From positions 1 to 36,986 of IMG/VR virus record IMGVR_UViG_3300042874_000045: a stretch of DNA of 36,986 bases; one strand, given 5' to 3'. The translations under genes and the position numbers were made by a program. Numbering within the stretch: the stretch's first letter is position 1; every line of letters starts with the position of its first letter. This document shows, one piece after another, positions 1-36,986 of this stretch. The stretch comes from a virus. Below the pieces are notes generated by a model, which searched no databases, was not told where the DNA came from, and was given only the letters and a program-made list of their open reading frames with translations.

Positions 1-11
1 ACCCTGCTCCG

Positions 12-17
12 TATAAT
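12..17 (+). promoter_or_regulatory. possible sigma-70 -10 box (TATAAT)
   Basis: A perfect TATAAT lies at the left end of the window, upstream of the rightward early genes, where an early promoter is expected. The only good -35 candidate, TTGACC at 36980-36985, would be joined to it only if the ends are circularised, and the spacer would then be about 12 bases, shorter than the usual 16-18. There is no extended -10 TG. The site would also lie inside the small reading frame that crosses the junction. It is a candidate by position and hexamer only. Confidence 0.25.
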
Positions 18-78
18 CCCTTGCCATCCTTGGTCAGTCCTAGATGGCTAACCTGACCTACTTAACACAAGGGATCCC

Positions 79-132
79 ATGAACGCCGAACAATCCAAGA
101 GACAAGCAGAATCCATCACCACAACTATCTAA
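79..132 (+). CDS. possible 17-residue leader peptide
   Basis: A very short frame opens with ATG after AAGGGATCCC and encodes a polar 17-residue peptide starting MNAEQSKR. It sits between the divergent control region and the first convincing gene at 157. The ribosome binding site is mediocre (AAGGG) and the length is too small to judge coding potential. It could be a leader peptide or chance. Confidence 0.15.
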   Translation: MNAEQSKRQAESITTTI

Positions 133-156
133 GCACTAACCCGAGAAGGAAAAGAA

Positions 157-474
157 ATGAAAATAACCCGAACAATTCTTTCCAAAACTCTGAAAACTGA
201 AACCTTTAACTCCGCAGATTATTCCAGTGACCTCATCACTAGAATGGCTGCGGAGTATTTTTTTATCCGTAGAAAATATAACCCAAACTGGAATCCTGAG
301 TCTCTGGAAAAAGAAGAACCTTTCACAGGTTCAACTTCTCTTGCAGAGTTTGCAAAGAGAAAGAACAGTGAAACAGACTTTGAAGTTATCTTGGAAAAGT
401 TGCGGAAACTTCAGACGGATAACAAGATGGAAGAAATTCTTGCTTTTCTTTCTTCCAATACTTCACCAGGTTAA
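157..474 (+). CDS. hypothetical early protein, 105 aa
   Basis: First convincing gene of the rightward unit. The ATG follows GAGAAGGAAAAGAA, a purine-rich ribosome binding site. The product is a soluble, charged protein with no membrane segment. Its C-terminal third (about residues 65-100) is Lys/Glu-rich and looks helical. I recognise no family. By position next to the divergent control region it is likely an early host-interaction protein, but that is inference only. Confidence 0.7.
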   Translation: MKITRTILSKTLKTETFNSADYSSDLITRMAAEYFFIRRKYNPNWNPESLEKEEPFTGSTSLAEFAKRKNSETDFEVILEKLRKLQTDNKMEEILAFLSSNTSPG

Positions 475-500
475 CTAACTAATTCTACCCGGAGCCTGAA

Positions 501-923
501 ATGAATACCTATCAAATGGTAAATCTTGACCTGTTCACTGCGTTTATCACTTCGGAATATCTGATAACGGAATTGCAATATAGTCTGAACTCCACAGAAA
601 TAGAGTTTTCTCTTCAAGATATCTTTTTCACAGGGTGTGAAGAAAAAGAACTCGACGATTCCGACTACACTACTGTAGAGTATTATTACAGAATAAACCC
701 ATTTTGGCTGTTTGAGAACTGGGATTCTGTTTATAGCAATAATTTCTATGGCGCCCAAAGGCCCAGACTGGAACAGTTTAACAAAACAATCCATAAAAAG
801 TATGGATCTGCGGTTTATGATTTTGTGCGAAACTACCCAAATGCAACAATTCAGCTAAAGGAACTTTTTTCAGTTCTTGATGAAATCTATGCAGAGAATG
901 AAAAGAAATTCAGGCGTAGTTAA
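501..923 (+). CDS. hypothetical early protein, 140 aa
   Basis: The ATG is preceded by CCCGGAGCCTGAA, a good GGAG site at normal spacing. The product is rich in aromatic and acidic residues, with a run of aspartates, glutamates and tyrosines around residues 50-68. It has no signal peptide or membrane segment. It sits in a row of short co-directional genes separated by 25-40 base spacers rich in TAACC-like strings. Family not recognised; the acidic aromatic makeup resembles many phage early host-takeover proteins, but gives no specific function. Confidence 0.7.
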   Translation: MNTYQMVNLDLFTAFITSEYLITELQYSLNSTEIEFSLQDIFFTGCEEKELDDSDYTTVEYYYRINPFWLFENWDSVYSNNFYGAQRPRLEQFNKTIHKKYGSAVYDFVRNYPNATIQLKELFSVLDEIYAENEKKFRRS

Positions 924-961
924 AACTTTCCTAAACCCAATAACCTAACCGGAGTTAGAAC

Positions 962-1204
962 ATGAACCTTTTCTCTTCCATCTGTAATCTTTTCCGTAAA
1001 CCAAGAACCAAAAAACAAGCCGCACAAAGACTTATTCGAAGCAAGAAACCATTAATAATTGAATTTAACACTGATAAAAAACAATGGGTTCTGGCTACTA
1101 TTTATAAGACTGAAGGAAAAGAAATCATCCAGCAAGAACAACTTTTCTTTGACTCATACCAAGAGCTTCGGGAATGTTTCTTAACATTACCCAAAGGCAA
1201 GTAA
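962..1204 (+). CDS. hypothetical basic early protein, 80 aa
   Basis: Starts after CCGGAGTTAGAAC, a good ribosome binding site. The N-terminus is strongly basic and amphipathic (residues 12-32 are rich in Arg and Lys), followed by a mixed beta/alpha segment. It might bind nucleic acid or membrane, but no motif identifies it. The next gene begins two bases after its stop, so the two are likely co-translated. Confidence 0.65.
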   Translation: MNLFSSICNLFRKPRTKKQAAQRLIRSKKPLIIEFNTDKKQWVLATIYKTEGKEIIQQEQLFFDSYQELRECFLTLPKGK

Positions 1205-1206
1205 TT

Positions 1207-1527
1207 ATGAAAAACTTACCTAAAAAGAGAACAGTTTACTTATCACTCTCGGGGCAAAGGTTAGATAAACTTTCCACCTATGCAGTTAAGCAGGGACTTT
1301 GGCTTTATAAGGATTTAGAAGGAAAAGACCTTTCTCGTGTAATCCTGAACCTTATTGACACTGCACTGGAAAATGTAGAAACAAACCTAGACCTAGAACA
1401 AGAATACCTCAATCTAGTAAGCCTAGAAAATCCAACTGAAGAACAAAAGAACAGAATTAAATACCTAGATTCTGTTCTTTATACGCAAACCCAAACCCAA
1501 ACACAGGATCAAAAGGAATCAGAATAA
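1207..1527 (+). CDS. ribbon-helix-helix-like DNA-binding protein (tentative)
   Basis: A 106-residue product. I prefer the ATG at 1207, two bases after the preceding stop, over an in-frame ATG at 1174 that lies inside the upstream gene and lacks its own site. Residues 6-50 follow a ribbon-helix-helix pattern: a basic N-terminus, a short strand (RTVYLSLS), a helix (RLDKLSTYAVKQG), and a second helix after a Gly/Asp turn containing SRVILNLIDTAL. The tail carries a TQTQTQTQ run encoded by CAAACC-like DNA repeats. If the fold is right it would be a small dimeric repressor or activator of early genes. Its stop overlaps the next ATG (TAATG). Confidence 0.6.
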   Translation: MKNLPKKRTVYLSLSGQRLDKLSTYAVKQGLWLYKDLEGKDLSRVILNLIDTALENVETNLDLEQEYLNLVSLENPTEEQKNRIKYLDSVLYTQTQTQTQDQKESE

Positions 1528-1715
1528 TGAATCTTATTCTCCTATGCAAAAACTGTAATCCAGACAAGAAAGCTAGAACCATTTCTTATGGAATCTGTTC
1601 TATTTGCGGTGAACAGCATACGGTTTCCATTTATTCTAAGCAAGAAAAAGATAAACTAAATCCTAAGCAAAACACTACCAGCAATGATTCTAATTCCAGC
1701 AACGAAACTAAATAG
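1527..1715 (+). CDS. zinc-ribbon peptide, 62 aa
   Basis: Translationally coupled to the preceding gene through TAATG. Two CxxC knuckles are visible, CKNC near residues 7-10 and CSIC near residues 24-27, a classic four-cysteine zinc ribbon. The tail is low complexity, rich in Asn, Ser and Lys. Small zinc-ribbon proteins are common in phage early regions and bind nucleic acid or host polymerase. The exact role is unknown. Confidence 0.6.
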   Translation: MNLILLCKNCNPDKKARTISYGICSICGEQHTVSIYSKQEKDKLNPKQNTTSNDSNSSNETK

Positions 1716-1722
1716 GCCCATT

Positions 1723-1923
1723 ATGATTAAGACAACTAAAAATCCAACTCACCTCCGCAATTGTCCAGTTTGCTTGAAGGTTCATAAGGAGAAAAATCTT
1801 ATGAAAGCTTCCCAGAAAGTTCTTATTAAAAACTTCGCCATCTTTCCAACTTATTTCCACCAATGCCAAGTTTGCAGTTTCATGATTTCAAGGTCTGAAC
1901 CTTATATGTTGCTGGATTACTAA
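1723..1923 (+). CDS. second zinc-ribbon protein, 66 aa
   Basis: Start placed at the ATG at 1723, just after the preceding stop. An upstream in-frame ATG at 1684 lies inside the preceding gene and has no ribosome binding site. CPVC near residues 15-18 and CQVC near residues 50-53 form a second CxxC/CxxC zinc ribbon. It lies directly after another zinc-ribbon gene without close sequence similarity outside the cysteines. Function unknown; tRNA-Leu follows about 30 bases downstream. Confidence 0.55.
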   Translation: MIKTTKNPTHLRNCPVCLKVHKEKNLMKASQKVLIKNFAIFPTYFHQCQVCSFMISRSEPYMLLDY

Positions 1924-1953
1924 AACTAAACCTAGAAACTAAACCCTAAAAAA

Positions 1954-2039
1954 GCCCAGATGGCGAAATAGGTAAACGCAGCAGACTTAAAATCTGCCGA
2001 TTCTAAATCTTACGGGTTCGATTCCCGTTCTGGGCACCA
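1954..2039 (+). tRNA. tRNA-Leu (anticodon UAA)
   Basis: Full cloverleaf by eye. The acceptor stem GCCCAGA pairs with TCTGGGC (1954-1960 and 2029-2035). The anticodon stem GCAGA/TCTGC encloses loop CTTAAAA, giving anticodon UAA. There is a long class II variable arm, a T arm ACGGG/CCCGT with loop TTCGATT, and an encoded CCA at 2037-2039. It reads UUA, a codon used often in this AT-rich genome. Confidence 0.95.
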
Positions 2040-2087
2040 GTTTTAGTTCCTGTAATCAAAAAAGTTCTGCAACCAAAAGGATAAACA

Positions 2088-2285
2088 ATGCTAGCAATTC
2101 TACCAAGAACAAGAGAACTTGATGTAGTAAATTTCTATCCTTTGAATACAAGAATTACTAACATCCCAAAACTTCTGAGTCCATTAGAAAGGGAATTGAA
2201 CAGAATTAAATCTAGGCTTCAAAGTTCTAACCATTTATTAACAAAATCCGATTTCCTGAACCTAGTCCAATCAAAAGGAACCTAA
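2088..2285 (+). CDS. hypothetical protein, 65 aa
   Basis: The ATG follows AAAAGGATAAACA, a good ribosome binding site. It is a small, mainly basic protein whose second half (residues 30-60) is predicted helical. No cysteine pairs and no membrane segment. It lies between tRNA-Leu and the DNA ligase gene, whose ATG follows its stop within two bases, so it is probably translated with the ligase. Family not recognised. Confidence 0.6.
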   Translation: MLAILPRTRELDVVNFYPLNTRITNIPKLLSPLERELNRIKSRLQSSNHLLTKSDFLNLVQSKGT

Positions 2286-2286
2286 C

Positions 2287-3210
2287 ATGCCAATCCGCCC
2301 AATGCTTGGGATTGATTTAAATGAAATTGATCCTGTGACGTTAAAGTTTCCATTCTATTCCTCAGCAAAAATTGATGGAGTTAGAATGATCCTGGAACCT
2401 GGAAAGTGTTATTCAAGAAATGGAAAACCTTTCAGAAATGCAGAGTTTAATTCTCATGTTCTAGCACTTCAAAAAACCCTTCCAATTGGACTAAGGGATA
2501 AAACTCTGGATTGTGAAGTAACTATTGGATACTTCGCCAGTTCAGATGTTCTTAGAAAAACTACATCTGCACTGAATTCTATTCAATCTAATTATATAAA
2601 CAGAGATATTTACATTTTCATTCATGATATCTGCTTGCCAGAAACTGAAGCAGAGAAAAGATTGGAGTTCTTAGAATCTTTCATGGGCAAAGTTTATGTT
2701 CCATTTTATATCCTCAAGCAAACAAAAGAAGTTTCCCTAGATAATATCCTAGAATCCTATGGTAGCAGAATATCCAATGGCTTCGAAGGATTAATGCTTC
2801 GGCAAAGTAATTCCCTTTACAAGCATGGAAGATCAACTAAAACAGATCAATGCTTGCTGAAGTTAAAACCGCATAAAACAGGAACTGCAGTAATCATAGG
2901 TTTTATTGAGGAAGAAGAAAATCTTAACCATCCCGAAACTGATCCACTTGGGTATCAAAAACGTTCTTCCCATCAATCTTATAAGTTCGGAAAAGGTTCT
3001 CTAGGTTCTCTTGTTGTGAATTCAGAAGAGTTTGGAACCTTCAAAATTGGAACAGGCTTTAGTGCTACGCAGAGAAAACTAATCTGGGAAAACAGACATA
3101 ACTTAGAAGGAACTTTTGTTAGTTTTTCTTACTTCTCTTACGGCATCAAAGACAAGCCAAGGCATCCTGTTTTTGATATGTTTCTTCATAACTCAAACAA
3201 GCAGTCTTAG
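2287..3210 (+). CDS. ATP-dependent DNA ligase
   Basis: Seals nicks in phage DNA using ATP; length (307 aa) is typical of minimal phage ligases. The nucleotidyltransferase motifs occur in order: motif I KIDG with nucleophile Lys28, motif Ia SRNG (43-46), motif III CE (Glu77), the IHD strand (112-114), motif IV EGLMLR (167-172) and motif V LLKLK (190-194). Residues from about 200 to 300 would form the OB fold. There is no separate N-terminal DNA-binding domain. It opens the replication/recombination cluster, followed 15 bases later by the Cas4-like nuclease. Cytoplasmic. Confidence 0.93.
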   Translation: MPIRPMLGIDLNEIDPVTLKFPFYSSAKIDGVRMILEPGKCYSRNGKPFRNAEFNSHVLALQKTLPIGLRDKTLDCEVTIGYFASSDVLRKTTSALNSIQSNYINRDIYIFIHDICLPETEAEKRLEFLESFMGKVYVPFYILKQTKEVSLDNILESYGSRISNGFEGLMLRQSNSLYKHGRSTKTDQCLLKLKPHKTGTAVIIGFIEEEENLNHPETDPLGYQKRSSHQSYKFGKGSLGSLVVNSEEFGTFKIGTGFSATQRKLIWENRHNLEGTFVSFSYFSYGIKDKPRHPVFDMFLHNSNKQS

Positions 3211-3225
3211 TGGAAAGGAATTAAA

Positions 3226-4203
3226 ATGAAAGTCTATCAAGACAAGAATCTGTTAGATAACACAAAAGTATCTACACTAAAATCCTGTCCAAGAAAGTTC
3301 TTCATACGCCATGTTTGTGATATTACTGAAGAAAGAACAACAAGTGAAGCTCTTTCTTTCGGAACTTCCTGGCATGCAGGAATGGATGTTATTTGGAAAC
3401 TTAGCTCATCTACTAATGATCTAGTTATCCTAACCGAAGCTGCAATGCAGGAGTTTTATAAGTTCTATCCAGAAGATCTTTCACTTTCCTTTATGGAAGG
3501 TAAAGTAAAATCCCAATCAAAACGCTCACCGGCTACAGCTAGGGAAATGTTTTTTGCATACCTAGAAAAATATCACCACAAAATTTCTCAGCTTAAAACT
3601 GTTCAAGTAGAAGTTCCTTTCATGATTCCTATTCCCGGTCTGGAGGAAATTTTCTATTGTGGCAGATTAGATAAAAGAGTCCAACTCCAAGATGATTCTT
3701 GGGAGATTTATGAACATAAAACAACTTCAGATTATTCCAGAGACTATGGATTTGGGTATCAGTTTTCTAATGTCTGGAAAATTGCAGCACAAGTTCGTGG
3801 GTATCAGTTGCAGGAGTATTTGAAAACAGGAAACCAAGTAACTGTTTATGTAGACGGTTCACTTGTTCATGCTAAGGAAAGATATTTCAAACAATATCCA
3901 TTCAGGGATTCTTTAGAAAAGTTAGAACTTTTTTACCAAAATCTTGCAAACTGGTCTAGTGTGCTTGTGGGTAAATTATTTACCTTTGAACAAACCCAGA
4001 GTGGAGTAGATATTTTTCCGAAAAATGAAGAACAATGTTTTGGAAAATATGGACAATGTGAATATCTTCATCTATGCATGGCAGAAGAGTGTGATTCTTT
4101 ACTGGAAAAAGTCCCAGTTGGTTATAAAAGGGAAAGATGGATTCCAATTAAAGTGGTAAGTTCTGATCCGGTTAATCCTGGAGAACAAAATGGCGAATGC
4201 TAA
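3226..4203 (+). CDS. Cas4/RecB-like PD-(D/E)XK exonuclease with Fe-S cysteines
   Basis: 325 aa. The nuclease signature is visible: His50 (FGTSWH), Asp149 (GRLDK), Glu163 and Lys165 (YEHKT), and Gln189 (AAQVRGY) as the following helix motif. Cys21 near the N-terminus plus Cys271, Cys278, Cys284 and Cys289 near the C-terminus match the split cysteine arrangement that holds a 4Fe-4S cluster in Cas4/AddB-type nucleases. It overlaps the next gene, a Sak4-like ATPase, by 14 bases. The pair plus the downstream ssDNA-binding protein looks like a recombination module in which this enzyme resects ends. Function is known for the family; the substrate here is inferred. Confidence 0.88.
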   Translation: MKVYQDKNLLDNTKVSTLKSCPRKFFIRHVCDITEERTTSEALSFGTSWHAGMDVIWKLSSSTNDLVILTEAAMQEFYKFYPEDLSLSFMEGKVKSQSKRSPATAREMFFAYLEKYHHKISQLKTVQVEVPFMIPIPGLEEIFYCGRLDKRVQLQDDSWEIYEHKTTSDYSRDYGFGYQFSNVWKIAAQVRGYQLQEYLKTGNQVTVYVDGSLVHAKERYFKQYPFRDSLEKLELFYQNLANWSSVLVGKLFTFEQTQSGVDIFPKNEEQCFGKYGQCEYLHLCMAEECDSLLEKVPVGYKRERWIPIKVVSSDPVNPGEQNGEC

Positions 4204-4972
4204 GGATGTTAATGTTACTAATAGACAATCTTTTTTCATCCTCGGAAACACTGGCTCAGGGAAAACTACTCAATTCCTTACACTTCCGGGAAGAAAGTTT
4301 ATCTATATCTTTGATCCAAATGCACTTGTTAGTCTAGCTGGTCATGATGTAGAGTATGAGGAATTTTTACCCGAAAAAGTAAGTATGACCGTTAAGTCTC
4401 TTTCATCTGGAAAAGGTGACAAGGAAACTAAGTTTGGCAAAACTATCTATGACCAATGGGAAAAGGATTTTTCTGATAAGCTAACTTCTGGTTTTTTCAA
4501 TGATTTTGATGTAATCGGTATTGATAGCGCGACTACTTTGCTTGATATTATTATGGATAGAGTCTTAACTGTAAATGGCCGCCCTGGATCTTGGCCGCAG
4601 CAAGATGATTATGGCCCACAAATGCTGGCTTTTCAATCTATTTGTAGAACACTTTTAGGTATGAATAAAATCATCTACCTAACCGGTCATTTAGACACTA
4701 TTCAGGATGATGTAACTAAGAAAATTCAAACAGTTCCTGTTCTTACTGGAAAATTAAGAATTAAGATTCCACTTCTTTTTAGCTCAGTTCTTATTGCAAC
4801 CGCTGAAACTGATGCAGATAAAAAAGTATCCCACTACCTAACACTTGTTCCAGATAGAATGAATCCAACTGTTAGATCATCACTTAAGATAAAGGAACCA
4901 AAGGTTAATGTAACCTTAGACTTTTCTAAGCCATTAGAATCCCAAGGATTAGGAGCTTTGTTGCGTAAATGA
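4190..4972 (+). CDS. Sak4-like RecA-fold ATPase (AAA_24-type)
   Basis: 260 aa. The Walker A is GNTGSGKTT at residues 19-27, and a Walker B-like strand DVIGIDSAT ends at Asp112. The length and lack of an N-terminal oligomerisation domain fit phage Sak4 annealing/recombination ATPases rather than full RecA or UvsX. GGAG upstream of the ATG supports the start. It is flanked by a Cas4-like nuclease and, one small gene later, by a DUF669-like ssDNA-binding protein; Sak4 proteins are known to work with such partners. Likely pairs homologous single strands during recombination-linked replication. Confidence 0.85.
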   Translation: MANAKDVNVTNRQSFFILGNTGSGKTTQFLTLPGRKFIYIFDPNALVSLAGHDVEYEEFLPEKVSMTVKSLSSGKGDKETKFGKTIYDQWEKDFSDKLTSGFFNDFDVIGIDSATTLLDIIMDRVLTVNGRPGSWPQQDDYGPQMLAFQSICRTLLGMNKIIYLTGHLDTIQDDVTKKIQTVPVLTGKLRIKIPLLFSSVLIATAETDADKKVSHYLTLVPDRMNPTVRSSLKIKEPKVNVTLDFSKPLESQGLGALLRK

Positions 4973-5163
4973 AATACTTTAACATTTGTCTTGGGGATAT
5001 GAAAAGAATCTGCGCTTCTTGTGATAGAAGCATAGAAAATCACCCTGAACTAACTAATGAGGAGATTACCAATGCGAAACTTCTAGATCAATCTAATTCT
5101 GTTTATTGCATTTACTGGAAAGGTATTCCAGATAAGTTAACCAAAAACCCAAGAAACCAATAG
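4969..5163 (+). CDS. small cysteine-containing protein, 64 aa
   Basis: Begins inside the stop of the Sak4-like gene (ATGA overlap), so it is translationally coupled. It contains CASC near residues 15-18 and single cysteines at about 7 and 47, which could bind zinc but do not form a clear ribbon. The CDRSIENHPEL stretch resembles short zinc-knuckle proteins of phages. Function unknown; it lies within the recombination cluster. Confidence 0.6.
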   Translation: MKYFNICLGDMKRICASCDRSIENHPELTNEEITNAKLLDQSNSVYCIYWKGIPDKLTKNPRNQ

Positions 5164-5172
5164 GTTTCAAGA

Positions 5173-5197
5173 TTTTTAACTTTTAACTTTAACTTTT
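5173..5197 (+). repeat. short tandem TTTTAAC repeat upstream of the ssDNA-binding protein gene
   Basis: Three near-tandem copies of T-rich TTTTAAC/TTTAAC occupy the 46-base spacer before the ssDNA-binding protein gene, ending just before its ribosome binding site. On the other strand they read AGTTAAA, similar to the GGTTAAC 7-mers at 36844-36906 and the GGTTAAA copies at 35325-35356. This may be a shared regulatory site or a slippage product. Confidence 0.5.
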
Positions 5198-5209
5198 GAG
5201 GAAAACAAA

Positions 5210-5647
5210 ATGTCTCTTTTCATGCCTGATCTGTCTGAAGTTACTGAAAATGCACCAGTTCCTGCTGGGAAGTATTTCACTCAGATTATCTCTGCTGAAC
5301 TTGGTGAAACTGGACCTAATTCTAAGAACCCTGGAAGTCCGCAGATTGTTGTTTCAATTGCTATTCCTGAAGAACCCACTGCGGCTAGTTTCAGGCATTG
5401 GATTTCTTTGCCTAATATCTCTGATGATGAACGTTCGGCTAGGTATAAGAATCTTCTTTTCAAGCGGTTTTTGGTAACTTATGGAATCTCTGCAAATCCT
5501 GGGCAACCGTTAGAGGAAATTATTGAAACTTTCCCCGGTCATGAGGCGGAAGTTTTCCTTTCCTACAAGGAAGATTCTAAGGTTTCCGCAGATGGTTCTG
5601 AAACTGTTTACAAGTCTAACAGACTTGAACTTCCACCGATTCGGTAA
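5210..5647 (+). CDS. ssDNA-binding protein, DUF669-like
   Basis: 145 aa. The pattern VPAGKYFTQIISAEL near residues 16-30, a strand-rich core, a helix with RYKNLLFKRFLVTYGI, and a C-terminal beta part match DUF669-type phage proteins found beside Sak/Sak4 recombinases. These replace a classical OB-fold SSB. The ATG follows TTTTGAGGAAAACAAA. It sits just after the Cas4-like nuclease and Sak4-like ATPase, completing the recombination module, and a strong terminator follows 30 bases after its stop, so its dose may be set by that terminator. The family call rests on pattern and context. Confidence 0.7.
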   Translation: MSLFMPDLSEVTENAPVPAGKYFTQIISAELGETGPNSKNPGSPQIVVSIAIPEEPTAASFRHWISLPNISDDERSARYKNLLFKRFLVTYGISANPGQPLEEIIETFPGHEAEVFLSYKEDSKVSADGSETVYKSNRLELPPIR

Positions 5648-5676
5648 GATAGGTTAATTACAAAGTTCTAGCTATT

Positions 5677-5726
5677 CTGGGAAACTAGATTCAACGTCCT
5701 ATGATCTAGTTTCCCAGCTTTTTTTC
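5677..5726 (+). terminator. strong rho-independent terminator after the recombination cluster
   Basis: A 14-bp perfect stem (CTGGGAAACTAGAT at 5677-5690 pairs with ATCTAGTTTCCCAG at 5704-5717) with a 13-base loop is followed by C and seven Ts. It separates the ligase/nuclease/Sak4/SSB genes from the XRE regulator and the replication genes, so downstream genes need either read-through or antitermination or their own promoter. Confidence 0.9.
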
Positions 5727-5737
5727 TTGGAGTTCCC

Positions 5738-6151
5738 ATGCACGAAGATACAGTTTCTTGTTTAGAAGGACTCAATTTTACTGAGTTAGTCTCATTTTAC
5801 ATGAAAAAGAAAGGAATAACTCAACAAAAATTGTCAGATTATCTTAATATTTCAACTACTTTTACAAATCATATTCTAAAGGGCAAGAAACAACTACCGA
5901 GAAATTACTTTTTACCTGTTCTTTCCTTTCTGAAAATTGGAGAAACTACGGAAAGGGAATTTCTTATCTTTACCAGAGAGTATTTGAAGCAAGTTAATAC
6001 TTTATCTATTGATCTTGTTACATTAACTGAGACTCAGAAATTATTTGCCTTAATCAGCTTGATAAAGGCAGAAAGTTATCTGGATTCAGAACTGATTAAT
6101 GAAATGCTGGATAGTAAAGTAATTACTGCTATGGCTAAAAACTTACATTAA
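5738..6151 (+). CDS. XRE-family helix-turn-helix regulator
   Basis: 137 aa. Residues about 14-65 show an XRE/Cro-type helix-turn-helix: YMKKKGITQQKLSDYLNIS followed by a recognition helix FTNHILKGKKQLP. The C-terminal 70 residues are helical and may dimerise. The ATG follows TTGGAGTTCCC directly behind the terminator hairpin, so its message may start with part of that structure. As the only clear HTH repressor-like gene, it is a candidate for timing the early-to-late switch. There is no integrase nearby, so it is probably not a prophage repressor. Confidence 0.8.
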   Translation: MHEDTVSCLEGLNFTELVSFYMKKKGITQQKLSDYLNISTTFTNHILKGKKQLPRNYFLPVLSFLKIGETTEREFLIFTREYLKQVNTLSIDLVTLTETQKLFALISLIKAESYLDSELINEMLDSKVITAMAKNLH

Positions 6152-6165
6152 CTAATCCAAACAAT

Positions 6166-6242
6166 GCGCCTATAGCTCAAACGGATAGAGTATTAGCCTT
6201 CTAAGCTAATTGTTGCAGGTTCGAGTCCTGCTAGGCGCACCA
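6166..6242 (+). tRNA. tRNA-Arg (anticodon UCU)
   Basis: Acceptor GCGCCTA (6166-6172) pairs with TAGGCGC (6232-6238), followed by A and encoded CCA (6240-6242). The anticodon stem TTAGC/GCTAA encloses CTTCTAA, giving anticodon UCU. The T arm contains GCAGG-TTCGAGT-CCTGC. It reads AGA, the dominant arginine codon in these genes. Confidence 0.95.
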
Positions 6243-6266
6243 GTTAATTACAAAAAGGTAAATCCA

Positions 6267-6491
6267 ATGAGTTATCCAGAGACTACAAAAGATTACTATT
6301 TCCAAGAACCATTGCAAGAATTTATGCGGGAATACAGGAAGGGTTTTTATCACTTACTGGATGATGGTTTTTCTTTGTGGAAAGTATATCCAGAGAGAGA
6401 AGATGATAAGTTTGTGCAAATTACAGATCAAGATACTATTGATACCCTTGCTGTTTCTGCTGCTAGTTTTATTCGTGTTTTTTATCCTTAA
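6267..6491 (+). CDS. hypothetical protein, 74 aa
   Basis: I place the start at the ATG at 6267, behind AAAAAGGTAAATCCA. A longer version would begin inside the tRNA. The product is acidic and aromatic (many Tyr, Phe, Trp) with no cysteines or membrane segment. Its stop is followed directly by AAGGAG for the next gene. No family recognised. Confidence 0.6.
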   Translation: MSYPETTKDYYFQEPLQEFMREYRKGFYHLLDDGFSLWKVYPEREDDKFVQITDQDTIDTLAVSAASFIRVFYP

Positions 6492-6501
6492 GGAGAAAGA
6501 A

Positions 6502-6747
6502 ATGGCTAATAACGTATGGGATCCAGATATTGATAATGGAGATTTGGAAGATTTTGATGAAGAGGATTTGGATGAAGAAGAAGATGAGAATGAAAATGAA
6601 GAAGAAGAACTATATCTTTCCTCTGAGTATATCGACTCGCTAGAAAGTCTGAGTGAAAAACTTCTTCAGGCAGAAGAAGAGTTAATGAAGCAAGAAGAAG
6701 AAATTGATTATCAAGATTACTTTGAATCCTTTGATCAAAAAGATTAA
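6502..6747 (+). CDS. extremely acidic small protein, possible DNA mimic
   Basis: 81 aa starting at the ATG behind AAGGAGAAAGAA. About 36 residues are Asp or Glu and only about three are Lys, with one block from residue 14 to 36 almost entirely acidic. The second half is helical and glutamate-rich. This composition recalls DNA-mimic proteins such as Ocr-type restriction inhibitors, but acidic tails also occur in SSB-interacting or chaperone-like proteins. No sequence family is recognised, so the DNA-mimic role is a hypothesis from composition. Confidence 0.65.
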   Translation: MANNVWDPDIDNGDLEDFDEEDLDEEEDENENEEEELYLSSEYIDSLESLSEKLLQAEEELMKQEEEIDYQDYFESFDQKD

Positions 6748-6768
6748 TCTTCATCAAAAGGATACCTA

Positions 6769-6999
6769 ATGAACATAAACTCCATTAAACCTTCTCTTTT
6801 GACACTAGATCAAGGGAAGGTTTTGTTTTTTGCAGAAAAAATTCAGCAAGCAGAACTTCTTAGTCTTGGTTATATCGTTCATGCAACTAGGAAAGTTAAA
6901 CAAGTTAAGCAAAAGAAAGAAACCAAACAGCTAGACATTCTGTTTAATCAATTAAAGAACCTTCCACAAGAGGAAATTGCAAAACTTCTAGGACTCTGA
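6769..6999 (+). CDS. hypothetical protein, 76 aa
   Basis: The ATG follows AAAAGGATACCTA. The N-terminal half is mixed; residues 41-56 are very Lys/Gln-rich, and the C-terminus (QLKNLPQEEIAKLLGL) looks helical and may be a docking element. Its stop is two bases before the ParB-like gene, so the two are probably coupled. Family not recognised. Confidence 0.6.
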   Translation: MNINSIKPSLLTLDQGKVLFFAEKIQQAELLSLGYIVHATRKVKQVKQKKETKQLDILFNQLKNLPQEEIAKLLGL

Positions 7000-7001
7000 T
7001 T

Positions 7002-8195
7002 ATGAAAGAACTTACGCAGGAAGTTATTCCACTTAGCAAGATCATAATAAATGAACGTGCTAGAAAGAATCTTGGTGACTTATCTGAGTTAATGAGTTCC
7101 ATTAAAGAATTCGGCTTACTTCATCCAGTTGTAGTTTCTTCTAACTACCACCTTTTAGCAGGCGGCAGACGGCTTGAAGCATGCAAAAGGTTAAACTGGA
7201 TAAATATTACAGTCAGTATCTTTAAACTAGAAACAGAAGTTGAACACCTTGAAATTGAGTTACTTGAAAATATTCAACGTAAAGACTTCACTTGGCAAGA
7301 ACAGTCTTTGCTTACTAAGAAAATTAATGACTTCTACACTGCTAAAAATCCAGATACTTGGTCTGGAAGAAAAACAGCAAAACTAATGGGACGTGGAGTA
7401 AGTTCTGTTTCAAGGGATATTGCCCTAGCTGAGAAGTTGCAAGAAATTCCAGAGTTCAAAAACATTACAACCGCAGAAGAAGCGGGGCAGATTTTAAAAG
7501 CTGCAATATGTTCTGGTGGTGAAGAAAATTTATCCTCTACAAGTCTGGAACTGGTTAAGAGGATTAAGGAAATAAATGCAAAGAAAGAAAATTCTTCCAT
7601 TAACCATACTCTTGCATTAACAGTTAATAGGTTGAAAAATTCCATCTACCCACTAGACGGGCAGAGTAGATTACCAGGGAAAGAATATGATTTTCTCCTA
7701 GACCTAACTGGATCAGTTGAGTTTGAGAAGAGAGAATTTTTATTCAAATCCCTCAAAGCGAATGGATCAGTTGTTTTACTTAAAGTAAGATCAGAAGAAT
7801 TTTCTAGCACAGTTCAAAAACTTTCCAAGCTAAACTTAACTGTAATACAACCACCTTTAGTTCAGCCAAGTATTCTTATTGATAAAAGTTCTAATCCTAT
7901 CCATACAGGATATGAGATGTTTATTCTTGCCTATACTGGGGCTGGTGGTTTGTTTAATTTTGATTTAAAGTCAAACTTCTTTCCTAGCTCTGGACTAGTT
8001 AGGACGTTATTAACAAAATTCACTCAAGTGGATGGAAGGAAAGTTATTCTATATGGAATAATTCCAGATTCTACTTATGGAATTCTCTCTAAGCTTCCTG
8101 CAACTTTTGTATGTTTCTCTAAACATCCTAGTGAACTGTTCACTGAAGAACTCAGGGTTAATCAGCTTAAGATTATTTCACCAAAAAGGAATTAA
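7002..8195 (+). CDS. ParB-like protein with C-terminal degenerate methyltransferase-like domain
   Basis: 397 aa. Residues 5-110 carry the ParB/sulfiredoxin-fold signature: an N-terminal strand, LLAGGRRLEA (51-60, the GGRR box) and LLENIQRKDFTWQE (87-100). Residues about 120-165 form an HTH like the ParB DNA-binding part. Residues about 225-395 parallel a permuted beta-class DNA methyltransferase. YDFLLDLTG (229-237) aligns with the usual DPPY strand. SLKANGSVVLL follows as the next strand, YEMFILAYTG as the later one, and VILYGIIPDST (348-358) where a SAM-binding motif would be. The catalytic DPPY and glycine-rich SAM motif are not preserved, so it is probably non-catalytic. ParB-methyltransferase fusions are known in phages; the dead version is my inference. 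Confidence 0.75.
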   Translation: MKELTQEVIPLSKIIINERARKNLGDLSELMSSIKEFGLLHPVVVSSNYHLLAGGRRLEACKRLNWINITVSIFKLETEVEHLEIELLENIQRKDFTWQEQSLLTKKINDFYTAKNPDTWSGRKTAKLMGRGVSSVSRDIALAEKLQEIPEFKNITTAEEAGQILKAAICSGGEENLSSTSLELVKRIKEINAKKENSSINHTLALTVNRLKNSIYPLDGQSRLPGKEYDFLLDLTGSVEFEKREFLFKSLKANGSVVLLKVRSEEFSSTVQKLSKLNLTVIQPPLVQPSILIDKSSNPIHTGYEMFILAYTGAGGLFNFDLKSNFFPSSGLVRTLLTKFTQVDGRKVILYGIIPDSTYGILSKLPATFVCFSKHPSELFTEELRVNQLKIISPKRN

Positions 8196-8196
8196 C

Positions 8197-9159
8197 ATGG
8201 CTCCAGTAGAACAAGAAATTCTAATAATCTTCCCTTGTCCAACAAGGTTTGAGTTTAATGCCAAGAATCCTTGGACTGGGCGGAAAGGTTCTGCCTTACA
8301 ATTAGCTATTAGTTCTGCTAACCTACTCCGTGTTCAGGCGGAATTGGTTTATCTGAATGATAAACCTGTGGATAATAGGAATCTGTTTCTGAAAAATGGA
8401 ACACTTACTGAACTTGGTCAAACCTGTCTTGAAGGGTTAAAGGAAAAACTTAAAGGTTCAAGTAAACTAATCCTAGCCAGCGGAGCATTTCCAGCTTTAC
8501 TGTTAACAGGAAGAAAAGACCTTGCAAATATCCGTGGTTATATTCTTCCAACTATTATCCCTGGCCAAGACAATCTAGTAATTCCAACCATTGATATGGA
8601 CCAGAGGTTTATTAGCAATGATGACATTTCTATTTTATGTAAAGATTTCCAGAAAGCTTCTAGGTATAAGGAGTTTAATGTAAAAACTCTAACAAGACCG
8701 GAGAAGAAGTTAAGATACAAGTTTTCTTCTGCTGAAGAAGTTCTGGATATTCTAAACCAGCTAAGAAATGCAGATCAACTTTCAGTTGATATTGAAGTTT
8801 CTAACTTTGAAATGTCCTCTATTGGTTTCTCTGCAACCGAAGATATTGGCTATAGTATCCCTATTCAGAAATCAGTTTATAATTCCTGGACTTCTCAAGA
8901 ACTTGCAGATATTCTTCTTAGCATAGCTAAACTGTTAGAAACTCCTATGAAGAAAATTCTGCAAAATGCCATGTTTGATATTTCATTTTTACTCTTCAAA
9001 TATAACATCCACGTAAAAGGTCCGATACTTGATACTATGATCCTGCATTCTATTATGAATGTATCTCAGCCTAAGAATCTTGGATTTCTTGGATCAGTTT
9101 ACTTAGACCTTGAAGAACCTTGGAAACATCTACGGGAAACATCAAAGGAGATTAAATAA
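8197..9159 (+). CDS. DNA polymerase I-like protein, 3'-5' exonuclease half (split gene)
   Basis: 320 aa starting at the ATG behind AAAAAGGAATTAAC. Residues 1-165 resemble a degenerate uracil-DNA-glycosylase fold often found at the N-terminus of phage PolA (LILASGAFPALLLTG at 90-104). Residues about 175-320 are a DnaQ-type proofreading domain: Exo I SVDIE with Asp198 and Glu200, and Exo II QNAMFD with Asp261. The Exo III motif is not here; it appears at the start of the next gene. The stop overlaps the next ATG (TAATG), with AAAGGAG just upstream, so the second half is made by coupled reinitiation. The two products presumably assemble into one polymerase. Confidence 0.85.
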   Translation: MAPVEQEILIIFPCPTRFEFNAKNPWTGRKGSALQLAISSANLLRVQAELVYLNDKPVDNRNLFLKNGTLTELGQTCLEGLKEKLKGSSKLILASGAFPALLLTGRKDLANIRGYILPTIIPGQDNLVIPTIDMDQRFISNDDISILCKDFQKASRYKEFNVKTLTRPEKKLRYKFSSAEEVLDILNQLRNADQLSVDIEVSNFEMSSIGFSATEDIGYSIPIQKSVYNSWTSQELADILLSIAKLLETPMKKILQNAMFDISFLLFKYNIHVKGPILDTMILHSIMNVSQPKNLGFLGSVYLDLEEPWKHLRETSKEIK

Positions 9160-10691
9160 TGCTTACAGAAACTGATTTAGTTTACAATTCCCTGGATGCA
9201 GTTAATACGTTAAAGATTGCAAATGTTCTAAGTAAAATTGACCAAAGCAGATGGTTGAATACTTATGATCTTACTATATCATATTTAGAACCATTACTTT
9301 ATATGCAAACCAGAGGAATTGCAGTTAACCTGGCTGCATTAGAAGAAACTAAGCAGGAAATTACTGAAGAAATCCATAAGCTGCAAAAAGAACTAAACTC
9401 CCTTTGTGGAAAAGATCTAAATCCAAACTCCCCTGCTCAGTGTCAGAAGTATTTTTATATAGAAAAAGGAGTAAAACCATTTACTAAAGATGGAAAAGTT
9501 TATCTAGATGACCTAGCACTTCAAGCATTAGCTAGAGAAACTACAACTAGAAAAGGTTTCAGAGAAGCTTCTTTAATCCGCTCAATTCGTGGTCTTTCTA
9601 AGTTAAAATCCACCTACCTAGAAGCTACTTTTGATTCAGATAACAGATTACGTTGTTCCTATTCACTCCGGGGAACTAAGTTTGGAAGGCTTTCTTCTTC
9701 TGCAACTATTTTCCAAACTGGCATGAATATGCAAAACTTGCCTCAGGAGTTTAAGAAGTTTCTTATCTCTGATCCGGGAAAGGTTTTTATTGAATTTGAC
9801 AAATCCCAAGCTGAGTGGGTAGTGGTTGCTTATGTAGCAAATGATCCACAAATGATTCAGGCTATTGAAACTAATATTCCAATCCATTCCAATACTGCTC
9901 ATTTAATGTATAATGTCCCAATTGATCTTGTTGAACTTGATGATAAGGAAATAGGAACCTCAACTAATGCGGCTGAGATTTATGCAAAAAGAATGAACCA
10001 TCCAGAATTAGCCTTAGCTCTTCAGGTTGCAGGAAAGAAGAATCCTTGGCCGGAAAACATGTCTCTTCGCCAAGCTGGTAAAAAGGCTAATCATTCTCTT
10101 AACTATGGTGAAACTGCTAATACGTATAGTTTGCAGAATCAAATTCCACTAAAGGAAGCACAAAGACAAGTTAAGTTGTATTATAACTCCTATCCTGGAA
10201 TTCCTATTTGGCATGAATCTATTAAGTTGCATTTACAACGTTCTAGGTTTTTAGAAAATTGCTTCCATAGAGTAGTAGAGTTTACTGAACAAGTTGGTAA
10301 TGATCTTTGGAAAAGTGCATTTTCTATGATTCCACAATCTACAGTTGCAGATGTTATTAACACTGGATTAGTTAAGATTTACAACGATAAAACTTTAACT
10401 GGAACTGATGGTTTTGATATTGAAATCCTAGGTCAAGTTCATGATTCTGTGCTTATTCAAGTTCCAGTAGACAAGATTGATACAATTGAAAAATACAACC
10501 TTTTAGTGAAAAAAGTAGAAGAACATATCACACCTGAACTTTGCTATAATCAGCATACTTTTACCATAAAAACCGATCACAAGTTAGGCTTTAATTGGGG
10601 GATGTATTCAGAAAAGAATCCATCCGGTATGCGTAAAACTTCTAATCCTATGGAAGTTCTTCAATGCAAAGACATTTCAGTAATTGGCTAG
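9159..10691 (+). CDS. DNA polymerase I-like protein, polymerase half (family A)
   Basis: 510 aa. The N-terminus VYNSLDAVNT supplies the Exo III motif (Tyr9, Asp13) missing from the upstream gene. The polymerase motifs are intact: FGRLSS (175-180), motif A FIEFDKSQAEW with Asp214, motif B RQAGKKANHSLNYG with Arg304, Lys308 and Tyr316, and motif C GQVHDS with His428 and Asp429. The residue equivalent to E. coli Phe762 is His312. Replicates the phage genome with the DUF3987 ATPase encoded just downstream. It overlaps that gene by 28 bases. Confidence 0.93.
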   Translation: MLTETDLVYNSLDAVNTLKIANVLSKIDQSRWLNTYDLTISYLEPLLYMQTRGIAVNLAALEETKQEITEEIHKLQKELNSLCGKDLNPNSPAQCQKYFYIEKGVKPFTKDGKVYLDDLALQALARETTTRKGFREASLIRSIRGLSKLKSTYLEATFDSDNRLRCSYSLRGTKFGRLSSSATIFQTGMNMQNLPQEFKKFLISDPGKVFIEFDKSQAEWVVVAYVANDPQMIQAIETNIPIHSNTAHLMYNVPIDLVELDDKEIGTSTNAAEIYAKRMNHPELALALQVAGKKNPWPENMSLRQAGKKANHSLNYGETANTYSLQNQIPLKEAQRQVKLYYNSYPGIPIWHESIKLHLQRSRFLENCFHRVVEFTEQVGNDLWKSAFSMIPQSTVADVINTGLVKIYNDKTLTGTDGFDIEILGQVHDSVLIQVPVDKIDTIEKYNLLVKKVEEHITPELCYNQHTFTIKTDHKLGFNWGMYSEKNPSGMRKTSNPMEVLQCKDISVIG

Positions 10692-11869
10692 ATGGATATC
10701 TCGAATACACTGCCAATACTGAAAGCCCTAAGTCATATCATGTTTGGTGTGGTTTAAGTGTTCTAGCTGGTGCGTTGCAGAGAAAGATATATCTAAAATG
10801 GGGATTAGGTCGTGTTATTTATCCTAACCTCTATGTTATCCTAGTAGGCGCATCAGGAAGAACACGAAAAGGTATCGCTATTGGCATTGCTAAGGATATG
10901 TTGAAAAAACTAGGAACAGTTCCTATCTGCCCGGAATCATCATCTGGAAAACAGGCAATGATTTCAGCTATGAAAAGAAGTGTTTCTACCTTCCAAGATC
11001 CTTCTGATGATAATTTGATTAAAACCCATGTTTCTATTTCAGCATTCTCTGAGGAACTGTCCGTATTCTTAGGTGAACGGGATATTAAATACCTAGCCGC
11101 TCTAACTGATTGGTATGATTCTAAAGATTCTTGGGAGTATGAAACCATAAGTAGAGGACAAGAATATCTTACTGGTGTTTGTTTTAATTTCCTTGGTGGA
11201 ACTGCACCAGATTGGATTTCTTCTATGCTTCCACAAGAAGCAATCGGTGGTGGATTTACGTCGAGAATTATTTTTATTGTAGAAGAAAAGAAACGAAAAA
11301 CAATTGTAGAATTCAACAAATCTGAGGAAGAAAAAGAACTAGAGAAAAAGTTACTAGCAGACCTAGAACAGATTCATCAAATTTGTGGAGAGTTTACTTT
11401 TTCCCAGGAAGCAAAAGAATTATACTCTTCCTGGTATCTTGAACAGGATGAGAACTTAAGCAAAGGAAACCCAGTAATTCAAGATACTAGATTTGCTGGA
11501 TACTGTGAACGTAGAGCTACGCATGTTCAGAAGTTAGCTTTGATTATATCAGCTGCAAGAAATTCAAGCAAAGTAGTTCAGAAAGAAGATTTTCTAATAG
11601 CTCTAAACTTGTTAGAAGAAGCAGAAATAGCAATGCCAAGTACATTTGGTGGACTTGGTTTAGCTAAGAATTCTCATGTTATTGATATTCTTATTAACTA
11701 CATAAAAACACAAAGAAGAACAACAAGGAAGTTATTACTGCAAAGATTCTACCGTGATATAGATTCACAAGGATTACAGCAAGCAGAAATTCTATTCCAA
11801 CAAATGGGAGTAATCGAGATGAAGCTGCTGGAAAATGGGGATAAACTCTATACATGGAAAGGAGATTAA
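10664..11869 (+). CDS. DUF3987-type helicase/primase-like ATPase
   Basis: 401 aa. A P-loop-like segment VGASGRTRKG (61-70) matches the DUF3987 form, where RK-G/S replaces the usual GKS/T, and ISAFSEELS (125-133) is the Walker B-like acidic strand. The block LGGTAPDWISSMLP with GGGFTSRIIF downstream is typical of this family. The C-terminal 60 residues look like a winged helix. The gene begins inside the end of the polymerase gene. DUF3987 proteins are found beside phage polymerases and are presumed to act as replicative helicases, which fits here because no DnaB-like gene is present. Confidence 0.82.
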   Translation: MQRHFSNWLDGYLEYTANTESPKSYHVWCGLSVLAGALQRKIYLKWGLGRVIYPNLYVILVGASGRTRKGIAIGIAKDMLKKLGTVPICPESSSGKQAMISAMKRSVSTFQDPSDDNLIKTHVSISAFSEELSVFLGERDIKYLAALTDWYDSKDSWEYETISRGQEYLTGVCFNFLGGTAPDWISSMLPQEAIGGGFTSRIIFIVEEKKRKTIVEFNKSEEEKELEKKLLADLEQIHQICGEFTFSQEAKELYSSWYLEQDENLSKGNPVIQDTRFAGYCERRATHVQKLALIISAARNSSKVVQKEDFLIALNLLEEAEIAMPSTFGGLGLAKNSHVIDILINYIKTQRRTTRKLLLQRFYRDIDSQGLQQAEILFQQMGVIEMKLLENGDKLYTWKGD

Positions 11870-11870
11870 T

Positions 11871-12434
11871 ATGGTAATCTTTATTAAATGGATTAAAGAT
11901 ATTCTTTCCTTACTTCCTTGGAAATGGATTATTTTATTCCTAGCTATTATTCTTTCTTACTATTCCTGTTACCGTTACGGGATTCATACGGGGAAGAAAG
12001 TATTAGAGGAAAAACAGAAAGTTCTCCAAGAACGCTTACAAGAAGTCCAAGTAGAACTCAGTAAGAAACAAACCTTAGTCTCAACAGAAGTAGTTAAGGA
12101 TTATAAAGAAAAACTATCAACCTTAGGAGAAAAGTATGCAGAATTGCTGGAAAGTTCTAAAACCAATCCTCCTGTTACTTGTTCTTCTAACCGTTTCCGC
12201 GTGCTCCACGACGAAGCTAGTAATCCTCAAATATCCCAATCCACCAGCGGAATTAATGAAACCGCCCCAACCATTGAAGCAGTTACCAGAACAGTGATTG
12301 AGAATTATGCAATTTGTAATGTTAACAAACTAAGACTTGAACAACTCCAGCAATGGATCAGGGAACAGTATAAGATTCAGGAAGAAACTTGTAAAAAACC
12401 AGGAGTTCAGTGTATTACTGGATCGAATACTTAA
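11871..12434 (+). CDS. Rz: inner-membrane spanin (Rz-like)
   Basis: 187 aa, starting at the ATG behind AAAGGAGATTAAT. One N-terminal membrane segment lies at about residues 15-35 (WKWIILFLAIILSYYSC), followed by a long periplasmic coiled coil (about 40-95). RFRVLHDEAS and ENYAICNVNKLRLEQLQQWI are motifs seen in Rz proteins. It joins the inner membrane to the outer-membrane Rz1, whose gene is entirely nested in another frame at 12136-12297. Unusually, it is the last gene of the replication unit, while holin and endolysin lie on the opposite strand across the terminator. Confidence 0.88.
   Translation: MVIFIKWIKDILSLLPWKWIILFLAIILSYYSCYRYGIHTGKKVLEEKQKVLQERLQEVQVELSKKQTLVSTEVVKDYKEKLSTLGEKYAELLESSKTNPPVTCSSNRFRVLHDEASNPQISQSTSGINETAPTIEAVTRTVIENYAICNVNKLRLEQLQQWIREQYKIQEETCKKPGVQCITGSNT
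12136..12297 (+). CDS. Rz1: outer-membrane spanin lipoprotein (Rz1-like), nested in Rz
   Basis: A 53-residue frame lies wholly inside the Rz gene in a different frame. Its ATG is five bases after AGGAGA. The product has a basic start, a hydrophobic signal (ILLLLVLLTV), and a lipobox VSAC with Cys23 followed by Ser, which favours outer-membrane sorting. The mature part of about 30 residues is proline-rich (six prolines) and ends PEQ. Signal, lipobox, proline content, size and nesting are exactly those of embedded Rz1 o-spanins. It pairs with Rz to fuse the membranes at lysis and shows that the host has an outer membrane. Confidence 0.9.
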   Translation: MQNCWKVLKPILLLLVLLTVSACSTTKLVILKYPNPPAELMKPPQPLKQLPEQ

Positions 12435-12451
12435 GTTATAAAATTATAGCT

Positions 12452-12497
12452 CAAAAAATAGCTCCAGTAGCCTAAACTACTGGAGCTTTCTTTTTGG
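12452..12497. terminator. bidirectional terminator between converging units
   Basis: A perfect 11-bp stem, AGCTCCAGTAG (12460-12470) with CTACTGGAGCT (12477-12487), has a 6-base loop. It is followed by TTCTTTTT on the plus side and preceded by AAAAAA, which gives a T-run for the minus strand. It sits between the stops of Rz and holin and can end both transcription units. Confidence 0.93.
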
Positions 12498-12513
12498 TTT
12501 AGTTTTTAGGAAA

Positions 12514-12792
12514 CTAAGAATCTTTCTTAACCGGAACTACATCTTCTAACTTTAGATTCTTCTGCTTAATAACCCTACTAACTCCAGCTAAGCCAATGGA
12601 TAGCATAGTAGAACAAGCTAGAATAGCTTTAATCCAGCCTGGAATAGCCTCTTTCCAATCATCTGGAATAATAAACCCATAGCTCAGGGAGATAGAAATA
12701 AGAAAAGCAGCAATAATAATAAATCTCATAGACCACCATTTTTTCCACTGGCTTACATCATCGACAAGTTCAAGATTTAATTTCTTCAACAT
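12514..12792 (-). CDS. class II-type holin, two membrane segments
   Basis: 92 aa from the second ATG. The AGGAG site lies seven bases before it and only one base before the first ATG at 12798. Two hydrophobic segments are visible (about residues 22-42, and 55-75 after IPGWIK), with a short charged tail (KQKNLKLEDV) in the cytoplasm. WWSMRF before the first segment is common in small phage holins. It overlaps the end of the endolysin gene. Controls timing of lysis by opening the inner membrane. The close pair of Met codons recalls lambda S dual starts but could be coincidence. Confidence 0.82.
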   Translation of the reverse strand: MLKKLNLELVDDVSQWKKWWSMRFIIIAAFLISISLSYGFIIPDDWKEAIPGWIKAILACSTMLSIGLAGVSRVIKQKNLKLEDVVPVKKDS

Positions 12793-13387
12793 AAACATGC
12801 TCCTGTTCTAGAAGTTCTTTTCCTTTCTGCATAAACTTAGCTAACTTCTCAGCGTAATGATTCTTAGCATACTCTGGTCCATTATAACCAGCAGCAAAGG
12901 AATCCCATTGACCATTTTTTAAGAATCCAAGAAGGCCAGAGGATTTTATAAAGTTAATAAACAACAAAACCTGTTCCTCAGTACTAGAATACATACGTTG
13001 AACAAAATCTTCAAGACTCTTAGCTCCAGAGGATTTCCAATTAAAACCCATGATTTGAAACATTCCCCAACTACAACTAGCTAAGGCTGCTTTTCTGTCT
13101 AAAGAACTAGCAAGATCAAGTCTAGTGTATTCCTGAATTCCACCTAGGTATAACTTACGATCCCAACGCTTTGAGGAAATGTTAGGATATTTAGTTCTAA
13201 ACTTTCCAGAAGTAAGACGATCAAAAATATGAGCCTCAAACAAAATAATAGGAACTCTTTTTTCATTTAACTTAGTATTAAAAAACCCATCATCATCAGA
13301 ACTTTCTACTGACATAACGGCATAAATATTCCCTGCCGGAATACCAAGATTGGAACTAATACTTTTTGCTACACTAATTGAACTCAT
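12770..13387 (-). CDS. endolysin, N-acetylmuramidase family
   Basis: 205 aa. The segment VMSVESSDDDGFF (24-36, with Glu28 the likely catalytic acid) and PIILFEAHIFDRL (46-58) are the core of the N-acetylmuramidase (DUF3380-type) fold. A second half with CSWGMFQIMGFNW and AAGYNGPEYAKNHY completes the domain. No signal peptide and no separate cell-wall-binding domain are visible, so export depends on the holin. The start overlaps the stop of the upstream zinc protein gene (ATGA), with AGGAG ten bases before. Cleaves peptidoglycan glycan strands. Confidence 0.9.
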   Translation of the reverse strand: MSSISVAKSISSNLGIPAGNIYAVMSVESSDDDGFFNTKLNEKRVPIILFEAHIFDRLTSGKFRTKYPNISSKRWDRKLYLGGIQEYTRLDLASSLDRKAALASCSWGMFQIMGFNWKSSGAKSLEDFVQRMYSSTEEQVLLFINFIKSSGLLGFLKNGQWDSFAAGYNGPEYAKNHYAEKLAKFMQKGKELLEQEHVYVEEIKS

Positions 13388-13671
13388 GGAATAATATCTC
13401 CTGGATTTGGTGGGACTATAGAGATTTCAGTAATAAGAATATCCGGATATTCCTGGACAAAAGAAGTAGTAACTCTATCCGGGATTCCAGTTACAAAATC
13501 CTGTGCATGTCTAGGTTCATTATGATTAGGACAAACATAATATCCTTGCCAATTTCTTTCAAGCATTGAAGCTTTTCTTGTAATCCCACACTCTGCGCAC
13601 TCTGCATTCCAGTCACCAAGAACAAAATGAGGATGTTCATTATCAGGAAGTTTCATCCTTTTTCCACTCAT
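13384..13671 (-). CDS. small zinc-binding phage protein, 95 aa
   Basis: CAEC near residues 25-28 and CPNH near residues 47-50 make a probable zinc site, within the sequence context GDWNAECAECG and YVCPNHNEPRHAQDF, which recurs in phage structural regions. It starts at the stop of the giant ejection protein (ATGA) and ends at the start of the endolysin, so all three are coupled. Could be a minor virion or assembly protein; the exact role is unknown. Confidence 0.7.
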   Translation of the reverse strand: MSGKRMKLPDNEHPHFVLGDWNAECAECGITRKASMLERNWQGYYVCPNHNEPRHAQDFVTGIPDRVTTSFVQEYPDILITEISIVPPNPGDIIP

Positions 13672-16600
13672 GGTTTTCTCCTGAAAATGGAATGTTTTTT
13701 AGATGACTTATTTTGCTCTTTCTGTTCTTTTTCTTTCTTCCGTAAATAACTAGCTCCATACTTTCCAACATAAGGAACAATAGCCAAAGCTCTTGGGTCA
13801 AGTTTATAAGCAGCAGTGCCGATATTAACCGGGGCTGGAATTACAAGTTTCCCAAGTGCAGCACCAAGATCACCTTCGGAAGGTTTAATTGGAATTCCTA
13901 ATTCCTCAGACTTAGTAGCGGCTTCTTCTTTATCCAGTCCAGTAAGTAAATCTAACGTATACCCATCAACACCATAAACTCGCATAATATTAGTTAAATC
14001 CCTAGGACTAAAGCTCAGATCTTTAGGATTTCCAGTTATAATTCCAAACAAAAACGTTCTAATCTTATCCCATGTAATATTAGCCGCGCCAAATGTACCA
14101 ATAATAGCGGCTGTTTTTAGAATTCCCTTAAATCTAGTTGTAACATTTTGACTTTTCCAGGCATTATGTAATTCATCAACAACAAAACCCAGTTGTTTAA
14201 ACTGATAAGTATGAAGCATATACAACAATCTACCATTTGGATGTCTGTTATAAAGTTGGGGAAGTTCCATTTTACTTACTGGTTGTAATTTAGAAATCTC
14301 AGCAAATCCAATCATATCCGTAACAGGATTAGGTTCCCATTTTTGTAAACCTGATACTAATTGGCTGAATTCATCTTTAGTTAGAAACTTTCCATACAGA
14401 TTATCAAGTTTCTTAATTCCTTCCGCAGTCTTTACCCAGTTAGCAAACTTAACTAAAGGTGTCAGACTTGCCATGTTTTTAGATACAAAATCAAGTTTAG
14501 AAAAACCAACAGACTTCAAAACAGTTCTGGCATAAGCAGCACTTTTTAAACTAGAACCCATTTCCTGAGAACCATAATCCTCTAAACCAAGTCGTTCAGC
14601 AGAAGTAAGTCCTTTCTTTCTAAAAATCAAATAAGCACTTTTTAAACTATTAAGTGGACCATTAATAATAGGCTGTATTGAAGCATCAGTTAATTGCCCT
14701 GCTGATGTGAGAAAATCACCAAGCAATCCAGCAATGGTTACATTTCTGATATTCTGAATAAATTCAAACTCTGGCTCCTTTCTAGTAAACCTATCAGTGA
14801 GGATGTCCTTAATTTTCTCTACTTGATGCAGGTCTAAGTTTTCACTATTTGCATTTACTAGATTAGAAATAGAATCAATTACATTAATAAAAACACCAGC
14901 ACCATTTCCACGCTTATCTCTTAATTGGGATAACTTCAAGTTCTTACCAAATAACTTAGTAAGCTCAATTTGTTCAATAGCAGACTTAATCCATCTTGCC
15001 GCAGAGATTTCAACAGGATCATAAAAGTCTATAATATCTTGAGTAATACTCTGAATGAATCTACTCTTTAAGATTCCAGGCTGAGTACCTTTTATAGTCT
15101 TTCCGATATTATCAATACCTTGCTGTAGAATCTTAGCAGCTTCTTCTGGAGTTAAGTTTCTATTTCCAGTATCAATAGCTTTCTGGTAGATATCATTAAA
15201 ATATTCCCACAACTCACCATGTTCTTTAGAAACCTTACGGGAAGCTTCTAAATAAGAACGTAAAGCTATTGGATCTTTAACTGATCTAGGAAAGTTCCAG
15301 CCTTCTTTTAATTTAATCAGCGAACTATCTGAAAGTTCTTGGCTAATAGCTCCTTGAACTTTAGTCCAGGTATTCCAGTATTCAAGAAGTTCAGGATCAT
15401 TAAACTTAGCTAAACTAGCTCGAAGAACTTTTGGATCCATAGTAGACATAAAAAGCATGGAGATTGATTTCTTTACATCTTTTGGATACTTATCAAGATG
15501 CTCAAAAAGTGGCTTTACCAGTTTGTATAAAACATGTGGTTTTTGCTGGATATTTAACTCATGCCGAACAGCGGTTCTAAACCATAACTGTTCACTAGCT
15601 TGCTTTAAACGAACTGAACTAGGAATAATACCTTCACCAACGGTATTCTTGAAGCTACCTGCACCTTTACCGGCAGACCTAGCAATAGTTGCACCAAGAA
15701 TAGCTCCAACTAAAGCTGGGATTAAGTTAACTTTCTTTCTCCCATATTCATCCTCTGAGCTAATTCCCTTTAAGAAAGCAGCAACACTAGCCCCACCGAG
15801 GCTGTATTTTAAGTATCTTAAAAACTCTGGACTAATTTCTCCAGTTTGCTTAGTCTTAGCAAATCCAGCGCGTAACTTCTTAATCTGATCCTGAACAACC
15901 TTAGAACCATCTTCGGATAGATTTTCAAGAATCTTTTTCTGCGCAGTGTCAACTAGATACTTAACAGAAGCTTTAGGATTCGTAGATTCAATTCCAAGAA
16001 TCTGAGCAACTTCTTCTAACGTATGACCTTTGCCGTAGTAATTAACAAATGCACTCTGATACTTGTCGGGAAGCTTTCTTAAAATATCATCAATCTTAGC
16101 AATAAAATTTCTAGCAATCTCACTAGTTTCAGGTGTATCAAAACTAGGAATATCTTTAGTTACTTCTTCATCATTTAATACTCTATCCAAACTATCCGTG
16201 ATTGAAGAACCTCTTTTTTCAGCTAAGTAAGAATCAATAGCTTTACTAGAAGCTTTGTTAGTAATATCTGTAATCCAGCCGTGAATGTTACCAAGTTCAG
16301 TATACGCACTAGCACTATTAAAAAGTTGTGTAATAGAATCTACTGCTACCTGATCGTAATCAAGCCCAGGGAATTGTCTTACTTTTCTTCTGGCAACCTT
16401 TAAAACTAAAGGATAGGCAGCTTCGTAAAAATCTCTTTCATCAATAGAAGTTGATGTTTTATTCTTAATCTTCCCATACAAAGAAGATAAGTTATCTGGA
16501 TTAGCATTCTCAGATCTAGTAATAGCTTTCTTGGTTTCTCTAGCAATGTCTAAACTCTTTGCAGAGATTCCATTAAACAAATCCATAGCACCAATCATGC

Positions 16601-18857
16601 CGGTTCTATCCCCTGGAATTTTTCCTCTAGCCAAAGAAAATGGAAACACTAAAGCAGCAAGACCAGATAAAAGTGAGTTTTCAAGCTTATAGTCATCTTC
16701 ACTTAGATATCCCGCAGTAAGTGCAGCTAATCCACCTAAACCAAGTCTAGCTAAAATCTCTGGATTAACTTCACCTCGTTGCCATTTTGGAATTCTTCTA
16801 CTAGCATCCCTAGAAGCTGCTCGGATTAAGGAATTAGTTACTGCAGCACTGTTATCAAACTTAGAGGCTTTACTTGCATAATATGCAACTTCTGCACTAT
16901 TAGCTTCATGCACAGCAATGTCAAAGAAACCGGAGGAATCCATTAAATCCACAGGATCAGTAGTTCCATAAATAGCCTTTAATGCCTTATCATAATCTTC
17001 TGCCTTCCTCTTGGCAAGTTCTTTTAATTCTTGTTCTCTTGCTTTATTCTCTGCCGCAATGTCTCTAGCGTTCTCAGCAGTTCTTGTTCTTTCCAACGTA
17101 GAAAGTGCAAGATTTTCATTAATTTGTTGCTTAAAAACTCTCTGTACTTCTGGAGAAGTAAGATCAAAATTTCTTGCATAAAGTGGAATCTTGGTAGTTT
17201 CATCTAGATTATATCCTAAAGGATGTTCTGCGGCAAATCTTTCTGGACTCGGGAGCAAGCCAGAAATAGTTACTTCCCCAGAAATTGAAGGTTCAGGTGT
17301 AGCTTTTTTTCCCTTAAAAATTGAACCAATAGCACCAGAAGTTACGCCAGAAATAAGTGCATTTCCTAGAACTTCTTCCGGATTGAGTATCTTCCCATAC
17401 GTTTCTGCATACTGGGTAGAAGATGCACCTGTAATAGCTGCACCTGTAATTCCAGCATCTACTGCTCTAAGTAATCTACTTCCGCTAGTAACTTTTCCCG
17501 CAACGCCACCAGGGGCTAGTAGAAATTCTGGATCAGCAAAAACAGAATTAACAAAACCAATCCCATACTTCTTAGAAGCACTTACTGGATTATTCCAAAG
17601 AGCAGAAACCATAGAAGTAACAGGTTCCAGAACACTAGCATCTGCCCTAGCTTCAGCGGATTTAATTTGAGCTGTTGCAACTTTTACAACTTCTTCTGGA
17701 TACTTGGAAGGATTCTCAGTAATCTTTCTAGCAGCACTTAATCTTTGATCCTCATCCAAAGGTTGTGGAGATCCAAAATTAAAGATAGATTTGATAAAAT
17801 TAGAAACTAAACCATTAGTAACAAACTCCTTGGGTAAAGTTCCAAGATGCGGATTCTGTGCTTGGTCTTCTGCATATTGTTCAGCTTCAGTTCTTTGATT
17901 AGTAATTCTAGTAACTTCTCTACTTCTAGCCTCCGGGCTGGATTCAATAGTAATCTTAGCTGCATATCTTCCAAGAATCTGACCTGCGCCATATTTCCAC
18001 ATTAAATAACTAGGAAGCCCACCAACAAGCATTTGCTTATCTAATTCTTCACGAGTAACAGGATCACGTTCATAAATTTTTGCACTAATCCCAGTTGCAT
18101 TCCAGAGTAGGTTACCTTTACTTTCAAAAGCATCAACTAAGCTATCCCAGGAATCTTTCAAATCCGTAACAGTCTGATCTAAATATCCAGGCTTTCCCTT
18201 AGGAATAACTGGAGTCTTTTTAGTAATAACAAGACTTTCAATATCCTGATTCCGGGGTAATTGTCCATTATCTACTGCTTGTTGAACAGAATCTAATGAA
18301 CCTAAACTACTCGGATTCTGCATTAAATCCGCAGGTGCTTGTTGTTGTAATAACAACCCAATATCAGCAGAACGTTTAAGAACTTCAGCAAGATATCTCT
18401 CCGTCTTAGGCCCATGATTTCTAGGATCTGTTCCACCAAAATACATCTTAATAGCCATGTTTTCTCCATACTTATCTCTAAGCTGAGAAAACATCTTCAT
18501 AGCTGCATCGGAAGATTTTCCTGGATCTCTGGTAGTTTCTCCAGGAATAAGTCCGTATCTCTTCGCAGTATCAGGAATAAACTGCATCATTCCATCTGCG
18601 CCAGTTTCATTATTATGCGCAAATGGATTATAACCAGATTCCTGCTGAGCAAGTGCTAATGCTACTTGCAGTGGAACATTCCACTTATTAGCGGCTGCTT
18701 GGATAGAAGTGTAGATATTCTGCGAAACAGGAAGTTTTCCTACAACATCAGTGCTAGTTTCTGGATTAGCAGAACCAGAAACTACATTCCCAGAACTAGT
18801 CGGAACTAATCCTGGTTGCATTCCTGAGATTTGATCTAACTGTTCTAATTCATCCAC
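13668..18857 (-). CDS. giant ejection protein: lytic transglycosylase plus embedded sigma-factor-like domain
   Basis: 1729 aa, starting with GTG seven bases after GGAG. Residues 46-165 form an SLT-type lytic transglycosylase: ALAQQESGYNPF with catalytic Glu73, then GADGMMQFIP. Coiled and Ala/Gly-rich regions follow, including hydrophobic hairpins at about 699-749 and 1010-1062. Between them, at about 805-975, is a stretch that reads as an ECF sigma factor. The C-terminal 600 residues (for example HPNGRLLYMLHTYQFKQL) resemble the conserved end of large phage ejection or polyvalent proteins. Position after the two internal proteins and before lysis genes fits the last ejected virion protein. 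The transglycosylase would locally open peptidoglycan. Sigma domain and ejection are inferred. Confidence 0.85.
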   Translation of the reverse strand: MDELEQLDQISGMQPGLVPTSSGNVVSGSANPETSTDVVGKLPVSQNIYTSIQAAANKWNVPLQVALALAQQESGYNPFAHNNETGADGMMQFIPDTAKRYGLIPGETTRDPGKSSDAAMKMFSQLRDKYGENMAIKMYFGGTDPRNHGPKTERYLAEVLKRSADIGLLLQQQAPADLMQNPSSLGSLDSVQQAVDNGQLPRNQDIESLVITKKTPVIPKGKPGYLDQTVTDLKDSWDSLVDAFESKGNLLWNATGISAKIYERDPVTREELDKQMLVGGLPSYLMWKYGAGQILGRYAAKITIESSPEARSREVTRITNQRTEAEQYAEDQAQNPHLGTLPKEFVTNGLVSNFIKSIFNFGSPQPLDEDQRLSAARKITENPSKYPEEVVKVATAQIKSAEARADASVLEPVTSMVSALWNNPVSASKKYGIGFVNSVFADPEFLLAPGGVAGKVTSGSRLLRAVDAGITGAAITGASSTQYAETYGKILNPEEVLGNALISGVTSGAIGSIFKGKKATPEPSISGEVTISGLLPSPERFAAEHPLGYNLDETTKIPLYARNFDLTSPEVQRVFKQQINENLALSTLERTRTAENARDIAAENKAREQELKELAKRKAEDYDKALKAIYGTTDPVDLMDSSGFFDIAVHEANSAEVAYYASKASKFDNSAAVTNSLIRAASRDASRRIPKWQRGEVNPEILARLGLGGLAALTAGYLSEDDYKLENSLLSGLAALVFPFSLARGKIPGDRTGMIGAMDLFNGISAKSLDIARETKKAITRSENANPDNLSSLYGKIKNKTSTSIDERDFYEAAYPLVLKVARRKVRQFPGLDYDQVAVDSITQLFNSASAYTELGNIHGWITDITNKASSKAIDSYLAEKRGSSITDSLDRVLNDEEVTKDIPSFDTPETSEIARNFIAKIDDILRKLPDKYQSAFVNYYGKGHTLEEVAQILGIESTNPKASVKYLVDTAQKKILENLSEDGSKVVQDQIKKLRAGFAKTKQTGEISPEFLRYLKYSLGGASVAAFLKGISSEDEYGRKKVNLIPALVGAILGATIARSAGKGAGSFKNTVGEGIIPSSVRLKQASEQLWFRTAVRHELNIQQKPHVLYKLVKPLFEHLDKYPKDVKKSISMLFMSTMDPKVLRASLAKFNDPELLEYWNTWTKVQGAISQELSDSSLIKLKEGWNFPRSVKDPIALRSYLEASRKVSKEHGELWEYFNDIYQKAIDTGNRNLTPEEAAKILQQGIDNIGKTIKGTQPGILKSRFIQSITQDIIDFYDPVEISAARWIKSAIEQIELTKLFGKNLKLSQLRDKRGNGAGVFINVIDSISNLVNANSENLDLHQVEKIKDILTDRFTRKEPEFEFIQNIRNVTIAGLLGDFLTSAGQLTDASIQPIINGPLNSLKSAYLIFRKKGLTSAERLGLEDYGSQEMGSSLKSAAYARTVLKSVGFSKLDFVSKNMASLTPLVKFANWVKTAEGIKKLDNLYGKFLTKDEFSQLVSGLQKWEPNPVTDMIGFAEISKLQPVSKMELPQLYNRHPNGRLLYMLHTYQFKQLGFVVDELHNAWKSQNVTTRFKGILKTAAIIGTFGAANITWDKIRTFLFGIITGNPKDLSFSPRDLTNIMRVYGVDGYTLDLLTGLDKEEAATKSEELGIPIKPSEGDLGAALGKLVIPAPVNIGTAAYKLDPRALAIVPYVGKYGASYLRKKEKEQKEQNKSSKKHSIFRRKP
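15933..16445 (-). other. ECF sigma-70-like domain inside the ejection protein
   Basis: Residues about 805-975 of the 1729-aa protein. Region 2-like: DFYEAAYPLVLKVARRKV (809-826), then an acidic GLDYDQVAVDSITQLF (831-846), then HGWITDITNKASSKAI (859-874) and EKR, matching the sigma-2 order of helix, DxxDxxQ-type helix, and W-I-x-x-I-x-N with a basic end. After an acidic linker, region 4-like: ILRKLPDKYQSAFVNYY (925-941), GHTLEEVAQILGI (944-956) as the helix-turn-helix, and SVKYLVDTAQKKI as the recognition and final helix. This matches ECF sigma factors in order and spacing. Whether it binds RNA polymerase is unknown. Confidence 0.7.
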
Positions 18858-18859
18858 TA

Positions 18860-20002
18860 TTATTCTCCAGTATGAATAATCTGCCCATTAGATCCAATGT
18901 AGTATTTCTTTGGATCAAGTCCTTTCTTGTAAACTTCTTCAGTTAATGGAATAGCTGTTTTTGGAGTCTTTCCATCCAGGGTATTTACAAAGTTTCTACT
19001 AAAATAAACAGACTCAACTTGATCAGCTTCTCCATTCAGGGGAACAATACTGCCATTGGAATTAAGTTGTAAATACCCATTGGAAGCTCCAATCATAATT
19101 GCCTGATTCATTGCATCATCAATAGTTAGTGTCTTAGTTCTATCTTGCCGCATAATATTAGAAGCGGTAGAAGTTATGTAGGAATTAAGTTCTAGAAAAC
19201 TCTTATTTACATCCAAAGCTTTAGTATTCAACGGTTCTGATCCGGTGTCTAGTTTACTGGAAACAAAAGAACTAACAGACTCTATTGGAATATCCTTAAT
19301 TGCAGTAGTTCCTGTGGTAGATTGTTGCCTTCTATTATTTTCAATCTCTTCTGCTAGTCTAGCTTGTTCAATTCTAGTTCGGGCAGCGTCATTAGCTAAT
19401 GTTTGAGTTCTATAATTAGCAGTATATATCATTTCTGCTCTTTGGTTTGCTAGGGTATACCTATCCTTTAAAGACAAAGCCATAGATTGATACATTCTAA
19501 TCATATCCGGAACTGGTTCTTGTTCACCTAGTTGACTAATTTGTTGTTCATTCAAAATTCCCTGGCTACCAAGAAAATCAAGAGTAGTTCTCCATTTAGT
19601 AGGATCATTCATAACAGGTTGTAAAGCCTGAACAACAGTATCAGCTTGACTTCTGATTAAATCATATCTAGTTTTCGCCATATCAAGTGCCTGCTCAGCT
19701 AGATCAGAGTTATCTTTCAACGAAGTAGTTGCTTGAGTAAGATACTTATTAGCCAAATCAGGTCTACCATTGTTTGCATAAAAAGTACTAAGCTTCCTAT
19801 AATAAGAAACTGGATCACTAGTATCAAGCTGATCTGCTAACTGTGTAGCTTGGTTTCCAAGTTCCTTTTCCTGGATAGAACTATCCAGAGCTTCTTGTTG
19901 AATATCTGCTTGCACATTAGCTGTTCTTGTTAGCGCTTTCTTATAAGAAGTTTCCGCAGCCGATTCTACACCAGTTAGATAAACTTTACTTAAATCAAAC
20001 AT
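18860..20002 (-). CDS. internal virion protein, coiled-coil (ejection protein candidate)
   Basis: 380 aa with GGAGGG before the ATG. Residues 20-120 and 180-230 are long helical, Gln/Ala/Glu-rich stretches. The C-terminal 90 residues are more globular and end DPKKYYIGSNGQIIHTG. There is no membrane segment. It is stacked between the Ala-rich 188-aa protein and the giant transglycosylase protein, the usual place for podoviral internal core or ejection proteins. Its stop is next to the ribosome binding site of the giant gene. Function inferred from position. Confidence 0.7.
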   Translation of the reverse strand: MFDLSKVYLTGVESAAETSYKKALTRTANVQADIQQEALDSSIQEKELGNQATQLADQLDTSDPVSYYRKLSTFYANNGRPDLANKYLTQATTSLKDNSDLAEQALDMAKTRYDLIRSQADTVVQALQPVMNDPTKWRTTLDFLGSQGILNEQQISQLGEQEPVPDMIRMYQSMALSLKDRYTLANQRAEMIYTANYRTQTLANDAARTRIEQARLAEEIENNRRQQSTTGTTAIKDIPIESVSSFVSSKLDTGSEPLNTKALDVNKSFLELNSYITSTASNIMRQDRTKTLTIDDAMNQAIMIGASNGYLQLNSNGSIVPLNGEADQVESVYFSRNFVNTLDGKTPKTAIPLTEEVYKKGLDPKKYYIGSNGQIIHTGE

Positions 20003-20005
20003 AAC

Positions 20006-20572
20006 TTATGGCCCTCCACCAATAGCACCAGTAGAATAAGGTCCAGTCGGGGAAAAAGCATCTGGACCAACTGGAGTTCCTGTGGTAGTTCCAGGATTGT
20101 TATTACTTGAAACAATAGCGCCTAAGTTATTAATAACTCCAGCATAACCAGAAAGTCTCTGATCGGAAGCATTACTTTGAGCTTGTAATGCAGAACTATA
20201 ATTCCCACCCGGAGTAACACCTGCTCCGCTTAGAGTCATTAGATTATTTAACTCTTGCTGATAAGCAGACGCACCAGCATCGGCAGCAGCAACTAAAGCA
20301 TTTCCACTCCCCGTATAACCTTGTGCAGCCATAGTTCTAGCAGCAGCATCTAGTCTAGCTTTATAAGTAGGTGTAGAATCCAAAACACCAAGTGGATTCT
20401 GCATAAACTCATCCAGCTTTTGTGCATACTTAGGTCTATATGTCCGAAATGGATCAGCAGCATCAATTCCTTGCTGAGCTAACTTTTCTTGCTTCTTAGC
20501 TTGTTTATTAGACTGAGAAGCAGAAAAAACTGAAGCAATCAAAGGAACAGCCCACGCAGCAGCGGTAGCCAT
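20006..20572 (-). CDS. internal virion/DNA-ejection protein, 188 aa
   Basis: The start overlaps the stop of the GNAT gene (TAATG), with AGGAG eight bases before. The N-terminus is hydrophobic and Ala-rich (AAAWAVPLIASVFSAS), followed by a Gln/Lys helix (NKQAKKQEKLAQQ) and an Ala/Ser/Gly-rich body with a Gly/Pro/Thr-rich tail. This layout is common in the smallest podoviral ejection proteins, which are membrane-active in the host envelope. Assigned by composition and gene order only. Confidence 0.65.
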   Translation of the reverse strand: MATAAAWAVPLIASVFSASQSNKQAKKQEKLAQQGIDAADPFRTYRPKYAQKLDEFMQNPLGVLDSTPTYKARLDAAARTMAAQGYTGSGNALVAAADAGASAYQQELNNLMTLSGAGVTPGGNYSSALQAQSNASDQRLSGYAGVINNLGAIVSSNNNPGTTTGTPVGPDAFSPTGPYSTGAIGGGP

Positions 20573-21030
20573 TATACATTCTCCTGAATATAAAATGTTT
20601 CTGCCTCAAAAAATCCTTCATCCCTTAGAAAACTTCCAACCCATTTTGGTGTGTCTTTAGTAGTTCCAACCAGAAAAACTTGGCAACCAATTGCCTTACG
20701 GTGGGTATTTCCATACTTTAACAAAGTAGAGCCAACATTGCCAGAAACCTTATAATCCCGCCACCAGAAGATACTCTGCGCAACTTTATAGCTACTATTA
20801 AATGGATAAGGATAAACCAGACAACCGAGCATTCCAACTAATTTACCTTGTTCATCTGCAACTAGTAAGAATCCAGTTTCATCCTCAGCAGATGAAGTCA
20901 TTAAATTAAATAACTTAAATGCATCTTCTTTCTGCAGCGGAATACTGGAATAAAAATCATTAAAATACTGCTTTGATGCCATAGTCCAAACTTCAGCCCA
21001 ATCAGATGGGCTAGCAAATCTTACTTCCAT
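20572..21030 (-). CDS. GNAT-family acetyltransferase-like protein
   Basis: 152 aa behind CAGGAGTTAGTT. The fold pattern is GNAT: EVRFASPSDWAEVWTMA as the first strand and helix, FLLVADEQGKLVGMLG as strands 3-4, and SIFWWRDYKVSGNVGSTLLKYGNTHRKAIG as strand 4 through helix 3, with a degenerate Q/RxxGxG/A-like loop (VSGNVGS). The classic acetyl-CoA loop is weak. GNAT-like proteins occur among tail and internal genes of several podoviruses; target unknown. Confidence 0.72.
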   Translation of the reverse strand: MEVRFASPSDWAEVWTMASKQYFNDFYSSIPLQKEDAFKLFNLMTSSAEDETGFLLVADEQGKLVGMLGCLVYPYPFNSSYKVAQSIFWWRDYKVSGNVGSTLLKYGNTHRKAIGCQVFLVGTTKDTPKWVGSFLRDEGFFEAETFYIQENV

Positions 21031-21032
21031 AA

Positions 21033-21209
21033 CTAACTCCTGGCTAAAATAAAAACATCAAATGCAAGAAGGATGGATAAAACAATATTAGCAACAACAG
21101 TTATAAGTAGCAACTTATGTAACTTTCCGTAGATGAAAACTAGTTTATTTAAGCTGTTAATTTTTCTATAAATAGAAGCTAATAAAACATATTCAGTCCC
21201 GTTTTCCAC
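21033..21209 (-). CDS. small membrane protein, 58 aa, GTG start
   Basis: A short frame begins with GTG nine bases after AGGAG, overlapping the end of the 88-aa membrane protein gene by 17 bases, and stops just before the GNAT gene. The N-terminal half is amphipathic (KINSLNKLVFIYGKL), and residues 33-55 form one strong membrane segment (LLLITVVANIVLSILLAFDVFIL). It fills what would otherwise be a gap. Function unknown; it could work with the overlapping 88-aa membrane protein. Confidence 0.6.
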   Translation of the reverse strand: MENGTEYVLLASIYRKINSLNKLVFIYGKLHKLLLITVVANIVLSILLAFDVFILARS

Positions 21210-21459
21210 CTGAAACGCTCCTATTTTCTAGCACGTATCCCTCTACTAAACCTTTTAGTTCATACAAAATCCTAGTAAGCTGTTCAACTGAAGCTTTTAA
21301 TGAATTAAAATCATCCTTAGTAGTCATTCCAATCAGAATATCAGCTCTAAGTCTACTAAGTTCTCTTTGGAAGCCATAGATTTTACTAAATACAAAAGTA
21401 ACAAATCCAACAACACTTACTCCGGCAAGGGATATAATAAAAGTTTGAAAACTATCCAT
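21193..21459 (-). CDS. membrane-anchored coiled-coil protein, 88 aa
   Basis: One N-terminal membrane segment (residues 5-27, FIISLAGVSVVGFVTFVFSKI) is followed by a charged helical region (30-75, heptad-like LKASVEQLTRILYELKGLV). GAGG precedes the ATG. It sits between a beta-rich virion protein and a second small membrane protein. The layout resembles small phage membrane proteins of unknown role. It is not the spanin, which is identified elsewhere. Confidence 0.7.
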   Translation of the reverse strand: MDSFQTFIISLAGVSVVGFVTFVFSKIYGFQRELSRLRADILIGMTTKDDFNSLKASVEQLTRILYELKGLVEGYVLENRSVSGGKRD

Positions 21460-21476
21460 ATTAATCCTCTGCTCTA

Positions 21477-21902
21477 TTATGGAGAATAATAAGGAATCTT
21501 TACTGAACCAAAACCAGTAGAAGTTTCAATAAACCCTACTGGATTACTAGGAAGAACACTCGCTCCAGCAGTAGCTGTTCCAGAAGTAGTTATAAACTTT
21601 TCTTGCGCAGCAATATCAGTTAAAACTTGCGCTGGAGTTAATGTACTAACAACTCCACTAGCTAACTTTGCATATCCATCAGTTGTAACAGAACTATACC
21701 CTGAACTAGTAGAAACCATGATTCCACTAGGAAAACCCTGAGACAATGCAGATAAGTTTGAATTTATCTGATTAACCTTAAGCCTAAACTGTTCAAACCA
21801 ATTAAGCCAACTAGGGCTGATAGAAAAACCAATTTTAGTCTTAACAAAAAACTCATCCTTAGGCACAGGCGGCATAGTTTGATCTTGTAATGGAATAGCC
21901 AT
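21477..21902 (-). CDS. virion-associated protein, 141 aa
   Basis: Coupled to the upstream gp10-like gene by TAATG. The N-terminal 50 residues are helical (WLNWFEQFRLKVNQI). The C-terminus ends with LPSNPVGFIETSTGFGSVKIPYY, a beta motif seen at the end of many small phage virion proteins. Likely a minor head-tail or fibre-linked component; no specific role visible. Confidence 0.6.
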   Translation of the reverse strand: MAIPLQDQTMPPVPKDEFFVKTKIGFSISPSWLNWFEQFRLKVNQINSNLSALSQGFPSGIMVSTSSGYSSVTTDGYAKLASGVVSTLTPAQVLTDIAAQEKFITTSGTATAGASVLPSNPVGFIETSTGFGSVKIPYYSP

Positions 21903-23317
21903 TATAAAACTCCAATATCAAACTGAAGGTCTACGGCAGAGATTCTTAATGGAGAATTACTTTGATGCCTAAAATGATAAGCTCTTCTCCTAAAGGTTCC
22001 TTCATTATATAGAACTTTTCTAATCTGTCCAAGTTTAATAGTTCTGAAACTAGACCAAGTTTGATAATCATCATCACTCTTTCTTACTAGAACCTCAGAA
22101 CCTTCTACTTGATCCGCAATAAGCTCAAGCATAGTAAGATTCTTTTTCCTATTAGTCCCTGCATCAAATCTTGGAGTATAAATATCCACTGGGATTACAG
22201 AATCTTTGTCTGCATAAATATCCACATCTAAGAAATAAACATCCCCATTACTCTCATGTTGCACTACTGTTTTCCCAGTTTCATCTACAGCAGAAGAAAC
22301 AATAGGTAAATAATTCCCATTAGAATCCGTCCACTGATGCCATAGATCTTCAGCAAGATCATATGCCAGCGTCATATTACTTCCGGGAGAAGTAATAACA
22401 TAAAAAGTATGCCCATTAAGTTTAGCTTGCCAAGAATAAATAATATCAAAATCCCATGCAGTAAGTAAACGATCAATAGCCTTAGTGGATTTAATTTGAA
22501 AACCCATACTCTCAAGTAATCCAACCTGGATTCCTTCTGTTCTATTAACTGTAATCCAGATTAACCTTCCATCAATATTTTGCACTGAATCTTGATGTTT
22601 GCAACCAATATTAGCAAACGATCCTTGCACTGGAGCTAAAGGTGAAGCTACTGGATTATCTACGTTATAGAAAAACTCCAAACTCCACTGATTAAAAGCT
22701 ATGACATAAACAAGATGTTTTCCTAAAAAAACACCATTATCCGGCTCACCTTGTGCAGAGATAAAATCAATAGCATTCCAATCCCCAGGATTAGTAACTG
22801 AATTAATAGCACTATTCCAAATAACTGCCTCAGGTTGCATTACGAACATGAAACCATTTAGATAAGCAAACCCTTTCACTGTTTCGGCTGGAAAGTCTAC
22901 ATCAATACTATGCAAATCAGCAGAAACTCCATCAGTTGCATTGTAGGCATAAGTTTTCTTACCATTCCCAAAAACCAGCTTAGGATTAGCACCAAGGTAA
23001 GAATCAAACCTATAAACACCACCAGTTTGATCTAAACCAATACCACCGGGAACTGAGATACCATTTTTAAACAAAGAACCACTTTTCATTACATAAAGAT
23101 CACCTTTCCAATTAAACATCCCCATTCCTGGGCCAGAGGCTAGGTTATATTTTAACTTTAAGCCAGGCCTTTTATAAATATCCAGATTATTATTTGCCTG
23201 ATCTGTTTCAATGTAACAATTAACAAGTCTAGCATCCTTGGAAACAGTAGAGTTTCTATTACTAGTAGTAACTAGCAATGGAAGTCTGCGAGGAATAATA
23301 TTAGTATCAGCTTCCAT
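21902..23317 (-). CDS. P22 gp10-like beta-rich tail/stabilisation protein
   Basis: 471 aa behind GGAGGAATTAA. The N-terminal pattern RLVNCYIET...IYKRPGLK (residues about 31-53) is found in packaged-DNA stabilisation or tail-nozzle proteins of P22/BPP-1-type podoviruses. The rest is repeated beta strands with Trp, Tyr and Gly, consistent with a propeller. It follows the gp4-like adaptor, as in P22-like gene order. It would close the head exit and carry the tail. Assigned by pattern and order. Confidence 0.7.
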   Translation of the reverse strand: MEADTNIIPRRLPLLVTTSNRNSTVSKDARLVNCYIETDQANNNLDIYKRPGLKLKYNLASGPGMGMFNWKGDLYVMKSGSLFKNGISVPGGIGLDQTGGVYRFDSYLGANPKLVFGNGKKTYAYNATDGVSADLHSIDVDFPAETVKGFAYLNGFMFVMQPEAVIWNSAINSVTNPGDWNAIDFISAQGEPDNGVFLGKHLVYVIAFNQWSLEFFYNVDNPVASPLAPVQGSFANIGCKHQDSVQNIDGRLIWITVNRTEGIQVGLLESMGFQIKSTKAIDRLLTAWDFDIIYSWQAKLNGHTFYVITSPGSNMTLAYDLAEDLWHQWTDSNGNYLPIVSSAVDETGKTVVQHESNGDVYFLDVDIYADKDSVIPVDIYTPRFDAGTNRKKNLTMLELIADQVEGSEVLVRKSDDDYQTWSSFRTIKLGQIRKVLYNEGTFRRRAYHFRHQSNSPLRISAVDLQFDIGVL

Positions 23318-24004
23318 TTAATTCCTCCGCATTGTAAACCTTACTGGAGCATTTTGGACATCAAAATTTTCTAACACTTCCCTGTATTGCATAGCTCTTA
23401 TAGCACAACGATCCATTATTTCTTTTGGCTGTCCAGTGCAAATATCATCTGCTAATGCCCATCTGAGATAAATTCTCCATTCTTGGGGAAATTCTACATT
23501 ATCCTCAAGATTAAAACTATTAGTTACTTGAGTTTTTACAATGGCAATAAAATTACCAGAAGCAACTACATTAGTATCTGGAATAGGCCAAACTTTAACA
23601 TCTAGACTATTAACTGTCTTATCTACCATGTAAGAATTTGGAAACCCAGAACTTGATTTGTCTAAAATATTCCAATCTTGCCAAGCAATAGGCCAAAGTG
23701 GAATAGTAGAACCAGCAGTGTATTGGAATCTAAACTCTTGCACGTCAAGGTGTCTAGAAGGAACTGATCCGGTAACTGGATTGATGGAATACAAATAAAT
23801 ACCAGCAATAGGAGTTATTGTAATTTCTTTAGTTAACCATAAATGTAATCCAGTAACCTGAGAGACGTTAATAACATCATTAAGCCTTCTGAAATACTCA
23901 GCATATCTACCAGAATCTAATTCATCTTCCTCAGCTAATAACCCTGCATCACGGGCAGCGTCATGGATAATACCACGAACAGAATTAGAAGTAACAACTG
24001 GCAT
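23318..24004 (-). CDS. head-to-tail adaptor protein (gp4-like)
   Basis: 228 aa behind AAGGAGATAAGTT. The N-terminal helical region SVRGIIHDAARDAGLL, then RRLNDVINVSQVTGLHLWL, and a later FPQEWRIYLRWALADDIC helix are typical of portal-bound adaptor proteins of short-tailed phages. It lies between the capsid genes and the gp10-like gene. It would ring the portal after packaging and seat the tail. Confidence 0.75.
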   Translation of the reverse strand: MPVVTSNSVRGIIHDAARDAGLLAEEDELDSGRYAEYFRRLNDVINVSQVTGLHLWLTKEITITPIAGIYLYSINPVTGSVPSRHLDVQEFRFQYTAGSTIPLWPIAWQDWNILDKSSSGFPNSYMVDKTVNSLDVKVWPIPDTNVVASGNFIAIVKTQVTNSFNLEDNVEFPQEWRIYLRWALADDICTGQPKEIMDRCAIRAMQYREVLENFDVQNAPVRFTMRRN

Positions 24005-24015
24005 AACTTATCTCC

Positions 24016-24342
24016 TTAAACCTTAGTAACTCTTGCCTCGATAAAAACCGTAGCAGTTCCTGGAGTAACAATACCAGAAACAACAATACCAGTTTCATTA
24101 GCAGATGAGATTCCACCAAAATGATTCAAATTAAACTTACCACGACCACTTAGAGTAGCAATCTGAATACCTGAAACTGCATAAGCTAGAGTAACCGATA
24201 GAACACCTACATCATAATGAATAAACCGAACTGAAGCATTAACAGAACTTTCCCCAGCGAAGTCACCAGTTAATAAAGAAATAGTCTCACTAGCATTAGA
24301 TTTAACAATAAACTTTGTTCCAGCCTGGATATATGTTGCCAT
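24016..24342 (-). CDS. small beta-rich virion protein, 108 aa
   Basis: I use the ATG (MATYIQ) nine bases after GGAG rather than a TTG five codons upstream. The product is almost all beta strand, rich in Val, Gly, Ser and Thr, with no helix or membrane segment. It immediately follows the capsid gene across a hairpin. It could be a capsid-associated or connector-region protein. Family not recognised. Confidence 0.6.
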   Translation of the reverse strand: MATYIQAGTKFIVKSNASETISLLTGDFAGESSVNASVRFIHYDVGVLSVTLAYAVSGIQIATLSGRGKFNLNHFGGISSANETGIVVSGIVTPGTATVFIEARVTKV

Positions 24343-24363
24343 GCAATAAATCTCCAATAAGTA

Positions 24364-24393
24364 AATCCCCGAATCTCAACGCACTCGGGGATT
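24364..24393 (-). terminator. hairpin after the major capsid gene
   Basis: AATCCCCGA (24364-24372) pairs with TCGGGGATT (24385-24393), a perfect 9-bp stem with a 12-base loop, in the 58-base gap after the capsid stop. On the minus strand it is followed by TACTTATT, only weakly T-rich, so it may be a leaky terminator or an mRNA-stabilising structure that raises capsid output over downstream genes. Confidence 0.55.
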
Positions 24394-24400
24394 CTGGCCA

Positions 24401-25315
24401 TTAAATACCGGGTGAACCAAACAAACCTAACGCATCAGTAATACCCGCACTAAAACGCATATAGGAAGAATGCTTCATATTCTTAGTATCAAAATCATTA
24501 TCATCTTCCAACTCCGGAGTTGTTCTCCAGAAGAAATTCAAGCCATTAGGAACATCAGTTCTAACAAACCAAGCATCAAGATCAGTAAAGAAAGGATTAC
24601 TAACAATACCCATCGGGAACAGATTCATGTCTTTAAGCACGTTGATGTTATTAGTAGTAGAATTAGACTGTAATGGAGAGTTAAGGATTCTATTAGCATT
24701 AAAGAAATTAGACGGATGGATAGCTAAACAAGTAGGCTTGAGGTTAATAAACAAACCAGTATTCTGCTGTGCTGTCATGATCTGGATAACCAGATTCTCC
24801 AAACTAGCTTCACTTAAATCTGCATCAGTCGTAAGTCGGTTGCTAAAAGTAGTTCCATTAGGATTACTATGCGTCAAAGAAATAACCGACTGTGCATCTG
24901 GTGTAGTGTAATAAGAAGTAGTAAATGCATTATTATAAATAGCAGCGCAAACAGTTTCAATAGTCTGATTCATACTATAAGCATTAGCCTTAGCTCTACG
25001 CATAGCAACTTCTGGATACTTGTTATCTACAATATCTTCCTTAGAAACAATATACCCAAGTGCATAAGCGATATGCTTATATGTAGTAACCCAACCTTGC
25101 TGGTCAGAAACATAAGTAACAGAACTAGTCTGTGGTTTCTGATAAGCTAAACCATGACCAGTAATCTGAACATCAATTTCATATGCCTTGTCAGAATTGT
25201 TTACATTAAAAAGTTTGTCAAAAATCTTATCTTGCTGTGCATATTCTTGACCCCAAACTTCACGGACACCTGGAAAAAGAAGTCTAGGATGCAGACCAGT
25301 AGTAATAACAGACAT
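24401..25315 (-). CDS. major capsid protein
   Basis: 304 aa with AAGGAGATTTGAATT before the ATG. The N-terminus FPGVREVWGQEYAQQDKIFDKLF, a beta hairpin with TSSVTYVSDQQGWVTTYKH, and the helix NAYSMNQTIETVCAAIYNNAF match phage major capsid proteins of HK97-like fold. The end DALGLFGSPG is also typical. It sits downstream of the scaffold and decoration genes and upstream of the adaptor. No N-terminal delta domain is apparent; scaffolding is a separate protein. Confidence 0.88.
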   Translation of the reverse strand: MSVITTGLHPRLLFPGVREVWGQEYAQQDKIFDKLFNVNNSDKAYEIDVQITGHGLAYQKPQTSSVTYVSDQQGWVTTYKHIAYALGYIVSKEDIVDNKYPEVAMRRAKANAYSMNQTIETVCAAIYNNAFTTSYYTTPDAQSVISLTHSNPNGTTFSNRLTTDADLSEASLENLVIQIMTAQQNTGLFINLKPTCLAIHPSNFFNANRILNSPLQSNSTTNNINVLKDMNLFPMGIVSNPFFTDLDAWFVRTDVPNGLNFFWRTTPELEDDNDFDTKNMKHSSYMRFSAGITDALGLFGSPGI

Positions 25316-25328
25316 AATTCAAATCTCC

Positions 25329-25868
25329 TTACGCAAGCTCGTGGCCAATGAACTTAACAACATAATTATCCGCACTGCCTACTGGATTATTAGGAGTCTG
25401 AGCTAAGCTAATAATCAAAACTTGTGTAGCTGTTGCATTATTCTCATTAACCCTATCCCCGGACACAAAACCATTATTTGCCCCAATAGTAATATCAGCC
25501 TTCTTGTTCAAATCAGCAACATCAGTAATAGCAGTAGACTGGACAACAAAAAACATATCAGGACTATCTGCAACTAAAACATACCAATCAGCAGTCTGAG
25601 CACCAGCAGGACGGATAGAGGAATTAAGAAACTCCGCATTAACCTGACCAGGACCAAGAACAGAAACCACAACACCTCGAACTTTCTCAGTAGTAGCAGC
25701 AATTCTAGTAACAGTTGGATAACCACGAACATTACCAGTAGAACCACTCTTAACTGCATCACCAACTGCGATACTATTAGTATCCGCAGCTAAAACAGCG
25801 TAGATATTAAAACCACCCGTATATGGCGTCGAACCCATAGTTTGGACAGGACTAAAACCGAAAGCCAT
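25329..25868 (-). CDS. capsid decoration/stabilising protein candidate
   Basis: 179 aa, beta-rich, behind GGAGAACTATC. The order GFSPVQTMGS..., IAVGDAVKSG, VRGVVVSVLGPG and DWYVLVADSPDMFFVVQ is a pattern often seen in the gene just upstream of podoviral major capsid genes. Gly, Val and Thr are abundant and there are few helices. Probably sits on the capsid surface. Assigned from pattern and position. Confidence 0.65.
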   Translation of the reverse strand: MAFGFSPVQTMGSTPYTGGFNIYAVLAADTNSIAVGDAVKSGSTGNVRGYPTVTRIAATTEKVRGVVVSVLGPGQVNAEFLNSSIRPAGAQTADWYVLVADSPDMFFVVQSTAITDVADLNKKADITIGANNGFVSGDRVNENNATATQVLIISLAQTPNNPVGSADNYVVKFIGHELA

Positions 25869-25886
25869 GATAGTTCTCCAAAAAGA

Positions 25887-26321
25887 TTAGATAGTATTTT
25901 CCTTGACAAACACTGTAGGATCTGAACTTCCTTTTCTAATAACATTGATTGGTGACATATTTCTTTCCTGGGCTTCATCCTTATAACGTTTAGCAAGTTC
26001 GTCTGGAATTTCCATTAGAAACATTCTCCCCATTTGATTTTCAGAAGAACTAGGACCAGAAACAATAGAAACTCTATCACCAAGGTCTACGTTAGAACCA
26101 GAAAACTCAGGAACATCAATAGGGGAAACAAAAACAAAACCAGCTCTTCTTGCTTTTGCTAAACGAACTGAATCTCCACGAATCCATCGCCTATAAAATC
26201 CTGGCTTTGGATTAACATCCATACTCATAAGTGGAGTATTCATAGATTGGTAAGCAGAATCTTTAGTTACAACCTGCTCCGGAGCCTTGACGGTTTTACT
26301 ATCAGGGATTAAATCAGCCAT
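25887..26321 (-). CDS. conserved capsid-region protein, 144 aa
   Basis: I start at the ATG (MADLIP) eight bases after GGAG; a GTG three codons upstream would leave no spacer. The core GFYRRWIRGDSVRLAKARRAGF followed by a beta segment, and MGRMFLMEIPDELAKRYKDEA near the C-terminus, resemble a protein commonly encoded between scaffold and capsid genes of phages. The product is hydrophilic. It overlaps the scaffold gene by 8 bases. Role unknown, presumably head assembly. Confidence 0.6.
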   Translation of the reverse strand: MADLIPDSKTVKAPEQVVTKDSAYQSMNTPLMSMDVNPKPGFYRRWIRGDSVRLAKARRAGFVFVSPIDVPEFSGSNVDLGDRVSIVSGPSSSENQMGRMFLMEIPDELAKRYKDEAQERNMSPINVIRKGSSDPTVFVKENTI

Positions 26322-27195
26322 TTTTAGCACTCCTATACTGTGGCGCTAAGGATTCTCTTAGCTCTGAGATAGTTTTATATTTCTTCCCAGCCCCAACAAG
26401 AACAGGGGCAAAAGAATCAATAGCTAACTGAGCTTCTTTATCAAGCATGTTAAATGTACTAACTCCAGTTCCAGAAGCTCTAGAACCTCTAGTGATAGTT
26501 TTCTGTGGCGGAATAGACTTAGTATCAGAATTTCTAGAATCTTCCTGCATCTTTCTAACTTGTTCTAAGAAAGCAAGTCCAGTTAAACCAGTTCCAGAAG
26601 CTCTAAACTTTTGTGCATCTGCAAGAAATTGTTCAGTTCTTGGAATATCTGTTCCGAACCAACTATTTTCATCATACCATTGCTTTTCAGCCAGAGAAGC
26701 AGGATCAACTTTCTTTACAGTAAACTTAGTAGGTTCTTCCGTTTCTAGAGATTTTAATTCCTCAGAAATCTCATCTAGTGATTCCTGAAGTTCCATTTCT
26801 CTTTCTGCATCCCCAGATTGTCTAGCTTCAATGATAGCTCTTTGGATATCCTTCTTAGCAAACTCTGCCGCAGTAAGTTGAGCCTCAATAAAATTTTGCT
26901 GCATTTTATTAAGAGCTTCTTGAGTCTCTCTAAGATTATCCCAAAGAAGTTCCTTTTCCATCTTCTGAACTCGGAGATCTTCTTGTAATTTCTTCTTATG
27001 TGCATTAACAATTGGAAGAATCTCTCTACCGCGAGAAACAAATTCCTCTGCAGGTTTCCAGTTTTTCTTATCACCAGAAAACTCTTCTAATGGTTTCCAA
27101 CCCATTTCTCTAGCTTCTGCTTCAAGTTCTGGATCAAGTTCTAACTCAGAACTTTCCTGATCCAGATTTTCCAACTCATTATCAGCTGGCAACAT
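26314..27195 (-). CDS. scaffolding protein
   Basis: 293 aa from the ATG (MLPADNE) six bases after AAGGAG; an upstream ATG at 27210 places that site inside the gene, so I reject it. The N-terminus is very acidic (LDPELEAEAREMGW), then a long coiled coil (about residues 65-150) and a C-terminal part ending APQYRSA with basic residues, as expected of a capsid-binding scaffold. It lies between the co-chaperonin and the decoration/capsid genes. Confidence 0.8.
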   Translation of the reverse strand: MLPADNELENLDQESSELELDPELEAEAREMGWKPLEEFSGDKKNWKPAEEFVSRGREILPIVNAHKKKLQEDLRVQKMEKELLWDNLRETQEALNKMQQNFIEAQLTAAEFAKKDIQRAIIEARQSGDAEREMELQESLDEISEELKSLETEEPTKFTVKKVDPASLAEKQWYDENSWFGTDIPRTEQFLADAQKFRASGTGLTGLAFLEQVRKMQEDSRNSDTKSIPPQKTITRGSRASGTGVSTFNMLDKEAQLAIDSFAPVLVGAGKKYKTISELRESLAPQYRSAKNG

Positions 27196-27511
27196 AACCT
27201 TCTCCTTCATTTAATAACTTAGCAAAAATATCAGTATCATTAACAATCCGATACTCTTTCCCTGTAACCGGATCTTTGGTTAAGTATCCAGAATACTTAG
27301 TCACAAGAACTTTATCTCCAACTTTTGCCCTTGGTGAATCTTCCCCGCGCCAAGCTAATGGTCCAATAGCTAAAACAACCGCAACTTGATTAACGAAAAT
27401 CTCATTCCGTTCTGCACTTTCTACTAGAATAATAGACCTATCAACTTTTTCAGGAATAAAAGACTCCAGCAAAACAGTCTTTCCAAGTGGCTTAATGTGA
27501 ATGTTAGACAT
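27182..27511 (-). CDS. GroES-like co-chaperonin (Cpn10/gp31-like)
   Basis: 109 aa behind GGAGTTAGAAA. The beta-barrel order of Cpn10 is visible: HIKPLGKTVLLES (5-17), a short mobile loop with the hydrophobic SIILV (26-30), QVAVVLAIGP (42-51), KVGDKVLVTKYSGY (63-76) and GKEYRIVNDTDIFAKL (84-99). GDKV, the Y-S-G turn and the DTDI strand are hallmark positions. It lies directly upstream of the scaffold, so it probably reprograms host GroEL to fold the capsid protein, as T4 gp31 does. The mobile loop is shorter than in GroES. Confidence 0.8.
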   Translation of the reverse strand: MSNIHIKPLGKTVLLESFIPEKVDRSIILVESAERNEIFVNQVAVVLAIGPLAWRGEDSPRAKVGDKVLVTKYSGYLTKDPVTGKEYRIVNDTDIFAKLLNEGEGYVAS

Positions 27512-27752
27512 TTTCTAACTCCTGCACTAAATCTCCCATATCTGATCTGGACTGGATTGTGCTTAGAAGTGTATCAATAACTTGAATTCCTCCCAAGATT
27601 CTATCTTGAACCTTTTCTTGTAACGGGTCATTGATAATCCGAACTAATCCCATCTCCCGTGATTCCTGAAGTTTCAGAATCAAAACTTTGGTCATTGGGT
27701 TCGAAATCCAGTCCGCGTAGATTTGATAACTCACTTGTTCCTGATCCGACAT
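27504..27752 (-). CDS. small head-region protein, 82 aa
   Basis: The ATG is nine bases after AGGAG, a convincing site located inside the end of the portal gene. The frame overlaps the last 125 bases of the portal gene and is translated in another frame. The protein is helical with DWISNPMTKVLILKLQES and QEKVQDRILGGIQVIDTLL, resembling short conserved proteins that follow podoviral portal genes. It ends 8 bases into the co-chaperonin gene. Confidence 0.7.
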   Translation of the reverse strand: MSDQEQVSYQIYADWISNPMTKVLILKLQESREMGLVRIINDPLQEKVQDRILGGIQVIDTLLSTIQSRSDMGDLVQELENV

Positions 27753-29706
27753 TATTGCTAACTCCTGTTAATTTCTGCATGCTATCCAAGCTTAGCTTGG
27801 CTTGATTATAGTCAGACTTATCTCTTTCTCTTAAAACTTCCATCTGTGCTCTAAGAGCTTCAATACTAACCTTTGCACTAGCGTGTTCAGTGCTTTTAAG
27901 TGTTTTATCAATATTAGCAAAAATTTCCTTAACGCGAGCATTAGAAAGATCAGCTTGAGCTTGTAGTTGCATTTTAAGCATATTCAGTCTAAACATCCAT
28001 TCTTGTGCATTTCCTTGGTTCTTCAAGTTCTGGACAAGTAGCTTAATATCCGGAGTTGGATTCTGTTCTGGCATACCTTCATAAATCTTATCAGGAGAAC
28101 CAATATTTAAGGATTCCAAGAAAAGAGTCTCAACTGCATCGATATTATATCCCGGAGTGCTTCTAGCGATTTGTCTTAAAATATTCAGCTTAGCAAACCT
28201 AGCAGAATCACTATCTAAGAATGGATCCGCCTGTGGAATTGCATAGTTAGAATAAGTTCTGAATAAAACATTAGAAATCTTAACATCACCAATAGATTGC
28301 TCGAACTTCAAATACTTAGCATTAAGAATGCAAAGAGCATAGAATTCTTTCTTCATAGCTTTCCAAATTCTCTTAAAGACAGCAGAATAAATCTTCTGCC
28401 CCTGGGAAAGCATAGTTCTACTTGTTTCTGCCGGTGTATTTTGTCCTGGATTTTCACCAACTGCCATATCCGTAACACCAGCGAGTCTGTTTACGTAATT
28501 AACAAGCAAAGAAAGTAAGTTAAACAAAACCACACTAGGCGAATTAACAGGAAGTGGGAAGATAGAATTCTTCAAATCCCCCATTGGAGTATCTACAATC
28601 TTCCACTCGAACGGGGCAAAGTTATAAGTCCCGCCCTTAAACTTAGCTCCCTTTCCAATAAAGCCAGAATTACTATTAGCCAAGGTCCCAGAATCAAGTA
28701 ACTGATTGATAGTTGTAGAAATACTCTCAGAAAGGGAAGAAAGAAGATCATAAAACCCAAGACCATACAAAACATTATCCGGGTGCGGGATGAACTTATA
28801 AGTCAAAAACCACTCATCAGCATTGATCTTTACAACCTTTCCAGCTAGATCAGTTGCAATATCAGCTTCTCTGCTCCATCTTGCTTGCATTCTGACAATA
28901 GTCTGAGTGCTGTATTCCCAAGTAATAATATACGGCTCCTCATATCCATCACCATCTAAATCTAACCAAGTATGCGTTTCTCTCATCTGGAGAGAAACAG
29001 AACTATCACTATACGTAGCAAAATCAGCGAAGTTTAATGTATCCGAAAATAGTCCAGACCTTACATTAGTTTCATAATCATTCCAGGATAGAAAAAAGAT
29101 CTCAGTCTTAGAATACGCTTCCTCGATTGAGGATTCCTTAGCATTAACTACAATTTTATCAATAGTTCTAAAAATACTTTCCGGTCTATCTAGATCAGAG
29201 TTCCAGATAATCTTCTTAAATGCAGTCCCTGTGATGGAAAGATACAGAATCATACGATCCATATCTTCTTCCCAGGTAGAACCGGAATCTAATAGTTGCC
29301 AAGAGAAAAATTGTTCTAAAGTATTAGTCTCCTTCAGAACTTCTGGATTAGTGAATAATCCAGGAAGCTTGAATTTAACTAACTTGCCACCATTAATTAA
29401 AGCCGGGTAAGCTGTGGCTTGAAATTGTAAAGAAGCAATACTAACAACAGGAAAGATAGTATTAGAACAATTAGTCCAAGGAAATGTCTTAGGATTAACA
29501 ACTTGTGTAGCTAGTCTAATTCCCTCTTTATGTCTATGCAAGACATTGGAATCTTTCATTGTGGAAAGATCAATCTCATAACCATTATAGATAGAGTTAC
29601 AAATACTAGATAAGTCTTGCTTATTAAATGAACTAGCAAAATTAGGACTAAAGGTAATTTCCCTTAATCCTTCTGCACCATTAATGGTATTCTGAAGCTT
29701 TAACAT
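27628..29706 (-). CDS. portal protein (P22-like)
   Basis: 692 aa. The N-terminal half contains RMILYLSITGTAFKKIIW and a WLDLDGDGYEEPYIITW strand pair. The middle has YGLGFYDLLSSLSESISTTINQLLDSGTLAN and GVTDMAVGENPGQNTPAETSRTML, characteristic of podoviral portals. The C-terminal 150 residues are a long helical barrel-like coiled coil with an acidic Ser/Asp tail. Forms the dodecameric DNA channel and docks TerL. Coupled to the upstream gene by TGATG; its last 125 bases also encode the start of another protein. Confidence 0.88.
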   Translation of the reverse strand: MLKLQNTINGAEGLREITFSPNFASSFNKQDLSSICNSIYNGYEIDLSTMKDSNVLHRHKEGIRLATQVVNPKTFPWTNCSNTIFPVVSIASLQFQATAYPALINGGKLVKFKLPGLFTNPEVLKETNTLEQFFSWQLLDSGSTWEEDMDRMILYLSITGTAFKKIIWNSDLDRPESIFRTIDKIVVNAKESSIEEAYSKTEIFFLSWNDYETNVRSGLFSDTLNFADFATYSDSSVSLQMRETHTWLDLDGDGYEEPYIITWEYSTQTIVRMQARWSREADIATDLAGKVVKINADEWFLTYKFIPHPDNVLYGLGFYDLLSSLSESISTTINQLLDSGTLANSNSGFIGKGAKFKGGTYNFAPFEWKIVDTPMGDLKNSIFPLPVNSPSVVLFNLLSLLVNYVNRLAGVTDMAVGENPGQNTPAETSRTMLSQGQKIYSAVFKRIWKAMKKEFYALCILNAKYLKFEQSIGDVKISNVLFRTYSNYAIPQADPFLDSDSARFAKLNILRQIARSTPGYNIDAVETLFLESLNIGSPDKIYEGMPEQNPTPDIKLLVQNLKNQGNAQEWMFRLNMLKMQLQAQADLSNARVKEIFANIDKTLKSTEHASAKVSIEALRAQMEVLRERDKSDYNQAKLSLDSMQKLTGVSNNVGSGTSELSNLRGLDFEPNDQSFDSETSGITGDGISSDYQ

Positions 29707-30173
29707 CAGAATCTCCTAATCGGTTCCTGTTTCCTGCTTGCATAGAATCTAGACTTAGTTCCGGGAAGGTAACGATATCTTCTATTTCTCTTTACCATAT
29801 TCCCAGTAGCTGAACTATCAGTAGCTGAACTATCAGAAACAGAACTAGAAGGACCGTCAATAATAGAAGGTGGATTATACTGATTACCAGGATTAGTAAT
29901 CATATTCAAAATCCCCTGCGATGCAGACTGGTATTGTTTACTAGTATCCAAAACCCTGTTACCAATACTTGAATTGGCAGAGTTAGAAAAATTACTAAGC
30001 AAAGGCTTATTTGGCTGACTAGAACTTTGGCTGGAACTTTGGTTGGTTTGAGAATAATTATTTTTCTTTTTCTTTCCCCCACCTAAAAGCATCCCGGCAG
30101 GCCCGAGAGAGTGGGAAAGATGTAAATTACGAACTTTCTTGTGAATCTTAAACAACTTACTAAACAGACTCAT
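29706..30173 (-). CDS. Ser/Asn-rich low-complexity protein, 155 aa
   Basis: It begins with a basic helix (SKLFKIHKKVRNLHL), a glycine turn (LGPAGMLLGGG) and a KKKKNN run, then a long Ser/Gln/Asn-rich disordered region, a duplicated SSATDSSATG, and a basic Arg/Tyr-rich tail (KRNRRYRYLPGTKSRFY). It is wedged between TerL and portal, with the portal ATG overlapping its stop. Likely a minor virion or packaging accessory protein with a nucleic-acid-binding tail. Family not recognised. Confidence 0.6.
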   Translation of the reverse strand: MSLFSKLFKIHKKVRNLHLSHSLGPAGMLLGGGKKKKNNYSQTNQSSSQSSSQPNKPLLSNFSNSANSSIGNRVLDTSKQYQSASQGILNMITNPGNQYNPPSIIDGPSSSVSDSSATDSSATGNMVKRNRRYRYLPGTKSRFYASRKQEPIRRF

Positions 30174-30174
30174 C

Positions 30175-31635
30175 TTAATACCCCGTTATGGCTGATCTTC
30201 CAGTTGACTGAAGGTAACTATATCTTGTATATTCAAATTCTTCCTCTTCTTTGGTTTGAAAATCCTCTTCAAGAACAAGAGAAACTTTTTCCATTCCCAA
30301 GAAAAGTGTAGCAGTTGAATCAAATCTATCATCTTCCTTAGCCTCACCCTTGCCAGTAAAGCTAAGAACTTCAATTCTAAATGGTTCAAACCAACTAGAA
30401 TTAGTATCATACTTCACTAATCCAGAGTTATGATATCTTTGATAAGTTCTTCCACGAACATCTTTAGACTTAACCGGAACTAAGGCCATGATTGGAAGAA
30501 TTTTATTCCGTCTAGCCATTTCTTTTCTAAGTTGTGGCTCTAAGACTAACCATATCGCACCACTTTCTACAAAGAAACATTCAATCTTAGGATAAGTTTC
30601 TGCAATATCAAAAAACGCATCCAGAACCTGAAAAGAATCCATTCTATCTGCAAGGTTATCCTCAATAAAAACACCATCCTCTGTAGTTAAAGAACCAATT
30701 GTGAATGAAGTTTTATTAGCCTGATTCTTAGTCGAAGCAGCAAAATCTACGCCGACAAAATATTTTCTCTTAAGATTAAAATCCTTATCTTCAATAGGCT
30801 TAAACTTCTCAGGATCAAGATATCTATCACCAGAATCAAGTGGTGTATTTAAATATTCCTGTGAATAAACTGAAGAAAGTCCACGGGATTCAAAATCTTT
30901 TTGTAAACTTCTTAAATCTTCCTCTGTCCATCTTCCAGGCCAGAGCAAATTAGAAAAATCAGAATAACTTTTGTGTGCCTTATAAAACAAACCATTCCAA
31001 CTTGGAGACCTTAGAAAGTTTGCAAGCAAAGAATCCTCATGCAAAATAGTTCCATGAACCCGGATTCTACCATTCTTAGCCAAAGCAGGCATTACGGCAC
31101 TGGAGAAATTCTTTGCAAATGTAATTCTTCTCTCAATACTAGCAACTTGCTCATCATCTTCCATGTCATCACAGATAATAAGATCAGGTCTAGTATTATT
31201 CCATAAAGCACCTCGAATTTTCTGCTCCGCACCCATTGCGGTTAGTTTGAAAGTAAAACCAGACTTTTTCCTTACAATAATCTCTGTTTTCTGCTCTACT
31301 TCAAACTCTGCTAGGTCAAATTCTTTCCATAAAATCTCGCCTGGTTGCAGGAAGTTGGTAATATTAGAAAGAAGTTCCTTTGCCTTGGATTCTACAGAGC
31401 TAATAATAATCCCATATCTAGCATCTTCAAACAAGAATGAAGCTAATGGATAAGCGATAGAAAAAGCAGTAGTTTTAGCATGATTTCTTGGTGCGGCACA
31501 AGCTACTTGTTTCAGGTCTGAGGTGTATTTTTTCCAAACTTCCTTATGAAACCCCGGAACTGGAGAAGGAGTATCGTAGTTGGAAGATAAAAACAACCCT
31601 GAAAAAGCTTCTAACAAATCCTCGTTTAACTTCAT
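30175..31635 (-). CDS. terL: terminase large subunit
   Basis: 486 aa behind AGGTGGATTAGT. ATPase: a Walker A-like PRNHAKTTA (49-57, Lys54), Walker B LIICDDMED (152-160), and a coupling motif VHGTI (193-197). Nuclease: YFVGVDFAAS with Asp297, FFVESGAIW, and a late DDRFD acidic cluster. Length and order are those of headful or P22/BPP-1-type large terminases. Pumps DNA into the procapsid through the portal and cuts it. The HAKTT form of Walker A is a known TerL variant. Confidence 0.92.
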   Translation of the reverse strand: MKLNEDLLEAFSGLFLSSNYDTPSPVPGFHKEVWKKYTSDLKQVACAAPRNHAKTTAFSIAYPLASFLFEDARYGIIISSVESKAKELLSNITNFLQPGEILWKEFDLAEFEVEQKTEIIVRKKSGFTFKLTAMGAEQKIRGALWNNTRPDLIICDDMEDDEQVASIERRITFAKNFSSAVMPALAKNGRIRVHGTILHEDSLLANFLRSPSWNGLFYKAHKSYSDFSNLLWPGRWTEEDLRSLQKDFESRGLSSVYSQEYLNTPLDSGDRYLDPEKFKPIEDKDFNLKRKYFVGVDFAASTKNQANKTSFTIGSLTTEDGVFIEDNLADRMDSFQVLDAFFDIAETYPKIECFFVESGAIWLVLEPQLRKEMARRNKILPIMALVPVKSKDVRGRTYQRYHNSGLVKYDTNSSWFEPFRIEVLSFTGKGEAKEDDRFDSTATLFLGMEKVSLVLEEDFQTKEEEEFEYTRYSYLQSTGRSAITGY

Positions 31636-31648
31636 ACTAATCCACCTG

Positions 31649-31987
31649 CTAACTTATGGTAGAACCAGTAAAAACTGCAAGCCTAGACACAATTGCATAA
31701 AGATTATTCAATGTAGTTCTGATTCCAGTAGTTACTTCATATACAACCCCCGGAGTCCCACCAGTTAGAGTAACTGAAACAAAGCCATTAGTAGGACTGT
31801 TAATAACTGGAGTTCCTACTACAGTTAACGTTGGAGTAGTTTCTGCACCAGAAGCTACTGAAATAACAACATCCACTGTTCCACCGGATTCTCCAGGAAC
31901 TAAGGAAGAAGAAAATGGAATAGTATACGTAATAATTTCACTTGGAATCTTAGCTGGAAGATCAAACTTTAACATACTAAGTCCCAT
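31649..31987 (-). CDS. small Ig-like beta virion protein, 112 aa
   Basis: Starts in the stop of the upstream adhesin-like gene (TAATG). Residues 10-90 are beta strands with alternating Thr/Val and a TLTGGTPGVVYEVTTG stretch, like Ig-like or fibronectin-like domains that decorate phage tails. The last 20 residues are a helix (TTLNNLYAIVSRLAVF). Probably a fibre component or fibre chaperone. There is a second Met at codon 5 with no better site. Confidence 0.6.
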   Translation of the reverse strand: MGLSMLKFDLPAKIPSEIITYTIPFSSSLVPGESGGTVDVVISVASGAETTPTLTVVGTPVINSPTNGFVSVTLTGGTPGVVYEVTTGIRTTLNNLYAIVSRLAVFTGSTIS

Positions 31988-32445
31988 TAAGAGAAGTTCT
32001 TGTTCAGATTTACTAGAAAATTAACTCCACCGGTTAGTGTAGTTAGTTCTAGCAAATCAACAGCATTAGCAGTTGTAGAAACTGATCCAACTACACCATT
32101 TGGCCAATCAAATAAAGCAGGCCAAGATACTGTTCTGACTGTAGTGTCTTGTTTAATTTGAATCTGTATCTTCAGACCAGCAGGAACGTTAGTAAAAGTC
32201 CAGCTAGTAACATTCTCAGTAAGCTGTAAAGTATAAAAGTTTCCCAGAGAACAATCTACAGTAACAGTTCCAGCACTACTTGAAATAGTAGTAACAGTTC
32301 CACCAATAGTTCTTTCTAGTAATTTCCATAACAAAGAACCTGTGATCTTAAAACTATCACCAACATTATCTTGAAGTTCAAAAACAGCATTTGCATCCGC
32401 AGTAGTAGCAACTAAAGGTAATGCACTAATAGTTACGTCCGTCAT
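31987..32445 (-). CDS. tail-fibre adhesin-like protein, 152 aa
   Basis: The C-terminal 110 residues follow a beta pattern common to podoviral fibre tips: AGTVTVDCSLGNFYTLQLTEN, WTFTNVPAGLKIQIQIKQD, VSWPALFDWPNG, and DLLELTTLTGG. The N-terminus (TISALPLVATT) resembles a short phage fibre docking segment. It overlaps the preceding 419-aa gene by 20 bases. Likely attached to the tail and involved in host contact. Confidence 0.65.
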   Translation of the reverse strand: MTDVTISALPLVATTADANAVFELQDNVGDSFKITGSLLWKLLERTIGGTVTTISSSAGTVTVDCSLGNFYTLQLTENVTSWTFTNVPAGLKIQIQIKQDTTVRTVSWPALFDWPNGVVGSVSTTANAVDLLELTTLTGGVNFLVNLNKNFS

Positions 32446-33685
32446 ATTCCTGATCCTCTAAGATTCTTCTTGAACCATTTCCAGTAACTCTTGTTGCTCC
32501 CGTAGAGGTTATCCGAACAATTGGAATACCTTGTGGATAATCCTGTAAACCTACTGCTAGCTGGATTCTGTTTTTGTTAGAAAATCCAAGCTGCAAACAT
32601 TCTCCAGTTGCAACTAATGGATCAACTGCTGTTTGTGAACCTTGCAATTCATGCAAGGTCATTTTAGCATTAAGATAATTGATAAAAAATCCAGGTTTGA
32701 ACTTAAAATAAAAAGTACTAACAGCACTTCCTAGATTAGTTCCATTAACTGTAAGAGTAAAAGCTCCACCAGCAGACCGGGAAATGGTTACGTTAAATAG
32801 TGAATTAAGTGGAAAACTTCCCGGAATAGCATAAGAAACAGTCTCATAAGCAACCCCAAGAGTATATCTAGTTAATGACCAATTAAAGCTGCTTTGCGAG
32901 AAGAATAATCCATTAAATCCTTCATCTGCCGGCAGAAAGAAACCGATATGCGTATCATTAGTGCTGAGACTAATATCCAAATCCCAAGCAGAACCTGTAG
33001 CGAAATATCCCCATTTATCCCAACTTACAAGATCAGAACTTCCAACTGTGTTTAGGATAGAAAAATCAGAATTAACTGAATCATATTGAAAACTAGGACT
33101 TCCACTTATGGTATGATAATCAATAGAAAGTGGCTCAGTTATAAAGTCTTCAATCAAAGTTCCAGCAAAAGCAGGATTTCGTTCAATGGTAAATCTATCT
33201 GATTGATCCCTATAATAAAGAACTCCAGCCTTAGTGTAAAATAGAACAATACTACTCTGAGCAATGTTCCAGTATTTAGTTTTATCCAGAAAAATCTGTG
33301 GTCTGTGTGAATCAGTTCCAAAACTAAGTAAACTATACCCAGGAATAGTTGTATCAAACCAATAGAGTTTTGCTATATTATCCTGCTCAAAACTTAACGC
33401 CCATGTTCCATTTTGATCAAAAGAAAGTGAGACATTAATAATATTTAGCCCAGAATAGATAAGAGTTTCTGGATAACTAGCTGAACTTAGATAGACATAA
33501 CTATTTCCATTGAGTGTTCTGAATAAATTAACTCTCCAGATTTGATATTCCAAACCTTGACTTGGATCATTTAGTGCAACTGGACCAAGAGACTCAGAGA
33601 AAAGTTGAACAGGATCTTTATTCCTTGGATCAAGTAACTGACCAAGCACAGGCTCGCTGGAGAATTGATAATTAGGTAAGCTCAT
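32426..33685 (-). CDS. tail-fibre or appendage protein, 419 aa
   Basis: Starts over the stop of the upstream gene (ATGA). Almost entirely beta. Residues 80-190 contain repeated strands with FDQNGTWALSFEQDN and KLYWFD, like propeller-type fibre proteins. Residues 205-345 look like a lectin/laminin-G-type sandwich (a WDLDISLSTND strand and a GGAFTLTVNGTNLG turn). The C-terminus is short and basic. Probably a host-surface-binding appendage. Exact fold unverified. Confidence 0.6.
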   Translation of the reverse strand: MSLPNYQFSSEPVLGQLLDPRNKDPVQLFSESLGPVALNDPSQGLEYQIWRVNLFRTLNGNSYVYLSSASYPETLIYSGLNIINVSLSFDQNGTWALSFEQDNIAKLYWFDTTIPGYSLLSFGTDSHRPQIFLDKTKYWNIAQSSIVLFYTKAGVLYYRDQSDRFTIERNPAFAGTLIEDFITEPLSIDYHTISGSPSFQYDSVNSDFSILNTVGSSDLVSWDKWGYFATGSAWDLDISLSTNDTHIGFFLPADEGFNGLFFSQSSFNWSLTRYTLGVAYETVSYAIPGSFPLNSLFNVTISRSAGGAFTLTVNGTNLGSAVSTFYFKFKPGFFINYLNAKMTLHELQGSQTAVDPLVATGECLQLGFSNKNRIQLAVGLQDYPQGIPIVRITSTGATRVTGNGSRRILEDQEYDGRNY

Positions 33686-34581
33686 GGATATCTATTCCAA
33701 GTTACCTGGAATTGGATGGAAAGAGTATTTGTTGTATTTTTAGGGATATTGGCAGCAAATAAAATCCCAAAAACTCCCCAGCCTAAGGGTAAACGAATGA
33801 GATTAAAAGCTGATCCAGCGCCGGATCCAAAGTTTATATTACCAATTTGAGAATATGTTCCATTAGTATAAGTATTTGCAGTTATTGCAGAACTAGTTTG
33901 GGTAGAAGTTCCTGTTATATTTCCTCCCGCAGTTGCAGGGAGGGAGCCGGAAGAGTAAGAATTTGCTGTATAGAAATTATCTCTAATAATAGTCACACTA
34001 TTAAAAGTAAACCAATTAGTGGAAGAAAATTCAATAGCTCTAATCGTATAGTTATATGGAATAGCCGCTAGTGTTAAGGTTCCGGTAGAATCTGTTAATG
34101 TATAATAGTTTCTAAACGAATAAGTAAGCACCAGAGATTCTGTGGATAAAACTGTAATAGTAGTAGGATTACCACTGGCATCTTTGATTAAAGCATGGGT
34201 AAGTAGTGTAGTATTATCATAAGCACTAATAACACCTACTTCTGCTAAAACTCCCGTTGCATGGCCTATGTTGAAGGTGTATTTATATAGAACTTCCCCA
34301 TAAGGTGGACTGGCTGAAGGATACCCGGTTGTACTAATCACAGTGGTAGAGTCACTTAAACTACCTGCAGGTGCTGTTAAAGAAGTATCAGTAATTGCCG
34401 GAGGGGTATTTCCGGTTCCTACCCTAGCCCTTGTGTTATCTAGAGTTTTAGTGGCCACAAAATCCAACCCACCATTAACTATCAGATTAGGAATCCAGTC
34501 AGTTTCTTCCTTAATAGTCCCATCAGAGTTCTTAACAGTAAGCTTAAACTTACCGACTAAGCCAAAGTTTAGACCTAACAT
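33682..34581 (-). CDS. tail-fibre/virion beta protein, 299 aa
   Basis: ATG behind TTGAGGTATTT. The N-terminus (GKFKLTVKNSDGTIKEETDW, then NLIVNGGLDF and RVGTGNTPPA) is a known opening of phage tail-appendage proteins. The rest is Thr/Ser/Gly-rich beta structure with a low-complexity ITGTSTQTSSAITANTYTNG. Likely part of the fibre complex with the neighbouring genes. No catalytic residues seen. Confidence 0.62.
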   Translation of the reverse strand: MLGLNFGLVGKFKLTVKNSDGTIKEETDWIPNLIVNGGLDFVATKTLDNTRARVGTGNTPPAITDTSLTAPAGSLSDSTTVISTTGYPSASPPYGEVLYKYTFNIGHATGVLAEVGVISAYDNTTLLTHALIKDASGNPTTITVLSTESLVLTYSFRNYYTLTDSTGTLTLAAIPYNYTIRAIEFSSTNWFTFNSVTIIRDNFYTANSYSSGSLPATAGGNITGTSTQTSSAITANTYTNGTYSQIGNINFGSGAGSAFNLIRLPLGWGVFGILFAANIPKNTTNTLSIQFQVTWNRYP

Positions 34582-34592
34582 AAATACCTCAA

Positions 34593-35303
34593 TTAAGCCA
34601 ATGTTCCAGAAACAAGAGTCACACCTGTTAGCTTGAAGAAATCCTCTGGATACTGTGTAAACTGAATTACAACAGTTGTCAGAGAACCTGAGACTAGATT
34701 AACTTGAGTAATGGTATAGAAATCTTCTGGATACTGGGTGAAAGTTTTGATTATAGAATCCAAAGAACCACTTGGCAGAGTTATTCCGGTAAGCTTAAAG
34801 AAATCCTCAGGGAATTGAGTAAACGTCTGAACTACATCTCTCAGTTCACCAGAAGTAAGTGTTAGTGTAGTTAGTTCAAAGAAACCGGTTGGAACTTCTA
34901 AGAAATCTCCATCAAGATTATTAACAGAAACCAGTCTAAAATCAGCTTCATCAAAGATAGGATAAATCTGACTAGTGAAATAAGTAGCAAGAAGTGGTGG
35001 ATTGAATTGGGTTCCCGGAACTATTAGAAGTAGTTTAGTTTCTTCAATCTCATTTCCGAGAGAAGTAACCGCAGAGAGTTGGAACTGGTAAACTTTTCCC
35101 GGAATTCCTTTCTGAACTCTTTGCCAGACTGTTTTACCATCTTCTGAGATAATGGTAGTGCCTAATAAAACTTTTTCTGAATCACCAGTTCCTATTTTAA
35201 CTGAACCATCTACGGTTGCTGTTCTGATTATCTCACTTGGAAGAAGTTTAGGCTTAAACTGGAATTCTAACCGGTAAACTTCTGCTGGAGTTTTTGGAAT
35301 CAT
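34593..35303 (-). CDS. appendage protein with 27-residue tandem repeats, 236 aa
   Basis: ATG behind GGAGATAAA. The N-terminal 95 residues are an Ig-like/beta part with VDGSVKIGTGDSEKVLLGTTI and GIPGKVYQFQLSAVTSLG, resembling the domain seen in phage baseplate or fibre proteins. Residues 141-236 are three full copies and one partial copy of a repeat centred on LTGITLPSGSL and FTQYPEDF. Probably elongates an appendage by repeat number. First of the fibre cluster; a tract of GGTTAAA-like DNA repeats lies just upstream. Confidence 0.65.
   Translation of the reverse strand: MIPKTPAEVYRLEFQFKPKLLPSEIIRTATVDGSVKIGTGDSEKVLLGTTIISEDGKTVWQRVQKGIPGKVYQFQLSAVTSLGNEIEETKLLLIVPGTQFNPPLLATYFTSQIYPIFDEADFRLVSVNNLDGDFLEVPTGFFELTTLTLTSGELRDVVQTFTQFPEDFFKLTGITLPSGSLDSIIKTFTQYPEDFYTITQVNLVSGSLTTVVIQFTQYPEDFFKLTGVTLVSGTLA
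34596..34883 (-). repeat. 81-bp coding tandem repeats (3.5 copies)
   Basis: The end of the 236-aa gene encodes 27-residue units at residues 141-167, 168-194 and 195-221, plus a 15-residue partial unit at 222-236. Each unit starts FF or FY, contains SG-x-L, and ends FTQ(F/Y)PED. DNA copies are diverged, so the repeat is old rather than a fresh duplication. Confidence 0.85.
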
Positions 35304-35324
35304 TTTATCTCCAGTTCAGTCTTT

Positions 35325-35356
35325 GGTTAAAGGTAAGGTTAGCGGTTAAAGGTTAA
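35325..35356 (+). repeat. GGTTAAA-like tandem repeats in the intergenic gap
   Basis: Reading the plus strand: GGTTAAA, GGTAA, GGTTAGC, GGTTAAA, GGTTAA in tandem, in the gap between the 49-aa basic protein gene and the 236-aa fibre gene. These match the 7-mer family at 36844-36906 (GGTTAAC on the minus strand) in opposite orientation. Possible protein-binding or regulatory array for the fibre genes. Confidence 0.6.
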
Positions 35357-35502
35357 TACTTAATATTTACCTTAGGAAGTTTCTTTCCCTGAGCCAAATT
35401 TTGCTGAAGCCTCATATTTCCTGTATTAGGCCCAGAGGTTTTCTGGTTGTTTTTATTATTCTCACCCTTACTCATCTTGCTCATCTTGCTGGACTTCTTC
35501 AT
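35353..35502 (-). CDS. small basic protein, 49 aa
   Basis: The ATG is nine bases after AAGGAG and lies inside the end of the TerS-like gene in another frame. The product is highly basic, rich in Lys, Asn and Ser (KKSSKMSKMSKGENNKNNQK), then SGPNTGNMRLQQNLAQGKKLP. Such small basic proteins often sit beside terminase genes. A longer version of the frame (from 35706) is just antisense-free overlap of the TerS-like gene and has no ribosome binding site. Function unknown, possibly nucleic-acid binding. Confidence 0.6.
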   Translation of the reverse strand: MKKSSKMSKMSKGENNKNNQKTSGPNTGNMRLQQNLAQGKKLPKVNIKY

Positions 35503-36109
35503 GTTCCAGAACTCCTTGAGTTTGTTGAAAGTATTTATTACGAACAGAAATAATCCTATCTGCCAAACTTTTAAGATTATCCTCAGAACTAATGGAGTTA
35601 TTTTGAACATTAACTGAAACAGAAACACCAGTGTTCTGAGAAAGTTTCCTAGTAGCTTCCATCTGAAGCCTAGCAGCAGAAAGGCGAATCTTTGGATCAT
35701 CACCATTTAGAGAATCTTCAATAGCTTGGACACTTTTGATGAATAAAGTTTCTAGCTTAAGAGAAGTTCCTTCTAGGTATTTAGAAATCTCAGCTTGGAC
35801 TAATGGTTGTCTGGAAAGCATGGAAACATAGACCGGATGAACTCCGAGTGCTGCGGCTATGTCTTTGTGTTTCATATTTTGTAAAAGTAACTGGATTACT
35901 CTATAATGAAGTGGTCTTAGTTTTTTAAGAAGCCAAGGTTTCTTTTCTTTTTGTTCTTGTTCTTTGTAACTAGTTTCCTTATAACCATGTTCCAGTGCCA
36001 AGAGTTCAATGGATGAATTACTTTGATTAATTTCCTCTAAGTCCAGATCAAGGTCACTGGATTCTTGGGTTTGAATTTGAAGTTCTTTCAATTCTTTCAT
36101 TGAATTCAT
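35468..36109 (-). CDS. terminase small subunit-like protein
   Basis: 213 aa behind AAAGGAATTACT. After an acidic N-terminus of about 60 residues there is an HTH at about 65-100 (HYRVIQLLLQNMKHKDIAAALGVHPVYVSMLS), followed by a helical oligomerisation region (YLEGTSLKLETLFIKSVQAIEDSL and IRLSAARLQMEA) and an acidic Gln-rich tail. This layout matches phage TerS proteins that recognise the packaging site. It is separated from TerL by six appendage and small genes, which is unusual. An alternative is a general HTH regulator. Confidence 0.7.
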   Translation of the reverse strand: MNSMKELKELQIQTQESSDLDLDLEEINQSNSSIELLALEHGYKETSYKEQEQKEKKPWLLKKLRPLHYRVIQLLLQNMKHKDIAAALGVHPVYVSMLSRQPLVQAEISKYLEGTSLKLETLFIKSVQAIEDSLNGDDPKIRLSAARLQMEATRKLSQNTGVSVSVNVQNNSISSEDNLKSLADRIISVRNKYFQQTQGVLEHEEVQQDEQDE

Positions 36110-36147
36110 AGTAATTCCTTTCTCTTGGCTGAGGCTTGAGATATTAC

Positions 36148-36381
36148 TTATTCCTGATCAATTGCATCTAGTAAATCTTGTGGTCTGTTCTTTAATCGTT
36201 CTGCAAGAGAACGTTTTCTTGCGGGGATTGTAATAGTATCTGCATTTGTGTTTCTATTAGTCACTTGGGTTTTGTTCTTAGAATTCCCAGGACTAGAATT
36301 TGCTGAGTTATTTTTCTTGTCAGCAGCAGCTTTCTTCTTGCTAGAATCTTCATTACCATAAAAGAGTCCAAGAATATCCAT
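36148..36381 (-). CDS. low-complexity basic protein, 77 aa
   Basis: ATG behind GTGGAGAACTAAG. A run of Lys, Asn and Ser (residues 13-45) is probably disordered, followed by PARKRSLAERLKNRPQDLLDAID, a basic helix that could bind nucleic acid or a partner. It lies upstream of the TerS-like gene. Family not recognised; position suggests a packaging accessory. Confidence 0.55.
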   Translation of the reverse strand: MDILGLFYGNEDSSKKKAAADKKNNSANSSPGNSKNKTQVTNRNTNADTITIPARKRSLAERLKNRPQDLLDAIDQE

Positions 36382-36382
36382 C

Positions 36383-36490
36383 TTAGTTCTCCACTGGGAT
36401 TAGTTTAACAGGAAAGGTTCTCAAGAACTCAAGTTGAGCTTGAGAGAGTAAACGAAAACAAGGTAAGGAACTGGATTTGTTTTGTAACAT
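36383..36490 (-). CDS. small protein, 35 aa
   Basis: A short frame between two annotated genes, with AGGAGAATACC before the ATG and a stop two bases before the next gene. The product is mildly hydrophobic, with CFRLLSQAQLEFLRTFPVKL, possibly an amphipathic helix. The good ribosome binding site and tight packing support it, but the size leaves doubt. Confidence 0.5.
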   Translation of the reverse strand: MLQNKSSSLPCFRLLSQAQLEFLRTFPVKLIPVEN

Positions 36491-36506
36491 GGTATTCTCC
36501 TGGTTA

Positions 36507-36770
36507 TTAATCTTCACCTTCTGCTAGGTGAGGCTTTAACACACGGGCTTTTAATACTTCAATTGCACCTAAGGTTGCTATGATTTTATCTGTTCTATGC
36601 AAGACTACATAGTCTTGTAAAGAGGAACTGTAAAATATCCCAACTCCCCGTGTCAGGGTTCCTTCTTTTGCTTGCTTAAGAAGTTCTTCTAAGGCTGAGA
36701 TTAAGAATTTATTCGGACCGCCACACTTTAGAACTTTTACAGTAGAGTCTGGTGTTTCTTTTCTACCCAT
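36507..36770 (-). CDS. first gene of the leftward unit, 87 aa
   Basis: A mixed alpha/beta protein with FLISALEELLKQAKEG, YVVLHRTDKIIATLGAIEVL and a basic end. The ATG has no good Shine-Dalgarno close by (only GCCCTGAA), so it may be translated from a leaderless-like or weak start, or the start may differ. It is the first gene read leftwards from the control region. Family not recognised. Confidence 0.6.
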   Translation of the reverse strand: MGRKETPDSTVKVLKCGGPNKFLISALEELLKQAKEGTLTRGVGIFYSSSLQDYVVLHRTDKIIATLGAIEVLKARVLKPHLAEGED

Positions 36771-36843
36771 TTCAGGGCTGGATGTTCTGGGATCTTTGTG
36801 TATTCTTTCTTTCCTTTTTAACTAGTTGCTGGAACCTTTAACT

Positions 36844-36906
36844 GGTAACCCTGAACCCTGAACCGTTAACCGTTAACCGTTAACCGTTAACCGTTAACCG
36901 TTAACC
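36844..36906 (+). repeat. 7-bp GTTAACC tandem array (iteron-like)
   Basis: Six perfect head-to-tail GTTAACC copies (36865-36906) preceded by two CTGAACC copies (36851-36864) and one GGTAACC. GTTAAC is palindromic, so the array reads similarly on both strands. It lies in the divergent intergenic region. A 7-bp period is not a helical turn multiple, so it may be a melting element or protein-coated array. Confidence 0.85.
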
Positions 36907-36970
36907 TGAGACAAAACTCCGCTGACCAATAGCTTAGCAGAACTGAAAGGGCAAGACAAGAAGGAAAACT

Positions 36971-36986
36971 ATGGCTACCTTGACCG
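36971..36986 (+). CDS. start of a small frame running off the window end
   Basis: ATG follows AAGGAAAACT. Five codons and one base are visible before the end. If the window is circular, the frame continues to a stop at 54-56, giving a proline-rich 23-residue peptide. Too short to be sure; its main value is as support that the ends join. Confidence 0.3.

Follow-up and report, generated by a model that had tools for sequence, protein, structure and literature searches.

A tandem GTTAACC array in a divergent spacer of an uncultured phage contig: candidate binding sites in a putative early control or origin region

The window analysed here, a stretch of 36,986 bp that constitutes an entire IMG/VR phage record classed as linear, carries near its right end a non-coding array of about nine to ten contiguous 7-bp units based on GTTAACC, located in the spacer between two divergent open reading frames (ORFs). 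Short tandem arrays of other sequences are over-represented in the matching region of related phages. The array quite possibly consists of tandem sites, particular to this lineage, at which a phage DNA-binding protein would bind within a candidate early control or origin region, and this is the explanation that we favour among those considered below.

Six perfect copies of GTTAACC are arranged head to tail and are preceded on their left by one GGTAACC unit (36844-36850, one mismatch) and two CTGAACC units (36851-36857 and 36858-36864, with two mismatches each relative to GTTAACC). This composition agrees with the six perfect and three diverged copies at 36844-36906 reported in the initial annotation, and the periodicity extends further left to 36833, where TRF delimited an array of 10.6 copies with a score of 99, the highest of the 27 rows for the window (Table 1). 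None of 200 dinucleotide-preserving shuffles of the window matched it (highest TRF score of 84), and the longest period-7 identity run was 39 bp in the array versus 13 bp in the 200 dinucleotide shuffles. In a sliding scan of 6-mer repeats, the segment starting at 36681 contained the most direct-repeat pairs of the window. The GTTAAC within each unit is a palindrome, as previously pointed out, and three units span 21 bp, which corresponds to about two helical turns. In contrast, the proposal that the units are AT-centred and favour melting does not hold for the array, whose A+T content in 30-bp windows is 50-60% versus 63% for the whole window. The TTAA in each unit, together with the 7-bp period, generates stop codons in all six frames, and the array can therefore persist only between genes. 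It presents several near-identical direct repeats in non-coding DNA, as in iteron origins, as well as the at least four contiguous 7-bp repeats of the heptad operators bound by ribbon-helix-helix (RHH) proteins. A literature search over titles and abstract openings, covering few subscription journals, retrieved no description of this array, or of the dyad element of this phage group presented below, among the matches listed.

Table 1. Coordinates of the array, its surroundings and other features of the window.
Feature	Position	Strand	Basis or remark
Period-7 tandem array	36833-36906	+	degenerate part 36833-36864, perfect part 36865-36906; sequence, TRF, shuffles
Divergent spacer holding the array, 201 bp	36771-36971		sequence, ORF list
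Leftward ORF, 87 aa, start at 36770	36507-36770	-	no family match; not picked by the simple gene caller
Rightward frame, ATG at 36972 preceded by AAGGA	36972-36986	+	sequence; frame cut by the contig end
T-rich stretch left of the array	36791-36830	+	73% A+T in 30-bp windows
Large terminase	30175-31635	-	named by its matches
Terminase small subunit (terS), anchor for the comparison with relatives	35468-36109	-	PHROG 2538, E 0.00021; matches in relatives
Second, degenerate TTAACC-type heptad cluster	35325-35357	-	about 21 bp upstream of the leftward ORF 34593-35303
Third cluster, TTTTAAC x3.6	5174-5197	+	just upstream of the SSB-like ORF 5210-5647
Small early protein, RHH-like by eye, candidate binder	1207-1527	+	model and family searches without support
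HTH protein, candidate binder	5738-6151	+	PHROG transcriptional regulator, E 0.00028; Pfam HTH_3, E 0.018, below cut-off
ParB_N-domain protein, candidate binder	7002-8195	+	family search

The location of the array at a divergence point, also proposed in the initial annotation, is supported by the starts of the two flanking frames and fits the gene order of the relatives. Only 5 codons (15 bases) of the rightward frame lie within the window, the contig ending 80 bp beyond the array. The T-rich stretch to the left of the array is the only candidate melting stretch of the spacer, and no A-tract was found in the sequence of 36771-36986. A hairpin or dyad in this spacer was considered and rejected, as its fold was no better than that of shuffles (z of +0.22 and +0.39) and the hairpin ranked 395 of 920. 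In the 80 bp to the right of the array, the best match to a promoter-like site was 7 of 12, which was equalled or beaten by 94% of controls, although this comparison is unfair to the window because the controls measured 180 bp.

A search with the large terminase retrieved 64 loci, the best of them 49% identical. The terminases of 55 loci (L016-L070) are 33-49% identical, and 54 of these loci, with L064 as the exception, contain further window genes in matching order; in L071-L079, the terminase alone matches (22-28% identity). Scans of viral contigs with the 87-aa ORF and the small terminase, in which the records nearest to the window may be excluded, returned no closer relatives. Likewise, megablast of window positions 27000-36986 against named phages gave no match, and neither did phmmer with eight window ORFs (one of them mis-framed) against the ORFs of the relatives. 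The contigs of 14 relatives were rebuilt from stretches, and six of them (G005, G012, G013, G016, G017, and G027) display exact end overlaps of 97-127 bp, as in circular assemblies. Based on the detected matches, the gene order of these six agrees with that of the window when the latter is closed into a circle, apart from minor exceptions among tail-fibre-like genes.

The two ends of the window were also compared, and neither an end overlap nor an end repeat was found. In the nine contigs in which it could be measured (G002, G004, G005, G011, G012, G013, G016, G017, and G027), the distance from the terS match to the PD-(D/E)XK nuclease match is 7.0-11.9 kb, while joining the ends of the window would give about 4.7 kb. 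Therefore, several kb of early genes past the right end are probably missing from the window, which is probably a fragment, and the element found in the relatives may sit beyond this end. Like the window, the contigs G001, G024, L022, and L030 stop at their arrays or dyads or no more than about 250 bp away from them. Hairpins or copy-number variation may have broken the assembly, or the genome may end there.

In 7 of 13 relatives, TRF detected an array of period 6-13 in the matching region of 2.2 kb, which, counted from the low end of the terS match, runs from 0.5 to 2.7 kb. Judged by the other windows of these contigs, 0.2 would be expected; the remaining six relatives have no TRF array there. 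As the period-11 hit in G010 is itself the A-rich core and G004 is closely related to G009 by sequence, the seven amount to about five independent cases. This count omits G024, which has no small-terminase match, and the anchor of G010 was estimated from a neighbouring gene. The sequences of these arrays differ from GTTAACC. By inspection, they lie mostly within a larger element, in which short repeats in a T/G-rich arm are followed by a core and then by an inverted arm rich in A/C, the whole forming a large imperfect inverted repeat. The core is mostly an A-tract, with GA repeats in G024 and an AT-rich stretch beside the dyad in G002.

The predicted single-strand hairpin of this element, corrected for GC, outranks all others in its contig in 8 of the 12 relatives with an assigned place (G003 and G010 had none) and ranks 2, 3, 7, and 25 in the others, although in G017 and G027 the best-ranked window also takes in the preceding terminator. 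These ranks contain some circularity, as the expected places were drawn from repeat scans and sequences and the element positions used for the promoter-like sites and the GC skew were set by eye. The DNA-fold z of the element ranges from -1.6 to -9.8 in all 12, and in 6 of 12 relatives a promoter-like site beyond it has a control fraction no higher than 0.04. In G003, G010, G016, and G017, the element is not among the five top repeat windows of the sliding scan. The GC-skew check proposed in the initial annotation gave a divided answer in the relatives: in 5 of 10 contigs the minimum lies no more than 2 kb from the element, but it is 4.6-4.9 kb away in four and 9.4 kb away in one. The maximum lies within 1 kb of the convergence point in all ten, four of these contigs being linear, with wrap-around assumed. 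As gene strand coincides with replichore, GC skew cannot separate replication from transcription. The dyad element of the relatives looks origin- or control-like.

Among named phages, the circular OP947158, whose polymerase is 33% identical, presents three repeats of 17 bp and, after them, an A-tract of 17 bases, at about 2 kb from its terS gene. These repeats are one of 11 TRF rows in that genome, and the ten further rows elsewhere count against taking OP947158 as support. MW202796 has a 23-bp repeat (2.4 copies) at its divergent region, and no repeat was found near the divergent region of MW202489.

A second conserved non-coding element of about 60 bp, with TGCCTTTA-like and TTTGCCCCC-like parts, was observed in the strand-switch region of the relatives (7535-7596 in G004, 13001-13064 in G013, 1749-1809 in G011, in oriented contigs, and in seven other contigs). 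It is a candidate packaging site or promoter and sits nearer to the terminase than the dyad element. The model built from these 10 contigs also matches G001 (17.0 bits) and G003 (15.8 bits), neither of which was used to build it; it was not found in the window, where the best score was 4.8 bits.

Regarding the correspondence with the relatives (e.g. G011, G012, G013, G027, and G009) and OP947158, the window shares the location, with the terminase side on one flank and the early genes on the other, and the presence of non-coding short repeats, and its short-period array lies likewise 0.5-2.7 kb from the terS match. In contrast, its units are of 7 bp, versus mostly 8-9 bp in the relatives with arrays and 17 bp in OP947158, and the dyad with its mostly A-tract core is a feature of the relatives that the window spacer lacks: neither an inverted second arm nor an A-tract core was found in the window, although the element could lie beyond the contig end. 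In the relatives with arrays, the rightward gene that usually comes before the element is small. Overall, the strand switch and the element are separated by a called rightward gene in 9 of 13 relatives (in a tenth, G013, by eye), and in the window the array precedes the first rightward ATG, as in G002; the positional match is therefore approximate. Thus, the array may be the version of this element proper to its lineage, or it may be a separate feature of the strand-switch spacer, the true element being located off the contig. The earlier claim that this is a typical place for an origin or master control site stands in part: the arrays in the region of 7 of 13 relatives support it, and its more specific grounds are weakened by the lack of a dyad, of an A-tract, of an outstanding promoter-like site in the 80 bp to the right, and of a raised A+T content in the array.

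The heptad itself is not conserved, an adjacent GTTAACC pair being absent from all 64 terminase-found loci; absence in relatives, named in the initial annotation as part of what would refute its reading, is thus observed for the sequence, whereas arrays as such do recur in the matching region. Among 153 loci, the pair occurs only in L001-L015, that is, in the window itself (L001-L004) and in eleven IMG/VR stretches fetched by this pattern (L005-L015), in which the window proteins have no match. None of the arrays in these 11 stretches lies inside a called gene; those of L007, L010, L011, and L014 start within about 6 bp of the end of a called gene, and that of L009 abuts a ribosome-binding site. 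This test used a simple gene caller and covers about six independent phages, with the two arrays of L007 tested as one range. In one of them, an unrelated tailed phage (L012, 4403-4457, and L013, 6385-6439, also L005 and L006), GTTAACC heptads occur in both orientations beside an ACTGTC-type array, and in L013 they lie about 280 bp upstream of an ORF read by eye as terminase-like.

The rightward block of the window (157-12434) encodes, among others, an ATP-dependent ligase, a PD-(D/E)XK nuclease, a Sak4-like ATPase, a family A DNA polymerase, a primase/helicase-like DUF3987 protein, the ParB_N protein, and an SSB-like protein with a weak match (E 0.0036). No named replication initiator was found among the proteins recovered (polymerase, primase/helicase-like, ligase, SSB-like, and ParB_N) on this probably incomplete contig, and there was no ParA match among the ORFs scanned, which form part of the ORF set of the window. 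For the product of 1207-1527, an RHH domain was sought in Pfam without a match, the best match among PDB sequences was unrelated (E 0.44), and the single-sequence model, all-helical with a mean pLDDT of 65.8, was too poor for use. The DNA polymerase of the window is split into an exonuclease ORF (8077-9159) and a polymerase ORF (9159-10691), and OP947158 has a single polymerase gene of 2481 bp at the corresponding place in the gene order. A tRNA-Leu(taa) (1954-2039) and a tRNA-Arg(tct) (6166-6242) are located amid the rightward genes. The putative major capsid protein (24401-25315) gave one weak match of 36 residues against genome contigs, in a Falkowbacteria MAG.

We favour tandem dimer sites because of the palindromic GTTAAC, the 21 bp covered by three units, and the precedent of the pSM19035 ParB protein (PMC9499535). 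The array is the top tandem array of the window, non-coding and placed between divergent ORFs, and short arrays recur in the matching region of 7 of 13 relatives, in agreement with such sites; the absence of dyad and A-tract, the lack of conservation of the heptad, the A+T content below that of the genome, and the six relatives without an array count against them. The binder would be a replication initiator or an early regulator acting on a control region that precedes the rightward early genes, with one dimer per palindromic heptad and cooperative loading along the array. Once loaded, the array might open the flanking T-rich DNA and start replication, or it might set the activity of divergent promoters. 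The putative origin role derives from the location and from the appearance of the element in the relatives. With less confidence, a broader scenario could be envisaged, in which this phage group keeps an origin or early-control element in a fixed place while the repeat sequence turns over wholly between lineages, GTTAACC being a reduced or rebuilt version. In this element, short iteron-like units would form inverted arms on either side of a core that is mostly A-rich, with an early promoter next to it, and the initiator and its repeat would co-evolve.

Other explanations would account for part of these observations. The array could be a purely transcriptional operator or a centromere-like site for an early protein of RHH or XRE type, comparable to the omega heptads and devoid of any replication role, which we consider unlikely. 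In pSM19035, one RHH dimer does occupy a 7-bp repeat like the contiguous ones seen here (PMC9499535), and candidate regulators are encoded at 1207-1527 (by eye) and 5738-6151, but the RHH assignment of the former is unsupported by the model and searches described above and the consensus is unlike WATCACW. Under this reading, the smaller clusters of TTAACC-type heptads found upstream of two other genes (35325-35357 and 5174-5197) would serve as additional operators; nevertheless, their closeness to start codons would also be compatible with leader sequence. A neutral spacer repeat grown by slippage is similarly doubtful. The perfect copies at one end and degenerate copies at the other suggest a recent expansion, and the absence of the heptad pair from the terminase-found loci is consistent with it, as are the pattern-found arrays that avoid called genes, four of them starting near gene ends and one abutting a ribosome-binding site. 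However, slippage leaves unexplained the recurrence of arrays of other sequences in the matching region of the relatives, and it is because of this excess that we do not prefer it.

A repeat flanking a physical genome end or packaging site, as with the 7-bp arrays of T7, appears improbable. The contig does stop shortly past the array, similar stops are seen in G001, G024, L022, and L030, and the small terminase gene is close. In contrast, the window, probably an incomplete contig, shows no end repeat, the element is internal in the six relatives with end overlaps, and the other conserved element, the candidate packaging site, lies nearer to the terminase in the relatives.

Should the array, as well as the dyads seen in its relatives, prove to be origins, a large uncultured phage group would gain a predicted origin and would offer a natural series of repeats that keep their position but not their sequence. 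If, on the other hand, the array were only a spacer repeat, it would be a caution against calling origins from short tandem arrays alone.

Regarding known systems, the short-repeat arrays of T7 also have 7-bp units and adjoin its terminal repeat. They resemble the window array in their period and in the closeness of the contig end, although their sequence differs from GTTAACC and no end repeat was found in the window, whose right end is probably incomplete. In RepA_N replicons, the origin iterons are repeats with inverted halves around a poly-A tract, and in the PLE satellite of phage ICP1 one such repeat is the iteron and non-coding repeats act as origin (PMC7145576); these semi-palindromes are centred on a poly-A tract that the window array lacks. 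In pSM19035, the sites of the RHH protein ParB (omega) consist of 7-10 consecutive 7-bp repeats overlapping promoter regions, one repeat being the site of one RHH dimer and at least four contiguous units being needed for full activity (PMC9499535). The pSM19035 consensus is WATCACW, a non-palindromic sequence from which GTTAACC departs, and its partner is an RHH protein, whereas the 1207-1527 product of the window is RHH-like by eye only. Nevertheless, the parS/operator heptads of pSM19035 and the window array are both contiguous 7-bp repeats located beside gene starts.
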